In this document: piece after piece, positions 1 to 64,000 of the stretch
Layout: the number at the start of each line of letters is the position of its first letter
Position numbering within the stretch: the first letter of the stretch is position 1
NCBI RefSeq assembly: GCF_001294455.1
Contig: NZ_LIKT01000002.1
Location: forward strand, 1-64,000
Length of the DNA: 64,000 nt
Origin: Phaeobacter sp. 11ANDIMAR09
GTDB lineage: Bacteria > Pseudomonadota > Alphaproteobacteria > Rhodobacterales > Rhodobacteraceae
Reading direction: 5' to 3'
The notes under the pieces: generated by a model
The model's input: the letters and a program-made list of their open reading frames with translations, nothing else
Told to the model about the DNA's origin: nothing
Databases searched by the model: none
Made by a program: the position numbers and the translations under genes

Positions 1-355
1 AGTGTAGTTTTCGCCGGTAACGGAGATAATTCTTTGGGCAAGTTGAACGGGATCGGTGCCCGCCAACTCTGTTAGGGGTTGGTAGGAAAAGCCCCGAGAT
101 CGAGAGAGTCTTTTTGCAGCCTCGTAGCTCGCGCGGGCATTATCATGGTCGCCAGTTGCGAGGGCTTCCCATTCGCTCAAGCGCGCCGCTTCAACATGGG
201 CTGCTTTGGTCTTGGCTTCCGCTCTGTCGCTGGTGTGAAGGGCTTGGCGTACTTGGGAAACGGGCTTGCCGGTGCCCCCCCAGGACGAGACCCAAATACC
301 TCTTTGGCACCCGTTTAACCCAGTAGAAGCGGCCACGATCATTTACAATGCCCAC
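1..355 (-). pseudogene. 5' part of a tyrosine-type site-specific integrase, frameshifted, runs off the window
   Basis: Read on the minus strand from a GTG at 355, preceded by AGGGGAG with 7-base spacing, the product starts MGIVNDRGRFYWVKRVPKRY, like the N-terminal domain (DUF6538 type) of tyrosine recombinases. After about 27 codons the frame breaks at a run of seven C (275-281 on the plus strand). Removing one base continues the reading frame without a stop to position 1, with text such as VSQVRQALHTSDRAEAKTKA and EWEALATGDHDNARASYEAA, typical of the same family. The catalytic domain lies outside the window. The break may be a real mutation, which would make this a pseudogene, or a homopolymer sequencing error. 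The gene points away from tRNA-Ser at 709-798, the usual arrangement of an element integrated at a tRNA. The family call is by recognition only. Confidence 0.6.
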
Positions 356-561
356 TGAAACGCTCCCCTGAGTTCATTCAATAACACCAGTGATGCGCAG
401 AATGAAAAATGCGCTTTCCTGAAGCAAAGTGAGCCGTCAACAATCGTGAGGTAAGTGGCCATGGCAGCGGAAAATGCGCGCTTGCCAAGACAGGGTGAAA
501 CCTGGCCGCCTTGCTGTTTGGTTTGTCCATCCATGTTAACATTCCCGGACTGTTTGATGTC

Positions 562-601
562 AAATGTTGCGGGATTTGTTGCGGGGAAATGTTGCGGGAT
601 T
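562..601. repeat. Three direct TGTTGCGGG repeats between integrase and tRNA-Ser
   Basis: The 9-mer TGTTGCGGG occurs at 565-573, 577-585 and 590-598. The outer two copies are extended to an identical 15-mer, AAATGTTGCGGGATT (562-576 and 587-601). Regular 12-13-base spacing next to an integrase start suggests arm-type or excisionase binding sites, but this is inference. The rest of 356-660 holds no gene I can support. Confidence 0.55.
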
Positions 602-668
602 GAGGAGGTGAAATCAAGTCATCAGGCTGGATTTAGTTATAAGTGCTTGTTTTATAACGAATAGACAT

Positions 669-698
669 GAAAAAACCCGATGTGAGACACATCGGGTT
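669..698 (-). terminator. Rho-independent terminator of tRNA-Ser
   Basis: A perfect 10-bp stem (675-684 with 688-697, loop AGA) is followed on the minus strand by a run of T (complement of the A-run at 669-675). It lies just past the 3' end of the minus-strand tRNA-Ser gene. Confidence 0.8.
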
Positions 699-708
699 AT
701 ATAAATTC

Positions 709-798
709 TGGCGGAGACGAAGGGATTCGAACCCTCGAGACCCTTCCGGGCCTACTCCCTTAGCAGGGGAGCGCCTTCGACCACTCGGCCACGTCTCC
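709..798 (-). tRNA. tRNA-Ser (anticodon GCU), CCA encoded
   Basis: On the minus strand the sequence folds into a 90-nt class II tRNA. It has a 7-bp acceptor stem GGAGACG/CGTCTCC, discriminator G, encoded CCA at 711-709, a GTTCGAATC T-loop, a long variable arm (CCCGGAAGGG part) and anticodon loop CTGCTAA giving GCU, which reads AGC/AGU serine codons. A terminator follows at 669-698. Its 3' end faces the frameshifted integrase, so it is a likely integration site for a mobile element that continues beyond the left edge. Confidence 0.95.
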
Positions 799-925
799 GT
801 TGACCCGTATATGTCTGGTAGTCGGAGGTGACAAGGCCCAAAAATGAGGGGTACACTATTTTTTTGCCGAAGGCTTTGCCAAGTCATATCTCGCCTTGCA
901 GCGGGGCAAGCTGATATACTGACGG

Positions 926-951
926 GCCAGCCCGTCGCTCTGCGGGCTGGC
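926..951. terminator. Hairpin after the class III aminotransferase
   Basis: A perfect 9-bp inverted repeat (GCCAGCCCG at 926-934, CGGGCTGGC at 943-951, 8-base loop) lies 37 bases past the end of the minus-strand aminotransferase. The T-rich stretch (GTGTTTTC) is on the plus-strand side, so it may act in either direction or only as a 3' stabilising hairpin. Confidence 0.5.
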
Positions 952-988
952 GTGTTTTCAATGGGATATGGTGTCTTGGTGGGCGGTT

Positions 989-2365
989 TTATCCGGGGAG
1001 GACGGTCTCTACCGCGCGTTTGGTGGCGGCGACCACAGTGTCAGCCTCGCTGCGGCTGAGGCAGAAGGGAGGCGCAAATCCGAGAATGTCTCCCTGTGGC
1101 ATGGCGCGGGCGATGACGCTGTCTTGAGCCAGAAGAGCCGCAGAGATCTGCGGGCCGATCTTATCTGCTGCGTCAAAAAAGCGGCGGCTGTCCCGGTCCT
1201 GAACAAATTCAACTGCACAGAGCATGCCTTCGCCACGAATGTCGCCGACATGGGGGTGATCACCCAGGGCCTCACGCATGCTTTGCTGCAGATAGGCGCC
1301 GGTTGAGCTGGCGTTCTCGATCAGGTTCAGCTCATCAATCAGCTTGAGGTTGGCCACCCCGGCTGCGGCGCCAATGGGATGTGCGGAATAGGTCCACCCA
1401 TGGCCGATGGGGCCGTTTTCATCGGTGCCCTGCTCCAGTACTTTCCAGACCTTGTCAGAGACGATGGATCCGGACAGGGGGGCATAGGCCGAGGTTAGGC
1501 CCTTGGCGATGGTGATAATGTCGGCCTCCAGGCCATAGTGATCAGAGCCAAACATGGACCCCAGACGGCCAAATCCGGTAACAACCTCATCGGCGACGAG
1601 CAGGATGTCGTGTTTTTTCAGAACCGCCTGGATAGCAGGCCAGTACCCTGCGGGGGGCGGGACAATGCCGCCGGTCCCCAGCACCGGCTCGCCAATAAAG
1701 GCGGCGATGGTATCGGCGCCTTCGCGTTCAATCATGGCTTCCAGTTCAGCGACACAATGGGCGACAAACTGCTCTTCGCTCTGGTTCAGGTCATCGCGGC
1801 GGAAGTAATAGGGCGCTTCGGTGTGGATAACCTGAGCCAGTGGCAGGTCGAACTTCTTGTGAAACAGCTCCAACCCGGTGAGCGATCCTGTGACCAACCC
1901 CGAGCCGTGATAACCGCGCCATCGCGAGATGATCTTTTTCTTTTCGGGGCGCCCCAGGATGTTGTTGTAATACCAGATCAGTTTGACGTTGGTTTCATTG
2001 GCGTCAGAGCCGCCGAGGCCAAAGTAAACCTTGGACATATTGGCGGGTGCGCGATCCAGGATCATTTTGGACAGGGTGATCGAGGCTTCGGTGCCGTGGC
2101 CCACATAGGAGTGGTAATAGGCCAGTTCCTTGGCCTGGGCGGCAATGGCCTCGGCAATCTCGGGGCGGCCATAGCCGACATTAACACAGTACAACCCGGC
2201 AAAGGCATCGAGCAGTTGGTTGCCGTCGCGGTCTTCGATATGGACGCCGCTGGCGGTTTTGATCACCCGCGAGGGGCTTTCACCACGGGCATGCTGAGCC
2301 AGATGGGTGGAGGGGTGAAAGAAGTTGTCGCGGTCCCAGCTGTCTAGTTGATCGTTCTTCAGCAT
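989..2365 (-). CDS. Class III PLP-dependent aminotransferase (DoeD-like)
   Basis: A 458-residue omega-aminotransferase that moves an amino group from a diamine-type or omega-amino donor to a keto acid. The fold-type I landmarks are present: GGSDANE in the cofactor-binding region, LLVADEVVTGFGRLG with the PLP-ring aspartate, and TIAKGLTSAYAPLSG with the Schiff-base lysine. It is divergent from a DoeA-like ectoine hydrolase with a 163-bp shared promoter region carrying two palindromes. That context suggests a DoeD-type role (L-2,4-diaminobutyrate to aspartate semialdehyde). The family also covers beta-alanine, putrescine and taurine transaminases, so the substrate is inferred from neighbours. 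A hairpin at 926-951 follows the stop. Confidence 0.85.
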   Translation of the reverse strand: MLKNDQLDSWDRDNFFHPSTHLAQHARGESPSRVIKTASGVHIEDRDGNQLLDAFAGLYCVNVGYGRPEIAEAIAAQAKELAYYHSYVGHGTEASITLSKMILDRAPANMSKVYFGLGGSDANETNVKLIWYYNNILGRPEKKKIISRWRGYHGSGLVTGSLTGLELFHKKFDLPLAQVIHTEAPYYFRRDDLNQSEEQFVAHCVAELEAMIEREGADTIAAFIGEPVLGTGGIVPPPAGYWPAIQAVLKKHDILLVADEVVTGFGRLGSMFGSDHYGLEADIITIAKGLTSAYAPLSGSIVSDKVWKVLEQGTDENGPIGHGWTYSAHPIGAAAGVANLKLIDELNLIENASSTGAYLQQSMREALGDHPHVGDIRGEGMLCAVEFVQDRDSRRFFDAADKIGPQISAALLAQDSVIARAMPQGDILGFAPPFCLSRSEADTVVAATKRAVETVLPG

Positions 2366-2402
2366 TATTTCTTCCCGTAGCTGTCGCGTAGAATTTACGC
2401 AA

Positions 2403-2412
2403 TTGTGTACAA
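2403..2412. promoter_or_regulatory. Candidate GntR operator 1 (TTGTGTACAA)
   Basis: TTGTGTACAA is a palindrome of the TTGT-NN-ACAA form typical of FCD-type GntR regulators. It lies 38 bases upstream of the minus-strand aminotransferase start and would fit autoregulation by the GntR gene at 4873-5571. Function is inferred. Confidence 0.45.
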
Positions 2413-2481
2413 CGGCAAATGAATCACTTGCCTTTGTGGTGAAACTTGGCAGTAATCTTAAAGAAACTCCATGATGTTTTT

Positions 2482-2498
2482 GATGTTGTACACATCAC
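2482..2498. promoter_or_regulatory. Candidate GntR operator 2 (TGATGT-N5-ACATCA)
   Basis: A 17-bp palindrome TGATGTTGTACACATCA lies 31 bases upstream of the DoeA-like start. It shares the TGTGTACAAC core (on the opposite strand) with the site at 2403-2412, so both arms of the divergent promoter carry one copy. Confidence 0.45.
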
Positions 2499-2528
2499 AA
2501 CTCCTTATACCTCAGAAAGGATAACGCA

Positions 2529-3713
2529 GTGGTCCCAGGAAATGCCCCGTTCAGCCGCGCTGAATACGACCGCCGTATCACTAAGACCCGTGTGGCCATG
2601 CAGCAGGCAGGGATTGAGCTGCTGTTTGTGACGGATCCGTCAAACCAGGCCTGGTTGACCGGCTATGATGGCTGGTCCTTCTATGTACATCAGGGCGTCC
2701 TGCTGGGGCTGACCGGCGAACCGATCTGGTGGGGGCGTTACATGGACAGTATCGGGGCAGGGCGGACCTGTTGGATGTCCACAAAGCAAATCCATGGCTA
2801 TGGCGACCACTACGTGCAATCAACTGAGCGTCATCCGATGCAGGATTTGGCGGGCCATATTCGAGCTTTAGGGTATGAGCGTGCGTGCATTGGTGTCGAG
2901 ATGGAGAATTATTATTACTCCGCCAAAGCCCATGCGGTGTTGGTGGCCGAACTGCCGCAGGCGCAGATGCAGGATGCCACAGCTCTGGTCAATTGGCAGC
3001 GGCTGGTGAAATCCGAGGATGAGATCGGTTTTATTCGCAAGGCCGCGCGAATTTCGGAAAAGGTCATGGCCACTGCCATTGAACGCGCCGCGCCGGGGGT
3101 GCGCAAGAACGACCTGGTGGCCGATATCTATCATGCCGGGATCACCGGCGTTGGCGATGACTGGGGGGATTACCCGGCGATTGTGCCGCTGACCCCCTCG
3201 GGGCTGGATGCCACTGCGGCGCATCTCACCTGGGATGGGGCGCCGATGCGCGAAGGCGAGGCGACCTTCTTTGAGCTTTCCGGCTGCTATCGCCGCTATC
3301 ACGCGCCGCTGTGCCGGACGGTTTATCTGGGCACCCCGCCAGAGGAGGTGCTGCGGGCCGAAGCGGCGCAACTGGAGGGTATCGAGGCGGGCCTGCAGGC
3401 GGCACGGGCAGGCAATCGTACCTGTGATATCGCCAATGCCTTTATTGATGTCCTAAAAAGCCATGGCATTCACCGCGAGGGGCGTTGTGGCTATCCCATC
3501 GGGCTCAGCTACCCGCCAGACTGGGGCGAACGCAGCGCCTCGATCCGCAGCGAAGATACCACTGTGTTGGAGCCAGGCATGGTGTTCCACTTTATGCCGG
3601 CGCTGTGGATGGACACCTGGGGGCTAGAGACCACCGAGACTATTCTGATCACCGAAGATGGCGCGGCAGAAACCCTCTGTGATGTGGAGCGCAAGCTCTT
3701 CATCAAAGGCTAG
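2529..3713 (+). CDS. doeA: M24-fold hydrolase of the ectoine hydrolase type (DoeA/EutD-like)
   Basis: 394 residues with a creatinase N-terminal domain (about 1-150) and a pita-bread C-terminal domain. The GTG start is backed by AAAGGA with 7-base spacing. In the stretch GEATFFELSGCYRRYHAPLC (residues 243-262) the two aspartates that bind metal in prolidases are replaced (Glu249, Pro260). The later His/Glu ligands are also changed (GYPIGLSYPPDWGER, VFHFMPALW). Loss of the metal site is a hallmark of ectoine hydrolase DoeA/EutD and creatinase, and the GLSYPPDWGER segment is what I associate with EutD. It would open the ectoine ring to N-acetyl-2,4-diaminobutyrate. Downstream are an ArgE-like deacetylase and a GntR gene, with a transaminase divergent. 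A different cyclic amidine or guanidino substrate cannot be excluded. Confidence 0.75.
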   Translation: MVPGNAPFSRAEYDRRITKTRVAMQQAGIELLFVTDPSNQAWLTGYDGWSFYVHQGVLLGLTGEPIWWGRYMDSIGAGRTCWMSTKQIHGYGDHYVQSTERHPMQDLAGHIRALGYERACIGVEMENYYYSAKAHAVLVAELPQAQMQDATALVNWQRLVKSEDEIGFIRKAARISEKVMATAIERAAPGVRKNDLVADIYHAGITGVGDDWGDYPAIVPLTPSGLDATAAHLTWDGAPMREGEATFFELSGCYRRYHAPLCRTVYLGTPPEEVLRAEAAQLEGIEAGLQAARAGNRTCDIANAFIDVLKSHGIHREGRCGYPIGLSYPPDWGERSASIRSEDTTVLEPGMVFHFMPALWMDTWGLETTETILITEDGAAETLCDVERKLFIKG

Positions 3714-3717
3714 GGCG

Positions 3718-4872
3718 ATGGAATTGCGGGCGCGCACCTGCGAGATCCTGGGCGATCTCATTGCCTTTCCCACCCTGTCCAGCGACAGCAATCAGGCCTT
3801 GATTGCCTACGCGGCAGGGCTGCTCGAAGATTGCGGCGCCAGGGTTGACCTCTCCTCGTCGCCCTGTGGGACCAAGGCCAACCTCTTTGCCACCTTGGGG
3901 CCAGAGGTGGATGGCGGCATCTTGCTGTCTGGCCATAGCGACGTGGTGCCGGTGACGGATCAGGACTGGAGCAGTGACCCCTTTGTGATGGAAGAGCGGG
4001 ACGGGCGGCTGTATGGCCGTGGCACCTGCGACATGAAGGGTTTCATTGCGGCCTGTCTGGCCATGGCGCCGACCTATGCGACACAGGTTAGCACCCGACC
4101 GATGCATTTTGCCTTTACCTATGACGAAGAGATCGGCTGTTTTGGCGCCCAGCACTTGGCAGCCGATTTGCAGGCGCGGGGGCTGACGCCGGGGGTGGCC
4201 ATCATTGGTGAGCCCACAGAGATGCGAGTGATCGAGGGTCACAAGGGCTGCTATGAATACAGTACCCATTTCCATGGGTTAGAGGGCCATGGGTCGGCGC
4301 CGGATCTGGGCGTCAACGCGGTGGAATATGCGGTGCGCTATGTGGCAGAGCTGCTGCAGCTGAAACAGCGGCTGCGCGGCATGGCCCCGGCTGGCAGCCG
4401 GTTTGATCCCCCCTGGACCACGGTGAACGTCGGTGCCCTTCAGGGCGGCGTGGCGCACAATGTGATTGCCTCAAAGGCACAGGTCGACTGGGAAATGCGC
4501 CCAGTCACGGCCAGGGATGCTGATTTTGTCAAAACCGCGCTGCGCCAATTGTGCGAGACGCATCTATTGCCACAGATGCGCCAAACCTACCCGGAGGCGG
4601 AGATCACGTTGGAAACCATCGGAGAGGTCGCGGGGCTGGAGCCGATGGATCAGAATGAAGCCCGCCGCATCATGGCCGAACTGACCGGGGCCAATGGCAC
4701 TGATCTGGTTGCCTTTGGCACCGAAGCGGGTATTTTCCAGGCACTTGGCATGGATGTGGTGGTCTGTGGTCCGGGCTCGATTGCCCAGGCACATAAAGCG
4801 GATGAATATCTTGCTTTGGACCAGCTGGATCAGTGCCTGTCGGTTCTACAGCGACTTGGGAGATATCTTTAG
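3718..4872 (+). CDS. M20-family deacetylase, acetylornithine deacetylase (ArgE)-like
   Basis: 384 residues. Zinc-peptidase M20 motifs are clear: SGHSDVVPV (metal His and the Asp below it), GRGTCDMKG (bridging Asp), FTYDEEIGCFG (catalytic and metal Glu), IGEPTEM (metal ligand) and the C-terminal CGPGSIAQAHKADEY (metal His). The dimerisation domain sits at about residues 185-290. ArgE-type enzymes remove the acetyl group from N-alpha-acetylornithine. N-alpha-acetyl-2,4-diaminobutyrate, the product of an ectoine hydrolase, is one methylene shorter. Four bases separate it from the DoeA-like gene, and the GntR start follows its stop directly. It therefore probably replaces the unrelated M14-type deacetylase DoeB/EutE. 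True arginine biosynthesis is less likely in this setting. Confidence 0.8.
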   Translation: MELRARTCEILGDLIAFPTLSSDSNQALIAYAAGLLEDCGARVDLSSSPCGTKANLFATLGPEVDGGILLSGHSDVVPVTDQDWSSDPFVMEERDGRLYGRGTCDMKGFIAACLAMAPTYATQVSTRPMHFAFTYDEEIGCFGAQHLAADLQARGLTPGVAIIGEPTEMRVIEGHKGCYEYSTHFHGLEGHGSAPDLGVNAVEYAVRYVAELLQLKQRLRGMAPAGSRFDPPWTTVNVGALQGGVAHNVIASKAQVDWEMRPVTARDADFVKTALRQLCETHLLPQMRQTYPEAEITLETIGEVAGLEPMDQNEARRIMAELTGANGTDLVAFGTEAGIFQALGMDVVVCGPGSIAQAHKADEYLALDQLDQCLSVLQRLGRYL

Positions 4873-5571
4873 GTGACAGTGAAACCTTCCCCACAGGAGG
4901 CTTTGGAGGATGCAGGGCTGTCGGTGCGGGATCGTCATGCCCTGATGCACCACGAGATCCGACAGCGGATCTGTCTGCTGGATTATCTGCCGGGCATGCG
5001 CCTCTCGGAAGTTGCCTTGGCCGAAGAGTTCGGCACCAGCCGCACGCCGATCCGCCGGGTTCTGGCCCGGTTGGAGGACGAAGGGCTTGTACAGTCTATC
5101 CATGGGGTTGGTACGGTTGTGACCGATGCAGATCTGACCGAGCTAGAGCAGGTCTATCATCTGCGGGTCGAGCTGATCGCCCTGACCGCCCGACTGGATC
5201 CTGTGCTGCCCGATGCGGGATTCCTGGGGGAATTTGATGCGTTGGTGCGGCGTGGAGAAGATATCATTGCCAGGGGCACTGCGCGGGCCTTTACCCAGTT
5301 TGACATAGATGTGTTTAAGGTTTTGCTACGCTTAACCGCCAACCTGCCTCTGCGTCAGACGCTTGAACGCTATTACTTCCAGACCAAACGGCTCTGGCTG
5401 CGCGCGGCCGAAGAAGCGCAGTTGGATTTGGAAGAAGAGTTCCGCATTTTTCAGCACGAGCTGGAAGCCATTCAACTGGCTCTGCGCGCTGGCGATGTCG
5501 AGGCTGTGGCCCATATCCAGCGGGCGCATATCTCGATGAGCCTGAAACGTCTGCAGCTCAAGTGCGCTTAG
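4873..5571 (+). CDS. GntR-family regulator, FCD type
   Basis: 232 residues. The winged helix at about 20-85 contains LSEVALAEEFGTSRTPIRRV and is followed by an all-helical FCD effector domain with RVELIALTARL. The GTG start abuts the TAG of the preceding deacetylase and has GGGAG 10 bases upstream, so it is translationally coupled. It is the likely local repressor of the transaminase and hydrolase promoters, where two TGTGTACAAC-type sites lie. Known ectoine clusters use EnuR, a MocR-type GntR with an aminotransferase domain, so an FCD-type regulator here is different. Its 3' end overlaps the end of convergent nnrU by 4 bases. Confidence 0.85.
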   Translation: MTVKPSPQEALEDAGLSVRDRHALMHHEIRQRICLLDYLPGMRLSEVALAEEFGTSRTPIRRVLARLEDEGLVQSIHGVGTVVTDADLTELEQVYHLRVELIALTARLDPVLPDAGFLGEFDALVRRGEDIIARGTARAFTQFDIDVFKVLLRLTANLPLRQTLERYYFQTKRLWLRAAEEAQLDLEEEFRIFQHELEAIQLALRAGDVEAVAHIQRAHISMSLKRLQLKCA

Positions 5572-6257
5572 GGAAAGGGCCAGGCGCCAATCACCGCGTT
5601 GTGCAGATGCAGGGCCGCCATCCAGAACAGCAAAGCCAGCAAGCAACGCGGCGCGAGTAAGCGCAGGTTCTGCCGCCACCAATGCCGGCGCAGCAAGGGC
5701 CGCAGTGATAGCCAGGCGGTCTGAGCAAACAAAGCATCCGCGCTGTCGCCCATCTGCCGCGCGGATTTCCTGTCAAAGGCCCAGATGGCAGCGACCGGGA
5801 AGCCGGCAAAGGTGGCGAACAAAATGACATGGGCCAGCTCGCCGTTGGCCAGCAGATGTGCGCTCGACCAGATCATCAGGGCCAGCAGCAGGGGGTGGCG
5901 GCTGACGGCGGCAAAGCCGGGATCTGCCGGGGTGAAGTCTGCCCCCTGTTTGGAGCCCAAGGTATTTGGGCAGCGCAGTCCGATCCCACAAAGGACCAGC
6001 ACAAACACAAACGGCATCACCAGGTTGACGAGCCAACGCATCCAGATGTGATGTGGCCAGATCTGCACGCGCGGAGCGTCTCCGGTCGCAAGGATCAGCC
6101 AGCCCAGAAGCACCAGCGAGAGGCCACCGTAAAGGGAGAAATAGGTCCGCCGTCCTACACGGGCAATGAGTCTTTCGCGCAACCCGCCAAGGCGGGGTAG
6201 GATATGGCCGCCCAGAAAGGCCGCCAGGGCAAGGGTGAACTCCAGCCATTCGGCCAT
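5568..6257 (-). CDS. nnrU: NnrU family integral membrane protein
   Basis: 229 residues, strongly hydrophobic with about six membrane segments. It has the NnrU-type features RRTYFSLYGGLSLVLLGWL, RCPNTLG and SRHPLLLALMIWSSAHLLANG; the latter resembles the isoprenylcysteine-methyltransferase/NnrU superfamily. NnrU is genetically needed for nitrite and NO respiration in rhodobacteria, with unknown biochemistry. It sits 28 bases downstream of the Crp/Fnr regulator on the same strand, with nnrS divergent on the other side. Confidence 0.85.
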   Translation of the reverse strand: MAEWLEFTLALAAFLGGHILPRLGGLRERLIARVGRRTYFSLYGGLSLVLLGWLILATGDAPRVQIWPHHIWMRWLVNLVMPFVFVLVLCGIGLRCPNTLGSKQGADFTPADPGFAAVSRHPLLLALMIWSSAHLLANGELAHVILFATFAGFPVAAIWAFDRKSARQMGDSADALFAQTAWLSLRPLLRRHWWRQNLRLLAPRCLLALLFWMAALHLHNAVIGAWPFP

Positions 6258-6285
6258 CAGTTAGATACTCCTGGCGGCTCTGGGA

Positions 6286-6981
6286 TCAGCACTCGATACC
6301 GCTCAGCGTCGAAAGGTGGTGCGCATTCGTGACCACAATGCGTTTGCGGGCCGATTTCACTGTGCCGACCTTTTCCCAGGCCGAGAGCAACCGGCTGACC
6401 GTGTGCAGCGTGGTGCCGGTCATTTCCGAGATATGTTTGCGGGTGATGGGAAAGGCGACTTCCAAACCGTCTTCAACCTGGCTTCCCGATTGATGCACCA
6501 GCCGCAACAGGGCGGCAGCGACCCGGCGCTCTACAGCCTGGGTTGCCAGTTCGGTGATCCGGGTCTGCATCTCGTCCAGCCGCAGGCCCAATGTCTTGTA
6601 GGATTCGGTGGCAAAGCCAGGATAGGTCTGCACAAAGGGTTCCCAGAGGCGAACTGGCCAGGACAGTGCGAGGGTTTCGGTGGCGGTAAAGGCCGTCGCA
6701 GGATAGGTGTCGCGTTGCAGGGCCGGGGCAATGCCAAACAGCTGTCCGGGCGGGATATGCAGAGCGATGATCTGCTCGCCCTCAGGGGTGGTGCGCACCA
6801 CGCGGATATGGCCATCCAGCAGCAGGTAGAAGCGATCGGCTTCATATCCTTCGCGAAAGATCTCGGCCTCAGGGTCATAGCGCTTTGAGCTGGCCTGATC
6901 GAGAACATCACGAATTTGCCCTTTGGACAGCTGCGAAAAGGGGGGCAGATCACGCAGCAGGCTTTCATCGAGTTTGGCCAA
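6286..6981 (-). CDS. Crp/Fnr-family regulator (NnrR/DNR-like)
   Basis: 231 residues from a TTG at 6981 that has AGGAGA at 4-base spacing. An upstream in-frame start at 7068 would add 29 residues of poor homology. The cNMP-like sensor domain (about 20-125) is followed by the dimer helix and a C-terminal HTH containing TRKHISEMTGTTLHTVSRLL. There is no N-terminal Fe-S cysteine cluster, so it is not an FNR oxygen sensor. With nnrU downstream and nnrS divergent it is likely the NO-responsive activator of both (NnrR/DNR group). Haem-based NO sensing is known for DNR and is only inferred here. Confidence 0.8.
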   Translation of the reverse strand: MAKLDESLLRDLPPFSQLSKGQIRDVLDQASSKRYDPEAEIFREGYEADRFYLLLDGHIRVVRTTPEGEQIIALHIPPGQLFGIAPALQRDTYPATAFTATETLALSWPVRLWEPFVQTYPGFATESYKTLGLRLDEMQTRITELATQAVERRVAAALLRLVHQSGSQVEDGLEVAFPITRKHISEMTGTTLHTVSRLLSAWEKVGTVKSARKRIVVTNAHHLSTLSGIEC

Positions 6982-7185
6982 GGGATCTCCTGATGGGCAG
7001 CTGGATTTGCGTCGCAATCGAGCCTGAGTTTGTGGTGCGACAAAGAACCTGTGCAGTAGATAGATCATAGCTGGGGCGCAGAAAACACCCGGCCAGTGGC
7101 AATTCGCGTAAATTGAGGGCGGCTTTGGGGCGGGCGTTCATGGCATTGGATCAGCAGGCCTGGCCTCAGTCACAAGGAACTACCG

Positions 7186-8403
7186 ATGACTTCCCGCTCA
7201 CCTTTCATGGGTCCTGCCCTGTTTTCCTATGGCTTTCGACCCTTCTTTGCCGGGGCCAGCGTCTTTGCCATGGTGGTGGTGCCGGTCTGGCTGCTGATCT
7301 GGCACGGAAGTCTTGAGTTTTCGGGTCATTTCCCGGTGGTCGATTGGCATATTCACGAGATGATCTTTGGTTATGGTAGCGCGGTTCTGGCCGGTTTTCT
7401 GTTCACGGCAGTGCCGAACTGGACTGGACGGATGCCGGTTAGGGGCTGGCCGCTGGCGCTGTTGTTCCTGGTCTGGATCCTTGGGCGGGTGGTGCTTTGG
7501 GGCGCTGGGCCGCTGCCCGCGCTTTCCCCGATTGTGGTGTTGGTCGTGGACGGCAGTTTCCTGCTGCTGGTCGCGGCAATGATCGCGCGCGAGGTTATCG
7601 CAGGCCAGAATTGGCGGAATCTCAAGGTTCTGGTGCCGGTTCTGATGCTGGCTGCGGGCAATATCCTGTTTCATCTGGAAGTTCAGCTGAACGGCAGTTC
7701 AGATTATGGGCGGCGTTTGGGGATTGCATTGTTGGTGTTTCTGATCATGTTGATCGGAGGGCGGATCATTCCCAGCTTTACCCGCAATTGGTTGACCAGG
7801 GAGCGGGGCAGGGAGGGGCCGATGCCTATAGCCTTTTCCCGCTTTGATGGCCTTTGCCTGGTGATTGGTGCCATCGCGCTGATGGCTTGGGTTCTGGTGC
7901 CTTTGTCCTTTGTCTCAGGTGTGCTCTTGCTGCTGGCTGGCGCCTTGCATGTGGCCAGGCTTACCCGTTGGCGGGGGCAGGCGGTTCTGGCCTCCCCGTT
8001 GCTGGTGATGCTGCATCTGGCCTATTTCTTTGTCCCAATCGGGGTGATGGTTTCGGGCTGCGCCGCCTTTGGGCTGATGGAGCAGGTGGCAGCAGTCCAT
8101 CTGTTGGGAATCGGGGCGGTTGGCGGCATGACCATGGCCGTGATGATGCGGGCTTCGCTAGGTCATACAGGGCGCCCATTGGTCGCCGGACCTCTGTTGA
8201 GCCTCGGTTTTGGGCTCTTACTATTGGCGGCTTTGGTCCGGGTGGCGGGCACTATTTTCCCCATGACCGTGTTAGACTGGGTGCAGGTTTCCGGCGGGTT
8301 CTGGAGTCTTTCTTTTGCGCTTCTGAGCTTGCGGTTGGTGCCCTGGTTGCTGCGCGGGAACTTGGCGCGCCGCAAACCAAATTCCTCCCCAAACCCTTCT
8401 TAG
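7186..8403 (+). CDS. nnrS: NnrS family haem-copper membrane protein
   Basis: 405 residues, about twelve membrane segments. NnrS landmarks are WHIHEMIFGYGSAVLAGFLF, TAVPNWTGR, GGRIIPSFTRNWL and AVHLLGIGAVGGMTMAVMMR, whose histidines are candidate haem or copper ligands. NnrS lowers NO stress and iron-NO complex formation in several proteobacteria. It is divergent from the Crp/Fnr gene with a 204-bp intergenic region. No nir, nor or nos gene lies in the window, so the trio may serve NO tolerance. Confidence 0.9.
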   Translation: MTSRSPFMGPALFSYGFRPFFAGASVFAMVVVPVWLLIWHGSLEFSGHFPVVDWHIHEMIFGYGSAVLAGFLFTAVPNWTGRMPVRGWPLALLFLVWILGRVVLWGAGPLPALSPIVVLVVDGSFLLLVAAMIAREVIAGQNWRNLKVLVPVLMLAAGNILFHLEVQLNGSSDYGRRLGIALLVFLIMLIGGRIIPSFTRNWLTRERGREGPMPIAFSRFDGLCLVIGAIALMAWVLVPLSFVSGVLLLLAGALHVARLTRWRGQAVLASPLLVMLHLAYFFVPIGVMVSGCAAFGLMEQVAAVHLLGIGAVGGMTMAVMMRASLGHTGRPLVAGPLLSLGFGLLLLAALVRVAGTIFPMTVLDWVQVSGGFWSLSFALLSLRLVPWLLRGNLARRKPNSSPNPS

Positions 8404-8787
8404 GGAACGAAAAAATAAGAGGCAGTAGGGGAGTGTATCCCCCTTCGCTTAACGCCCTTGCCTGCGCCTTGGCAAGGGCGGGAGTGCCTTGCGGTTTCTT
8501 AACAGGCCATGCTGTTTCTCGCCTTGGCAAAAGTGTGGAGGAGATGTCAGTATTTTAGGGTTGAATATTTTAATCTTGAAATAAAGTGTATTTGGCGCTT
8601 ACAATTTTGAGCAAGATCTCCCCCAACAGTATTTGGGGGTGCCTGGTTTTACGCAGGGCCCGTTCAAGAGGGCCATAGCTGGGCAAGAAAAACTGGCGCC
8701 CCCTGCCTGATCTGGGGATAGTAACGTCATGGCACCTGCGACCAACGTGGGGCACGCACATTGAAGTACTTAGGGAGTATGCGAACA
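8404..8787. other. Gene-free region with two hairpins
   Basis: No supportable gene. It holds a 10-bp inverted repeat (CGCCCTTGCC at 8453-8462 with GGCAAGGGCG at 8471-8480) and a 7-bp hairpin (CCCCCAA at 8620-8626, TTGGGGG at 8633-8639). The AT-rich stretch 8548-8610 between them could contain the promoter of the following ABC operon. Confidence 0.5.
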
Positions 8788-9924
8788 ATGAAGATTTTGA
8801 AATCACTCGCGATGGCGACAGCTGTGTCGACGCTGGCCCTTGCCGCGCAGGCGGAGACCAAAATTGGCATGATCACCACGCTGTCTGGCGGTGGCGCTGG
8901 GCTGGGCGTTGATGTGCGCGACGGCTTCATGCTGGCGATCGAGGCCGCAGGGCGCGACGATATCGAAGTGGTGATCGAGGACGATCAGCGCAAACCCGAA
9001 AGCGCCGTGCAGATTGCCGATCGCATGATCCAATCGGAAAAAGTCGATATCATGACCGGCATCATCTGGTCGAACCTCGCAATGGCGGTGGTGCCGGCGG
9101 CCACGGCGCAAGATGTGTTCTACCTCTCGCCCAATGCCGGCCCTTCGGTTCTGGCCGGCAAGCGCTGCCACAAGAACTATTTCAACGTCGCCTGGCAGAA
9201 CGACAACCTGCACGAGGCCGCCGGCGCCTATGCCAATGACGCGGCGCTGAAGAACAGCTTTATCCTGGCGCCGAACTACCCGGCGGGCAAGGATGCGCTA
9301 ACCGGCTACAAACGTATGTATGGCGGCGAGCTGGCCGGTGAAATCTACACCAAGCTGGGTCAGACCGATTACGCCGCCGAGATCGCACAGATCCGGGCGT
9401 CAGGAGCGGATTCGGTCTATTTCTTCCTGCCCGGCGGTATGGGGATTTCCTTCCTCAAGCAATATGCCGACAGCGGTGTTGACCTGCCAGTTGTGGGCCC
9501 TGCCTTCAGCTTTGATCAGGGCATCCTGCAGGCCGTGGGCGCCGCGGCGCTGGGTATCAAGAACACTTCGCAGTGGAACAAGGATATCGACAATGCGGCC
9601 AATACGGCCTTTGTCGCTGACTTTCAGGCCAAATATGGCCGTCTTCCCTCGCTCTATGCCAGCCAGGGCTTTGACACAGCCAACCTGATCCTCAGCGCGC
9701 TGGACAAGGCCGAGGTCAAAGATCAGGACGCTTTCCGCGCCGCACTCAAGGCTGCCGAGTTTGACTCGGTACGCGGTGACTTCAAGTTTGGCGACAACCA
9801 CCACCCGGTGCAGAACATCTACGTGCGCGAAGTGATCCAGGAGGGTGATGTTTTCACCAACAAGATCATCGCCACCGGTCTGTCTGATCACGCGGACGCC
9901 TATGCGTCTGAGTGCAATATGTAA
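8788..9924 (+). CDS. ABC importer substrate-binding protein, branched-chain amino acid (LivK/HAAT) type
   Basis: 378 residues. ATG 8788 is chosen over 8779 because AGGGAG lies at 10-base spacing. A Sec signal peptide of about 22 residues ends AAQA before ETKIGMITTLSGG. The mature part is a periplasmic type I binding fold (ITTLSGGGAGLGVDVRDGFM, then QIADRMIQSEKVDIMTG). It binds the solute in the periplasm and hands it to the permeases encoded directly downstream. The family takes amino acids, amides, urea and aromatic acids, and nothing in the sequence decides the ligand. It is first in a five-gene operon. Confidence 0.9.
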   Translation: MKILKSLAMATAVSTLALAAQAETKIGMITTLSGGGAGLGVDVRDGFMLAIEAAGRDDIEVVIEDDQRKPESAVQIADRMIQSEKVDIMTGIIWSNLAMAVVPAATAQDVFYLSPNAGPSVLAGKRCHKNYFNVAWQNDNLHEAAGAYANDAALKNSFILAPNYPAGKDALTGYKRMYGGELAGEIYTKLGQTDYAAEIAQIRASGADSVYFFLPGGMGISFLKQYADSGVDLPVVGPAFSFDQGILQAVGAAALGIKNTSQWNKDIDNAANTAFVADFQAKYGRLPSLYASQGFDTANLILSALDKAEVKDQDAFRAALKAAEFDSVRGDFKFGDNHHPVQNIYVREVIQEGDVFTNKIIATGLSDHADAYASECNM

Positions 9925-9985
9925 GCGACCTTGAAAGGTGGGGCCACGAATGATGATCGTGGCCCTAACCAAGGAAAGAACCCCC

Positions 9986-10906
9986 ATGTCTCTTATTCTC
10001 ATTCTTGAGCAGGTCCTGAACGGATTACAGTTCGGGGTCATGCTCTTCTTGATGGCTGCTGGTCTGACTCTGGTCTTTGGCGTCATGGGGTTGATCAACC
10101 TCGCCCATGGTGCGCTCTATATGGTGGGAGCTTTCGCGGCTGCCGCTGTGGCGGGCTGGACCGGATCCTTTGTTCTGGCGCTGATGGCCAGTCTGGCGGC
10201 CGCCGCTGCAGCTGGTGCGCTGGTTGAAGTCACCGTCATTCGCCGCTTGTATGATCGCGACCATCTGGATCAGGTGCTGGCGACCTTTGCGCTGATCCTG
10301 ATTTTTTCCGAGGGCACCCGCTGGCTCTTTGGCTCCTTTCCGCTGTTTCTGGACGTGCCGAGCTATCTGTCCGGGCCGGTGATGTTGCCGGGAGGCATTC
10401 AGTATCCGCTCTACCGTCTGGCCATTATCGTGATTGGCCTGGTGGTTGGCGCTGGCTTGTTCTGGCTGATCGCCCGCACCCGAATTGGTGTTCAGATCCG
10501 CGCTGGTGAAGCCGACCGCGAAATGATCGCGGCGCTGGGCGTGGATATCTCCAAACTCTACACGCTGGTCTTTGCATTGGGCGCGGCCTTGGCTGGTCTG
10601 GCCGGGGCGCTGGTTGGTGCGATCCAATCGGTGCAGGTCGGCATGGGGGAGCCGGTGCTGATTCTGGCCTTTGTGGTCATCGTCATAGGTGGCATCGGTT
10701 CGATCAAGGGCGCGCTTGTCGGCGCGTTGTTGGTGGGGTTGACCGACACATTGGGCGGCGTCTTCCTACCACGGCTCTTTGCACTCTTGATGGAGCCCGC
10801 AAGTGCGGCCTCCCTGGGGGCGTCACTCGCCTCGATGCTGATCTATATCCTGATGGCGGCCGTTCTGCTGGTGCGCCCATCCGGCCTATTTGGAGGGAGC
10901 GCATAA
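9986..10906 (+). CDS. ABC importer permease, LivH type
   Basis: 306 residues with about eight membrane segments. The LivH signature regions are GLTLVFGVMGLINLAHGALY near the N-terminus, the coupling loop GEADREMIAALGVDISKLY, and the C-terminal VIVIGGIGSIKGALVGALLV. ATG 9986 has AAGGAAAG at 7-base spacing. It forms the membrane channel with the next gene, whose start is two bases past this stop. Confidence 0.9.
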   Translation: MSLILILEQVLNGLQFGVMLFLMAAGLTLVFGVMGLINLAHGALYMVGAFAAAAVAGWTGSFVLALMASLAAAAAAGALVEVTVIRRLYDRDHLDQVLATFALILIFSEGTRWLFGSFPLFLDVPSYLSGPVMLPGGIQYPLYRLAIIVIGLVVGAGLFWLIARTRIGVQIRAGEADREMIAALGVDISKLYTLVFALGAALAGLAGALVGAIQSVQVGMGEPVLILAFVVIVIGGIGSIKGALVGALLVGLTDTLGGVFLPRLFALLMEPASAASLGASLASMLIYILMAAVLLVRPSGLFGGSA

Positions 10907-10907
10907 C

Positions 10908-11891
10908 ATGGGGCGCGAGAAACTATTCAATGCGGCCGTATTGCTGGTGATGCTGGCCGTGCCGCTCCTGGCCTGGCAAATGGACGAACCCTTTATCATC
11001 ACCCTGGCAACCAAAGTGGCAATCCTGGCTCTGGCTGGCGTGGGGCTGAACATTGCCTTGGGCCTTGGCGGCTTGGTCAGCCTGGGACACGCGGCATTTT
11101 TTGGCATTGGTGGCTATGCCATGGGTATTCTGGCGTCCCATGCGCAGAACTATGAGCCGCTGTTTGCCTGGCCTTTCCTGTTTGAAGGCAGCAATCAGAT
11201 GCCCCTGATCTGGCTGGTGGCTGTACTGGCAAGTGCTGCAGCAGCGCTGGTGATCGGGGCGCTTTCCCTGCGCACCTCGGGTGTCTATTTCATCATGATC
11301 ACCCTGGCCTTTGGGCAGATGCTTTACTACTTCGCGATCAGCTGGTCCGCCTATGGTGGCGAAGATGGGCTATCGATCTGGGTCCGCAACGAGATGCCGG
11401 GGGTGAACACCCTGGATCCGATCCAGTTCTTTGCCGTCGCCTTTGTGCTGCTTTCTCTGACCCTGTGGTTTGCGGCGCGATTGGCCAAATCTGGGTTTGG
11501 CCTGGCGCTGTCAGCCGCGCGGCAGTCTGAAGAGCGCGTAGAGACCGTTGGATTGGCCCCGTTCAAGCTGCGGCTCATGGCCTTTGTGATCTCTGGGGCG
11601 ATCACCGGACTTGCCGGGGCGTTGTTTGCGGATCTCAACCGCTTTGTCAGTCCGACGATGCTGAGCTGGCACACCAGCGGCGAGATCATGATCTTTGTTA
11701 TCCTTGGCGGTGTGGGGCGGCTCTATGGGCCTGTTGTGGGGGCGGCGGTTTACATCCTGCTCGAGCATCTCTTGGGAGGGATCAGCGAATACTGGCAAAT
11801 CTTCCTTGGGCTGCTGCTGCTTGGCATGGTGCTCTTTGCCCGGGGTGGCCTGATTGGCGCCCTGCTGGGCCGGGAGGTGGCGCATGACTGA
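10908..11891 (+). CDS. ABC importer permease, LivM type
   Basis: 327 residues, about nine membrane segments. Typical parts are NIALGLGGLVSLGHAAFFGI (residues around 45-65), GALSLRTSGVYFIMITLAFG, the coupling helix RQSEERVETVGLAPFKLRLM, and LGGVGRLYGPVVGAAVYILL. GGAGGGA precedes ATG 10908. The stop overlaps the ATPase start by 8 bases, so translation is coupled. Confidence 0.9.
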   Translation: MGREKLFNAAVLLVMLAVPLLAWQMDEPFIITLATKVAILALAGVGLNIALGLGGLVSLGHAAFFGIGGYAMGILASHAQNYEPLFAWPFLFEGSNQMPLIWLVAVLASAAAALVIGALSLRTSGVYFIMITLAFGQMLYYFAISWSAYGGEDGLSIWVRNEMPGVNTLDPIQFFAVAFVLLSLTLWFAARLAKSGFGLALSAARQSEERVETVGLAPFKLRLMAFVISGAITGLAGALFADLNRFVSPTMLSWHTSGEIMIFVILGGVGRLYGPVVGAAVYILLEHLLGGISEYWQIFLGLLLLGMVLFARGGLIGALLGREVAHD

Positions 11892-12639
11892 TCCGGTTCT
11901 GAAGGTAGAAAACCTATCCAAGAGTTTTGGCGCCTTGAAGGCCAGCGATGACATTTCCCTGGATCTGCGCCCGGGCGAGATCCACGCGTTGATCGGCCCC
12001 AACGGGGCCGGGAAATCGACCTTGATCAAGCAGATCGCAGGGGGCTTGCGTCCCGATGCGGGACGGGTCGAGGTGCTGGGCCAGGATGTCACTGCGCTGG
12101 ATACAGTTGCCCGGGCCCGTATGGGGCTGGGGCGCACCTTCCAGATCTCCTCATTGGCGATGGAGTTCTCTGTCTTGCAGAATGTGGTGTTGGGGGCGCT
12201 GGGCGCGCGCGGTCGTGCCTATGGGCTGTTTCAAAACGTGATGAAGGACAAAGCCCTGCTGGCCACCGCGCAGGAGGCCCTGAAACGTGTCGGGCTGCAA
12301 GAGGCGGCGCAGCAGCGGACATCGGATCTGTCCCATGGCCAGCGCCGCCAGCTGGAGGTTGCCGTTGCCCTGACTCTGAAACCACGTTTGTTTCTGATGG
12401 ACGAGCCTATGGCGGGACTTGGCGCCAGCGGGTCAAAGGATCTGACAGGGTTTTTGGACACCCTGCGCCACGAGGCGCCGATTCTGTTGGTCGAACATGA
12501 CATGGACGCGGTGTTTGCCCTGGCAGATCGTATTTCGGTGCTGGTCTATGGCGCAGTCATCGCCACTGGCACGGCGGATGAGATCCGCAACAACCTCGAG
12601 GTGCGCCGCGCTTATCTGGGCGAGGAGGATTTGGTATGA
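11884..12639 (+). CDS. ABC importer ATPase, LivG type
   Basis: 251 residues. Walker A GPNGAGKST at 38-46, signature LSHGQRRQLEVA, Walker B LFLMDEPMAGLG and the switch histidine in LLVEHDMDAVF are all present. The signature has H where LSGGQ has G, which is common in LivG proteins. It overlaps livM upstream and livF downstream (ATGA). One of two cytoplasmic ATPases that drive the importer. Confidence 0.9.
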   Translation: MTDPVLKVENLSKSFGALKASDDISLDLRPGEIHALIGPNGAGKSTLIKQIAGGLRPDAGRVEVLGQDVTALDTVARARMGLGRTFQISSLAMEFSVLQNVVLGALGARGRAYGLFQNVMKDKALLATAQEALKRVGLQEAAQQRTSDLSHGQRRQLEVAVALTLKPRLFLMDEPMAGLGASGSKDLTGFLDTLRHEAPILLVEHDMDAVFALADRISVLVYGAVIATGTADEIRNNLEVRRAYLGEEDLV

Positions 12640-13325
12640 GCCTTTTGACTGTTCAGGGGCTCATGGCCTCCTATGGTCCATCGCAGGCGCTGTTTGGCGT
12701 CGACCTCTCTCTGGATGAGGGCGAGGTGCTGGCGCTGATGGGCCGTAATGGCATGGGCAAGAGCACTACGATCAAAGTGATCTGCGGCATGCTTGCGGCC
12801 TCTGATGGGGGGCTGGACTTTGCTGGGCGCGATTTGCGGCAGATGCAATCGCATCGCATTGCCCAGCTCGGAGTCGGGCTGGTGCCCGAGGGGCGGCGCT
12901 GTTTTGCGCCCCTGACGGTCGAGGAAAACCTGACCGCCGCTGCCCGTGCGGGGGAGTGGGATTTTGCCAAGGTGGCCGCGCTGTTTCCCCGTCTGGCAGA
13001 GCGGCGTCACCAAAAGGCCGCGTCGCTTTCGGGCGGTGAGCAGCAAATGCTGGCCATTGGCCGCGCCTTGATGACCAATCCGCGCCTGTTGATCTTGGAC
13101 GAGGCAACCGAAGGTCTGGCCCCGGTGGTGCGGCAGGAAATCTGGGCCGCCATTGGTACGCTGAAATCGCAAACCGGCATGGCGATCCTGGTGGTCGACA
13201 AGACCCTGAAGGAGCTGGCGCAGGTGGCTGACAAGGCTGTCATCCTGAACAAGGGAGAGACAGTCTGGTCTGGCGGGATGCAGGATCTCACTCCAGATCT
13301 GACGGATCTCTACTTAGGGGTTTGA
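12636..13325 (+). CDS. ABC importer ATPase, LivF type
   Basis: 229 residues. Walker A GRNGMGKST at 36-44, signature LSGGEQQMLAIGRALM, Walker B LLILDEATEGLAP and the LivF-specific start LTVQGLMASYG identify it. The usual H-loop histidine is replaced (LVVDKTLKEL where HD is expected), seen in some LivF-type subunits. Last gene of the operon; its ATGA start overlaps the previous stop. Confidence 0.9.
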   Translation: MSLLTVQGLMASYGPSQALFGVDLSLDEGEVLALMGRNGMGKSTTIKVICGMLAASDGGLDFAGRDLRQMQSHRIAQLGVGLVPEGRRCFAPLTVEENLTAAARAGEWDFAKVAALFPRLAERRHQKAASLSGGEQQMLAIGRALMTNPRLLILDEATEGLAPVVRQEIWAAIGTLKSQTGMAILVVDKTLKELAQVADKAVILNKGETVWSGGMQDLTPDLTDLYLGV

Positions 13326-13403
13326 GCGGGGACAAAATGTGCGTGGCTTGCGCCGGGCCACAGATACCTGCGGCCTATGAGCTGTGTCACGACGCCACCG
13401 CGT

Positions 13404-13466
13404 TCGAACCGAGGAGGGCGGGACGCGAAGCCCCCGCCCCGTGGGGGCGGTTCGGGCGCTTTGGCA
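13404..13466 (+). repeat. GC-rich palindromic intergenic repeat, copy A
   Basis: The block from CGAACCGAGG to GGCGGTTCGGGCGCT contains the inverted pair CCCCCGCCCC / GTGGGGGCGG. It closely matches the reverse complement of 55511-55592 and, more loosely, that of 58421-58500. It lies in the 263-bp gap after the ABC operon, which otherwise holds no gene. Confidence 0.7.
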
Positions 13467-13588
13467 ATGCGCGAATGATGTATCGTTACAATCCTAGGAT
13501 GTCAGCTGTGCGGGACGGAACCGCCGTTGGGCTTTCTGTTTTCTATGGCCGCTTTTTTCACAGACCTTTCTTATGGTAGGAGGAATGG

Positions 13589-14236
13589 ATGGAATATTCA
13601 GTCATTCTTCGCGGCTATCGCTACAGTGTTTACAATCGTATTGCGCGAGTGGTGCTGCACGAGAAGGGTGTCGCATACAAAACTGAAGAGATTGATCCCT
13701 TCGCCGCCAATGTCCCGGAAGGCTATCTGAGACGGCATCCATTTGGACGGGTGCCTGTCCTAAGCCATGGCGAGTTTGATGTATTCGAAACTTCCTCAAT
13801 TTCTCAGTACGTCAATGCGGCTTTTGAGGGGCCGAAATTGATGCCAGCCGAAGCTAAGGCAGTGGCACGTGTCACGCAGGTAGTCTCGATTGTCGATAGT
13901 TACGGTTATCGAACCATGGTCCGACAGGTTTTTGCCCATCGAGTTTTTCGGCCCGCTATCGGTGAAGTCGCAGATGAAGCTGAAGTCTCAGCGGGCATCG
14001 ATGCGTCTCACACTGTACTAGGTGCACTGAACAACATCGCGAAAGAGGGCCGCGTTTTGGATGGCCAGAGTTTCACCGTCGCAGACTGCCACCTAGCGCC
14101 GGTGATCGCCTACTTTGTGCAAGCACGGGAGGGCGCTGGTGCATTGAAGGCTCACAAAAGACTAGCTGACTGGTGGGCAACCGTGTCCCAGCGAGAAAGC
14201 CTCCAAACCACCGAACCCGGCCTTCCATGCAACTGA
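13589..14236 (+). CDS. Glutathione S-transferase family protein
   Basis: 215 residues. The thioredoxin-like N-terminal domain (about 1-80) carries HPFGRVPVLSHGEFDVFETS, the glutathione-binding cis-proline and E-S/T pair. The C-terminal helical domain (90-205) has the capping motif around SFTVADCHLAPVIAYF. AGGAGG is at 5-base spacing before ATG 13589. Codon choice is a little less GC-rich than its neighbours and it is not part of either flanking operon. Substrate unknown. Confidence 0.85.
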   Translation: MEYSVILRGYRYSVYNRIARVVLHEKGVAYKTEEIDPFAANVPEGYLRRHPFGRVPVLSHGEFDVFETSSISQYVNAAFEGPKLMPAEAKAVARVTQVVSIVDSYGYRTMVRQVFAHRVFRPAIGEVADEAEVSAGIDASHTVLGALNNIAKEGRVLDGQSFTVADCHLAPVIAYFVQAREGAGALKAHKRLADWWATVSQRESLQTTEPGLPCN

Positions 14237-14320
14237 GTCAATGTGCCATGCCGGAAGCCGTCATTCATGCGACGCGCAGCATTCGGGACTAAGGGCTCAA
14301 ACCGGTCATACATATTTTGA

Positions 14321-15598
14321 CTAAACAACATGCCTTCGGCGCGCGGTTGCAGGACGGCCGGGCAAAGACAGATCCGCGTCTCCACGGGAAGACCGGGAAA
14401 TCACACGCCCCTTGGAGACCACAGCCAGACGGGCCGGGCGCAGGCGGACCGCCTCGGTGGGGTTGCTGGCGTCCTGCACCACCAAAGAGGCCTGCGCGCC
14501 GACCTTCAGGCCATAATCCTTGGCCCCGGTGATCTGGGCATTGGTCTCGGTCACCATGGTGAAACAGCGCGCCATCTCATCGGGATGGGTCATCTGCGCT
14601 ACATGCAGCCCCATAAAGGCCACGTCCAGCATGTCGCCGGTGCCAAGCGAATACCAGGGGTCGCGCACGCAGTCCTGACCCCAGCCGACCGGTATCCCCA
14701 GCGCCTGCATCTCTTTCACCCGCGTCAGCCCGCGCCGTTTGGGATAGGTGTCATGACGTCCCTGTAGCACGATATTGATCAGCGGATTGGGAATGGCAGA
14801 GACCCCGGCCTCGGCCATCAGAGGCAGCAGTTTGGAGACATAGTAATTGTCCATCGAATGCATCGAGGTGAGATGCGAGCCCGCAACCCGTCCCTGAAGC
14901 CCCAGGCGCTGGGTCTCATAGGCGAGGGTCTCGATATGGCGGGAATGCGGATCATCGCTCTCATCACAATGCATATCCACCATCAGACCCCGCGTGGCTG
15001 CGATCTCGCAGAGATCGCGGACCGAGGCCGCCCCATCCGCCATGGTGCGTTCAAAATGCGGAATGCCGCCCACCACCTCGACGCCCATATCCAGCGCCCG
15101 CAGCAGGTTTTCGCGTCCCGTGGGGCTACGATAGAGCCCATCCTGCGGAAAGGCGACCAATTGCAGGTCTATGTAGTCCTTCACCTTTTCGCGCACCTCC
15201 AGCATGGCGGTGACGGTATTGAGGTGATCCGGCGTGGTGTCCACATGGCTGCGGATGGTCAGCAGGCCGAGGCTCGCCGCCCAGTCACAATAGGTGAGCG
15301 CGCGCTCGACCATCTCGTCTACCGTGGTCTGGTCGCGCAGCTCGCCCCAAAGGGATATGCCCTCGAGCAAAGTGCCGGAGCCATTGACCCGTGGCAGGCC
15401 GTAAGAGAGCGTCGCATCCAGGTGAAAATGCGGATCGACAAAGGGCGGCGCAACCAGATCGCCTGTCGCGTCGATCACCTCGCGGGCCTGCGCTTCGATC
15501 ATTGGCTCGATAGCGGCAATGCGATCTCCGGTGATCGCAATATCGCGCTGGTTGCCATCGGGCAGGGTGCCGCCCTTGATCAGCAGGTCAAACATCAT
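14321..15598 (-). CDS. codA: Cytosine deaminase (amidohydrolase)
   Basis: 425 residues, TIM-barrel amidohydrolase. Metal and catalytic motifs match CodA: PHFHLDATLSYG (HxH), MVDMHCDESDD (metal His, catalytic Glu), SHLTSMHSMDNYY, and GWGQDCVRDPWYSLGTGDML with the barrel Asp. Deaminates cytosine to uracil and ammonia, in the cytoplasm. Its start overlaps the preceding permease stop (ATGA), so it is the last gene of the nucleoside/base importer operon. The last 20 residues (after SKGRVI) are basic and diverge from the family. Confidence 0.85.
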   Translation of the reverse strand: MMFDLLIKGGTLPDGNQRDIAITGDRIAAIEPMIEAQAREVIDATGDLVAPPFVDPHFHLDATLSYGLPRVNGSGTLLEGISLWGELRDQTTVDEMVERALTYCDWAASLGLLTIRSHVDTTPDHLNTVTAMLEVREKVKDYIDLQLVAFPQDGLYRSPTGRENLLRALDMGVEVVGGIPHFERTMADGAASVRDLCEIAATRGLMVDMHCDESDDPHSRHIETLAYETQRLGLQGRVAGSHLTSMHSMDNYYVSKLLPLMAEAGVSAIPNPLINIVLQGRHDTYPKRRGLTRVKEMQALGIPVGWGQDCVRDPWYSLGTGDMLDVAFMGLHVAQMTHPDEMARCFTMVTETNAQITGAKDYGLKVGAQASLVVQDASNPTEAVRLRPARLAVVSKGRVISRSSRGDADLSLPGRPATARRRHVV

Positions 15599-16539
15599 CT
15601 CTCTCCCTTGTTAAAGGGCACCATCAGCGCCGCTGGGATTTCGGCGCGGCGGGACATCACCACCAAGGCCAGAATTGATAGGAAATAGGGCAGCATCAAA
15701 AAGACCTGATAGGGCACCACGGCACCAATGCCGGTCTGTTGCAGGCGGATCTGCAGCGCATCAAAGGCGGCAAACAGCACGGCGCCCAGCACCGCCTTGC
15801 CCGGTTTCCAGGCCCCAAAGACCACCAGCGCAATGCAGATCCAGCCGCGGCCGTTCACCATGTCAAAAAAGAAACTGTCAAAGGCCGAGAGCGTCAGGAA
15901 CGCGCCGCCCACTGCCATGAAACCCGATCCAACAATCACCGCCCCCATGCGGATGGCGGTGACCGACAGGCCCTGTGCCGCCACCGCAGCGGGGTTCTCT
16001 CCGGCGGCGCGCACGGCAAGGCCCAGGGGGGTGCGGTAGAGCACAACAGCCGTCAGCCCCGCCAGGACGAACCCAGCATAGGTCAGCGGCGTTTGCGAAA
16101 ACAGCGCAGGACCAACAATTGGCAGGTCCGACAGCAGCGGGATCTCATAGGGTTGAAAGGCGGTGATCTTGGGCGGGGATGACACCTCGGGCAGGACCAC
16201 GCGGTAGGTGTAGAAGGTGAGCGAGGTGGCCAGCAGCGTCAGGCCAATGCCTACCACATGTTGCGAGAGACCAAAGGGCACACTGAGGATGGAATGCACC
16301 AGCCCCAGCATCATGCCGGTGATCATCGCCACGGCGACACCGCCCCAGAGCGGCAAGCCGCCCCAGACCGCAATCCAGCCGGCAAAGGCGCCGGCCACCA
16401 TGATGCCCTCAATCCCGAGGTTCAGCACCCCGGCGCGTTCGCAGATCAGTTCACCCAGGGTGGCAAAAATCAGCGGCGAGGCAATGCGGATGGCGGCGGC
16501 CCAGAAACTGGCAGAGAGGAGAATATCGAACAGATCCAT
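15595..16539 (-). CDS. BMP/Nup-type nucleoside ABC importer permease (NupQ-like)
   Basis: 314 residues, about eight to nine membrane segments. The family start FATLGELICERAGVLNLGIE is clear, along with GLTLLATSLTFYTYRVVLP and the coupling region AAGENPAAVAAQGLSVTAIR. ATG 16539 is used because GGAGAG precedes it and the extension to 16557 adds six uncharacteristic residues. One base separates it from the previous permease stop, and its stop overlaps codA. Confidence 0.85.
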   Translation of the reverse strand: MDLFDILLSASFWAAAIRIASPLIFATLGELICERAGVLNLGIEGIMVAGAFAGWIAVWGGLPLWGGVAVAMITGMMLGLVHSILSVPFGLSQHVVGIGLTLLATSLTFYTYRVVLPEVSSPPKITAFQPYEIPLLSDLPIVGPALFSQTPLTYAGFVLAGLTAVVLYRTPLGLAVRAAGENPAAVAAQGLSVTAIRMGAVIVGSGFMAVGGAFLTLSAFDSFFFDMVNGRGWICIALVVFGAWKPGKAVLGAVLFAAFDALQIRLQQTGIGAVVPYQVFLMLPYFLSILALVVMSRRAEIPAALMVPFNKGER

Positions 16540-16540
16540 A

Positions 16541-17590
16541 TCAGTCTCTCCGCACACGGAATTTGGTCAGGAGGATGGCCAGCACCATAAACAACAGGGC
16601 CGAGGCCAGCATGATATCGGCGATATAGCTGGGCACGCCCACGGCGCGGCTCATACTGTCGGCGCCCACGAATATGGCAGCGACAAACAGCGCTGCCAGC
16701 ACCACACCCAGGGGATGCAACAGGGCCAACATGGCGACAACGATGCCAGTGTAGCCAAAGCCGGGCGACAGATCGAGCGTCAGTGCGCCTTTGAGCCCTG
16801 AGACCTCGGAAAAGCCGGCAAGCCCGGCGAGGCCACCGGACAGGAGTGCGGTTTTCAGGATGACGCGGGTGACGGGAATGCCGGCAAAGCCAGCGGCCTC
16901 GGCATTCTGGCCCACGGCGCGCATCTCGTAGCCCAGGGTGGTGCGGGTGTTGATCACCCAGACCAGCAAGGCGGCGACCAGCGCCAGGGCAAAGCCCCAG
17001 TGCAGCCGCAGCCCTTCGACGATGCGGGGCAGGCGGGCCTCGGATGTCAGGCGCGCGGATTTGGGCCATCCCATGCCCATGGGGTCCTTCAGCGGACCTT
17101 CAAGCAAATAGGAGACAAACAGCAGAAAGATGAAGTTGAACAACAGGGTTGTGACCACCTCGTCCACGCCCAGACGGGTTTTCAGCAATGCCGGGCCCAG
17201 CAACAACAATGCGCCGGCCAGCATGGCGGCAAGGCCACAGAGCGGCAGCATCAGATAGCTGGGTAGGCCCAGGGCTCCGGTACCCAGGATCACGGTGAGC
17301 ACCGCCCCAGCATAGAGCTGCGCTTCGGCGCCGATGTTCCACAGTTTGGCGCGAAAGGCGACGGCAATGGCCAGCCCGGTGAAAATCAACGGCGTGGCGC
17401 TGTTGAGTGTCTCCAATAGGGCAAATTTGGAGCCAAAAGCCCCGGTCAGGATTAGGCCAAAGACCGCAAAGGGATTGCCCCCTGCAATCAGCGCCAAAGC
17501 GGCGGCTACCAGAAATGTCGCGGCCATGGCCAGTGCAGGGGGCACAATCCGGCGTGCCGGGCTGGGGGCCTCAATTGGTTCAAGCCGCAT
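16541..17590 (-). CDS. BMP/Nup-type nucleoside ABC importer permease (NupP-like)
   Basis: 349 residues. Membrane protein with FTGLAIAVAFRAKLWNIGAE, the hallmark of this permease type, the coupling loop RAVGQNAEAAGFAGIPVTRV and DEVVTTLLFNFIFLLFVSYL. ATG 17590 begins MRLEPIEAP and overlaps the ATPase end by 11 bases. Pairs with the 15595-16539 permease. Confidence 0.85.
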   Translation of the reverse strand: MRLEPIEAPSPARRIVPPALAMAATFLVAAALALIAGGNPFAVFGLILTGAFGSKFALLETLNSATPLIFTGLAIAVAFRAKLWNIGAEAQLYAGAVLTVILGTGALGLPSYLMLPLCGLAAMLAGALLLLGPALLKTRLGVDEVVTTLLFNFIFLLFVSYLLEGPLKDPMGMGWPKSARLTSEARLPRIVEGLRLHWGFALALVAALLVWVINTRTTLGYEMRAVGQNAEAAGFAGIPVTRVILKTALLSGGLAGLAGFSEVSGLKGALTLDLSPGFGYTGIVVAMLALLHPLGVVLAALFVAAIFVGADSMSRAVGVPSYIADIMLASALLFMVLAILLTKFRVRRD

Positions 17591-19124
17591 CTGTGGCCTC
17601 CGCGTCAAACCCATGGCCGGCCATCCAACCGCCCAGTTCTTCGGGGCGCATGCTGCCCCGAGCAAAGCCCGGGCTCAGACGGCCCTCGGAGATCACATGG
17701 ATCACATCCGACAATTGCATGATTTCATCCAGATCCTCGGAGATGAGCAAAACAGCCGCACCGCGATCGCGGGCCTTGGCCAGTTGTTCGTGTACATAGT
17801 TCACCGCACCAATATCCAGGCCCCGAACGGGTTGATTGGCCAGAATGATCTGCGGTTCTTCTTCCAACACCCGGCCCAGGATCAGTTTTTGCATATTCCC
17901 GCCCGAGAGCAGGCGAATGCGGATATCAGGGCCGGGGCAGCGTACATCATAGGTCTGGATCAGATCCTTGGTAAAGGCACGGGCACGGGCCCAGTCCATC
18001 CAGCCGCGGCGGCTGAAGCGGCTGGCATAGGTTTCCAGAATGGCGTTCTCGGTCAGGTCAAAATCGGCGATGGTGCCGGTCTTGTGCCGGTCTTCGGGAA
18101 TGCGGGCGATGCCCTGGGCGATGGCACTGCGGGCAGACCAGTTTTTTATCGATTGCCCGGCCAGCATCATCTCGCCACTTGCCGGGGTGATCAGACCGGA
18201 GAGCAGATCGGACAGCGCGGCCTGCCCATTACCAGAGACCCCGGCAAGCCCGGTGATCTGGCCTGCTGCTAAGGTGAGGTTGAGGGATTTCAACCCCGGT
18301 GCTGCACCATGATCCGGGGTGCTGACCTCGCGCAACGACAGCAAAGGGGCGCCGGGCGCTGCGCTCTCAATACTGGGGGCGGCGACTTCGGCGCCAACCA
18401 TCAGCGCCGCCAGTTCCTCGCGATTGGTGCTGTCTGTGGCGCGTTCAGCCACCAGTTGGCCATGGCGCAGCACCAAAACCCGGTGCGAAATCGCCATGAC
18501 CTCGTGCAGTTTATGGCTGATGAAAATCACCGACAGCCCGGTGGCGATGGCTTCCTCCAGGGTGGCAAACAGCGCCTCGGCCTCTTGCGGGGTGAGCACC
18601 GCAGTGGGCTCATCCAGAATCAGGATTTTGGCGTCACGATACAGCGCCTTGAGGATCTCGACCCGCTGGCGCTCGCCCACCGTCAGACGACCAACCTTGG
18701 CGCTTGGGTCGACCTTGAGATGGAACCGCTCCGACAGGGCGCGTATGCGGGATTTCACCTCTCTGGGCTTTAGCGATAGTCCTGAGAGATCATCAACGCC
18801 CAGAACGATATTTTCCCAGACCGTCAGATTGTCGGCCAGGGTGAAATGCTGATGCACCATGCCAACGCCTGCATCCAGTGCAGCGCGGGGCGCGCCGGGC
18901 GGCAGCGGCTGGCCAAACAGCTCAACCTCTCCGGCATCGGCGGTATATTGGCCAAAGAGGATATTCATTAGCGTGGTCTTACCCGCACCATTTTCGCCCA
19001 ATAGCGCGATGACTTCGCCTCGGTGCAGGTCAAAGCTCACCTCCTCATTGGCCGTGACCGGACCAAAGCGTTTGGTGATGCCCTGAAGGCGCAGGACAAC
19101 CTGCGCCTCTGTTGTTGTGCTCAT
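17580..19124 (-). CDS. BMP/Nup-type ABC importer ATPase, two nucleotide-binding domains
   Basis: 514 residues with tandem NBDs, as in NupO/YufO and sugar importers. First half: Walker A GENGAGKTT (43-51), signature LTVGERQRVEIL, Walker B ILILDEPTAVLTP, HKLHEV. Second half: degenerate Walker A GVSGNGQAALS, LLSGGNMQKLILGR, and ILANQPVRGLD. The degenerate second site is usual in this family. Energises uptake through the two permeases downstream. Confidence 0.9.
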   Translation of the reverse strand: MSTTTEAQVVLRLQGITKRFGPVTANEEVSFDLHRGEVIALLGENGAGKTTLMNILFGQYTADAGEVELFGQPLPPGAPRAALDAGVGMVHQHFTLADNLTVWENIVLGVDDLSGLSLKPREVKSRIRALSERFHLKVDPSAKVGRLTVGERQRVEILKALYRDAKILILDEPTAVLTPQEAEALFATLEEAIATGLSVIFISHKLHEVMAISHRVLVLRHGQLVAERATDSTNREELAALMVGAEVAAPSIESAAPGAPLLSLREVSTPDHGAAPGLKSLNLTLAAGQITGLAGVSGNGQAALSDLLSGLITPASGEMMLAGQSIKNWSARSAIAQGIARIPEDRHKTGTIADFDLTENAILETYASRFSRRGWMDWARARAFTKDLIQTYDVRCPGPDIRIRLLSGGNMQKLILGRVLEEEPQIILANQPVRGLDIGAVNYVHEQLAKARDRGAAVLLISEDLDEIMQLSDVIHVISEGRLSPGFARGSMRPEELGGWMAGHGFDAEATDAA

Positions 19125-19139
19125 GCGATCAGGCCCGGA

Positions 19140-20165
19140 TCAAGAGGATTTGGGCTCTTCGTCGTTGATGGCAACCGTGTAGGAGCCATCCTTGATCGCT
19201 GCGGTGCGCTGGGCCACCAGATCAAGCGCCGCCTGCGGGATCTTACCCTCAAAGGTGCCATAGGGGGCGAGCGAACAGCCGCCCTCCTTCATGAAGGAAT
19301 AGGTGCCGTAGTCCTTGGCGGCGAAACTCCCGGCCTGCACGGCAGCAATGGCGGCGTCCAGGGTGGGTTCAAAATGCCAGATCGCCGAGGCCACAACCGT
19401 TTCGGGGTAGTCAGATTGGGTGTCGATCACATTGCCGATAGCCAGAAGACCCTTTTCCTTGGCCGCATCCGAGACGCCAAAACGTTCGGCATAGAGAATA
19501 TCGGCGCCGTTCTCAGCCATGGCAAAGGCGGTTTCCTTGGCCTTGGGGGGGTCAAACCAGGAGCCGATAAAGGAGACCTGGAACTTCATGTCCGGGTTCA
19601 TCTCTTTAGCACCAGCCATGAAGGCATGCATCAGGCGGTTGACCTCGGGGATGGGGAAGCCACCGACCATACCGATGTTGCCGGTTTTTGACATGGCACC
19701 GGCAATGATGCCGGACAGGTAGGCGGCATCCTGGATGTAGTTGTCAAAGACCGACAGGTTCGGGACTGCGGCGTCTTCCTTGAAAGAGGAGCCCATCAGG
19801 AAGGCGACATCGGGATAGTCTGCCATGACTTCGCGGGCTTCGGCTTCGACGCCAAAGATCTCACCGATGATCATCTTGTAACCGCTTTCGGCATATTCAC
19901 GCATGACGCGGGAATAGTCCGAATTGGAGGTATTCTCGGAATAGGTGTAGCTGATATCGCCCCGATCCTGCGCCGCCAGAGCAGCGACATGGATACGGCT
20001 GACCCATTGCTGCTCGACCGGAACTGTATAGATGCCGGCAACTTTGATCGGCTCGGCTGCTATCACGCGCGCAGGGGACAGGCCCAGACCCACGGTCAGA
20101 GCAGCGGCGGCGCTGGTTCCAAGGAATTGACGGCGCGTCGGCGCGCCCAAAACGGATTTGGTCAT
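19140..20165 (-). CDS. BMP family ABC importer substrate-binding protein
   Basis: 341 residues with an N-terminal Tat-like signal (TRRQFLGTSAAAALTVGLGL, cut near VIAA). This implies export as a folded protein or use of the twin-arginine route. The mature domain has the PnrA/BmpA-like pattern, including VAGIYTVPVEQQWVSRIH, FLMGSSFKEDA and NIGMVGGFPIPEVNRLMHAF. It would capture nucleosides or bases. First gene of the operon that ends in codA, hence a pyrimidine ligand is most likely. Family members for other ligands exist. Confidence 0.85.
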   Translation of the reverse strand: MTKSVLGAPTRRQFLGTSAAAALTVGLGLSPARVIAAEPIKVAGIYTVPVEQQWVSRIHVAALAAQDRGDISYTYSENTSNSDYSRVMREYAESGYKMIIGEIFGVEAEAREVMADYPDVAFLMGSSFKEDAAVPNLSVFDNYIQDAAYLSGIIAGAMSKTGNIGMVGGFPIPEVNRLMHAFMAGAKEMNPDMKFQVSFIGSWFDPPKAKETAFAMAENGADILYAERFGVSDAAKEKGLLAIGNVIDTQSDYPETVVASAIWHFEPTLDAAIAAVQAGSFAAKDYGTYSFMKEGGCSLAPYGTFEGKIPQAALDLVAQRTAAIKDGSYTVAINDEEPKSS

Positions 20166-20463
20166 TGAAAGTCCCCCTGTGGAAAAGCCGATCCTTTGCG
20201 GATCCTGACCAAAGGGTAAAAATATCCACCGGCCATGGCAAGAATACTTTCCTGTTTCTCACAAGCTATTGGGATATTTGTTTAAATATTATGCGCCGCG
20301 GGCTGTGTTTTGGAAAGTTGTGCGTTTATCCAACTCTGTCGTGCTTTGTGGCTTGGTAGCCTGTTTCGGCAGCCTGTCGGTTTTGGTGGTGTTTTTGTCC
20401 AAAAGCGGCGCGGTTCTTGCCGGGCATAGCTGCTCCTTTGGGGGCGCTATTTATGAGGGTGCT

Positions 20464-21714
20464 ATGGCCTATTCCGGACTGAGAATCATCAAGGAAGCCC
20501 TGAGCGGGCATAGGGGCTGGAAGCCAGCCTGGCGCGATCCAGAGCCTAAGGCGCACTATGATATTGTTATCGTTGGTGGCGGCGGACATGGGCTGGCAAC
20601 GGCCTATTACCTGGCCTCGCGCTATCAGACAGCTCGGGTGGCGGTGCTGGAAAAAGGCTGGATCGGCGGCGGCAATGTGGGGCGCAACACCACCATCGTG
20701 CGCTCCAACTATCTGCTGGATGGCAACCAGGCCTTCTACAATCTTAGCCTGCGCATGTGGGAGGATCTGGAACAGGATCTGAACTACAACGCCATGGTCT
20801 CGCAACGCGGCATTCTGAACCTGGTGCACACGGATGCGCAACGTGATGCGGCGCGGCGGCGCGGCAATGCGATGATCCTGGCCGGGGATGACGCCGAACT
20901 GCTCGATACAGATGGGGTGCGTGCGCTTTATCCCTTCCTCAACTTTGAAAACGCCCGTTTCCCGATCAAGGGCGGCCTGCTGCACCGTCGCGGCGGCACC
21001 GTGCGCCATGATGCGGTGGCCTGGGGCTATGCGCGCGGCGCTGACCGGCGCGGTGTCGATATCATTCAGAACTGCGAAGTCACCGGCTTTAAGGTTGAAA
21101 ATGGCACATGCCTGGGGGTGGAAACCACCCGCGGTTTTATCGGCGCGGGTAAGGTCGGCGTTGCCGTTGCCGGTTCTTCCAGTCGGGTGATGCAGATGGC
21201 CGGGCTGCGCCTGCCAATCGAAAGCCACGTGTTGCAGGCCTTTGTCTCCGAAGGGCTGAAGCCTGTCATTCCCGGTGTCATCACCTATGGCGCCGGGCAT
21301 TTCTATTGCAGTCAGTCGGACAAGGGCGGGCTGGTCTTTGGCGGCGATATTGACATGTACAACACCTACGCCCAGCGCGGCAATCTGCCAGTGGTCGAGG
21401 ACGTGCTGGAAAGCGGCATCTCTCTGATCCCGGCGTTGGGCCGGGTGCGCCTGCTGCGCAGCTGGGGCGGCATCATGGATATGTCGATGGATGGCTCTCC
21501 CTTTATCGACCGCACCCCCATCGACGGCCTCTATTTCAATGGCGGCTGGTGCTACGGCGGCTTTAAGGCAACGCCGGCTTCGGGCCTGTGTTTTGCCCAT
21601 CTGATGGCAACGGATACCCCGCATGAGGTGGCGCAGGCCTATCGTCTGGATCGGTTCCGCAGCGGCCACATGATCGATGAAAAGGGCCAGGGCGCCCAGC
21701 CCAACCTGCATTGA
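20464..21714 (+). CDS. soxB: Sarcosine oxidase beta subunit
   Basis: 416 residues from ATG 20464; the open frame extends upstream but without family similarity. DIVIVGGGGHGLATAYYLAS near residue 37 is the FAD-binding Rossmann motif. GGTVRHDAVAWGYARGADRR contains His182, which lines up with the histidine that covalently holds FMN in heterotetrameric sarcosine oxidase. NGGWCYGGFKATPASG is the C-terminal flavin contact. It catalyses oxidative demethylation of sarcosine or a related N-methyl amino acid. First gene of soxBDAG, divergent from the BMP gene. Confidence 0.9.
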   Translation: MAYSGLRIIKEALSGHRGWKPAWRDPEPKAHYDIVIVGGGGHGLATAYYLASRYQTARVAVLEKGWIGGGNVGRNTTIVRSNYLLDGNQAFYNLSLRMWEDLEQDLNYNAMVSQRGILNLVHTDAQRDAARRRGNAMILAGDDAELLDTDGVRALYPFLNFENARFPIKGGLLHRRGGTVRHDAVAWGYARGADRRGVDIIQNCEVTGFKVENGTCLGVETTRGFIGAGKVGVAVAGSSSRVMQMAGLRLPIESHVLQAFVSEGLKPVIPGVITYGAGHFYCSQSDKGGLVFGGDIDMYNTYAQRGNLPVVEDVLESGISLIPALGRVRLLRSWGGIMDMSMDGSPFIDRTPIDGLYFNGGWCYGGFKATPASGLCFAHLMATDTPHEVAQAYRLDRFRSGHMIDEKGQGAQPNLH

Positions 21715-21737
21715 CCCGCAAAGAAGGATTTTGAGCG

Positions 21738-22025
21738 ATGATGATCGACCATCCCCTGTTGGGTCTGCGTGACGCACAGGAATTCACCTATCTCGGCGAT
21801 GCCAGCCTGATCGACCGCCCCGACTGGCAGGCCGAGGACGCCCAAGACGCGTTTCACGACTACCTCTATCTGCGCGACAACCCGGCAGGTGCGCACCGCG
21901 AATTGTGGTTCCACGAGACTGGGGATCGCTCCTGGCTGGTGGTGACCCGCAATACTCTGACCCATGAGATCACTAAGGTGGAACTGGCCCGTGATGTGGC
22001 CCGAGCGCGAGGGCGCAGCAAATGA
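21738..22025 (+). CDS. soxD: Sarcosine oxidase delta subunit, zinc cysteines missing
   Basis: 95 residues. RDNPAGAHRELWFHETGDRS and NTLTHEITKVE follow the SoxD family. The normal N-terminal CPxCG knuckle is replaced by HPLLG (residues 5-9), and of the His59/Cys63 pair only His59 remains (Asp63 instead of Cys). The protein has no cysteine at all. The zinc site known in characterised delta subunits is therefore probably absent. It keeps the family position between beta and alpha, and its stop overlaps soxA (ATGA). Confidence 0.85.
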   Translation: MMIDHPLLGLRDAQEFTYLGDASLIDRPDWQAEDAQDAFHDYLYLRDNPAGAHRELWFHETGDRSWLVVTRNTLTHEITKVELARDVARARGRSK

Positions 22026-24979
22026 ACCAGGTTAACCGACTGACTGGCGGCCAGATCAACCGCGCCAAGGAACTTAACTTCCGCTTTGATGGCCGCAGCT
22101 TCAAGGGGTTTGAGGGCGATACGCTTGCCTCGGCTCTGCTGGCCAATGGTGAGCGCCTGATGGGGCGCTCCTTCAAATATCACCGCCCGCGCGGCGTGCT
22201 GACGGCAGGATCAGAAGAGCCCAACGCGCTGGTCGAGCTGCGTCAGGGCAACCGGCAAGAGCCCAACACCCGCGCTACCGTGGCCGAGCTGTTCGAGGGG
22301 CTGGAGGCCAAGGCTCAAAACGCCTGGCCCTCGCTGCGGTTTGACGCCATGGCGGTGAACGACCGCATCAGCAATTTCCTGACAGCGGGGTTCTATTACA
22401 AGACCTTCATGTGGCCAAAACCCTTCTGGGAAAAGGTCTATGAGCCGATCATCCGCAAGGCTGCTGGTCTGGGCTCAATCTCTTTCGAGGACGATCCGGA
22501 TCTCTACGACAAAGGTTTCCTGCACTGCGATCTGCTGATTATTGGCGCTGGCCCTACAGGTTTGGCAGCCGCATTGACCGCCGGTCGTTGTGGTGCACGC
22601 GTGATCCTTGCGGATGAAGATTTCCGCATGGGTGGACGCCTCAACGCTGAGACCTTGGCGCTGGGCGATGCATCCGGTTCTGACTGGGCGGCCGAGGCCA
22701 TAGCGGAACTGGCCAGCCTCGACAACGTGCGTCTGATGACCCGCACAACTGTCATCGGGGCCTTTGATCATGGGATCTACGGCGCGGTTGAGCGCGTGCA
22801 GGATCACCTGCCGCAGGCCCAGGCCGACAAGCCACGCCAGATCCTCTGGCGGATCTATTCGCGTAGGGCGATGCTTTGTGCAGGTGCAATGGAACGCCCG
22901 ATTGCCTTTGCCGACAACGATCGCCCGGGGGTGATGTTGGCCTCGGCAGTACGGTCCTATGTGAACCGTTGGGCTGCCGCGCCGGCGCAGGAGATTGTGA
23001 TTTTCACCAATAATGACGATGGCCATCGTACCGCTGCGGATCTGATTGCCAAGGGCGTCAAAGTGCCCGCTGTCATCGATGTGCGCGCGGATGCGCCTGC
23101 GGTTGCCGGGGCCGAGCTGCTCGCTGGGGCCGAGGTCATCGGCACAGAGGGGCGTCTGGGACTCACATCCGTCACCGTGCGCCTCGCCAATGGTCAGACC
23201 CGCAAGATCAAATGCGGTTCCCTGGCCGTGTCTGGTGGCTGGAATCCCAATGTGCATCTGACCTGCCATCAGCGTGGACGCCCGCATTGGAATGCCGAGC
23301 TCGCGGCTTTTGTGCCCGGACCCGAGCTGCCAAGCGGTATGACGGTTGCAGGCGCCGCCAATGGTCAGCTCTCCACCGCGCAGGCCCTTGCGGGCGGCGC
23401 CAGCGGAGCCGTTGCTGCACTCGGGGACTTGGGGACCACAGCCAAAGCCATTGATCTGCCACAGACCGAGGATGCGCCGATTGCACTGAAGCCTTTCTGG
23501 CATGTGCAGGGTGGCAAGTCGCGCGCCTGGGTCGATCTGCAGAACGATGTCACCGTCAAGGACGTGAAGCTGGCGCATCAAGAAAACTTTGTCTCCGTCG
23601 AGCACCTGAAACGCTATACCACCCTGGGCATGGCCACCGATCAGGGCAAGACCTCCAATATGCTGGGGCTTGCGGTGATGGCCGAGCTCACCGGCAAATC
23701 TATCCCGGAAACCGGCACCACCATTTTCCGTCCGCCCTACACACCTGTGCCCATGGGCACCATGGCGGGACGCGCCACTGGCAAACACTTTCACCCGACC
23801 CGCAAAACGCCTTCGCACCACTGGGCCGAGGAACAGGGCGCGGTCTTTACCGAAGTGGGCGACTGGCTGCGGGCGCAGTGGTTCCCCCGACAGGGAGAGA
23901 CTCATTGGCGCCAGTCGGTGGATCGCGAAGTGCTGCAGACCCGCAAATCTGTGGGTGTCTGCGATGTGACCACCCTGGGCAAGATCGACGTGCAGGGCAA
24001 AGATGCCGCGACCTTCCTGAATAAGGTCTATGCCAATGCCTTTGCCAAATTGCCGGTGGGCAAGGTGCGCTATGGCCTGATGCTGCGCGAAGATGGCATT
24101 GCCTATGACGATGGCACCGCCGCGCGTCTGGCTGAGGATCATTTTGTCGTCACCACCACCACCGCCAATGCGGTGCTGGCCTATCGCAATATGGAATTCG
24201 CCCGTCAGTGTCTCTGGCCGGATCTGGATGTGCAGCTGATCTCCACCACCGAGGCCTGGGCGCAATATGCCGTGGCCGGCCCCAATGCCCGAAAGCTGTT
24301 GAAAAAAATCGTTGACGCGGATGTGGACATCTCCAACGAGGGCTTCCCCTTCATGGCCTGCGGTGAAATCACCCTCTGTGGCGGATTGCGAGCGCGTCTG
24401 TTCCGCATCTCTTTCTCGGGTGAGCTGGCCTATGAGGTCGCGGTGCCTACGCGTTATGGCGATGCCCTTGTGCGCGCCCTAATGGAGGCGGGAGAGGAAT
24501 TTGATGTCACCCCCTATGGCACCGAAGCGCTGGGCGTAATGCGGATTGAGAAAGGCCATGCCGCCGGCAATGAACTAAACGGCACCACCACGGCGCTGAA
24601 CCTAGGGTTGGGGCGGATGGTCAGCAAGAAAAAAGACTGCATCGGCAATACCTTAAGCGAACGCAAAGGTCTAAGCGACGCGGCAGGATTGCGACTGGTG
24701 GGCTTTAGACCTGTCAAGGCGCAGGATCCGGTGACAGCCGGGGCGCATTTGATGCGTGCCAGCGGCGAAATCAGCGCCGACACGGATCAAGGCTATATCA
24801 CCTCTGCCTGTTTCTCACCCAACTTGGGTTGTTCGATTGGCATCGGCTTCCTGAAAGACGGCGCCAATCGCATGGGCGAAAAGCTCCGCGCGGCGAACCC
24901 GCTAGAGGGCAGCACTGTCGAGGTCGAAGTGGTCTCGGCGCATTTCATTGACCCAGAAGGGGAGCGTCTTCGTGCTTAA
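22022..24979 (+). CDS. soxA: Sarcosine oxidase alpha subunit
   Basis: 985 residues. Order: N-terminal ferredoxin-like part (RFDGRSFKGFEGDTLASALL, RGVLTAGSEEPNALVEL), FAD/NAD domain (CDLLIIGAGPTGLAAALTAG near residue 165), an amine-channel linker, and a C-terminal GcvT-like tetrahydrofolate domain (KSVGVCDVTTLGKIDVQG, then PYGTEALGVMRIEKGH). The folate domain captures the methyl carbon as methylene-tetrahydrofolate. Length and domain order match the family. The end overlaps soxG. Confidence 0.92.
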   Translation: MNQVNRLTGGQINRAKELNFRFDGRSFKGFEGDTLASALLANGERLMGRSFKYHRPRGVLTAGSEEPNALVELRQGNRQEPNTRATVAELFEGLEAKAQNAWPSLRFDAMAVNDRISNFLTAGFYYKTFMWPKPFWEKVYEPIIRKAAGLGSISFEDDPDLYDKGFLHCDLLIIGAGPTGLAAALTAGRCGARVILADEDFRMGGRLNAETLALGDASGSDWAAEAIAELASLDNVRLMTRTTVIGAFDHGIYGAVERVQDHLPQAQADKPRQILWRIYSRRAMLCAGAMERPIAFADNDRPGVMLASAVRSYVNRWAAAPAQEIVIFTNNDDGHRTAADLIAKGVKVPAVIDVRADAPAVAGAELLAGAEVIGTEGRLGLTSVTVRLANGQTRKIKCGSLAVSGGWNPNVHLTCHQRGRPHWNAELAAFVPGPELPSGMTVAGAANGQLSTAQALAGGASGAVAALGDLGTTAKAIDLPQTEDAPIALKPFWHVQGGKSRAWVDLQNDVTVKDVKLAHQENFVSVEHLKRYTTLGMATDQGKTSNMLGLAVMAELTGKSIPETGTTIFRPPYTPVPMGTMAGRATGKHFHPTRKTPSHHWAEEQGAVFTEVGDWLRAQWFPRQGETHWRQSVDREVLQTRKSVGVCDVTTLGKIDVQGKDAATFLNKVYANAFAKLPVGKVRYGLMLREDGIAYDDGTAARLAEDHFVVTTTTANAVLAYRNMEFARQCLWPDLDVQLISTTEAWAQYAVAGPNARKLLKKIVDADVDISNEGFPFMACGEITLCGGLRARLFRISFSGELAYEVAVPTRYGDALVRALMEAGEEFDVTPYGTEALGVMRIEKGHAAGNELNGTTTALNLGLGRMVSKKKDCIGNTLSERKGLSDAAGLRLVGFRPVKAQDPVTAGAHLMRASGEISADTDQGYITSACFSPNLGCSIGIGFLKDGANRMGEKLRAANPLEGSTVEVEVVSAHFIDPEGERLRA

Positions 24980-25538
24980 TCTCAAACCCATCACCGCCCT
25001 TGGCGCAGAGGTCCCTCAGGTGGACAGCTTCGACGGGTTGGAGATCGCCGAACGCGCCGATTTTGCCCTCGCCAGCCTCGCGGCCCGGCAGGGCGAAGAG
25101 GTGCTCTGCGCGACCAAGGCACAAGCCTATCTGGGCTTTGCTTTGCCACAACCAGGACAGGGCAGCCTGGCCGCGCCGTTCTCGGCCTTTTGGATGGGGC
25201 CGGATCAGTGGATGATTGCGGCACCACACGACAGACATGAGGATCTTGCCAGCCACTTGAAACAGGCGCTTGGCGAGAGCGCCTCGGTCAGTGAACAGAC
25301 GGATGGCTGGTGCCGTTTCGACCTCTCGGGCGCGGGCCTTCAGGCGGTGTTGGAACGGCTCTGCAATGCGGATCTGGCCAGCATGGCTGCCGGAGAGGCC
25401 CGCCGCGTGCGGCTGGAGCATCTGGGCTGCTTCATCTGGTGCCTGGAGCCCAGCCAATCGGTTGCGATCCTTGGTCCGCGCTCTTCGGCGGCCTCATTGC
25501 ATCATGCGCTGGTTGGGGCGGCAAAATCGGCACTGTGA
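24972..25538 (+). CDS. soxG: Sarcosine oxidase gamma subunit
   Basis: 188 residues from GTG 24972, which overlaps the soxA stop and has GGGGAG at 7-base spacing; an in-frame start at 24948 lacks this support. The fold is GcvT-like, with FWMGPDQWMIAAPHDRHEDL, DGWCRFDLSGAGLQAVLERL and HLGCFIWCLEPSQSVAILGP as SoxG features. Gamma is a structural, flavin-free subunit of the heterotetramer. Last gene of the operon; a convergent regulator pair follows. Confidence 0.85.
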   Translation: MLNLKPITALGAEVPQVDSFDGLEIAERADFALASLAARQGEEVLCATKAQAYLGFALPQPGQGSLAAPFSAFWMGPDQWMIAAPHDRHEDLASHLKQALGESASVSEQTDGWCRFDLSGAGLQAVLERLCNADLASMAAGEARRVRLEHLGCFIWCLEPSQSVAILGPRSSAASLHHALVGAAKSAL

Positions 25539-25553
25539 ACCGAAGTTCGGGAC

Positions 25554-26582
25554 CTACATCGACGGCAGTACGCTGTCGTCGGTGATCCTTAGCGAGGTCT
25601 TGGCTTGACGTTCCTTTTGCGGACTGGTGCCAAAGATTTCGCGGTAATGGCGCTGAAAGGCTGCAGGGGAACTATAGCCGACCATATAGGCAATGCTGGT
25701 CACGGCATCCTGACCATAGAGCACCAGCTGCCGGGCCTCTTTCATGCGCATTTGCCTATAGTATTTCAGTGGGCTTTGCCCGGTGGCGCGTTTGAAACTG
25801 CGCTCCAGACTGCGCGACGACATATGGATGGCCTCGGCCACGGCGCTGATCTGGATCGGGGTTTCAATGTTCTGAGCAAAGATTTCGATCGCTTGGGCCA
25901 CCTTGGCGGGCAGCATGTCGTTGCTGACAGCATTGCCGAGGGCCGGAAGTTTCTGCTGAACCGAGGCACCACGCACAAAGGGATGCTGGAACCAGCAGGC
26001 GGTTTCCGTGGTGATGGCAGCACCAAGACGGGCCTCGATATGGTTGAGCATCAGGTCGAACACGGCGGCCGCCCCCGAGGCAGTCTGGCAGCTGCCTTCA
26101 TCGCTCATCACGGTTTGCAGGATTTCAATCTGTGGGAATTCTGCCTGAAACGCCGCCTCGTAGCACCAATGCACCGACATCGGCTGATCTGCCATCAAGC
26201 CGCTGCGGGCCAAGGGGAAGATACCGCCGCTAAAGGCGCCGACCTTGCCGCCTCGGCGCAGGTGTCGTTGCAGGGCGGCATTGGCCTTGCCAGGATCATT
26301 GAAATTGCCATCGGGACTGGCGACAAAAAACAGATGGTCCAGGTCATTGGCCTCGGACAGACGCAAATCCGGGGCAAAACTGACCCCAGCAGAGGAGGCA
26401 ATGGGCCCGTCTGTTTCGGCGAGGATTTGCCAGCAAAAGGCCTGTTCCCCCGAGATTTCATTGGCGGCGCGTAGCGGTTCGATCGCCGAAGTGAGACAGG
26501 CCATGGGAAAGCCGGGAAAGATCAGAAAGCCCAGGGTAATAGGCTTATGGGGTGCGCGCGGCGGGGGAGAGACGTCGTTCAT
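25554..26582 (-). CDS. GlxA-type AraC regulator (GbdR/CdhR/SouR-like)
   Basis: 342 residues. An N-terminal DJ-1/PfpI-like sensor (TLGFLIFPGFPMACLTSAIE through GGIFPLARSGL and SDEGSCQTASGAAAVFDLML) is followed by an AraC DNA-binding domain (about 230-325) with ISAVAEAIHMSSRSLERSFK and VTSIAYMVGYSSPAAFQRHY. Regulators of this build control glycine betaine (GbdR), carnitine (CdhR) and sarcosine (SouR) use. It faces the sox operon tail-to-tail and overlaps the LysR gene by 4 bases, so both are one transcript. Likely activator of the surrounding catabolic genes. Confidence 0.88.
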   Translation of the reverse strand: MNDVSPPPRAPHKPITLGFLIFPGFPMACLTSAIEPLRAANEISGEQAFCWQILAETDGPIASSAGVSFAPDLRLSEANDLDHLFFVASPDGNFNDPGKANAALQRHLRRGGKVGAFSGGIFPLARSGLMADQPMSVHWCYEAAFQAEFPQIEILQTVMSDEGSCQTASGAAAVFDLMLNHIEARLGAAITTETACWFQHPFVRGASVQQKLPALGNAVSNDMLPAKVAQAIEIFAQNIETPIQISAVAEAIHMSSRSLERSFKRATGQSPLKYYRQMRMKEARQLVLYGQDAVTSIAYMVGYSSPAAFQRHYREIFGTSPQKERQAKTSLRITDDSVLPSM

Positions 26583-27505
26583 CTAGGCCTCCTGTGTCCG
26601 ACGGGGTGCTGTGACGGGATTGGGGGCTGCATCGCAGTGACAGTTCTGATGATCTGACGCTCCAATTCGCGCGCGGCCGGCGACACCGGATTTCCTGCTT
26701 TGCGCAGTAGGTGGATTTGGCGCCGCGCGCTGGCATCAACCAGCGGGCAGAACACAAGCCCAGATGATTCGGCCAGTTTTGCGGTCATTTCAGGTAGAAT
26801 CGTAACCCCAAGTTCCGCCTGAACCATGGCCAAAAGCGACGTCATATTGTGCACTTTGAGTAGGGAGTTTTCGTGTAACCGTTGCGAGGCCTCCGTCGGG
26901 ATCTGTGCAGAAAGCGCATTGGCGATGAAGCGATGCGGAGCCAGATCCTTCCAGTTGATCGGTCGATCCAGAGCCGCCAGGGGATGAGACGCTGCGCACA
27001 CCAGGCCAAAGGCATCCGAAAGCAATTCCTGACGATGCAGACTGCCCCCGGACAGCGTGGCAGTAGCCAGCCCTATATCGACCCTTTCGCGGGCCAATTC
27101 CCGCAGAACCGAGGCCGAGTCCATATCGCGCAGCTCGATCTTCACTTCGGGGAAGTCTCTGGAATAGCTCAGGATTGCCTGCGGCAGAATCGTCCCGGCG
27201 ACCGAGGGCACAGCCGCGATGCGCACCTGACCCTGACGCGCCTTGGCAAAACCTTCTATCGCCTGAATGGTGTTGTCGAACTGGCGCAGCTCATGCTCGG
27301 CCTGTTCCAGGACAAATTCCCCCAGGGCACTCAACTTATTCTTGCGGTCAGTCTCGAACAGAGGCTCTCCCAGATGACCTTCCAATTGTTTGAGCATCAT
27401 TGAAACGGCTGAAGGCGTGCGCCCCAGCTGCTCGGCCGCTTCGCTTAGTTTGCCGCGTCGGGCCACGATGGCAAAGCAGCGGAGCATTTCAATCTTAATA
27501 GACAT
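26579..27505 (-). CDS. LysR-family regulator
   Basis: 308 residues from ATG 27505 (AGGAAA upstream). The HTH at about 1-60 contains KLSEAAEQLGRTPSAVSMML, and the substrate-binding domain starts near QVRIAAVPSVAGTILPQAIL. It is divergent from the aldehyde dehydrogenase gene with a TGAGTT-N6-AACTCA palindrome between them, and is followed by the overlapping GlxA-type regulator. Confidence 0.88.
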   Translation of the reverse strand: MSIKIEMLRCFAIVARRGKLSEAAEQLGRTPSAVSMMLKQLEGHLGEPLFETDRKNKLSALGEFVLEQAEHELRQFDNTIQAIEGFAKARQGQVRIAAVPSVAGTILPQAILSYSRDFPEVKIELRDMDSASVLRELARERVDIGLATATLSGGSLHRQELLSDAFGLVCAASHPLAALDRPINWKDLAPHRFIANALSAQIPTEASQRLHENSLLKVHNMTSLLAMVQAELGVTILPEMTAKLAESSGLVFCPLVDASARRQIHLLRKAGNPVSPAARELERQIIRTVTAMQPPIPSQHPVGHRRPR

Positions 27506-27536
27506 TTCAGTTTTCCTGAAATTAACTTCACTAGTT

Positions 27537-27554
27537 TGAGTTTGAATGAACTCA
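27537..27554. promoter_or_regulatory. Candidate LysR operator (TGAGTT-N6-AACTCA)
   Basis: An 18-bp palindrome lies between the divergent LysR and aldehyde dehydrogenase genes. It contains a T-N11-A core (27542 and 27554), the generic LysR box. Function inferred. Confidence 0.4.
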
Positions 27555-27614
27555 TGCTCGGAGTCCATAAGCAGTGAACGCAATTGCATGCTGACTGATA
27601 CGGGGACCTATCTC

Positions 27615-29066
27615 ATGAGCGAACTTCACAAAAACCTGATTGCTGGCGAATGGCTGGCTGGCGAAAGCGAGATCGAGAACCGCAACCCTTCGGATCTGTC
27701 GGATCTGGTTGGCGTCTATGCACAGGCAACGGCGGACCAGCTGGAAGCCACTTTGGATCAGGCCCGCGTGGCACAGGCCGAATGGGCTGCCTATGGTCTG
27801 GAGCGCAAACAGGCTGTGTTGAACGCCATCGGCAATGAAATGATGGCCCGCGCCGAAGAGCTGGGCACATTGCTGTCGCGCGAAGAGGGCAAGCCGCTGG
27901 CCGAAGGCAAAGGCGAAGTCTACCGCGCTGGTCAGTTCTTTACCTATTACGCGGCTGAATGCCTGCGTCAGCTGGGCGAGAATGCAGATTCCGTTCGGGA
28001 CGGCGTTGAAATCGATGTGCGCCGCGAGCCTATTGGCACTGTGGCCATCATCAGCCCCTGGAACTTCCCCACCGCGACGGCGTCGTGGAAAATCGCCCCG
28101 GCTCTGTGCTATGGCAACGCGGTTGTTTGGAAACCTGCCAATGTGACCCCTGCTTCGGCTGTGGCTCTGGCGGAAATCATCGAGCGTCAGGACATTCCCA
28201 AAGGTTTGTTCTCCTTGGTGATGGGCGCCGGTCGCACCATTGGTCAGCGTCTTGTCGAAAGCCCCAAGATCGACGCAATTTCCTTCACCGGTTCCGTTCC
28301 AGTTGGCAAAGGCATTGCCACCGCTGCAATCCAGAACCTGACCAAGGTTCAAATGGAAATGGGCTCCAAGAACGCCCTGGCGGTGATGGATGACGCTGAT
28401 CTCGATCTGGCTGTGACCCTTGCCCTGGGTGGCGCTTTTGGCGGCACTGGTCAGAAATGTACTGCCTCATCGCGTCTGGTTGTGCATGCATCGGTGCATG
28501 ATGCCTTTGTTGAAAAGCTGGTTGCTGGCACCCAGGCGATGAAGGTCGGCCACGCGCTGGAAGCCGGCGTACAGATGGGCCCCGTGGTCAGCGAGCAGCA
28601 GCTGAGCGAGAACCTGTCCTATGTGGATTTGGGCAAATCCGAAGGCGCGGAACTGGCCTGTGGTGGCGCCCGCCTGGAGATGCCCACCGAGGGCTTCTAT
28701 ATGTCCCCCGGCGTGTTCCTCAACACCTCCAATGATATGGCGATCAACCGGGAAGAAATGTTTGCGCCGTTGACCTCTGTGATCAAGGTTGGCAGCTATG
28801 AGGAAGCCCTGAGCGTGGTGAATGACACCAACTTTGGCCTGACCTCTGGCATCGTCACCCAGAGCCTGGCGCGCGCCACCCATTTCCGTCGCAATGCGCG
28901 CACGGGTGTTGTTACCGTTAACCTGCCCACCGCAGGCACTGACTATCACGTACCCTTTGGTGGCCGTGGCGACAGCTCTTATGGTCCACGTGAACAGGGT
29001 AAGAACGCGGCCGAATTCTACACCACAGTCAAAACCGCCTATATCAGCGCCGGAAAGCCTGTCTGA
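27615..29066 (+). CDS. Aldehyde dehydrogenase, ketoglutarate-semialdehyde type
   Basis: 483 residues. NAD(P)-binding SPWNFPTATASWKIAPAL, FTGSVPVGKGIA, general base Glu248 in MEMGSKNALAVMDDADLD and nucleophile Cys282 in GQKCTASSRL. The EMGSKN and DDADLD pattern resembles 2,5-dioxovalerate (alpha-ketoglutarate semialdehyde) dehydrogenases, which close hydroxyproline and pentose pathways. ATG 27615 is chosen by the family N-terminus (MSELHKNLIAGEW); starts at 27546 or 27588 would add a tail. It is first of a run with the dipeptidase-like, BCCT and three further genes. Exact aldehyde unknown. Confidence 0.8.
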   Translation: MSELHKNLIAGEWLAGESEIENRNPSDLSDLVGVYAQATADQLEATLDQARVAQAEWAAYGLERKQAVLNAIGNEMMARAEELGTLLSREEGKPLAEGKGEVYRAGQFFTYYAAECLRQLGENADSVRDGVEIDVRREPIGTVAIISPWNFPTATASWKIAPALCYGNAVVWKPANVTPASAVALAEIIERQDIPKGLFSLVMGAGRTIGQRLVESPKIDAISFTGSVPVGKGIATAAIQNLTKVQMEMGSKNALAVMDDADLDLAVTLALGGAFGGTGQKCTASSRLVVHASVHDAFVEKLVAGTQAMKVGHALEAGVQMGPVVSEQQLSENLSYVDLGKSEGAELACGGARLEMPTEGFYMSPGVFLNTSNDMAINREEMFAPLTSVIKVGSYEEALSVVNDTNFGLTSGIVTQSLARATHFRRNARTGVVTVNLPTAGTDYHVPFGGRGDSSYGPREQGKNAAEFYTTVKTAYISAGKPV

Positions 29067-30046
29067 TGCTGATCGACTGTCTGCAATATGCCAACTGGTC
29101 GGAAAAGATTTTCCGCCAGCTGCGAGAAGGGGGCGTGGATGCGATCCACGTCACCATCGCCTATCACGAGAATTTTCGCGAAACGGTGCTGAACTTCGAG
29201 CAGTGGAACCGCTGGTTTGAGCAGTACCCGGATCTGATTATGAAGGGGCAGTGGGCCTCTGATATCGATGTGGCCCGCGCAACGGGCCGCACCGCAGTGT
29301 TCTTTGGGTTCCAGAACCCCAGCCCGATGGAAGATGACATTGGTCTGGTGGAAATCCTGCACACGCTGGGTGCTCGTTTCATGCAGCTCACCTACAACAA
29401 CCAGTCGTTGCTGGCGACCGGCTGTTATGAATCCTACGACAGCGGTATCACCCGCATGGGCAAACAGGTCATCAAAGAGATGAACCGGGTTGGTCTGGTG
29501 GTCGATATGAGCCATTCCGGCGATCGCTCCACCATCGAGGCGGCGGATATCTCTGAGCGCCCCATCGCGATCACCCATGCCAACCCCTATGACTGGTCGC
29601 CAGCGCTGCGTAACAAGAAGGATGATGTCATCCGCGCCGTGACTGAAGCTGGCGGCATGCTGGGCTTTTCGGTCTATCCGCATCACCTCAAAGGCAAGGG
29701 CGACTGCACGCTCGAGAGCTTTTGCCAGATGATCGCCGATACGGCTGGGAAATATGGTGCCGAGCACCTCGGGATTGGCACCGATCTGTGTCAGGACCAA
29801 CCCGACAGCATCGTGGAATGGATGCGCGTTGGACGTTGGAGCAAGGAAATCGACTATGGCGAAGGCTCTGCCGCCGCCCCCGGTTTCCCGGAGATGCCCA
29901 GCTGGTTCAAGGACAACCGTGACTTTGGCAACATCAAAGCGGGTCTCAAGGCCACCGGTCTCAGCGATGCGGAGGTCGCCGGGATCATGGGCGGCAATTG
30001 GTACCGCTTCTTCAAGGAAAATTTCGTCGCAGCTGCGGATCAGTAG
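29066..30046 (+). CDS. Membrane dipeptidase (renal dipeptidase) family protein, atypical metal site
   Basis: 326 residues. The TIM-barrel family is recognisable from ARFMQLTYNN, VVDMSHSGDRSTIEAAD, ITHANPYDW and LGIGTDLCQD, which give the equivalents of two zinc histidines and the barrel aspartate. The usual N-terminal DGHxD is missing (LIDCLQYANWSEK). So one of the two metals is probably not bound the classical way. A family member sits beside dimethylglycine demethylation genes in Pseudomonas, which fits this osmolyte context. Start overlaps the aldehyde dehydrogenase stop (TGATG). True dipeptidase activity is doubtful. Confidence 0.8.
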   Translation: MLIDCLQYANWSEKIFRQLREGGVDAIHVTIAYHENFRETVLNFEQWNRWFEQYPDLIMKGQWASDIDVARATGRTAVFFGFQNPSPMEDDIGLVEILHTLGARFMQLTYNNQSLLATGCYESYDSGITRMGKQVIKEMNRVGLVVDMSHSGDRSTIEAADISERPIAITHANPYDWSPALRNKKDDVIRAVTEAGGMLGFSVYPHHLKGKGDCTLESFCQMIADTAGKYGAEHLGIGTDLCQDQPDSIVEWMRVGRWSKEIDYGEGSAAAPGFPEMPSWFKDNRDFGNIKAGLKATGLSDAEVAGIMGGNWYRFFKENFVAAADQ

Positions 30047-30099
30047 CTGCAAATGTGAGTGACGGGAACGCGCGACCCGTTTCCCGGGGAGGGAAAACT

Positions 30100-31644
30100 A
30101 TGTCTGATACAACTAACGAAACCAAGGGGCAGGAAGGGGCTGTCAACAAGCCGCTTTTCCTGATCTCGGGGGGCTTTATTGCCCTGTTCTGCGTGGCCGC
30201 GCTGGTCAACCTGGATGGGCTTTCGGCCATGGTGGACTGGGGCTTTAACTTTGCCGCCACCTATTTTGGCCTCTATTGGCAGGTGCTGCTGCTGGCCACC
30301 TTCTTGATTGGTCTGGTGCTCTGCGTTCTGCCCGGTGGCCGCGCCATCATGGGTGGCTTGGCCGCGCCTGAATTCACCCTGTTCCAGTGGGGCTCGATGA
30401 TCATGTGTACCCTGCTTGCAGGTGGCGGCGTGTTCTGGGCGGCGGGTGAGCCGATTGCCCACTTCCTCTATTCGCCACCGCTTTATGGTGCCGAGGGTGG
30501 GACCGAGGCAGCTGTGAATCCGGCGATTGCCCAAAGCTTCATGCACTGGGGCTTCCTGGCCTGGGCCATCCTGGGCTCGCTCAGCACCGTTATGCTGATG
30601 CATTACCACTATGAAAAAGGCCTGCCACTGGCGCCACGTACCCTGCTGTACCCGGTGTTTGGCGACAAGGCGATCAACGGCCCCATCGGCTTGATTGCCG
30701 ATGCCTCTTCGATCATCGCTGTGGTTGCCGGCACCGTGGGACCCATCGGCTTCCTCGGTTTGCAGGTGAGCTATGGTCTCAACGATCTGTTTGGCATTCC
30801 CGATGTCTTTGTCACGCAGTTGCTGGTGATTGCTGGTCTGGCTGCGCTCTACACGATTTCGGCAATGACAGGTCTGTCCAAAGGCATTCAGCTGTTGTCC
30901 AAGGTCAACGTGATCCTGGCCGCTGCCCTGCTGCTCTTCGTGCTGCTTGCTGGCCCAACCGGCTTTATCTTCAGCGCCTTCTTTGAGGGTTTTGCCACCT
31001 ATCTGGGCAACTTCTTCCAGATGGCGCTGTTCCGCGGTGATGCAGGTGTGTTTGGCGAGCCCGGCTGGCTGGGCTGGTGGACCGTGTTCTTCTGGGGCTG
31101 GTTCATGGGCTATGGTCCGCTGATGGCGATGTTCATCGCCCGCGTGTCCCGCGGCCGCTCGATCCGCTCTATCATCATCATGCTGTCGATCATTGCCCCC
31201 ATCGTGACCAACTTCTGGTTCACCATCATCGGCGGTACCGGCATCTCGATGGAACTGACCGAACCCGGCACCATCTCCAAAGCATTCGAGGGCTTCAACC
31301 TGCCCGCAGCGCTGCTGGCGATCACCAACAACCTGCCCATGGGCTTTATCATCTCCATCCTGTTCCTGATCCTGACCACCATCTTTGTGGCCACCACAGG
31401 GGATTCGATGAGCTACGTGATTTCCGCTACCATGAGCGAAGGTGACAATCCTCCGACAGCCGTACGTGTCTTCTGGGGAATTGCAATGGGCGTCATGGCG
31501 GTGATCCTGATCTCGGTCGGTTCCGGCGGTGTCTCCAAGCTGCAAAGCTTCATCGTGGTGACCGCAGTGCCTGTTTCGCTGATCCTGCTGCCCTCGCTTT
31601 GGGATGCCCTGCGTATTACCCTGGCAAAAGGCAAGGAAGGCTGA
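30100..31644 (+). CDS. BCCT-family zwitterion transporter
   Basis: 514 residues, twelve predicted membrane segments. The BCCT signature at about 325-358 reads WTVFFWGWFMGYGPLMAMF followed by IARVSRGRSIR. Compared with the WAWWxxW box of betaine carriers, two tryptophans are Phe and Tyr, so the bound cation may differ from glycine betaine. GGGGAGGG precedes ATG 30100. The long C-terminal osmosensing tail of BetP is absent, in line with a catabolic carrier and not an osmoregulated one. Sits between the dipeptidase-like gene and an unrecognised gene. Confidence 0.9.
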   Translation: MSDTTNETKGQEGAVNKPLFLISGGFIALFCVAALVNLDGLSAMVDWGFNFAATYFGLYWQVLLLATFLIGLVLCVLPGGRAIMGGLAAPEFTLFQWGSMIMCTLLAGGGVFWAAGEPIAHFLYSPPLYGAEGGTEAAVNPAIAQSFMHWGFLAWAILGSLSTVMLMHYHYEKGLPLAPRTLLYPVFGDKAINGPIGLIADASSIIAVVAGTVGPIGFLGLQVSYGLNDLFGIPDVFVTQLLVIAGLAALYTISAMTGLSKGIQLLSKVNVILAAALLLFVLLAGPTGFIFSAFFEGFATYLGNFFQMALFRGDAGVFGEPGWLGWWTVFFWGWFMGYGPLMAMFIARVSRGRSIRSIIIMLSIIAPIVTNFWFTIIGGTGISMELTEPGTISKAFEGFNLPAALLAITNNLPMGFIISILFLILTTIFVATTGDSMSYVISATMSEGDNPPTAVRVFWGIAMGVMAVILISVGSGGVSKLQSFIVVTAVPVSLILLPSLWDALRITLAKGKEG

Positions 31645-31750
31645 AGCCAGACTTGAAAACTCCGGGTGGGCACTAACTGGTGCCCATCCGTTGCCTGCAT
31701 CGGCAGGAAATGGAAACGCGCGAACACCCAGATTGTAAAGGCTCTCTAGT

Positions 31751-33448
31751 ATGACCGAAGTCTCTTGCCGCGACCCCAATTTGGTGATGCGCCTTGCCCG
31801 CCTTGGTTCCATCCACCAATCGCGCCTGTCCTTTATGCGCATCCTGACCCGCCGTATGGCGCGCGAGGGATGGCGTTTTGAACAGACCGCTTTTGAGATC
31901 AACGACCAAGGTGTTGGTCATGCGGTTTACACTGCCCATGGTCCGGAACGCGCCTATTCTCTGATCGCCTATGCTCATGACCTGCCCGCCGAAAAGCGCT
32001 CGGATCGGGTGATTGCCGAAGCCTGGGATGCGACGTTTACCCTGTTTGATGGCATTCCCACAGGCGCCGATATCGAACGTTTGTCGCAGAACATCCCGGT
32101 ACAGGAAGCTGGCCGCGTCAAAGGCACTGAGCTTTCGGTCTCGCGGGCCAACCGCTCGGTGCGCCTCTGGGAACATGTTGTCAGCAAGCTGGCCGCAGGC
32201 GAGCAACCCGATGCGGCTCAAATTGATGCCGTCGGCTATCTGATGCGCACCACCGCCGTCTATGGCTCGGGCAAACTGGGGGCAGCAGATCGCGAGATGA
32301 TCGCAGACCGCCCCGAATTCCGCGTGCCGTTCCAGGTCGAGATGCTTTCGGTCTATCTGACCCGCTGGTTCGTGCGTGATTTGGTGCAATATATGGCAGA
32401 TACCCGCGCTAAGGCACTGGGGGCCAGTGCAGCCAAGCTGGACCCCGATCTGGCGCGCAGCATGGGCATTGGCAATTCCACCGGCCTCGGCATGGCGCCG
32501 TTCCTGTTGAATCACCCGGTGCTGTTCAGCAACTGGGTCCAGGTTCGTGAAACCGCGCTGCAGCGTGTGCGCGGGGTTGCCTCAGCCACCGCCGATGAGA
32601 TCGCTGTTTTCAACGATATCTTTGCCCGTAACAAACAATCGGTCGCCAACTGGCATTCCGAACACCCGGTTCAGCTGGAGAAGCTGGCGGCCCTACAGGC
32701 TGACGTTGATCTGATCAGCGCCAAACTGGAAGATGAAGGCCTGGCGCAGAGCTCCCCCTGGGAGAGCCTCTATCAGTGGAGCACGCAGTCGCTGACTGTT
32801 GAGGGTCAGGAATGGCTGGTCTCCCTGATGCTGGAGCCCTATGGCGATCTGGTGGATGATCTGGCGGATGAAATGTCGGCGGATAACACCGCCACTTTCC
32901 GTATTGCCGGCGCCATGACCGTCGCCCGTCTGCGTGAAGTCTTGCAGGATGTTTACGGCTGGGCGCTCAAGACCGATTGGAGCCTTGCGGCCAACAAGGC
33001 CCGCGCCTGGTACGTCTCTGAAGAAAAGCTGGAGCCGCGTCTGGGTGAACGCTTTGAAGAGCCCATCGAGGAATATGAGCAGCCCTTGGCGCCGGGGCGC
33101 GATGCCACCCAGCTCTTTGCCGCCTTGGCCCATTGGCCGGAGGAGACCCCCGTCGCCGAATTCCTGCTGCGCCACCCCGAGCACCGCCATTCGGTGCGCC
33201 GGGCTCAGATTGCCAATCGCGCCCCCTATGCCGAGATCCGTGACAACACGATCTCCGAGGATGTGCTGCCAATCGATATGCTGCGCTGCAAGTTGGCATT
33301 CTTTGGGGCGATGCATTTCGACCCCCGTTCGGACCGCTGGGTCCGCATCTGCATGTATGGAAACGCGCCCTATCCAGAAGAGCTGTCGACGCGTGACGGT
33401 GATTTCTGGGTCTATCCAGATGCCCAGTCAGTTGCGAAGGAGGGCTAA
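31751..33448 (+). CDS. Unrecognised conserved-looking 565-residue soluble protein
   Basis: I do not recognise this family. It is acidic, without signal peptide or membrane segments, and begins VMRLARLGSIHQSRLSFMRI. Striking parts are TAVYGSGKLGAADRE, GMAPFLLNHPVLFSNWVQVR and SEDVLPIDMLRCKLAFFGAM. The strong coding bias, the ATG at 31751 and the 4-base gap to the DUF3726-like gene argue for a real gene co-transcribed from the BCCT side or from the 106-bp gap before it. Its place between a zwitterion carrier and an Ldh2-type reductase suggests an enzyme or accessory factor of the same pathway. Confidence 0.8.
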   Translation: MTEVSCRDPNLVMRLARLGSIHQSRLSFMRILTRRMAREGWRFEQTAFEINDQGVGHAVYTAHGPERAYSLIAYAHDLPAEKRSDRVIAEAWDATFTLFDGIPTGADIERLSQNIPVQEAGRVKGTELSVSRANRSVRLWEHVVSKLAAGEQPDAAQIDAVGYLMRTTAVYGSGKLGAADREMIADRPEFRVPFQVEMLSVYLTRWFVRDLVQYMADTRAKALGASAAKLDPDLARSMGIGNSTGLGMAPFLLNHPVLFSNWVQVRETALQRVRGVASATADEIAVFNDIFARNKQSVANWHSEHPVQLEKLAALQADVDLISAKLEDEGLAQSSPWESLYQWSTQSLTVEGQEWLVSLMLEPYGDLVDDLADEMSADNTATFRIAGAMTVARLREVLQDVYGWALKTDWSLAANKARAWYVSEEKLEPRLGERFEEPIEEYEQPLAPGRDATQLFAALAHWPEETPVAEFLLRHPEHRHSVRRAQIANRAPYAEIRDNTISEDVLPIDMLRCKLAFFGAMHFDPRSDRWVRICMYGNAPYPEELSTRDGDFWVYPDAQSVAKEG

Positions 33449-33452
33449 AGTG

Positions 33453-34100
33453 ATGAGCCATTCATTGAACGAAATCGAAGCCATGAGCAAACGCGCCGCC
33501 CGCGGCGCTGGTCTGGCCTGGGGCCTTGCTGAAGAGGCCGCCAAGGGTACGCGCTGGCTCTCGGCCTTCAGCTTTCCCGGCACCGAAATGCTGGCCGGAC
33601 TTCTTGCCTTGAATGATCGCCTGCCTGCGGTGGATTTTTCCCCCGCGACTCTGACTGGTCGATGGTCGGCCCCTGCTGGCCGCATGAGCCCGCTGATTGC
33701 TGGTGCCGCGATGAGCGACTGCGCCATCCGCATGGAGGCTGGCCAGGTGATCGAGATGGAAAACGTCTCATTTCCGTTGCTGGTGGTGCCGTTTGCGGGC
33801 GGTGCAGCGCTGCGCCTTGGCGTACCCGTCTCCGTCTCCTGGGAAGGCGTCAAGCTCACCACCGACGGTCAGCGTCTCTGTGTGCAGGGGGCGCGTGATG
33901 CCATTCTCACCATGCATGCAACTCAGCTCAGCTGTGCGGCCCCGGCGGCGATGACCGGCCAGAGCGAGCCAGTCATGCGCGCTGATGTGGATGAAGCAGC
34001 CTGGGCCAAGCTGGGTGAATTTGCCCATCGCACCTATGCGCCTGCCACTGAAAGCTCTCGCCTGCTGGGGGCCGGTTCTGGTCTTAGCGACAACGACTGA
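33453..34100 (+). CDS. DUF3726-like protein
   Basis: 215 residues from ATG 33453 (AAGGAGG upstream; a GTG three bases earlier is possible). SLNEIEAMSKRAARGAGLAW with GLAEEAAKGTRWL is the part I associate with DUF3726. No signal peptide, no membrane segment. Function unknown. It follows the 565-residue protein by 4 bases and precedes the Ldh2-type gene by 60 bases. Confidence 0.7.
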   Translation: MSHSLNEIEAMSKRAARGAGLAWGLAEEAAKGTRWLSAFSFPGTEMLAGLLALNDRLPAVDFSPATLTGRWSAPAGRMSPLIAGAAMSDCAIRMEAGQVIEMENVSFPLLVVPFAGGAALRLGVPVSVSWEGVKLTTDGQRLCVQGARDAILTMHATQLSCAAPAAMTGQSEPVMRADVDEAAWAKLGEFAHRTYAPATESSRLLGAGSGLSDND

Positions 34101-34160
34101 TGCGAAAGGGGGCGCGTCCTGCGCCCTGGTTCCAAAACTGAAAGAAGAGGAAACCTCCGG

Positions 34161-35168
34161 ATGACTGCCACCGAAACTCTGAGCCTGAGTGACATCGAAA
34201 CCCTCGCCTATGACGCCCTGGTGGCGGCGGGCACCTCGCCTGAAAACTCCCGGCCTCTGGCGGTGGCAACCGCCATGACCGAAGCCGATGGCGTTGCCTC
34301 GCACGGGCTCGCCTATGTGCCGATCTACGCGGGCCATGTGGACTGTGGCAAGGTGGATGGCAAGGCAGAGCCGGTGCTGAGCCAGCCGCGCCCCGGCGTG
34401 GTGGCCGTGGATGCCGCCACCGGTTTTGCTCATGCTGCCATCGACAAGGGGTTTGAGACCCTGATCCCGCTGGCGCTTGAACAGGGCGTTGCGGTTCTGG
34501 CGGTGAAGAACTCCTATAACTGCGGCGTGTTGGGGGTGCATACTCAGCGTCTGGCGCAGGCGGGTCTCTTGGGCTTTGGTTTCACCAATGCCCCAGCCTC
34601 CATCGCGCCTTCGGGCGGGGCCAAGCCCGTTCTGGGCACCAACCCGATCTCCATCGCTGCACCCGGTGTCGATGGCGAAGCCCTGGTGCTGATTGACCAA
34701 TCCGCCAGCACCATTGCCAAAAGCGAAGTGATGAAGCACTCCCGCGAAGGCAAAGCGGTGCCGGAAGGCTGGGTGTTGGACGTGGATGGCAACCCCACCA
34801 CCGATCCGGATGCTGGCCTCAAAGGCTCGATGGTGCCTTCGGGTGGCTACAAGGGCGTTGGCATTGCGCTGATGGTCGAAATGATGGCGGCAGCCATGAC
34901 CGGGGCCTCCCTCGGGACTGAGGCCAGTCCCTTTTCGGGTCCTGTGGGTGGTCCACCCAAGACGGGTCAATTCTTTATCGCGATTGATCCCGGCGCCACT
35001 TCTGCTGGCAGCTTTGCTGAGCGTATCTCGACACTGGTGGCTTCGATCCGCGATCAGGATGGCGGGCGTCTGCCCGGCGATGGCCGTGCCAAGGCCCGCG
35101 CTCGCGCTGCAACCGAAGGCGTCGCTGTGAACTGCGCAACCTTGGAAAAGGTGCGCGCGCTTCTGTAA
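34161..35168 (+). CDS. Ldh2/MDH2-family NAD(P)H-dependent oxidoreductase
   Basis: 335 residues. Family motifs are ADGVASHGLAYVPIY (catalytic SHG), PVLGTNPISIAAP, VLIDQSAS and PSGGYKGVGIALMVE. The usual NSxHFG segment is NSYNCG here. The family covers malate, sulfolactate and ureidoglycolate dehydrogenases and the delta1-piperideine/pyrroline-2-carboxylate reductases. The latter would suit a pathway for cyclic N-methyl amino acids. Last gene before a strong terminator at 35212-35252. Confidence 0.85.
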   Translation: MTATETLSLSDIETLAYDALVAAGTSPENSRPLAVATAMTEADGVASHGLAYVPIYAGHVDCGKVDGKAEPVLSQPRPGVVAVDAATGFAHAAIDKGFETLIPLALEQGVAVLAVKNSYNCGVLGVHTQRLAQAGLLGFGFTNAPASIAPSGGAKPVLGTNPISIAAPGVDGEALVLIDQSASTIAKSEVMKHSREGKAVPEGWVLDVDGNPTTDPDAGLKGSMVPSGGYKGVGIALMVEMMAAAMTGASLGTEASPFSGPVGGPPKTGQFFIAIDPGATSAGSFAERISTLVASIRDQDGGRLPGDGRAKARARAATEGVAVNCATLEKVRALL

Positions 35169-35211
35169 AGCCAGGCACTGCTTTAGCCTGACCGGGTTGC
35201 GTCATGACCTG

Positions 35212-35252
35212 AAAAAACGCCCCGCAGAACAGAGGGTTTGTGGGGCGTTTTT
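35212..35252. terminator. Strong, probably bidirectional terminator
   Basis: AAAAAACGCCCC (35212-35223) pairs with GGGGCGTTTTT (35242-35252), giving a GC stem flanked by A- and T-runs. It ends the operon 44 bases after the Ldh2-type stop. Confidence 0.85.
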
Positions 35253-35393
35253 GTCTCAAACATAGGTTGGGTCAGGCGAGGTATTCCAGCTTTGCCCCGG
35301 TAAACTGACCAGTGACAGCAGGCGCCGCCGCATCAGGCAGGAGGCAGAGAGCGGTGGAGAGCCCATCCGGCAATGCTGCCCGAGGTGCACTTA

Positions 35394-35433
35394 CTGAGAT
35401 CAGGCCCGTTTTTCTGAGATCAGGCCCGTTTTT
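35394..35433. repeat. Exact 20-bp tandem duplication
   Basis: CTGAGATCAGGCCCGTTTTT occurs twice back to back (35394-35413 and 35414-35433). The first copy holds the stop codon of the minus-strand gene at 35400-35972, so the duplication defines that protein's C-terminus. Confidence 0.85.
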
Positions 35434-35972
35434 GCCGCTCCGTATCCTGTCCGAGGGTCAAGAATATGGCTTGATCCCTTGCCACCCAGGGTTCCTGCCG
35501 CTGCCGATGTCGCCAGGGCGCGATCGGACAGGGAAACTTTTGCACGTAGCTCTCCCTCTGGGGCGGCTACGCTAACATGCCAGGCAGTGCCATCTGGGCG
35601 CTGGCCCAGAACTGCGCCGGAGTTGCGGCCCCCGGGCATGGGCGCAGGATGGGCGAGTCGTTTGTAGCACGCACTGACCAACGTGAAGGAGGCAACCTGG
35701 GTGGATCTTGTTTGCCCGTTTTCAGCAAGGCAGATCAGGCAACTGTCGCAGCCAGGGCACTCCCGGTCTTGACTGTTCTGATCCTCAAGCGGGATCTGCA
35801 CTTCAACGGCGCCAAACTCGCTGCAGATTTCGATCCACCGGCCTGAGCCTGCCGCCTTGCCCAGGCTCGGAAACAGCATTTGAAGCACCAGCATCACCAC
35901 AAAGCCACAGCCTGCAAGGCGGCGGAACAGTCCGCCGCTGAACAGGAAGATATGCTGGAAATTAAGAGCCAT
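35400..35972 (-). CDS. Small Cys-rich secreted or membrane-anchored protein (DUF2946-like)
   Basis: 190 residues from ATG 35972, starting MALNFQHIFLFSGG. A hydrophobic segment (about 10-35) acts as signal or anchor. Then comes CPGCDSCLICLAENG near residue 75, a cysteine group seen in DUF2946-type proteins near metal or copper genes. The ribosome site is weak and the C-terminal tail ends inside a 20-bp tandem duplication, so the tail may be altered. An upstream in-frame start at 36065 is less likely. No function assigned. Confidence 0.5.
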   Translation of the reverse strand: MALNFQHIFLFSGGLFRRLAGCGFVVMLVLQMLFPSLGKAAGSGRWIEICSEFGAVEVQIPLEDQNSQDRECPGCDSCLICLAENGQTRSTQVASFTLVSACYKRLAHPAPMPGGRNSGAVLGQRPDGTAWHVSVAAPEGELRAKVSLSDRALATSAAAGTLGGKGSSHILDPRTGYGAAKTGLISEKRA

Positions 35973-36343
35973 TGGTCGCCAGGGTGGTTGCGAGAACTTT
36001 GTTGACCCGAGCTGGCCGTGGATTTGGCAAGTTTGTACTGTAACAAAGGACATTGCGGTTGGCACATTTTTGGTGTGATATTCGTGTTGTGGAATTTATC
36101 GGAATTTTCCCCGCCCTGAGCCCCACAAAGGCAGCGTTTACAAAATGTTACGCGGATTTGGGGCTAAATCGGCCTGTGTTGATGAAACTTCTCGCCACGC
36201 GGTCACGATCCATGCGGGCAAATCAGGTGGATTCTGTCCCAATAATAGTGAGACTGCTGGCGACGGAATGTCCGTGGAAAAACGTTTATGTTTTCTGGCT
36301 CTGCATTGGACCCACGATTGCCCCTGACACAAAGGTAGCCCCC

Positions 36344-37693
36344 ATGAACCTGCGCCCTCTTCTTGTACTTCCCCCACTTGCGTTAGGGGTCCTGGGCTTT
36401 GTCTGGATGACCTCTCGTCCGGCCCCTGAGGTCAGCGTGCGCCAGGAAGCGGAATTGGCGGTGCGTGTCCTGCCGGTGGTGAGCCGGGAAATCACCGCCA
36501 GTGCTGAGGGGTTTGGCCGGGTTGAGGCAGAACACAGCTGGACCGCGATCTCCGAGGTTGAGGGGCGGGTCCTGAGCATTGCCGCAGGGCTGGACACGGG
36601 CAGTATCGTTGAAAAGGGTACGGTTTTGGTGGCCATCGACAAGACGGATAATGAGCTGTCGCGGCAAAAGACTCTGGCCAATATTGCGGCGGTGGAGGCG
36701 GATCTCGCAGAGCTGACTCGCGAGGAGGAAAACGCGCAGCGGCTGTTGTTGGTCGAGCAACGCATTCTCAAGGTGGCTGAGGCCGAGCTGGCGCGGGTGC
36801 AGTCGCTGCTGGATCGCGGGGCAGGGACCCAGGCCACTGTCGATACCGCGGAAAAAACCTATCTGGCGCAGCAGACCTCGGTGACCAATCTGACCAATAC
36901 CCTGTCGCTGTTCCCGGCCCAGCGGGATGCGTTGCAGGCAACGCAGGCGGTGCGTCAGGCCGAATTGACCGAGGCCGAGCGGGCTCTGGAAAAATCTGTC
37001 ATCACCGCGCCGTTTCGGGGTCGGGTGGCCAGCAAATCGATCGAGGTCGGGCAGTTTGTCCGGACCGGGGATACATTGATGGCGCTGGACAGTACTGCCG
37101 CGGCAGAGGTCACGGCCGAGGTTCAGCCCAGCAGTTTTGGCCCGGTTGTGTTTGCCGGATCGCAGAACGTGTTGTTGCAAAATGGCAGTTTTGATACCAG
37201 CCAATTCACCAAAGCCCTAACCCGCGCAGGTGTCACGGCCCGGGTAGAGCTGTCGACATCGGAAAACTTCGATGCCTGGCCTGCCGAGATCGTGCGGCTG
37301 CGCGGCACCATGGATGCAGATACCGGCACGATGGGAATTGTGGTCAGGGTGACAGATCCGCTGGTGGCGCAGCAGGGGCTGCGACGCCCGCCGCTGCATA
37401 CAGGCAGCTTTGTCCGGGTGGTCTTCTCCAGTCAGGCTCGGCCGGATAGCATCGCAATTCCGCGCCATGCGCTGCACATGAGCGATACGGGCAGCCCCTT
37501 TGTCTATCTGGCAGACAAAGAGGAGCGGCTTGCCCTTCGCGAGGTTGTGCCGGGGCAGGTCATTGGTGGAGAGGTGCTCATCCAGTCTGGTCTGTCTGAT
37601 GGTGAGACCCTGGTTCTGGGGCTACCCAGCCCGCCCGTTGCAGGTCTAAAACTGGCATTGGTGCCGGTTTCCTCGGCGGCGGAAGGCAACTGA
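36344..37693 (+). CDS. RND efflux periplasmic adaptor (HlyD/MFP family)
   Basis: 449 residues from ATG 36344 (AAAGGT at 7-base spacing). A single N-terminal anchor (LLVLPPLALGVLGFVW) leads into a lipoyl-like half motif, a coiled coil (about 105-215) rich in Ala/Glu/Leu, ITAPFRGRVASKSIEVGQFV, and the beta-barrel domain. It links the inner-membrane pump to an outer-membrane channel. The frame is open upstream to 36053 but without similarity. One base separates it from the pump gene. Confidence 0.9.
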   Translation: MNLRPLLVLPPLALGVLGFVWMTSRPAPEVSVRQEAELAVRVLPVVSREITASAEGFGRVEAEHSWTAISEVEGRVLSIAAGLDTGSIVEKGTVLVAIDKTDNELSRQKTLANIAAVEADLAELTREEENAQRLLLVEQRILKVAEAELARVQSLLDRGAGTQATVDTAEKTYLAQQTSVTNLTNTLSLFPAQRDALQATQAVRQAELTEAERALEKSVITAPFRGRVASKSIEVGQFVRTGDTLMALDSTAAAEVTAEVQPSSFGPVVFAGSQNVLLQNGSFDTSQFTKALTRAGVTARVELSTSENFDAWPAEIVRLRGTMDADTGTMGIVVRVTDPLVAQQGLRRPPLHTGSFVRVVFSSQARPDSIAIPRHALHMSDTGSPFVYLADKEERLALREVVPGQVIGGEVLIQSGLSDGETLVLGLPSPPVAGLKLALVPVSSAAEGN

Positions 37694-37694
37694 T

Positions 37695-40600
37695 ATGATT
37701 TCCTTTTTTGTGCGCCACCCGGTTGCCTCCAATCTGATGATGCTGCTGTTTTGCATCCTGGGCATTGGGGTGCTGAGCAACCTGGAGCGCGAGACCTTCC
37801 CCGAATTCACCGCCTCGACCGTGGCGGCTTCGGTTGTCTACCCCGGGGCTTCGGCGCGGGATGTGGATGAAGAGATCTGCACCGCGCTGGAAACCGCTTT
37901 GACCGGTACATCCGGGATGACCGAACTGACCTGTCTGTCAGTTGATGGCCGTGCAACTGCCACCGCAGAGCTGGAAGAAGGTGGGGATCTGACGCTGTTT
38001 TTCAACGATGTCTTTTCGGCAGTGTCCAGCATCAATGATTTTCCGGCGGATGCGGAGAGCCCCACGGTGGAAATTCAGGCCCGCAGCGATCTTGTTGCTC
38101 TTGTCGCGGTCTCGGGCATTTCTGGAAAACAGGGGCTGATCGAATATTCCGATGAGCTGGCCGAACGCCTGCGCGTCTTGCCCGGTGTTGCCGAGATCTC
38201 AGTGGCCGGCATCACGGATCGCGAACTGCAGGTGGTCTTTGATCAGGATGCGCTGCACCGCTTTGGCCTTTCACCGCGCAATATTGTCGATGCCATCCAA
38301 GCCCGCAGCCTGAGTCAGCCGCTGGGCAATGCGGATCTGGATGAAAACAGCCTGGTGCTGCGCTATGCCGATACCCGCCGTTCGGTTGCCGATCTTGAGG
38401 ATTTGATCGTACTGCAAAACCAGTCCGGCAGCTTTGTTCGGCTGCGTGATCTGGCCGAGGTCCAGTTGAGGGATACCGATGAGAACATCGCCTCCTATAT
38501 TGATGGCGATCAGGCGGCGATCATTTCGGTGTCCAAATCCAAGACCGCTGACAGTATCCGAGTATTCGAGGCCGTCGACCAGGTCCTGAGCGCGGAACGC
38601 GCCGCCTATCCTGACCCTTTCCGCATCACTGTGACCAATAACATGACCGAGCTGGTCGAAGAGCGTTTGCAGCTGATTGTCGAAAACATCGCGGTTGGTT
38701 TGGTTTTGGTGTTTTTCACCATGTGGCTGTTCTTTTCTCTAAAAGAGGCTCTGTGGATCTCTGCCGCTCTGCCGGTGTCCTTTCTGGGCACATTGTTTGT
38801 GATGAGCGTGCTCGGCATCACCATCAACATGATCACTCTTGTGGCTCTTTTGATGGCGGTGGGTCTGATCATGGATGATTCCATCGTGATTGCCGAAAAC
38901 ATCGACAAATGGCGGACCCGCGTTGGCCCGGCTGAGGCCGCCTCTCGCGGGGCACTGGAGGTCTTGCCTGGAGTGACCTCCTCTTTCCTGACAACCGCCT
39001 GCGTTTTTTGTCCATTGTTGTTCCTGGCGGGTGATATGGGGCAGATCCTGCGGTTTATTCCGATGGTTCTGCTGATTACCCTGGCAATTTCGCTGTTTGA
39101 GGGCTTTTTCATTCTGCCGCACCATCTGAGCCATGGAAAACCAGGCAAACCAGAGCTTCATAAGCCCCGCTTGGCGGAACGTGCTCTGGAGTGGGTCAAA
39201 GAGCGCTGCGTCTTGCCGATTGCCGCGCGCTTGGTCTCCCTGCGCTATCTGACCTTGGGATCGGTCTTTGCCGCCCTGATCTTGTCGGTTGGTTTGATTG
39301 CTTCCGGCTCGGTCAAAATGATCGGCTTTCCCACCACCGAAAGCGATACCCTGACCATCCGCTTTTCTCTGACCTCGGGGATCAGCCGGGAACGCACCGT
39401 TGCGACGGTTGACCAATTGCTGGAGGGGCTGCACCAGGTGGATGCCGAGCTGACGCCCAAGACAGAAGGCGGTGCTCCCTTGGTGGAGCGGGTTCTGGTC
39501 CGCTATGCGGTCAACTCGGAAGTCTATGACAATGGGTCCAACACTGCCACGATCACGGTGGATCTGCTGAGCAGTGCTCAACGAAACGTCAGCGCCGATG
39601 CGGTGCTTGAGGCATGGAGGCTGGCGGCGGGTCCTATTCCGGACCTGATCCAGGCTTCCTTCTCGCAGTCCGAAGTCGGGCCAGGTGGTTTTGATCTGGA
39701 TGTGGAGCTCACAGGCTATGACCTTGCCGAGCTGGAGGCGGCCTCGGCCGCGCTGCGCACCGAGCTGTTGAAGCGCCCGGATGTGGTCGAGGCCTTTCAG
39801 GACTTCTATGGAGGGCGCCAAGAGGTGCGGTTGACGCTCAATGAATATGGCTACCTGGTTGGCCTGACGCCACAGGCGCTCTCGGACCAGCTGCGCAGCG
39901 CCTTTCAAGGCACTGAGACCGATAGTTTCCGCTCCAATCAGTCCGATATGACGGTGCGAGTCAAACTGGATGACACGGTGGCCAATCTGATCGAACTGGA
40001 GCGCTTTCCGATCCTGGTAGGAGAAGGCAAGCTGGTGGCTCTGTCGACGGTTGCCGAGATGACCCTGTCGCAGGGCTATCCGACGATCACCCGCAAAAGC
40101 GGCAAGGCTCTGGCGCGCATTCGCGGTAAGATCGACACCGAGGCCGTGACCTCAACGCAGCTTGCCGCAGTGATCAGCAATGAGTTGGAACCAGAGCTGC
40201 AACAGAGCTTTCCGGGAGTAGAGATCGGCATTTCGGGCGCCAGCGCTGAACAGGCGGAGTCGCAGTCTTCCTTGATGAAGCTGCTCCTGCTGGGGCTTGT
40301 GGGCATCTTCATGGTTCTGGCCTTCCAGTTCCGTTCTTACACGCTGCCCTTTGTGGTGATGCTTTCTATCCCCTTTGCCTTGATTGGAACCATTCTGGGG
40401 CATTGGGGGATGGGCATGGATATCTCGATGCCCAGCCTCATTGGCTTTGCCTCGCTGGCGGGGATTGTTGTGAACAACGCGATCCTGTTCCTGACCTTTT
40501 TTCAGACGCACCTAAAGGGCGATGACTATCTGGCGGCCTCGCTGGATGCCGTGCGCGCCCGGTTCCGGCCCATCCTGTTGTCGACCTCCACCACCATTGC

Positions 40601-40799
40601 GGGCCTGGTGCCGATCCTGTTCGAGACCAGCCCGCAGGTGCAGACCCTGGTGCCGGTCGTGGTTTCGGTGGCCTTTGGTCTTTTGGCCTCGATGGTTCTG
40701 GTTCTCTTGGTCTTTCCGGCGCTGATCTCGGTCTATTTTGACATGGTGAATGTGCGCAAATGGGTGGATCAGTTCCAGCGCAGCGAGAATGTTCTCTGA
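37695..40799 (+). CDS. RND-family efflux pump (AcrB/MdtB-like inner-membrane transporter)
   Basis: 1034 residues, the usual RND length. HPVASNLMMLLFCILGIGVL is the first membrane helix. The proton-relay region LVALLMAVGLIMDDSIVIAE in helix 4 carries adjacent Asp residues as in family members. The second repeat starts near SSLMKLLLLGLVGIFMVLAF. It exports small molecules by proton antiport. No outer-membrane factor or local regulator is adjacent. The substrate is unknown. Confidence 0.92.
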   Translation: MISFFVRHPVASNLMMLLFCILGIGVLSNLERETFPEFTASTVAASVVYPGASARDVDEEICTALETALTGTSGMTELTCLSVDGRATATAELEEGGDLTLFFNDVFSAVSSINDFPADAESPTVEIQARSDLVALVAVSGISGKQGLIEYSDELAERLRVLPGVAEISVAGITDRELQVVFDQDALHRFGLSPRNIVDAIQARSLSQPLGNADLDENSLVLRYADTRRSVADLEDLIVLQNQSGSFVRLRDLAEVQLRDTDENIASYIDGDQAAIISVSKSKTADSIRVFEAVDQVLSAERAAYPDPFRITVTNNMTELVEERLQLIVENIAVGLVLVFFTMWLFFSLKEALWISAALPVSFLGTLFVMSVLGITINMITLVALLMAVGLIMDDSIVIAENIDKWRTRVGPAEAASRGALEVLPGVTSSFLTTACVFCPLLFLAGDMGQILRFIPMVLLITLAISLFEGFFILPHHLSHGKPGKPELHKPRLAERALEWVKERCVLPIAARLVSLRYLTLGSVFAALILSVGLIASGSVKMIGFPTTESDTLTIRFSLTSGISRERTVATVDQLLEGLHQVDAELTPKTEGGAPLVERVLVRYAVNSEVYDNGSNTATITVDLLSSAQRNVSADAVLEAWRLAAGPIPDLIQASFSQSEVGPGGFDLDVELTGYDLAELEAASAALRTELLKRPDVVEAFQDFYGGRQEVRLTLNEYGYLVGLTPQALSDQLRSAFQGTETDSFRSNQSDMTVRVKLDDTVANLIELERFPILVGEGKLVALSTVAEMTLSQGYPTITRKSGKALARIRGKIDTEAVTSTQLAAVISNELEPELQQSFPGVEIGISGASAEQAESQSSLMKLLLLGLVGIFMVLAFQFRSYTLPFVVMLSIPFALIGTILGHWGMGMDISMPSLIGFASLAGIVVNNAILFLTFFQTHLKGDDYLAASLDAVRARFRPILLSTSTTIAGLVPILFETSPQVQTLVPVVVSVAFGLLASMVLVLLVFPALISVYFDMVNVRKWVDQFQRSENVL

Positions 40800-40817
40800 C
40801 CTTCGCGACACAGCACA

Positions 40818-40848
40818 AGGGGCGGCTGCCTATGCGCAGACCGCCCCT
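40818..40848 (+). terminator. Terminator of the RND operon
   Basis: AGGGGCGG (40818-40825) pairs with CCGCCCCT (40841-40848), extended inside by CTGC/GCAG, and is followed by GTTT. It lies 18 bases after the pump stop and before the convergent DUF1348 gene. Confidence 0.75.
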
Positions 40849-40871
40849 GTTTACTGCGGACCTAGGTGGGG

Positions 40872-41339
40872 TCAAAGCCCCAGATCTGACAGGCCGGGGT
40901 GATCATCGGGGCGCCGCCCCAGCGGCCAGTGAAACTTGCGCTCTGCTTCCTGGATCGGCAGATCATTGATGCAGGCAAAGCGGTTCTGCATCAGGCCGTT
41001 TTCGGCAAACTCCCAGTTTTCATTGCCATACGAGCGATACCAGTTGCCGCTGTCGTCGTGCCATTCATAGGCATAGCGCACGGCAATGCGGTTCTCGGTA
41101 AAGGCCCAGAGCTCCTTGATCAGGCGGTAGTCCAGCTCGCGGATCCATTTGGCTTCAAGAAAGGCCTGGGCTTCGGCGCGGTTGCTGACAAAGGTTGCGC
41201 GGTTGCGCCATTTGGTGTCCGGCGTATAGGCGAGCGCCACCTTGGCGGCATCGCGGCTGTTCCAGCCGTCTTCGGCCAGGCGTACCTTTTGGATGGCGCT
41301 GTCACGGGTAAAGGGCGGCAGAGGCGGGCGGGTTTCCAT
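40872..41339 (-). CDS. DUF1348 (NTF2-like) family protein
   Basis: 155 residues. [40 protein letters not shown] and [20 protein letters not shown] match the small DUF1348 nuclear-transport-factor-2-like fold. Start ATG 41339 has AGGAG at 7-8 bases. It is the last gene of a minus-strand run with the PNPOx fusion and a GST, probably regulated by the LysR at 44423. Function unknown; the fold suits a small-molecule isomerase or binding role. Confidence 0.85.
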
Positions 41340-41377
41340 AGGGAGGCTCCTTTTGGTCAAACGAGAAGGGGGAGGGA

Positions 41378-43498
41378 TTAGAGGTCGAGAATTAAGGGGG
41401 CACTGTCTTTGGCGGGGCGGGCGCAGCACAGCAGGGCTTCACCCGCCTCCACCTCGGCTTCGGGAGGGCTGCGATAGCTGACGCGGCCTTGGGATAGTTT
41501 GGTCGCGCAACTGCCACAGGACCCCGACCGGCAACTAAAATTGGGCGTCAACCCCTGGGCCTCTGCCAGCTCCAGCAAGGAGCCGTCTTCGGCGCTCCAC
41601 TGGGCAGCGGCATCAAGGCTGGCAAAGCGGACCTCGGCGGCCTCGGCTTCATCTTTGGCGGGGTGATCCATCGCCTGCGAGGAGGCGGAGGTGTCGGCGG
41701 TGCGGGTCAGGGCGGCGGGGCCAAAACTCTCGGCATAGATCCGGGCGTCCCGCACACCGAGGCGGAGCAGGCTGTCATAAACCCCCTGCATGAAGGGGGG
41801 CGGGCCGCAGAGGAAAAAATCATAGTCATCCAGAGCCAGCACCTGCCGCAGGGTGTCATCGGTGATATGCCCGGTGCCGTTATAGTCTTCGCCGGGTTTT
41901 TCACCCTCAGCCGCGTTGCTGAGGATGGACAGGTAACGGATCTGTCCCTCGGTTGCCTGCTGCAGGGCGCGAAAGGCATCCGCAAAAGCGCGCTGGGCGC
42001 TGTCACGGCTGGCATGCACCACCGTGAGCGGACGCAGATGACGGGTGCGCAGCCCTTCGCGCATCACATGGCTGGCCATGGAGATCATCGGTGTGACGCC
42101 GACGCCCCCCGCCAGCAGAACCGCAGGGCGGGTCTCCGTAGGATCAATATAGAATGAACCGCGCGGCGCTTTCGCCTCCAGAACATCGCCCGGTGTGACC
42201 TGGTCATGCAGCAGTCGCGACATCTCGCCCTGTTCTTCGCGTTTGACCGAGATCCGGTAATAGGGCTCGCCGGGGGCAGAAGAGACGGTATAGCTTCGGC
42301 TCAGCACTTTCGCGACCGCCTGCCCAGCGGGCGGTGTTTTGGATCTGGCGCGCAGGGTGAGAAACTGACCGGCTTCAAAGGGCAGAAGCGGCGCGCCATC
42401 AGCAGGCTCCAGATAAAAGGAGCGAATGGCCGCGCTTTCCTGCTCCACCCGAGCGACCCGGAAACGGCGCCAGGCGTTGCGGCCCTCTTCCTGTTTGGCG
42501 CGTGCGCTGCGCTCTGCCCAGGTATCTGCCATGAGTGAATGCGGGGAAAAGGCGCCGAGTTTGGCGCGAAACGGCAGGGCATCGCGCAGCCAAAGCCCAT
42601 GGTCCAGGGTAAAGCGCCACCCCCGGTCGGCGCCGTGGAAGCCGCGAATTTCCGGTGCATCCTTTGACAGCAGCTCGGTGGTCCCGGTGAGCATCAACAA
42701 TGTCCCGGTTTCAAAATCTGGAAACACCAACCCGGCCTTGGGGTTGAGCAGGAAATTTCCGAATGTGTTGAAGTGGTTGTTGCCGGGGAAATCGGGAATG
42801 ATCAGGCTGTTGCCATCGATCTGTACAAAACCGGGCCGCCCACCCCGATGCGAGACATCGACCCCTTCATTGGTGGGATTGTCACGCGCTTCGACTGCGC
42901 TGGCGACAAAGAAGACATCCGCCGATCCGATCTTCCTGCGGGCCTCTGCGTCCAATTGGGTAAAGCACGGCGCAGCCTGCGCCGGGGTGCTGTCGGCGGG
43001 ATCGCGCAGAAAGGTGATGTCGCGGTGCTGGATATACTGCGGGCAATTGCCAAAGGACTGGTCCACACGCAGTTGAACCTGGGCCTCCCCCAGCGTTGCG
43101 ACACGGCCATTCATCCGGTTGCGACGGCGACTGTGCGGCTCAATCCCAAGCAGCCCTATCGGCGCCTCGGGGCGCAGGGCGCTGCGCACTGGATCGGTCT
43201 GTGCGGCGTTCAAAGCGATGTCCAGATGACGGTTGTCCGGGCTGTTCGCGAAACCGGGGGCACCTGGAAACAGACTGGCCCAGGGCCAACCCTCGGCGTC
43301 TACAGCCCCCACCACCACAAAGGGCAGCTGGGCAAAAAACGCCCGGTGTTGATCCGGCATAAAGGGGCGGATCACCCTGCGACCAAATTTCTCCATCATC
43401 TCGCGGCTGCCGTTTTCGCTTTGCAATTGCTGCTCTCCGGCATGGAAGGGTGAGGCAGTCTGGCTGTCATCAGGCTGGGCGGGGAGGGCAGGGGACAT
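41378..43498 (-). CDS. Four-domain PNPOx / FAD-NAD reductase / 2Fe-2S ferredoxin fusion
   Basis: 706 residues. Order: a pyridoxamine-phosphate-oxidase-like FMN domain (about 40-280, with [20 protein letters not shown] and [20 protein letters not shown]), an FAD domain (about 320-430, [20 protein letters not shown]), an NAD domain (about 435-560, [20 protein letters not shown]) and a plant-type ferredoxin with Cys656, Cys661, Cys664 and Cys691/692. Electrons would flow NAD(P)H to FAD to 2Fe-2S, perhaps to the FMN or haem-like site of the first domain. ATG 43498 is preferred over a TTG at 43540. Sits between DUF1348 and a GST. Confidence 0.88.
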
Positions 43499-43604
43499 GG
43501 CGGACCTCGTTACGGCTGGGGCTAAATGGAAATGGGACAAGAAGGCAACAGGGCAATGTCCGGGGCGGGCTTGCCGCCCCGGGCTTTGTCGTGAGTGGGC
43601 AAAA

Positions 43605-44231
43605 TCAAGCCGCGGCGCGCAGGCCGACGGGGGTGACGGGCATAGGCTTGAAGCCTTTCAACCCTTCGATATTGGCGAGCAGGCGGCGCACATTGGCATA
43701 GGTCTCCAGCGAGATGCCGCCTTCGGGGGCATGGGCCACATAGGAATAGATCGCCACATCCGCGATGGTGGGGGCCGAACCAACCAGGAAGTCGCGCCCC
43801 TCCAGGTGGGCCTCCAGTTTGCCCAGCACCCGCTCGGCGACAGTTTTACAGAACTCTGCATCCAAGGCTGCGTTGAAGACATTGATCAGACGTGCGGCGG
43901 CCGGGCCAAAGGCAACCTCACCCGCAGCCAGGGTCAGGAACTTCTGTACCTCGGCCTCGGCCACTGGATCGCTGGGCAGATAGGCTGGGGCGTATTTGCG
44001 CGCCAGATAGACCAGAATGGCATTGGCGTCGGTGATCACGGTATCGCCGTCCTCAATCACCGGCACCTGACCGGCAGGGTTCAGCGCCAAAAAGGCCTCG
44101 CCCTTTTGTTCGCCGCTGGCGAGATCGACGTTGATTACCTCATGGGCGATGCCTGCCAGGCTGGCAAAGAGTTCGACACGATGAGCGTGACCGGAGAGCG
44201 GGAAGCTGTGAATGCGAATCGTATTGGACAT
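43605..44231 (-). CDS. Glutathione S-transferase
   Basis: 208 residues from ATG 44231. The N-terminal domain has IHSFPLSGHAHRVELFASLA and NPAGQVPVIEDGDTVITDAN (cis-Pro and the glutathione-carboxylate contacts). The C-terminal capping motif is SAPTIADVAIYSYVAHAPEG. First gene of the minus-strand run with the PNPOx fusion and DUF1348. Divergent from a LysR gene, the usual arrangement for LysR control. Confidence 0.9.
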   Translation of the reverse strand: MSNTIRIHSFPLSGHAHRVELFASLAGIAHEVINVDLASGEQKGEAFLALNPAGQVPVIEDGDTVITDANAILVYLARKYAPAYLPSDPVAEAEVQKFLTLAAGEVAFGPAAARLINVFNAALDAEFCKTVAERVLGKLEAHLEGRDFLVGSAPTIADVAIYSYVAHAPEGGISLETYANVRRLLANIEGLKGFKPMPVTPVGLRAAA

Positions 44232-44422
44232 AGTCTGTACCTCAAGGTTTTGCCGCGACTGCGGCCCGGGTGAAAGCAACTGGTTAAGAGCTGCGGTTCG
44301 ATGAGGTAGAGATACATTCAGAACACTTGGGTGATAATATATCTATCTGTGGAGTAAGTATGTACGAAACGGCGATAATGAACTAGGCTGCCTGCACCTG
44401 ACCAGAGCAGAGGGCTAAGGGA

Positions 44423-45331
44423 ATGGACACATTGGATTGCATGCGGACCTTTGTTGCGGTTGCGGCGCAGCATTCCTTTACGGCCGGGGCACGCCAGATC
44501 GGCATTAGCACCAAACTTGCCAGCAAATATGTGGCCCGGCTAGAAGAACGCCTGGGCGCGCAGCTCTTTCACCGCACCACGCGATCCGTCACCCTGACCG
44601 ATACCGGCCAGGCCTATCTGGAGCGTTGCCTGCCTCTTCTGGATCAAATCGACGAGATGGAAGGCGTCATACAGGAGCGCCAATCTGAATTGGCGGGGGG
44701 GATCCGGATCACCGCGCCTACTGGCTTTGGCAGCCGCGAACTGGTGCAGGCCGTGACGCCGTTTCAGCAGGCGCATCCAAAGGTGCAGATCGAGATGCTG
44801 CTGTCAGACTATCACGCGCCCATCGTCGAAGAAGGCATCGACTTGGCGGTGCGGTTTGGCAAGCTGCAGGATTCCACCCTGGTGGCGCGCAAACTCTGTG
44901 ACATGCGTTTGGTGGTGGCCGCCGCACCTGACTATCTGCAGCGCAATGGGGAGCCGGGTCACCCCAAGGCGCTGGCCACCCATAACTGCCTGTTACTGCA
45001 ATCTTCGGCGCAGCCGGATATCTGGCGCTTTCGCGAGGCAGGGGAGGTGACTTCGGTGGCGGTAAATGGCAGTTTTCGCGCCAACTCCCCACGTGCTGTT
45101 GCCCATATGGCGGCAGGGGGGCAGGGCATCGCCCGCTGCCCTTACTACACGGTGAAACCCTTTGTTGAGTCCGGACAACTGCAGCTGCTCTTTGCTGAGT
45201 GCGAGGATGCGCCATTGCCGCTCTATGTGGTTTATCCCCCCAGTCGCCATTTGACGGCACGGATTCGCGCTTTGATCGAACATCTGGCGACTTGGTTTCA
45301 ATCGGGGGGGCAAAATCTATGGGCGCCTTAA
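44423..45331 (+). CDS. LysR-family regulator
   Basis: 302 residues. HTH at 1-60 with HSFTAGARQIGISTKLASKY and the effector domain from GGIRITAPTGFGSRELVQAV. The KLASKYVARLEERLGAQLFH pattern is of the CrgA/DsdC-like subgroup often divergent from oxidoreductase genes. Likely controls the GST-PNPOx-DUF1348 run across the 191-bp gap. It ends 10 bases from convergent nagA. Confidence 0.9.
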   Translation: MDTLDCMRTFVAVAAQHSFTAGARQIGISTKLASKYVARLEERLGAQLFHRTTRSVTLTDTGQAYLERCLPLLDQIDEMEGVIQERQSELAGGIRITAPTGFGSRELVQAVTPFQQAHPKVQIEMLLSDYHAPIVEEGIDLAVRFGKLQDSTLVARKLCDMRLVVAAAPDYLQRNGEPGHPKALATHNCLLLQSSAQPDIWRFREAGEVTSVAVNGSFRANSPRAVAHMAAGGQGIARCPYYTVKPFVESGQLQLLFAECEDAPLPLYVVYPPSRHLTARIRALIEHLATWFQSGGQNLWAP

Positions 45332-45340
45332 CTGGAGCGC

Positions 45341-46507
45341 CTACAGGCCAGCGGTCTCATTGATTGGGGTCGCGGCGCCAAGATCGCTTTGGATACGGAT
45401 GAACTCATCTTCGCCGAGGCCAAGTGCGCAGCTGTCTGTTGACCATTGACCAATCACCTGTCGAGGCACGGTGACGGCCGCCGTCAGGGCTTCTTCGAGG
45501 GGGATGCCGCATTGTGAGACCAGTACACGCAGGGCCGTCGTGAGATCCAGATCAGCGCCCGCTAGGGTGCCGTCCTCCAACGTGAGACGCCCGTTTTGGC
45601 GCAGGATCTGGCGGCCCTCCAGTTTGAACGCGGAAATGTCGCTGCCAGCCGGGGCCATTGCATCGCTCACCAGGTAGATTTTGCCTTCGGGGCTGGGACG
45701 ACCCATTTTAGCAGCCCAGGCGGCACGCATCGCCGCAGGATGTACATGAATGCCATCGGCAATCAGACCGGCGTGCAGCGCAGGGGAACTCAGCGCGGCG
45801 CCAACCAGGCCGGGCGCGCGATGGTTCAGCGGGCTCATGGCGTTGAACAGATGGGTAACACAGCAGACACCCGCCTCGGCGTATTCCAAGGTCTGCTCAT
45901 AGGAGGCGTCGCTATGCCCCAGCGACAGCAGGACACCGGCATCCCGCAGGGTCTTGATCTGATCCAGGCTGACGCTTTCCGGAGCGAGGGTCACCATCAG
46001 CACGGGGAGGGCTTCGGCGGCGGCAATCAGCAGCTCCAGATCCGACAGGGTCATTTCCCGGATCAGTGCTGCGTCATGGGCGCCTTTGCGGCTTTGGGCC
46101 AGATGGGGGCCTTCCAGATGCAGCCCGGCGATACCGGGCACACCAGCCTTGATTGCCTGTGCTGCGGCTGCGATGACTTGTGCCGTTTTTTCGGCTGTGT
46201 CGGTGATCAGCGTCGGCAGGATCTGCACGGCACCCAGCCTTCTGTGAGCTTTGGCGATGCGCGCCAGCCCGGCGCAGCTGGGCTCTGCGTTTAGCATGAT
46301 GCCATCGCCGCCATTTACCTGCAGATCAAGATAGCCGGGGCTGAGGATATCGCCGCCAAGATCCACATACCGGCCCTGGGTTTCGGGCGCATAATCCGGC
46401 AGCAGGGCGACCAGTTGACCGCCCTCAAAGCGGGCGGTCAGACCCTGTTTCAGGCTTTGGCCATCAAAGATCGGCCCGCCGCCGAAATACGTGGGGGTGC
46501 TAGTCAT
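45341..46507 (-). CDS. nagA: N-acetylglucosamine-6-phosphate deacetylase
   Basis: 388 residues. Amidohydrolase with YLDLQVNGGDGIMLN, LHLEGPHLAQSRKGAHD (metal Glu region), LSLGHSDA and VTHLFNAMSPLNHR (metal histidines), and VSDAMAPAGSD with the catalytic Asp. Removes acetate from GlcNAc-6-P in chitin and peptidoglycan sugar use. Its start overlaps the kinase stop by 8 bases, so the pair phosphorylates then deacetylates GlcNAc. Confidence 0.92.
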   Translation of the reverse strand: MTSTPTYFGGGPIFDGQSLKQGLTARFEGGQLVALLPDYAPETQGRYVDLGGDILSPGYLDLQVNGGDGIMLNAEPSCAGLARIAKAHRRLGAVQILPTLITDTAEKTAQVIAAAAQAIKAGVPGIAGLHLEGPHLAQSRKGAHDAALIREMTLSDLELLIAAAEALPVLMVTLAPESVSLDQIKTLRDAGVLLSLGHSDASYEQTLEYAEAGVCCVTHLFNAMSPLNHRAPGLVGAALSSPALHAGLIADGIHVHPAAMRAAWAAKMGRPSPEGKIYLVSDAMAPAGSDISAFKLEGRQILRQNGRLTLEDGTLAGADLDLTTALRVLVSQCGIPLEEALTAAVTVPRQVIGQWSTDSCALGLGEDEFIRIQSDLGAATPINETAGL

Positions 46508-47411
46508 CCTGTTGTCCTGACGCGGGAGAGCTTGGGGGAAGGGGCTGGATGGCGAACTGCCGTGCCAGAGCCAGCGCTCCGGACAGAGGGTCGCCCAGGG
46601 GCTCCTGCAGGGCCTGTTGCATCTGGCGGGGCAGATAGTTGCGGTATTCAGGCGCGAGCCCCCCCGTCAAACAGAGCGCGTGACCGGGTGCCCAGCCAAT
46701 CCGGGGCAGGGTGTCGGCGAGGTAGCTAGCGCCCTGGCGCATCAGACCCTCAGCGAGAGCATCGCCAGTTTTTGCCTGGCTGGTAACCGTGCGGGCCAGC
46801 GCGCCAAATTCCAACGGGCTGGCTTGGGCTGCAAACGCGACAATCGCGGCCGGGCTGGAAAACTGAGTCAACAGGCGCGTGCTTAGGCCGGTGCCGGGCT
46901 CCAGCCCGTCGCACACATTCAGAGTGCGTGCCAGAGCCAGGCGGCCCAGCCACTGCGCCGAAGCCTCATCGCCCAGGTGCTGGCCCCAGCCGCCAATGAT
47001 GCGGTCTCTGCCCTGGATCTGGCTGGCCAGAAACGATCCGGTGCCGCAATGCGCAATGGCCCCGTCACCTGCCCCAAGTGCCCCGCGCAGGGCTGCAGGT
47101 CTGTCGTCTGCGATGCGGACCCGCACAAAGGGAAGCGCCTGCTCTAGGCGCTCGGCAATCTTGGGGCTGACAACCCCGGCCAAGCCAAGAAAGGCAGGCA
47201 CTTCGCCGAGTTGCGCCAGTGTCAGCCCGGCTGCCTTGCCCAGCTGCGCGAGCCCCAGGCGAATCTGCTCCAGGGCACCGTTAAAGTCGCTGGAAGCATT
47301 GGCTGGCCCGCTTTCCACTCTAAACACCCGGCCTGCCCATTCAAGCGCAAGCCGACAGCGGGTGCCGCCGCCGTCAATGGCAAGGAGTGCAGGTAGGGGG
47401 CTCTGTGTCAT
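46500..47411 (-). CDS. BadF/BadG-type N-acetylglucosamine kinase
   Basis: 303 residues from ATG 47411. ASKHA-fold kinase: LLAIDGGGTRCRLAL (phosphate 1), IADDRPAALRGALG, AHCGTGSFLASQIQGRDRII (phosphate 2), GGWGQHLGDEASAQWLGRLA and LTGGLAPEYRNYL (adenosine). Overlap with nagA points to GlcNAc (or glucosamine) as substrate. No phosphotransferase genes are nearby, so the sugar arrives unphosphorylated. Confidence 0.85.
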   Translation of the reverse strand: MTQSPLPALLAIDGGGTRCRLALEWAGRVFRVESGPANASSDFNGALEQIRLGLAQLGKAAGLTLAQLGEVPAFLGLAGVVSPKIAERLEQALPFVRVRIADDRPAALRGALGAGDGAIAHCGTGSFLASQIQGRDRIIGGWGQHLGDEASAQWLGRLALARTLNVCDGLEPGTGLSTRLLTQFSSPAAIVAFAAQASPLEFGALARTVTSQAKTGDALAEGLMRQGASYLADTLPRIGWAPGHALCLTGGLAPEYRNYLPRQMQQALQEPLGDPLSGALALARQFAIQPLPPSSPASGQQDD

Positions 47412-47548
47412 GGAGACAGGTATAAGTGCCTGACAAGAAGGGAGCCAGCCCAGATTGTTGCCAGCCGGGAAGCCGCGGCTTGCAGGTCGCAACTCGCAAG
47501 GATCGCGTCTGTGTCCAAAGCATATGGTACTGTTTTGCAGGAGAGAAA

Positions 47549-47625
47549 TGGTGGCGTGGGGGAGACTTGAACTCCCGACCTATCGATTATGAGTCGATCG
47601 CTCTAACCAACTGAGCTACCGCGCC
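47549..47625 (-). tRNA. tRNA-Met (anticodon CAU), CCA encoded
   Basis: On the minus strand a 77-nt cloverleaf: D-arm TAGCTCAGTTGGTTAGAGC, anticodon loop with CAT flanked by CT and AA, T-loop GTTCAAGT, encoded CCA. The acceptor GGCGCGG pairs with CCACGCC except one C-A mismatch at the fifth pair. It looks like elongator Met; a CAU tRNA read as Ile after lysidine modification cannot be excluded from sequence alone. Confidence 0.9.
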
Positions 47626-47719
47626 ATCTTCTGTGAGGGGCGATTTACGGAATGGCGCCCCTGGGGTCAAGGCGCAAATGCAGGAGAATGGCCTATTCGG
47701 AGATGTTTTTTTGCCCGCT

Positions 47720-48715
47720 TCAGCTGTTTTCTTGGTTTTTAGCCCTTTGCGTGCGACTGGGCAGGGCCTGCAGGGTGGCGCGAATAAAAAGATCGCATAG
47801 ATCCGGTGCCGTAATGGGCAGCATATGGCCGTGATCGGGGGCTATTTGGCAATTTAACCCGTAGCTTTCCATGGCTTGGCCCTGGGTTTTTGGGGCGAGA
47901 ATCGCATCTTCGGCCCCAAAAAGAATCGCCCCGGGGGTCTTTAGCTCTTTGGTGTAGCGGGTGGCCTGGATCTCGATTGCAGGGTATAGGAAGGAGGCAT
48001 CCGCCGAGGCCGCGACAAAGCTCTCAGGGCGCAGCCCCAATGCGCCGCCTGCCTTGGTCAGGAAGTCATCCGGACAGGCCTCGGGGGCAAAGATCTGGTC
48101 GAGGACCGGCGCGGCAGTGCGCTCGGCGGTTGGGACAGCAACCGTCTGCGCCATCAAATGCCGCATGACACTGGTGTGGACGATCAAGCCCTTAAAGGCT
48201 TCAGCTCCCTGTGGGGAGGGGTGGGTCAATGGGGCCAACAGGGCCAGGCCGCGAATTTTATCGGGTGCGAGCAGGGCCATGGCCAGCGACACGGCGCCCC
48301 CCAAGGAATGCCCGACTAGAACGGGCTGGTCGATCCCAAGCTGATCAAGAACGCCGCACAGGGTCTTTGCCTGTTCCGGCAGGCGAGCCAGGGCATCGCT
48401 GGCGCGGGTGGAGTATCCACATCCGGGCCGGTCCAGGGCGATGACCCGATAATCCTGAGCCAGCCTTTCGGCAAGAGCATAGGTGAAATGCTGCAACTGA
48501 CCGCTGAGCCCGTGGATTAGAACCAGTGGTTGCGCATGCCGCGGGCCGATGTCGATATAGTGGATCCTGCCCCGTGCCGTGTTGCAGAATTGGCCGATCG
48601 GAGGCACTAGGGCGCGGGCCTCTCGGGCCAGCTTGCGAGTTTTTAGATGCGACGCGCCCAGGAGGGCTGCAGGGGCGGCAAGAGCGATCAGGGCAAGGCT
48701 GCTAAGTGCGGACAT
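47720..48715 (-). CDS. Alpha/beta hydrolase
   Basis: 331 residues from ATG 48715 (GGAGAG at 7 bases). An N-terminal hydrophobic stretch (LSSLALIALAAPAALLGA) may anchor it or act as a signal. Core motifs: oxyanion LVLIHGLSGQLQHFTYAL, DRPGCGYSTR, nucleophile VGHSLGG, and the late His in APDHGHMLPI. 33 bases downstream of paaX on the same strand. Substrate unknown. Confidence 0.85.
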   Translation of the reverse strand: MSALSSLALIALAAPAALLGASHLKTRKLAREARALVPPIGQFCNTARGRIHYIDIGPRHAQPLVLIHGLSGQLQHFTYALAERLAQDYRVIALDRPGCGYSTRASDALARLPEQAKTLCGVLDQLGIDQPVLVGHSLGGAVSLAMALLAPDKIRGLALLAPLTHPSPQGAEAFKGLIVHTSVMRHLMAQTVAVPTAERTAAPVLDQIFAPEACPDDFLTKAGGALGLRPESFVAASADASFLYPAIEIQATRYTKELKTPGAILFGAEDAILAPKTQGQAMESYGLNCQIAPDHGHMLPITAPDLCDLFIRATLQALPSRTQRAKNQENS

Positions 48716-48748
48716 CAATACTCTCCGAAGAAAAACATTTAGGGGCGC

Positions 48749-49552
48749 TTAGGCCGGGGCTCTGCCTTCCAGCGCCGGAAGCTGTGGTTGCGGTAACCTG
48801 TCCAGGAGATCAAAGACACGGGTGCGACAGGCCTCTCCGGCCCAGGTTTCTGGGGAAAACCCCTGGGGCAGAACCGGGTGACGCAGGGCAATTCTACGCC
48901 AGTGGTGCACGATTAACGTGCGTAGCGTTGCCACCTGCACTGGGGTCAGATCGACCTCGGGCGGTGGAATTTTGGCCAGGGCGTTGTGCAGGGATTGGCA
49001 GGCCTCGATCAAATCCTGCGGGAACAGGCGGGCCTGCAACCAGCCGGGGACAGACAGATCAGACAGGGTTGCCACAAACAGATCATCCAGCCCTGCGGGG
49101 GCTGGCCCATATCCCAAGGCCGTGCGGCGGTTGACCTGGGTATATTGCGGCAGCAGCAGGGTTTCTTCCAGCGTGGTAAGGCTATTGCCGTCTTCGGCGA
49201 TCAGAAGATGCCAGCTTTGGGGCGGCTGTGGTGCGCGGGCATAGATTCGCGGGGTCACGGCGGCGGATTGATTCCGGCCAAATTCGGTCAGATAGTGCAC
49301 TGAGGCTCGTCCAGACCGGGTGCTCTCGATCCAGCCATCTTTGCGCAGCCGGTGCAGGGCCACGCGGATGGCTTCGGGCTTGATCCCCATGGGGGTGATG
49401 ATCTGGGTCAGAGTGGTGCCGCTGATCTGATCGCCGGGCCTCTGTGCCAGATCGCCAAACAGCGAGACAATGATCGACCAGACCCGCAGGTTCTGCAGGT
49501 CGGTGAGCTGGGCAATGCTCAGCTCAAAGGTCTGAGGGGATAGTGCTGTCAT
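48749..49552 (-). CDS. paaX: PaaX-type phenylacetate regulator
   Basis: 267 residues. The N-terminal winged helix (about 25-100) has SLFGDLAQRPGDQISGTTLT and AIRVALHRLRKDGWIESTRS. The PaaX middle domain and C-terminal region (PQDLIEACQSLHNALAKIPP; RTLIVHHWRRIALRHPVLPQ) are typical. PaaX represses paa genes and is released by phenylacetyl-CoA. It lies behind paaZ after a hairpin at 49567-49597. A TetR gene at the other end of the cluster may share the role. Confidence 0.88.
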   Translation of the reverse strand: MTALSPQTFELSIAQLTDLQNLRVWSIIVSLFGDLAQRPGDQISGTTLTQIITPMGIKPEAIRVALHRLRKDGWIESTRSGRASVHYLTEFGRNQSAAVTPRIYARAPQPPQSWHLLIAEDGNSLTTLEETLLLPQYTQVNRRTALGYGPAPAGLDDLFVATLSDLSVPGWLQARLFPQDLIEACQSLHNALAKIPPPEVDLTPVQVATLRTLIVHHWRRIALRHPVLPQGFSPETWAGEACRTRVFDLLDRLPQPQLPALEGRAPA

Positions 49553-49566
49553 GACAGCAGGATAAG

Positions 49567-49597
49567 CGCTCCGGGCCGGTTAGGCCAGCCCGGAGCG
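49567..49597 (-). terminator. Hairpin between paaZ and paaX
   Basis: CGCTCCGGGC (49567-49576) pairs with GCCCGGAGCG (49588-49597), 11-base loop. No clear T-run follows, so it may be an attenuating or processing hairpin. Confidence 0.5.
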
Positions 49598-49622
49598 TAA
49601 AGGCGTCACCTGTTTTGACGCC

Positions 49623-51653
49623 TCAGAAAGCGTTCATGGTCAGCAGCTCGTATTCCGCGACCTTTTCATCATCCTGGTTGGTCAGGGTGACATGCCAGCG
49701 GACCTCGCCGTATTCCTCGTTCCGAGGGGTCTTTTTCTTCACGCTCAGACGCACTTTGATGCTGTCCCCCGCCGAAACCGGCTTCATGAAACGCAGGTTA
49801 TCGAGACCGGTGTTGGCCAGAACAGGCCCTTCATTGGGCTCGACAAACAGGCCTGCGGCAAAGGAGAGCAGCAGATAGCCATGCGCGACGCGACCGGGGA
49901 AGAAGGGGTTCCGCTTGGCGGCCGCGTCATCCATATGGGCGTAGAAGGTATCGCCGGTGAAGGTGGCAAAATGCTCGATATCGTCCAGCGTCACCTTGCG
50001 CGAGGGGCTGTTGAGCGTCTCACCGATGGCCAGCTCGCCAAATTTGCGGGTGAAGGGATGCGCCGGGGCCTCGACTTCGGTGCCGCCGGGCACCCACTGC
50101 TGACCAATCGCGGCCAGAATGTCGGGGCTGCCCTGAATGGCGGTACGCTGCATGTAGTGTTTCACACCGCGCACGCCGCCCAGCTCTTCGCCACCACCGG
50201 CACGACCGGGGCCACCATGCACCATATGCGGCAGGGGCGAGCCATGGCCGGTGCTTTCCTTCATCGAGGTGCGGTTGTTGAAATAGATCCGCCCGTGATA
50301 GGCGCCCGATCCCAGCGCTACCTCGCGGGCGACTTCGGGATCATTGGTGATGCAGGAGGCCACCAGCGAGCCCTCGCCACGGTTGGCCAGTGCTACAGCA
50401 TGGTCCAGATCGCGGTAGCCCATGACGGTGGAAACCGGGCCAAAGGCTTCGGTGTCATGTACGCGCTGGGCAGCATCGGGGTCTTCACAGTGGAACAGCA
50501 TCGGCGGCACAAAGGCACCTTTTTCAGCATCGGCGCCCTCAACCGCAAAATCATCGGGGTTGCCGTAGACGCGGGTGGCCTCAGTCGCCAGAATCCCCGC
50601 CTTCTCCAGCACGTCGCGTTTCTGGCCATTGGACACCAGTGCGCCCATGCGGGTGCTTTCCAGACGTGGGTCACCAATTGTGGTCTTGGCCAGGCGGGCA
50701 GACAGGGCCTCAATCACGGCCTCGGATTGCGATGCAGGGGTGATGATGCGGCGCACGGCGGTACATTTCTGCCCCGCCTTGGTGGTCATCTCGCGGCTGA
50801 CTTCTTTGATGAACAGATCAAATTCTGGCGTGCCGGGTGTGGCATCTGGCCCTAGGATCGAAGCGTTCAGGCTGTCCTGTTCCGCCACAAAGCGGATGGA
50901 GTTTTCCAGGATCACTGGATTCTGGCGCAGTTTCAGCGCGGTCTGGGCCGAGCCGGTAAAGCTGACCACATCCTGCATGGTCAGATGGTTGAGCATATCG
51001 CCCAGACCGCCCGAAACCAGCTGCAGCGCACCGGCAGGCAGGATGCCGCTGTCGAGCATCAGGCGCACGGCGAGTTCGGTCACGTAGCAGGTGGCAGTCG
51101 CAGGTTTTACGATGGCAGGCACACCCGCCAGCAGGGTGGGGGCGAGCTTTTCCAACATGCCCCAGACGGGGAAGTTGAAGGCGTTGATATGGACCGCAAC
51201 CCCTTGCAAAGGTGTGCAGATATGCTGACCGAGGAAGGTGCCGTGGCGCGACAGCTGCTCGACCTCGCCATCCAGATAGACCTTGGCGTCGGGCATCTCG
51301 CGGCGACCTTTGGAGGCAAAGACAAACATGGTGCCGATGCCGCCGTCGATGTCGATCATGTGGTCCGCCTGGGTGGCGCCGGTCTCAAAGCTGAGATCAT
51401 AAAGCGCCTGTTTGTGCTCATTCAGATGCGCCGACAGCGCCTTGAGCATCCGTGCGCGGTCATGGAAGGTGAGCGCCCGCAGGGCAGGGCCACCCACGTC
51501 GCGGGCGTAAGACAGCATCGCCTGCACATCCAGCGCGTCATTGCCGGCCTGCGCCAGCGGGGCGCCGGTGACGGCGCTGGCGATGTTGCGGGCGCCGGCG
51601 CCTGGGGCGATCCATTCACCAGCGGCAAAACTCGATACGTCTAGAAGGCTCAT
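49623..51653 (-). CDS. paaZ: Bifunctional oxepin-CoA hydrolase / 3-oxo-5,6-dehydrosuberyl-CoA semialdehyde dehydrogenase
   Basis: 676 residues, the PaaZ two-domain length. The aldehyde dehydrogenase part (about 1-520) has [34 protein letters not shown] and the nucleophile in [10 protein letters not shown]. The MaoC-like hydratase part (about 540-676) has [15 protein letters not shown] and [20 protein letters not shown]. It opens the oxepin-CoA ring and oxidises the aldehyde. Divergent from paaG, with a palindromic operator in the gap. Confidence 0.93.
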
Positions 51654-51749
51654 GCTCTGTCCTTTTCATTCCTGTGGCCGATCCCCTGTTGCTGGTCGTG
51701 AGACGACTCGCCGCGCCAAGGGCTCAAATTCGCATTCAATGATATATTG

Positions 51750-51763
51750 ACCGACTGGTCGGT
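51750..51763. promoter_or_regulatory. Palindromic operator ACCGACTGGTCGGT between paaZ and paaG
   Basis: ACCGAC-TG-GTCGGT lies in the 200-bp gap of the divergent paa genes. The form ACCG-N6-CGGT resembles the site described for the TetR-type PaaR of Corynebacterium. The TetR gene at 54425 is the obvious candidate binder. The match is by memory of the motif. Confidence 0.6.
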
Positions 51764-51853
51764 TTATGCAAGAAATTTGTCAACGGAGTTTTGCATCGCG
51801 CCTGTTTCGACTGGTCAGATCCAGCGAGACGGGGCTGCAGGAGGGAAAAAGAC

Positions 51854-52639
51854 ATGAGCGATTCTATTCTGGTCGCGGATCACGGCACTTGGGTGGAGAT
51901 CACCCTGAACCGGCCGGATCGGCTCAACAGTTTCAACGATGAAATGCACTATGCCCTGCGCAGCGCCATCGAGGCCGCGCGTGATGGTGGCGCCCGCGCC
52001 ATCCTGCTGACCGGTGCTGGCCGGGGTTTCTGCGCGGGCCAGGATCTGGGCGACCGCGACCCGCGCAAGATGGATGGCCCGCCGGATCTGGGCAATACCG
52101 TGCGTACCTTCTATGCGCCGCTGGTCAATTTGATCCGCTCGCTTGAGTTTCCGGTGATCTGTGCGGTCAATGGCGTCGCTGCTGGGGCTGGTGCCAATAT
52201 CGCGCTGGCCTGTGACATGGTCTTTGCAGCGGAAAGCGCCAAGTTCATCCAGTCTTTCTCCAAGGTCGGGTTGATCCCGGACACCGGCGGCAGCTGGCAT
52301 CTGCCACGCCTGCTTGGCGAAGCCCGCGCCAAGGGCCTGGCCTTTACCGCGCAGCCCTTGCCCGCCAAACAGGCCGAAGACTGGGGGCTGATCTGGAAGG
52401 CCGTTCCGGATGCCGATCTGATGGAGACCACCCGCGCCATGGCCGCGCAGCTGGGCAATGGGCCCACCCTGGGTCTGGGCCTCAGCAAACATTGCATTCA
52501 GGATGCCGCCGTTGCCACCCTGCAGGATCATCTGGAGCAGGAGGCCGACGCGATGAAGACCTGCGGCGAAAGCGCCGATTATGCTGAAGGTGTTGCCTCC
52601 TTTCTGGAAAAACGCGCGCCCAAGTTTCAGGGGAAATGA
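51854..52639 (+). CDS. paaG: 2-(1,2-epoxy-dihydrophenyl)acetyl-CoA isomerase (PaaG)
   Basis: 261 residues, crotonase fold. GAGRGFCAGQDLGDRD and AVNGVAAGAGANIALACDMV form the oxyanion holes, and SKVGLIPDTGGSWHLPRLLG carries the catalytic Asp. It turns ring-1,2-epoxyphenylacetyl-CoA into oxepin-CoA. Start ATG 51854 follows GAGGGAAA. Stop overlaps paaI by 4 bases. Confidence 0.92.
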   Translation: MSDSILVADHGTWVEITLNRPDRLNSFNDEMHYALRSAIEAARDGGARAILLTGAGRGFCAGQDLGDRDPRKMDGPPDLGNTVRTFYAPLVNLIRSLEFPVICAVNGVAAGAGANIALACDMVFAAESAKFIQSFSKVGLIPDTGGSWHLPRLLGEARAKGLAFTAQPLPAKQAEDWGLIWKAVPDADLMETTRAMAAQLGNGPTLGLGLSKHCIQDAAVATLQDHLEQEADAMKTCGESADYAEGVASFLEKRAPKFQGK

Positions 52640-53079
52640 GCATGACCGCAGAACTCACGCCTAAACAGCGTGCTGAAAAATCCGCAGAGGCCATGTGGGC
52701 CAGCGACAATGCCTCAAAATGGGCGGGGATGGAGATCTCCGCGATTGACGAAGGCTCCGCTACGCTGGAATTGACGGTCGAGGCGCATCACTGCAATGGC
52801 CATGGTATCTGCCATGGGGGCGTGACCTTCATGCTGGCCGACAGCGCCTTTGCCTTTGCCTGCAACAGCCGCAACCAATCAACGGTGGCGCAGAGCAACA
52901 GCATCACATTTACCGCCCCCGGCAAGCTGGGCGAGCGCCTGATCGCCTGCGCCATTGAGGTATCCCTCACCGGGCGCAGCGGCATTTATGACGTGACAGT
53001 TGAAAACCAATCCGGCCAGATGATCGCAGCCTTTCGTGGGCTTTCCCGTGCGATCAAAGGTCAATTGTTTGAAGAATAA
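52636..53079 (+). CDS. paaI: Hydroxyphenylacetyl-CoA thioesterase (PaaI)
   Basis: 147 residues, hot-dog fold. GHGICHGGVTFMLADSAFAF with the catalytic region, then CNSRNQSTVAQSNSITFTAP, match PaaI. It rescues CoA from dead-end thioesters of the pathway. ATG 52636 overlaps paaG; a second ATG at 52642 is possible. Confidence 0.92.
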   Translation: MSMTAELTPKQRAEKSAEAMWASDNASKWAGMEISAIDEGSATLELTVEAHHCNGHGICHGGVTFMLADSAFAFACNSRNQSTVAQSNSITFTAPGKLGERLIACAIEVSLTGRSGIYDVTVENQSGQMIAAFRGLSRAIKGQLFEE

Positions 53080-53093
53080 GTGAGGAGAACGCC

Positions 53094-54404
53094 ATGAAAG
53101 ACCTGACCCCGAATAAGGCCGACCTCGACGCGATCGAGATTGCCTCGATTGATGAAATCCGCGCGGTTCAGTTGGAGCGCCTGAAGTGGTCGCTGCGTCA
53201 CGCCTATGACAACGTGCCGATGTATAAAGAGCGCTTTGACGCGGCTGGCGTGCACCCGGATGATCTGCAGCAGCTGTCGGATCTGTCGAAGTTCCCGTTT
53301 ACCTACAAAAACGATTTGCGCGACAATTATCCCTTTGGTCTTTTTGCGGTGCCACGCGAAGAAATCATCCGTCTGCATGCCTCCTCCGGTACGACAGGCA
53401 AGCCGACTGTTGTGGGCTATACCGCCAATGACATCTCCAACTGGGCCGATCTGGTGGCGCGCTCTTTGCGGGCTGCGGGTCTGCGCAAGGGCAATATGGT
53501 GCATAATGCCTATGGGTATGGGCTGTTCACCGGCGGTCTGGGGGCGCATTACGGTATCGAACGTCTGGGCGCGACCGTGGTGCCCATGTCTGGCGGGCAG
53601 ACCGAAAAGCAGGTCGGGTTGATCACCGATTTCCAGCCCGATGGCATTATGGTGACGCCCTCATATATGCTCAATATCCTTGAGCAATATCATAAGGTTG
53701 GCATGGACCCGCGCGAAAGCTCGCTTCAGGTGGGTATTTTTGGGGCTGAGCCCTGGACTGATGCCATGCGTCGCGAGGTCGAAGCCGCCTTTGATATGCA
53801 TGCGGTTGATATTTATGGTCTGTCTGAAATCATGGGGCCGGGTGTGGCCAGCGAATGCGTCGAGACCAAGGACGGACCGGTGATCTGGGAAGATCACTTC
53901 CTGCCCGAGATCATTGATCCCGTAACTGGCGAAGTGCTGCCTGATGGCGAAATGGGCGAGCTGGTCTTTACCACCCTCACCAAAGAGGGCCTGCCGATGG
54001 TGCGCTACCGCACCCGCGACCTGACGCGCCTGTTGCCCGGCACCGCGCGCTCGATGCGGCGGATGGAAAAGATCACTGGTCGTTCGGATGACATGATCAT
54101 TCTGCGGGGCGTCAATGTCTTCCCCAGCCAGATCGAAGAGCAGCTGATGGCCACCGGTGGTTTGGCGCCGCATTACCAGATTGAACTGTACAAAGCCGGT
54201 CGCATGGATGCGATGCGGGTCTATGTTGAGGCCAACCCAGATGCCACCGATGAGCTGTCCAAGACCGCAGCAGCGCGGATGCTGACCAAACGCATCAAGG
54301 ATATGGTTGGTGTCTCCACCGAGATCATCGTAGGAGAGCCCGGCGAGGTCGAGCGCAGCCAGGGCAAGGCCAAGCGCGTTGTCGACAACCGCGACGCTGA
54401 CTAA
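53094..54404 (+). CDS. paaK: Phenylacetate-CoA ligase
   Basis: 436 residues. ANL-family: the P-loop SSGTTGKPTVVGYT, DIYGLSEIMGPGVASECVET, RTRDLTRLLPGT and the C-terminal hinge RSDDMIILRGVNVFPSQIEE. It activates phenylacetate to the CoA thioester, the pathway entry step. TGAGGAG precedes ATG 53094. Third gene of the paaG-I-K-TetR run. Confidence 0.93.
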   Translation: MKDLTPNKADLDAIEIASIDEIRAVQLERLKWSLRHAYDNVPMYKERFDAAGVHPDDLQQLSDLSKFPFTYKNDLRDNYPFGLFAVPREEIIRLHASSGTTGKPTVVGYTANDISNWADLVARSLRAAGLRKGNMVHNAYGYGLFTGGLGAHYGIERLGATVVPMSGGQTEKQVGLITDFQPDGIMVTPSYMLNILEQYHKVGMDPRESSLQVGIFGAEPWTDAMRREVEAAFDMHAVDIYGLSEIMGPGVASECVETKDGPVIWEDHFLPEIIDPVTGEVLPDGEMGELVFTTLTKEGLPMVRYRTRDLTRLLPGTARSMRRMEKITGRSDDMIILRGVNVFPSQIEEQLMATGGLAPHYQIELYKAGRMDAMRVYVEANPDATDELSKTAAARMLTKRIKDMVGVSTEIIVGEPGEVERSQGKAKRVVDNRDAD

Positions 54405-54424
54405 CCAAGGAGAGAGCTGACCTC

Positions 54425-55021
54425 ATGGCCCGCACCATTGCAAAAGATCATGACGAAAAGCGCGCGCAGATTTTGAAATCTGCCGCCAAGGTCTTTGCCG
54501 AGGCGGGCTATGATCGTGCCTCAATGACCCAATTGGCGCGCGAATGCGGGATCTCCAAGGCCAATATTTATCACTACTATGACAGCAAGGATGCCGTGCT
54601 TTTCGGCCTCCTTGATACCTATCTGTGTGATCTGCGCGACCGCGTCTGCGGGGTCGAGGTCGCGGATCTTGCCCCGGATGAGGCCCTGCGTCAGGTGGTG
54701 GCGGAAGTGCTGCTCGCCTATCAGGGCGCGGATTACGAGCATAAGGTGCAGTCCGGCGCCATGGGTGCTTTGCCGGAAGAGCAACAAAAACTGCTGCGCG
54801 CCTATCAGCGTGAAATGGTGCAGTTCCTCAGCGACACATTGCAGGCCGTGGCGCCCGAAGTCTTTGAAGGCAACGCCGAGAAGCTGCGCTCCGCCACCAT
54901 GTCGGTCTTTGGCATGCTGAACTGGTACTACATGTGGAACTCCGGCGCCGGTCCCCAGGCGCGTGAAGACTATGCCGAGCTCGTCGCCAACCTGACCCTG
55001 AACGGGGTGCGGGGGTTGTAG
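54425..55021 (+). CDS. TetR-family regulator (PaaR-like)
   Basis: 198 residues. HTH at about 10-57: ILKSAAKVFAEAGYDRASMT followed by QLARECGISKANIYHYYDSK. Co-directional with paaK, 20 bases after its stop. Likely represses the cluster through the ACCGACTGGTCGGT site; TetR-type PaaR proteins respond to phenylacetyl-CoA in other bacteria. It would act next to PaaX, so the cluster may have two repressors. Confidence 0.85.
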   Translation: MARTIAKDHDEKRAQILKSAAKVFAEAGYDRASMTQLARECGISKANIYHYYDSKDAVLFGLLDTYLCDLRDRVCGVEVADLAPDEALRQVVAEVLLAYQGADYEHKVQSGAMGALPEEQQKLLRAYQREMVQFLSDTLQAVAPEVFEGNAEKLRSATMSVFGMLNWYYMWNSGAGPQAREDYAELVANLTLNGVRGL

Positions 55022-55160
55022 AGCAATGCCTGCTTCGAGCCCTTCTTGACCAGAAGCTCTCCACCAACTTGTGGGCTCAGACTATGGTAATAGGGGGGAT
55101 GAAAAGCTAAATGCAGCAATGGCTAATCTTACTGGAGCTGTTTTTCTTGGAGGTAGTTTG

Positions 55161-55394
55161 ATGACCAACGAAATAGATCTGCACGCGGCGAACCATGTGC
55201 CAGCTTCTGGGTTGGGCCGATCGCTGGTATATTACTATTTTGTTTTGATTTTGTCGGTGCCGGTCATCCTGTTTGGCATAACCAATACCACTTTGAAATT
55301 CGGTATTCTTGCTTTGATGTTAAGCGCTTTGGTTGCGCCGCCGGTATACGTTTTGCGGAAAAAGCGAAGACTGCGTGCGCTTCGTCAAGCATAG
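55161..55394 (+). CDS. Small two-helix membrane protein
   Basis: 77 residues from ATG 55161 with GGAGG at 7 bases. Two membrane segments (about 22-42 and 46-64) end in a basic tail (RKKRRLRALRQA). The codon usage is AT-richer than the neighbours, so it may be recently acquired. I do not recognise a family. Confidence 0.5.
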   Translation: MTNEIDLHAANHVPASGLGRSLVYYYFVLILSVPVILFGITNTTLKFGILALMLSALVAPPVYVLRKKRRLRALRQA

Positions 55395-55694
55395 GTTACG
55401 GCGCTAAGAAAACGTTCCGACGAATGACTGCTGCAGCGGTGGACAACGGTCACTTTGTCCGCATAGCGGCCCTTCATGGGCCGTTGCAATATACTGTTTC
55501 GCCAATTGTCAAAGCGCCGCTTTGGCAGCGCCTGAACCGCCCCCACGGGGCGGGCGCTTTGCTTCCCGCCCCTCGGTTCGGACGCGGGGATTTTTTGAAA
55601 AGTGTTTGAAGGCAGCTCAGTTCGCATAGTGGCTTTGGCAAAGGCCTGATTTGTTGTTACCCAGTTTAGGTGCCTTAGGGAGCGCTTAGAGGGG
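55395..55694. other. Gene-free region carrying repeat copy B
   Basis: About 300 bases without a supportable gene. It holds the GC-rich palindromic repeat at 55511-55592 and a GGCCCTTCATGGGCC hairpin near 55480. Confidence 0.5.
55511..55592 (-). repeat. GC-rich palindromic intergenic repeat, copy B
   Basis: GGCAGCGCCTGAACCGCCCC, then CACGGGGCGGGCGCTTTGC, then CCGCCCCTCGGTTCGGACGC. It matches the reverse complement of 13404-13466 almost throughout and shares GGCAGCGCC..GGGCGCTT.GC with 58421-58500 in the same orientation. Confidence 0.7.
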
Positions 55695-56552
55695 CTATCT
55701 CGTCAAAGATGCGCGCAGTACCTCCCATTGTCGCCGCGAGATGCGCTCTTTGGAGGCCAGTAGCCAGTAGCTCTCGTGATGTGGCATTGCTTCGCAGCTC
55801 ACCTGCACCAATGCGCCACTGTCCAGATCGGCCTGACAGAGCGGCAGCGAGCCGAGCAAGACCCCCAGCCCGGCGCGGGCCGCCGCCAGGGCCGAGGCAA
55901 AAGTGTCGTAGCGCAAGGCGGTTGGCGAGGTGGTGACCTGGCCGCTGAACTCACGCCAATTGCGCCAGCTGGGGCGGGGCCCGGACACGGACAGGCGCGG
56001 CAGCTCGCGCCAGTCTTCAGTGGTTTTTAGCAGAGCGGGGGAGGCCAAGGGCGCGATGCGCTCTTCATATAGCGGCGCCTTGTAGAGCCCAGACCAGTCG
56101 CCGGCACCATAACGGATCTTGACGGTGCCGTCGTCCTCGGCCGCATCGCCGGCCAGCACCATGGTGTTGATGGTGATTTCAGCGCCACTAGCGGCCAGCA
56201 AAGCAGGCAGGCGGGGGGTGATCCATTGCTGCACGATGGAGGAGCTGGCCGAGATCACGATCTTGTTGCGCCCCACCCCAAACAGCGCCTCTGAACTGTC
56301 GCGTAGCGCGTTCAGCGAAGCCTGCACATGCGGCAGCCAGGCCTCACCTTCGGTGGTCAGATGGATGGCGCGGGTTTTGCGTACAAAGAGCTGGGCGCCG
56401 AGCTGGTGCTCCAGATTGCCGATGCGCTGGCTGATGGCAGGCTGCGTGAGGCCGGTTTCGCGCGCCGCAGCGGTGAAACTGCCCAGCCGCGCGGTGGTTT
56501 CAAAGGCGCGCACCCATTCCAGTGGGATGCTGTCGAATTTGGAATCGCTCAT
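55695..56552 (-). CDS. LysR-family regulator (divergent from tmpAB)
   Basis: 285 residues from ATG 56552. HTH: GSFTAAARETGLTQPAISQR at about residues 26-45. The effector domain begins KIVISASSSIVQQWITPRL. GcvA-like subgroup. Divergent from the TmpA-like oxygenase with a 71-bp gap, so it most likely switches that pair in response to the phosphonate. Confidence 0.88.
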   Translation of the reverse strand: MSDSKFDSIPLEWVRAFETTARLGSFTAAARETGLTQPAISQRIGNLEHQLGAQLFVRKTRAIHLTTEGEAWLPHVQASLNALRDSSEALFGVGRNKIVISASSSIVQQWITPRLPALLAASGAEITINTMVLAGDAAEDDGTVKIRYGAGDWSGLYKAPLYEERIAPLASPALLKTTEDWRELPRLSVSGPRPSWRNWREFSGQVTTSPTALRYDTFASALAAARAGLGVLLGSLPLCQADLDSGALVQVSCEAMPHHESYWLLASKERISRRQWEVLRASLTR

Positions 56553-56599
56553 AAGCAAATCTGAGTCTCATGTGGGTTTTTGCTGATTTGATTTTATAG

Positions 56600-57778
<1,179 letters not shown>

Positions 57779-57790
57779 GGAGGGGATGAG

Positions 57791-58393
57791 ATGAGCAAGC
57801 CGGATATCGCCAGCCTGAACCACAGCAATATCGTTGATTTCCTCGGTTCGATCTTTGAACGTCGTGGTGGCGAAGAATACCTGGGCGAGCCCGTCACCAT
57901 GGGCGAGCATATGCTACAAGGCGCCACCATTGCCGAGCAGAACGGCCAGGCGGAAGAGATCATCGTGGGCGCGCTACTGCATGACATTGGTCACTTCACT
58001 TCGGAGTTTGGCACCTATCACCCGGATGACACCGAAGACCGTCATCACGAAGACGCGGGCGCCGAGGTGCTGGAGCAGTTCTTTCCCAGCGTGATCACCG
58101 ATTGCTGCCGCTATCACGTTGCGGCCAAGCGCTATCTCTGCGCCACCAAGCCCGAGTATTTCAAACGGCTCAGCCCGGCCTCGGTGCATACGCTTGAACT
58201 ACAGGGCGGGCCGATGAATGCCGAAGAGGTTACCGAGTTTGAGGCCAATCCCAACCTGAAAGAGATCATCGCGGTGCGCTATCTCGATGAGGCGGGCAAA
58301 CGCGCCGGGATGGAGACGCCAGACTATTGGCACTTTGCCCCCATGGTGCAGCGTATGGTGGATCGTCATTGCGGCAGCTGCGAGGCGGGTTAA
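57791..58393 (+). CDS. tmpB: PhnZ-like HD-domain mixed-valent diiron oxygenase, TmpB-like
   Basis: 200 residues. The residues that build PhnZ's site are in register: Tyr30 and Glu33 (YLGE), His40, His64-Asp65 (LLHDIGH), His86, His109 and Asp166, each shifted by 5-6 from PhnZ. It would cleave the C-P bond of the hydroxylated phosphonate made by TmpA, giving glycine betaine and phosphate. Same operon; the usual automatic label is just HD-domain protein. Confidence 0.85.
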   Translation: MSKPDIASLNHSNIVDFLGSIFERRGGEEYLGEPVTMGEHMLQGATIAEQNGQAEEIIVGALLHDIGHFTSEFGTYHPDDTEDRHHEDAGAEVLEQFFPSVITDCCRYHVAAKRYLCATKPEYFKRLSPASVHTLELQGGPMNAEEVTEFEANPNLKEIIAVRYLDEAGKRAGMETPDYWHFAPMVQRMVDRHCGSCEAG

Positions 58394-58420
58394 GCTTCAC
58401 GATTATTGCCGTTGAATACC

Positions 58421-58500
58421 TGGCCGACAGGCCAGGCAGCGCCCGACCCTCCCCACGGGAGGGCGCTTGCGCACCCACCCAGGGTCAGGCGCTGCCCTAA
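58421..58500. repeat. GC-rich palindromic intergenic repeat, copy C
   Basis: GGCAGCGCCCGACCCTCCCC / CACGGGAGGGCGCTTGC, followed by AGGGTCAGGCGCTGCCC, which pairs back to the start of the block (GGCAGCGCCCGACCCT). Same family as 55511-55592, more diverged. Lies between tmpB and the trpS terminator. Confidence 0.6.
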
Positions 58501-58526
58501 GGTTTCGGGCGAACCAGAAAAGACAA

Positions 58527-58550
58527 GCCCTCCAAATCAAATTGGAGGGC
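58527..58550 (-). terminator. Terminator of trpS
   Basis: A 9-bp stem (GCCCTCCAA 58527-58535 with TTGGAGGGC 58542-58550) followed on the minus strand by TTGTCTTTTC. It lies 28 bases after the trpS stop. Confidence 0.8.
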
Positions 58551-58578
58551 CTGCTTAGTTTCCGAAGGTTGGATCTGA

Positions 58579-59607
58579 TCAGAGCTCGACCGGGGATACC
58601 ATGCCGACAATGTCATAGGTTTTACGCAGGATCGGTGCGGTGATGGCGCGGGCGCGCTCGGACCCACGGGTAAGGATCTTGTCGATCTCATCCTGGTTCT
58701 GCATCAGGCGGGACATCTCGGTGGTGATCGGAGACATCTTCTCGACCGCCAGTTCCGCCAGCATCGGCTTGAATTCCGAGAACTGCTTGCCGCCGACATC
58801 GGCCAGCACCTGATCCACCGTCTGGCTGTTCATCGCCGCATAGATATTGACCAGATTGCGCGCTTCGGGACGCTCTTCCAGCCCCTCGGCCTCAGAGGGC
58901 AGGGCATCGGGGTCGGTCTTGGCCTTGCGGATCTTCTTGGCGATGGTATCGGCGTCATCGGTCAGGTTGATGCGGCTGGCGTCTGAGACATCGGATTTCG
59001 ACATCTTTTTGGTGCCATCGCGCAAAGACATCACCCGGGTGCCGGCGCCTTCGATCACCGGCTCTGTCAGCGGGAAGAAGTCGACGCCATAGTCATGATT
59101 GAACTTGGCGGCGATGTCGCGGGCCAGCTCCAGATGCTGTTTCTGATCCTCGCCAACCGGCACATGGGTGGCGTGATAGACCAGAATATCGGCGGCCATC
59201 AGCGCCGGATAGGCAAAGAGACCGAGCGAGGCGTTCTGGGCGTTCTTGCCCGCCTTGTCCTTCCACTGGGTCATGCGCTGCATCCAGCCCATGCGGGCGA
59301 CGCAGTTAAAGATCCAGGCCAGCTGTGCGTGCTCGGGCACCTGGCTTTGGTTGATCAGGATGGATTTCTCCGGGTCCAGACCGGCGGCAATAAACCCGGC
59401 GCAGAGCTCGCGGGTGGATTTCTGCAGGTCTTTGGGGTCTTGCCAGACGGTGATCGCATGCAGGTCCACCATGCAATAGATGGTCTCCGTGTCCTTGGCC
59501 TGCCAATCGACAAAGCGCTTCAGGGCGCCCAGGTAGTTGCCCAGGTGCAGGTTGCCGGAAGGCTGAATGCCGGAGAAGACGCGCGGCGTAAATGTCGTAT
59601 CGCTCAT
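58579..59607 (-). CDS. trpS: Tryptophanyl-tRNA synthetase
   Basis: 342 residues from ATG 59607. Class I motifs: HIGH-like [10 protein letters not shown] near residue 18 and KMSKS in [39 protein letters not shown] and FPLTEP are typical of TrpS. Charges tRNA-Trp in the cytoplasm. Confidence 0.96.
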
Positions 59608-59744
59608 GGGTGCGAAACTCCCGTCTGGAATTATGGTCCTTAGTCGCTTACCCATGGGCCAGCGCAGGGTCAACAGGGCAGCACCTGCAGGCAGGCTGCG
59701 CAGGCCGTAAATCGACCGCATCAGGTCAAGGAGTACGATAAACT

Positions 59745-60431
59745 ATGAGTGACGATCCAAATATCTCGCCCGTCAACCCGCTGCCTCCTGCCGTGGTGGC
59801 GCTGGTGCTGGTGATCATGGGGATTGAAGCGGCGTTCTCTTTGGGGATGCGGGGCATCATTGGTGGCCCCGAGGCCATTGGCTGGCGGCTGGAGGCCTTT
59901 CAGTCCTATGCCTTTTCTTCAGAGATCTTTTGGTGGATGCAGGAAACCGGGCAGTGGCCAGCGGAACATTTGATCCGGTTTCTGTCTTACACCTTTGTGC
60001 ATGGAGCCTTTACCCATGCGCTGTTTGTCTGCGTTTTTGTGTTGGCCATGGGCAAGATGGTAGGTGAGGTGATGGGCGATCTGGTGATGGTCATCATCTT
60101 CATGGCATCGGCCATTGGGGGGGCGGTGGGATACGCCGTGTTGATCAATGGGGCGGTGCCGTTGATCGGGGGCTTTCCGGCGGTCTACGGCTTGATCGGG
60201 GCCTTTACCTATATTCTGTGGCGACAGCTCTCGCTGGTGGGCGCACAGCAAAGCCGGGCCTTTTCGCTGATTGCCTTTCTGATGGGAATACAACTGCTGT
60301 TTGGGCTGCTCTTTGGCGGCGCTCAGGACTGGGTGGCTGACCTATGTGGCTTTGCCACCGGCTTTGGCCTGTCGTTCTTTTTGGCGCCTGGGGGCTGGGC
60401 GCGTATTCGCAGCAATATCCGTCGCGACTAG
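59745..60431 (+). CDS. Rhomboid-family membrane protein lacking both catalytic residues
   Basis: 228 residues, six membrane segments. FLSYTFVHGAFTHALFVCVF and AVYGLIGAFTYIL align with rhomboid helices 2 and 4. The catalytic GxSG is GGFP (Phe144 in place of Ser) and the helix-6 histidine is Asp199 (VADLCGFATGFG). The conserved Asn after the HxxxHxxxN pattern is also changed. So it is an inactive rhomboid, probably a binding or chaperone-like protein. Confidence 0.82.
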   Translation: MSDDPNISPVNPLPPAVVALVLVIMGIEAAFSLGMRGIIGGPEAIGWRLEAFQSYAFSSEIFWWMQETGQWPAEHLIRFLSYTFVHGAFTHALFVCVFVLAMGKMVGEVMGDLVMVIIFMASAIGGAVGYAVLINGAVPLIGGFPAVYGLIGAFTYILWRQLSLVGAQQSRAFSLIAFLMGIQLLFGLLFGGAQDWVADLCGFATGFGLSFFLAPGGWARIRSNIRRD

Positions 60432-60439
60432 CAGAGATG

Positions 60440-60530
60440 TCGCAAAAAGGGGGGGGCTCCCGCCCGTCCTGCGGCCTTTGACAAGGCCTTGTCCCGTTGG
60501 GCCAGGCGCCGCGCTGTCGCGCGGCGCGGC
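60440..60530. repeat. Palindrome-rich block between convergent genes
   Basis: GGCCTT-TGAC-AAGGCC (60473-60488) and GCGCCGCG-N6-CGCGGCGC (60506-60527) lie between the rhomboid-like gene and convergent murJ. They could terminate transcription from either side. No clear match to the A/B/C repeats. Confidence 0.5.
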
Positions 60531-60557
60531 TGCGCGTGACGCTACTGAGGCGCTGAT

Positions 60558-62147
60558 TTAGCCTTTGCTGCGACGCAGGCCGGCTTGGAAATCCGATAGC
60601 CGGAAGGCGCCGATCCCGGTGCCAATTGCAAAATAGCTGATGATGCCAATCGCGACCAGCAGGGCCAGCACTGGATAGCGGATGCTGGCGCTATAGAGCC
60701 AGGGCTCCAGCATCCAGGCGGCGCTCCAAAGCAGGGCTCCCATCAGCAGGGCAGCGATGAGAATACGCCAGATCCGCTGTTTGAACCGGGCGTCAAAGCG
60801 GGCGCTTTGCCCCATCCCACCGGTGCCACGCGCCAGCTGCCAGACCATAGCCCAGCCGGCAATGGTGGTGCCTATGGCGGCCCCGATAAAGCCAAGAAGC
60901 GCAGCCCCTGCGATGGCGACCACCGCGTTGACCACCATGGCGTTCAGCGCAAAACGAAACGGCGTGCGGGTGTCTTCGCGGGCAAAATACAGCGGTTGCA
61001 GGACTTTTTGCAGCACAAAGGCGGGCAGGCCCAGCCCGTATATGGCTACGGCCAGTGCGGTGGCTTGGCTGTCGCTGAAAGCAAAGGCTCCGCGTTCAAA
61101 CAGCACCGAAACCAACGGCAGGGGGATGGCCACCAGGGCGACGGCCGACGGGATGGTCAGCGCCAGTGAAATCTCCCCGGCGCGGCTGAAGGCATGTTGC
61201 GCGCCCGCCCCATCTGCGGCGGCCAGACGCCGCGACAGATCCGGAAGCAAGACGATGCCGACCGCGATGCCAACCACGCCCAGGGGCAGCTGATAGAGGC
61301 GGTCGGCATAGCTGAGCCAGGCAATCGCCCCGTCAAAGAAGCTGGCGACCTGACGCCCGACCAGCAGATTGATCTGCACAACCCCGCCCGCCAGCATGGC
61401 CGGAGCGGCAATCACTGCAAGGCGTTTGAGATCCGGGGTGAGGCGTGGTCGACGCGGCGTCAGGCGATAGCCCGCCCGACTGGCGGCAACCCAGACCAGC
61501 GCCATCTGCGCCACCCCGGCCAGGAGTGTCGCCCAGACCAACAAGGTCCCCTGCGACAACCCAGGCAGCTCTGCCTTGTCAGCGGGAAGATAGGCATCCA
61601 GCAGACCGCTTTCGCCGAGTAACAACGCGCCAACGAGGATGATATTGAGCAAAACCGGCGCGGCGGCAGCCGCCGCAAAGCGCCCCGAGGCATTGAGCAC
61701 GCCAGAGAGCAGCGCCGCCAGCGAGATGAACAGAATATAGGCAAAGGTGATGCGGCCAAAATCCACGGTCAGATCAAAACGCGCATCGGCGCGAAAACCG
61801 CTGGCCATGGCCAGAACCAGCCAGGGCATCACCAGCTGCGCCAGCAGCGTAAAGACGATCAGCACCGTTGCCAGGCCGGTAAGGGCGTCACGGGCAAAAC
61901 CGACGGGGTCGTCGTCCTTTTGCAGCTTTTTGGAGAACAGCGGCACAAAGGCGGTGTTAAAGGCACCCTCGGCAAAGAAACGGCGGAACATGTTGGGCAG
62001 GCTGAAGGCCACGAGAAAGGCCTCGGCCACTGGCCCGGTGCCCAGAAAACTGGCGATCATGATATCGCGGGCAAAGCCCAAGATACGGCTGGCCAGGGTC
62101 CAGAACCCGACGGTCATAAAACCCGATAGCAATTTTACCGGTTTCAT
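60558..62147 (-). CDS. murJ: Lipid II flippase MurJ
   Basis: 529 residues, fourteen membrane segments. TLASRILGFARDIMIASFLG near the N-terminus is the MviN/MurJ start and AFNTAFVPLFSKKL follows. It flips lipid II across the inner membrane for peptidoglycan synthesis. ATG overlaps the glnD stop by 4 bases, the common rhodobacterial pair. Confidence 0.95.
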   Translation of the reverse strand: MKPVKLLSGFMTVGFWTLASRILGFARDIMIASFLGTGPVAEAFLVAFSLPNMFRRFFAEGAFNTAFVPLFSKKLQKDDDPVGFARDALTGLATVLIVFTLLAQLVMPWLVLAMASGFRADARFDLTVDFGRITFAYILFISLAALLSGVLNASGRFAAAAAAPVLLNIILVGALLLGESGLLDAYLPADKAELPGLSQGTLLVWATLLAGVAQMALVWVAASRAGYRLTPRRPRLTPDLKRLAVIAAPAMLAGGVVQINLLVGRQVASFFDGAIAWLSYADRLYQLPLGVVGIAVGIVLLPDLSRRLAAADGAGAQHAFSRAGEISLALTIPSAVALVAIPLPLVSVLFERGAFAFSDSQATALAVAIYGLGLPAFVLQKVLQPLYFAREDTRTPFRFALNAMVVNAVVAIAGAALLGFIGAAIGTTIAGWAMVWQLARGTGGMGQSARFDARFKQRIWRILIAALLMGALLWSAAWMLEPWLYSASIRYPVLALLVAIGIISYFAIGTGIGAFRLSDFQAGLRRSKG

Positions 62148-64000
62148 GAACGGGCCCGTTTTGACCCTTCGGAGATGGCGTCACGCAGTTTCCGCTCCAG
62201 AAAGTCCTGTTTTGATTTTGCATGGTACTTCAAGCCGAACATATCCTTGACGTAGAAGGTATCGACCACCTGTTCGCCATAGGTCGCAATCACCGCATTG
62301 GCGATATAGACATTGGCGCCGGCCAGGGTGCGGGCCAGATCATAGAGCAACCCGGTGCGATCGCGGGTGTCGACCTCGATGATTGTGTAGATCTCAGAGC
62401 CTTCGTTATCAAAGGTGATATGGGTGGGCACCTTAAAGGCCTTTTCGCGCTTTTTGAATTTGTCGCGGGTTTCCAGCGCCTCCCCGGTGATCACCTCGCC
62501 ATTGAGGGTCTTGAGGATCATCTGGTTCAACCTCGGCAGCCGTGAGGCCTCAAACGGGTGGCCATCGGCATCCTGAATCCAGAAGGCATCCGTCACATAG
62601 CCATCCTTGGTGGTGTAGCTGCGGGCATCGACCACATTGGCACCAACCAGGGCCAGTGCTCCAGAGACGCGGGCAAAGATGCCAGGGTGATCGGCCATGA
62701 CAAAACAGGCACGCGTCGCATCGCGGTCATCATCCGGGTAGAGCCGGATGACAATTCCTGCATCGTCGTTCTTAGCCTCAAGCTCTTTCAACATCTCGGC
62801 AAAATCGACGTGGGCGGTGACGTGCAGGCCCTGCCAGTAGGGATCGTAATGCCGCCCGGTCTCGCGTTTGAGATCGGATTTGGACCAATCGGGCAGGGCG
62901 GCACGCAACGCTTTTTTACCGGCGGCCCCGCGGTGCTCGCGGTTGAGCGCCTCCATGCCGTTGTCCAGCGCCTCGCGGGTTTGGTTATAGAGCGCCCGCA
63001 AAAGGGCCGCCTTCCAATTGTTCCAGGTATCTGGCCCTACGCCGCGAATATCGCAGACGGTCAGGACCAAAAGCAAATCCAGCCGTTTGACAGATTGCAC
63101 TGCCTTGGCAAAGCCCCGCACAGTGCGCGGATCAGCAATATCGCGCTTTTGCGCCATGTCCGACATCAGCAAATGGTTGCGCACCAGCCATTCGACGGTT
63201 TCGCTATCGGATTTGTTGAGCCCCAGACGCGGCGCCACCTTGCGGGCGATCTGGGCACCCAGGATGGAATGATCCAACTCGCGGCCCTTGCCGATGTCAT
63301 GCAACAACATGGCAACCAGCAAAACCTTGCGGTTGATCCCCTTGCGGATCACTTCCGACGACAGGGGCAGTTCGTCTTCCAGCTCGCCCTTCTCGATGGC
63401 GGTGAGGTTGGAGATCACCTGAATGGTGTGCTCGTCCACGGTGTAGGAGTGATACATGTTGAACTGCATCATCGCTACGATTGGCTCAAACTCAGGGATA
63501 AAGGCCGAGAGCACGCCCAGCTCGTTCATCCGGCGCAGGGCGCGTTCCGGGTTGCCATGTTTTAACAGCAGGTCGAGGAAAATTCGCCGGGCTTCCTTAT
63601 CGCCCCGCATCTCATCGTCGATCAGATCCAGATTGGCCGTGACCAGGCGCATGGCATCCGGATGGATCAACATGCCGGTACGCAGCGCCTCTTCAAAGAT
63701 TTTGAGCAGATTAAGCTTATTGTCGAGAAATGCCTCGGGGTCGGCCACATCCAGGCGGTTGTGAATGACTTTGTAGCCGGGCTTTACCCGGGGGCGGCGC
63801 CGGAAGATGCGCTCAAGCAGGGGGGCGCCTTTTTGCTGGCTTGCCTCCAGCTTTGTCAGCAGGATCCGGGTGAGATCGCCAACGGTTGTGGCATGGCGGA
63901 AATATTCCTGCATGAAGATTTCGACGCCGCGCCGCCCGGAGCGGTCCTTGTAACCCATGCGGCTGGCCACCTCGACCTGCAGATCAAAGCTGAGCTGCTC
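62144..64000 (-). CDS. glnD: [Protein-PII] uridylyltransferase, C-terminal two thirds (cut by window edge)
   Basis: 618 residues visible, open to position 64000; the nucleotidyltransferase domain is mostly outside. EQLSFDLQVEVASRMGYKDR opens the visible part, then the PII-UTase region, the HD domain (AMLLHDIGKGRELDHSILGA), and two ACT domains (from about VMADHPGIFARVSGALALVG and VDTRDRTGLLYDLARTLAGA). It uridylylates and de-uridylylates PII in response to glutamine. Confidence 0.95.
   Translation of the reverse strand, partial: EQLSFDLQVEVASRMGYKDRSGRRGVEIFMQEYFRHATTVGDLTRILLTKLEASQQKGAPLLERIFRRRPRVKPGYKVIHNRLDVADPEAFLDNKLNLLKIFEEALRTGMLIHPDAMRLVTANLDLIDDEMRGDKEARRIFLDLLLKHGNPERALRRMNELGVLSAFIPEFEPIVAMMQFNMYHSYTVDEHTIQVISNLTAIEKGELEDELPLSSEVIRKGINRKVLLVAMLLHDIGKGRELDHSILGAQIARKVAPRLGLNKSDSETVEWLVRNHLLMSDMAQKRDIADPRTVRGFAKAVQSVKRLDLLLVLTVCDIRGVGPDTWNNWKAALLRALYNQTREALDNGMEALNREHRGAAGKKALRAALPDWSKSDLKRETGRHYDPYWQGLHVTAHVDFAEMLKELEAKNDDAGIVIRLYPDDDRDATRACFVMADHPGIFARVSGALALVGANVVDARSYTTKDGYVTDAFWIQDADGHPFEASRLPRLNQMILKTLNGEVITGEALETRDKFKKREKAFKVPTHITFDNEGSEIYTIIEVDTRDRTGLLYDLARTLAGANVYIANAVIATYGEQVVDTFYVKDMFGLKYHAKSKQDFLERKLRDAISEGSKRARS

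Follow-up and report, generated by a model that had tools for sequence, protein, structure and literature searches.

A conserved catabolic operon beside an N-methylglutamate dehydrogenase-type operon in Phaeobacter sp. 11ANDIMAR09 is a probable homarine utilization cluster

We have identified a gene block in Phaeobacter sp. 11ANDIMAR09 that we regard, with moderate confidence, as a utilization cluster for homarine (N-methylpicolinate), in which the route would run from the protein pair P565/DUF3726 through an aldehyde dehydrogenase (ALDH), an M19 amidohydrolase and an Ldh2-family reductase to mgdABCD. The block lies at positions 20464-35168 of the window, the 64,000-nucleotide stretch of contig NZ_LIKT01000002.1 analyzed here, and every gene that an earlier sequence-only reading had named was recovered inside it. 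It consists of two units: an N-methylglutamate dehydrogenase (mgd)-type operon with an AraC regulator, and a LysR regulator with the catabolic operon ALDH-M19-BCCT-P565-DUF3726-Ldh2. The first unit is an occasional neighbor only, and the finding thus comprises a conserved core operon with a facultative neighbor.

Homarine is found in many marine animals. Ferrer-Gonzalez et al. are said to have described, in Nat Microbiol 11:1531 (2026), a homarine catabolic pathway of environmental bacteria with an operon homABCDER. This operon presumably has five genes plus a regulator, which equals in number ALDH, M19, P565, DUF3726 and Ldh2 with LysR. Diatoms contain homarine as a nitrogen-bearing osmolyte, and R. 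pomeroyi takes up diatom homarine quickly, as stated in an extract of PMC12817926. A pathway report of 2026, cited in the available part of PMC13390433, gives Mgd a part in homarine catabolism; an mgd-type operon adjoins the core operon in the window. The earlier statement that no nameable pathway uses this exact set of genes is doubtful, and the published homarine pathway fits better than the substrates proposed there. Nothing was seen, however, that links these genes directly to homarine. Homarine is our best guess at the substrate.

The core operon is on the forward strand and is made up of ALDH (27615..29066), the M19 "dipeptidase"-family amidohydrolase (29066..30046), a BCCT carrier (30100..31644; PF02028), the 565-aa protein P565 (31751..33448), the DUF3726 protein (33453..34100; PF12525) and the Ldh2-family reductase (34161..35168; PF02615). 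The LysR gene (26579..27487, reverse strand; PF03466 and PF00126) is divergent from it across an intergenic region (27488..27614, no strand assigned) that we presume, from its position, to hold a divergent promoter. Likely starts were corrected for soxB (20464), soxD (21738), LysR (27487), ALDH (27615) and BCCT (30100).

Judged by gene content, this predicted catabolic operon, LysR included, is conserved across the family, the Rhizobiaceae and other classes of the phylum. The loci for comparison in Ruegeria sp. TM1040 and Phaeobacter inhibens are TM1040_RS02315-RS02345 and PGA1_RS18825-RS18850. Of 248 genomes sampled in the family of the window, 114 contain P565, looser relatives (31-50% identity) being counted, and an M19 gene at least 60% identical to that of the window was present in the same stretch at 77 of the 80 named P565 loci fetched; the clustering therefore exceeds chance. 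Of 132 loci, 82 have both ALDH and M19 genes next to P565. A BCCT or betaine-ABC carrier lies within 5 kb in 48 of these 82 core loci, the other 34 being without a carrier by the thresholds used. Co-conservation, which the sequence-only reading had put forward as its check, thus holds for the core operon and only partly for its sox-type and AraC neighbors. A co-conserved catabolic block that handles an N-methylated zwitterion remains the most likely reading, with import by BCCT or, in Rhizobiales records, by glycine-betaine-type ABC carriers.

The first unit had been read as a sarcosine oxidase operon. On identity, tree and synteny, we reassign it to the N-methylglutamate dehydrogenase type (mgdABCD), with a regulator that is predicted to be TmaR-like. 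Its four sox-type subunits lie on the forward strand in the order B-D-A-G, as expected for mgdABCD: an mgdA-type FAD subunit annotated as soxB family (20464..21714; TIGR01373, 687 bits, cut-off 529), an mgdB-type small subunit of the soxD family (21738..22025; a 95-aa ORF between soxB and soxA), an mgdC-type large subunit of the soxA family (22022..24979; TIGR01372, 1344 bits, cut-off 1164) and an mgdD-type subunit of the soxG family (24948..25538; TIGR01375, 57.9 bits, below the cut-off of 144). Ruegeria sp. TM1040 and Phaeobacter inhibens both have an annotated soxD gene at the equivalent position. Two genomes, G010 and G002, supplied reference copies of the sox-type genes, located 13 kb (G010) and 8 kb (G002) away from gmaS. 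Identity to these copies is 81% (G010) and 77% (G002) for soxB, 74% in both for soxA, and 41% (G010) and 49% (G002) for soxG; in a tree, the three soxB copies fall into one 18-row clade with a support of 99/98. The GlxA/AraC gene (25554..26582, reverse strand), which is convergent with the operon, shares 53% and 49% identity with the AraC genes of G010 and G002. The G010 stretch runs from gmaS and three glutamate-synthase-like genes through dmm-type genes to AraC and finally the sox-type genes, and in R. pomeroyi the order is dmmDABC, tmaR, mgdABCD, with gmaS-mgs (methylamine cluster, as given in an extract of PMC13390433). Like the latter cluster, the window pairs an mgd-type operon with a TmaR-like AraC gene in convergent orientation, but here the mgd-AraC pair is unlinked to gmaS and adjoins the P565 operon.

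It could be argued that the sox-type genes encode a true sarcosine oxidase that lies beside the core by chance or for joint glycine-betaine breakdown. This alternative bears on the neighbor and leaves the core operon untouched. Family models and the closest solved structures do carry the sarcosine oxidase name, most core loci have no sox-type operon nearby, and the mgd assignment draws on two gmaS-linked reference copies. We nevertheless consider this improbable: tree and synteny disfavor it, the operon shares 81% identity and the convergent AraC layout with a gmaS-linked operon, and the source genome has two further soxB-type genes (68% and 49% identity), with none on contig C11, which carries its own gmaS.

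A soxB-type gene (at least 40% identity, within 12 kb) was found near 10 of the 132 P565 loci, a lower bound because many stretches stop short of 12 kb; all 10 fall among the 74 loci that have the core genes and enough flank. Taking at least 72% identity to the soxB of the window as our own cut for membership of the mgd clade, we looked for a strict genome-level tie of mgd to the Ldh2 type. Six of the 11 genomes whose P565 loci bear Ldh2 carry such a gene, as do 2 of the 6 that have the RidA type alone, and no clear link emerges from these counts. Two genomes (G075 and G076) combine the P565 operon with an mgd-clade gene, on separate contigs in G076, and give no gmaS match, so their N-methylglutamate should come from elsewhere.

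The enzymes of the core were then compared with known families. Against curated models of the alpha-ketoglutaric semialdehyde dehydrogenase type, ALDH scores 477 and 475 bits, short of their cut-offs of 750 and 770; the best NCBIfam model is 2,5-dioxovalerate dehydrogenase, at 477 bits with the cut-off of 750. The ketoglutarate-semialdehyde type proposed earlier agrees with the nearest models, but their cut-offs are missed and the nearest solved structures are betaine aldehyde dehydrogenases. The dipeptidase-family assignment of the M19 protein stands (PF01244, 236 bits, cut-off 26), with an altered metal site. Membrane dipeptidases of family M19 have a binuclear metal site with an HxD motif and a bridging Glu. 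A check of conserved residues found no HxD near the N-terminus, and Gln83 aligns with the Glu of GliJ; the same Gln occurs in the nearest solved relative, 2i5g. With the motif missing and Gln in place of Glu, formyl hydrolysis by this protein is not assured.

In Phaeobacter inhibens, a Rieske-type oxygenase and a VanB-type reductase are encoded 8-11 kb from P565. The recurrent neighbors of P565 at 40 loci form 23 clusters, 18 of which could be named (clusters 17 and 19-22, with 3 loci each, were left unannotated). No epimerase, hydroxyproline deaminase or demethylase is among these 18. Uptake, demethylation and oxidation of an N-methylated compound had been suggested before, with proline betaine, hydroxyproline betaine or N-methylproline as substrates; the part on an N-methylated zwitterion is most likely right, and these substrates find no supporting enzymes in the named clusters. 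Demethylation of one of the three and oxidation to ketoglutarate would agree with the nearest ALDH models, with solved kin of Ldh2 that reduce cyclic imino acids and with the oxygenase and reductase genes of Phaeobacter inhibens. Against it stand the missing neighbor enzymes and the position of the sox-type genes in the mgd clade, and we rate it as very improbable.

Within its family, the Ldh2 protein of the window is predicted to be closest to imine reductases of the DpkA type. Among solved structures, its nearest relative is delta1-piperideine-2-carboxylate reductase (1wtj), at 200.7 bits compared with 138.8 for the next. This enzyme is also called N-methyl-L-amino-acid dehydrogenase, or DpkA. 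As a difference from it, all NCBIfam models matched by the Ldh2 protein score below their cut-offs. RidA is a family of imine/enamine deaminases. New here is that Ldh2 and RidA exclude each other in the loci counted: of the 132 loci, 74 were kept for the count (ALDH and M19 present, at least 6.5 kb upstream and 2.5 kb downstream), and 40 have Ldh2 only, 16 RidA only, 18 neither and none both. These loci are related to one another, and some genomes contribute two. One locus outside the length filter (L144) has RidA and a 38% identical Ldh2-like gene. On a P565 tree of 73 rows (L159 and L160 left out, the window added), RidA requires 9 changes and Ldh2 10, and the sister pairs L094/L105 and L042/L125 differ in their state. 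In other classes of the phylum, RidA lies between LysR and ALDH at three loci (L265, L266 and L272) and behind DUF3726 at L267, with no Ldh2 match at these four, and L268 has neither gene. That kin of imine reductases and RidA never occur together in the 74 loci suggests that the pathway passes through an N-methylimine, which may be either reduced to N-methylglutamate for Mgd or hydrolyzed.

This exchange and the betaine-type carriers leave the substrate unfixed. The operon occurs with ProXWV-type carriers in Shinella, Pararhizobium, Aminobacter and a record labelled Roseateles; purU is also near it in Shinella and in the last record, which has folD as well. In Sinorhizobium and Neorhizobium, looser P565 relatives are accompanied by transaminase genes and by different ABC carriers, and the module is therefore not confined to a single substrate. 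The same operon logic (opening, semialdehyde oxidation, amide hydrolysis, imine reduced or hydrolyzed) might therefore serve another N-methylated heterocycle or betaine, the N-methyl product passing to Mgd-type or other demethylating enzymes. We consider this credible but unlikely for the window, where both the mgd-type neighbor and the ketoglutarate-semialdehyde-like ALDH are in keeping with homarine's carbon skeleton; the published homarine pathway, as cited in the available part of PMC13390433, involves Mgd.

Two proteins had been described as without known function: P565, which matched no Pfam family, and the DUF3726 protein. The structure model of P565 is confident, and its whole chain matched no solved structure, with no Foldseek match at E 0.001 or better. 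The best fold match was at a VIA Z of 4.2, to START/PR-10-like and OCD-like chains, and was not used. A Pfam search with 18 diverse members found no family beyond noise, including oxygenase and cofactor-binding families; stray matches were to 9 families, one member each (best E 0.02 to 0.35). PDB sequence matches to aristolochene synthase, from E 0.025, were taken as noise. In the paper library searched, there was no hit for PGA1_262p01 or for DUF3726. DUF3726 appears to be an Ldh2 relative, sharing a modeled fold and detectable sequence kinship: its model matches 15 listed Ldh2-family entries at Z 10.9-13.6 (next row, 4.2), and the L268 protein scores 41.4 bits against PF02615 (cut-off 38.8), the L267 protein 36.2. 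It is about 120 residues shorter than Ldh2-like enzymes, and hhalign against the operon's own Ldh2 gave a weak match. We tentatively propose, with rather less than even confidence, that P565 and DUF3726 are the founding pair of a new enzyme type, in which a protein of unmatched fold and a degenerate Ldh2-fold partner open N-methylated (and other) N-heterocycles or related amines with no recognizable cofactor domain, in a module with the M19 hydrolase and interchangeable Ldh2 or RidA for the imine.

In trigonelline degradation (Tgn genes), the pyridinium ring is opened next to the nitrogen to give an N-methyl-formamide with a semialdehyde, which is followed by an ALDH and amide hydrolysis. The proposed route follows the same logic, although the operon of the window has no flavin oxygenase gene and P565 matches no Pfam family. 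Homarine would be imported by BCCT, with LysR as regulator of the operon. P565, the proposed core catalytic protein, with its Ldh2-like partner DUF3726 would cleave the N-methylpyridinium ring beside its nitrogen; the product would be an N-formyl-N-methyl enamide that ends in a semialdehyde. ALDH would oxidize the semialdehyde, and the M19 amidohydrolase may remove the formyl group to leave an enamine/imine (2-methyliminoglutarate). Ldh2, the proposed N-methylimino-acid reductase, would convert this to N-methylglutamate, which mgdABCD next door would turn into glutamate together with a folate-bound one-carbon unit. Where relatives lack Ldh2, the imine would instead be hydrolyzed by RidA to 2-oxoglutarate and methylamine. 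Points that weigh against this route are the 18 of 74 loci with neither Ldh2 nor RidA, the core loci without a carrier, the lack of a clear genome-level link to mgd, the betaine aldehyde dehydrogenases nearest to ALDH, the altered M19 site and the absence of oxygenase or cofactor-binding matches for P565. The sequences themselves show the co-conserved operon, the mgd type of the sox-like genes, the kinship of Ldh2 to an imine reductase, its mutual exclusion with RidA and the Ldh2-like fold of the DUF3726 model; we infer the substrate, the sequence of reactions, ring opening by P565 and the N-formyl intermediate.

Ocean bacteria probably use homarine through this conserved gene set. DUF3726 gains a fold and a likely origin. 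The Ldh2/RidA exchange could show from sequence whether the methylated nitrogen is kept as N-methylglutamate or released as methylamine. If the genes of homarine breakdown are known, its turnover may be tracked in genomes.

Every gene listed in the sequence-only reading was found inside 20464-35168. From homologue lengths and upstream sequence, starts were set at 20464 for soxB, 27487 for the LysR regulator, 27615 for the aldehyde dehydrogenase (ALDH) and 30100 for the BCCT carrier, and soxD was delimited to 21738-22025; the 565-residue protein (P565) occupies 31751-33448. Upstream and divergent lies an uptake system (14321-20165) of an amidohydrolase, two BPD_transp_2 permeases, an ABC ATPase and a Bmp/PnrA-type binding protein. 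The core operon is followed by ApbE-like, HlyD and RND genes (35400-40799); HlyD/RND genes near P565 elsewhere are distant relatives only (23-28%, loci L100 and L266).

In a sample of 248 genomes from the family, 114 hold P565 or a relative (31-77% identity, own copy excepted); so do 8 of 12 from the genus and, by profile search at E 1e-20, 29 of 398 from the phylum. A scan of named genomes returned at least 578 relatives among at least 591 stretches, the best 80 being kept. The order LysR, ALDH, M19, (BCCT), P565, DUF3726, (Ldh2) recurs in Ruegeria sp. TM1040, Phaeobacter inhibens, Sulfitobacter sp. W027, Shinella, Pararhizobium, Aminobacter, a record labelled Roseateles and genomes from other classes of the phylum. 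ALDH and M19 genes lie near P565 in 82 of the 132 P565 loci examined; a BCCT or ProXW-type carrier lies within 5 kb in 48 of these 82, and none was detected in that range at our thresholds in 34. A looser paralogue (about 40-48% identity; L039, L051-L054, L057-L059, L069) adjoins truA, YcjX and class I tRNA-synthetase genes, mostly with M19 and in L051 with a small DUF3726 protein, and these loci are without ALDH, carrier or Ldh2. Relatives at 29-30% identity occur on rhizobial plasmids (L073, L077, L161, L162), accompanied in L077 and L161 by a 240-aa protein, M19, an ABC carrier and RidA, and in L161 additionally by a transaminase and SSADH; the setting in L162 is unlike these two. Six Acidimicrobiales-labelled bins (L129, L137, L139, L140, L143, L150) carry a P565 57-60% identical to that of the window, reflecting either transfer or misbinned contigs.

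The operon beside this core had been read as a sarcosine oxidase; its genes are present, but identity, synteny and phylogeny make it, at the sequence level, of the N-methylglutamate dehydrogenase (mgd) type. Three soxB-type genes exceed the family cut-off in the genome (soxG scores below its own), and the window copy shares 68% and 49% identity with the other two, versus 81% and 77% with copies near gmaS in genomes G010 and G002, the only two gmaS-linked references, picked by synteny. In G010, gmaS is followed by three genes bearing Glu_synthase, GXGXG and GATase domains; next come, in turn, one gene each of the GCV_T, DmmA-like and HODM-like kinds, AraC and finally the sox-type genes. According to PMC13390433, tmaR (SPO1584) of R. 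pomeroyi sits between dmmDABC (SPO1579-1581), which precede it, and mgdABCD (SPO1585-1588), which follow. In a tree of 40 soxB-type proteins, the window copy and both gmaS-linked copies fall in an 18-row clade (support 99/98), and the surrounding 20-row clade (90/85) contains 10 of 11 P565-linked rows, L151 falling outside. The genome carries its own gmaS on contig C11, where no soxB-type match was obtained; a second TmaR-like AraC gene (L217, 8826-9824; 55% to that of the window) lies about 10 kb from this gmaS. A distance of 11-12 kb separates the mgd-type from the P565 genes in seven genomes of or near the genus (G249-G253, G075, G086); in G076 the two are on separate contigs.

An N-methylglutamate product asks for a precursor with an N-methyl nitrogen on the carboxylate-bearing carbon and a five-carbon chain once one carbon is lost. 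Trigonelline breakdown provides a model, and by analogy homarine (N-methylpicolinate) would suit these demands if its ring were opened between C5 and C6 and C6 released as formate. Mgd has recently been reported in homarine catabolism (Ferrer-Gonzalez et al. 2026, as cited in PMC13390433), and rapid drawdown of diatom homarine by R. pomeroyi is described in PMC12817926. In G075 and G076 the P565 operon is present along with a gene of the mgd clade, and no gmaS match was obtained at E 1e-100. Counting against homarine, an mgd-clade gene (called per genome at 72% identity) is present in just 6 of the 11 genomes whose P565 loci bear Ldh2 and in 2 of the 6 that have the RidA type alone, and the closest solved structures to the ALDH are betaine aldehyde dehydrogenases.

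No oxygenase recurs among the named neighbour clusters (18 of 23 clusters, 40 loci), and the opening step is thus given, purely by elimination, to P565 and DUF3726, which would carry it out. A Rieske-type oxygenase and a VanB-type reductase do lie 8-11 kb from P565 in P. inhibens; on that plasmid the operon is followed (L072, 15500-22983) by an FAD oxidoreductase, ALDH, the Rieske-type oxygenase, LysR and the VanB-type reductase, possibly a second betaine-demethylation set. P565 has no Pfam match and no PDB sequence relative above noise; its single NCBIfam match (E 0.04) was judged to be noise. Its AlphaFold2 model (pLDDT 90.3, pTM 0.92), searched as one full-length chain, gave nothing at E 0.001 or better in Foldseek (best 0.31) and a best Z of 4.2 in VIA, so that the predicted structure may represent a new fold.

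The DUF3726 model (pLDDT 94.5) resembles Ldh2 enzymes (Z 10.9-13.6 across 166-190 residues; next row 4.2), and all four Foldseek matches at E 0.001 or better are Ldh2. In L267 and L268 the DUF3726 protein matches Pfam Ldh_2, in the second locus above the gathering score; a profile-to-profile comparison of DUF3726 with the Ldh2 encoded in the operon gives a weak match. The catalytic SHG motif shows no variation in the operon's Ldh2, where it occupies residues 47-49. Because neither the DUF3726 protein of the window nor the consensus of its family has this motif, and the window protein is about 120 residues shorter, we infer a non-catalytic Ldh2 descendant that would act as partner of P565. The M19 protein retains His150, His171 and Asp240, has Gln83 in place of the bridging Glu and shows no HxD near its N-terminus.

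The closest solved structure to the window Ldh2 is delta1-piperideine-2-carboxylate reductase, and other P565 loci carry RidA-family genes (PF01042) near LysR. Among 74 loci with enough flank, 40 have Ldh2 only, 16 RidA only, 18 neither and none both (Fisher 3e-7, kinship among loci ignored); outside this filter, L144 has RidA together with an Ldh2-like gene of 38% identity. On the P565 tree (73 rows) RidA changes 9 times and Ldh2 10 times, well-supported branches forcing at least 8 and 9 changes, respectively, and the exclusion is therefore not a single ancient split. Other classes of the phylum supplied five further P565 loci with ALDH: RidA is inside the operon in three (L265, L266, L272), behind it in L267 and not seen in L268; none of the five has an Ldh2 match. 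This pattern suggests that Ldh2 and RidA share one enamine/imine substrate, which Ldh2 would reduce to an N-methylamino acid and RidA would hydrolyze to a keto acid and methylamine.

The block is most likely this genome's version of a pathway published recently, and two of its proteins, P565 and DUF3726, have no more than candidate roles. What is new here is genomic evidence for a branch point at the imine, with Ldh2 on one side and RidA on the other.
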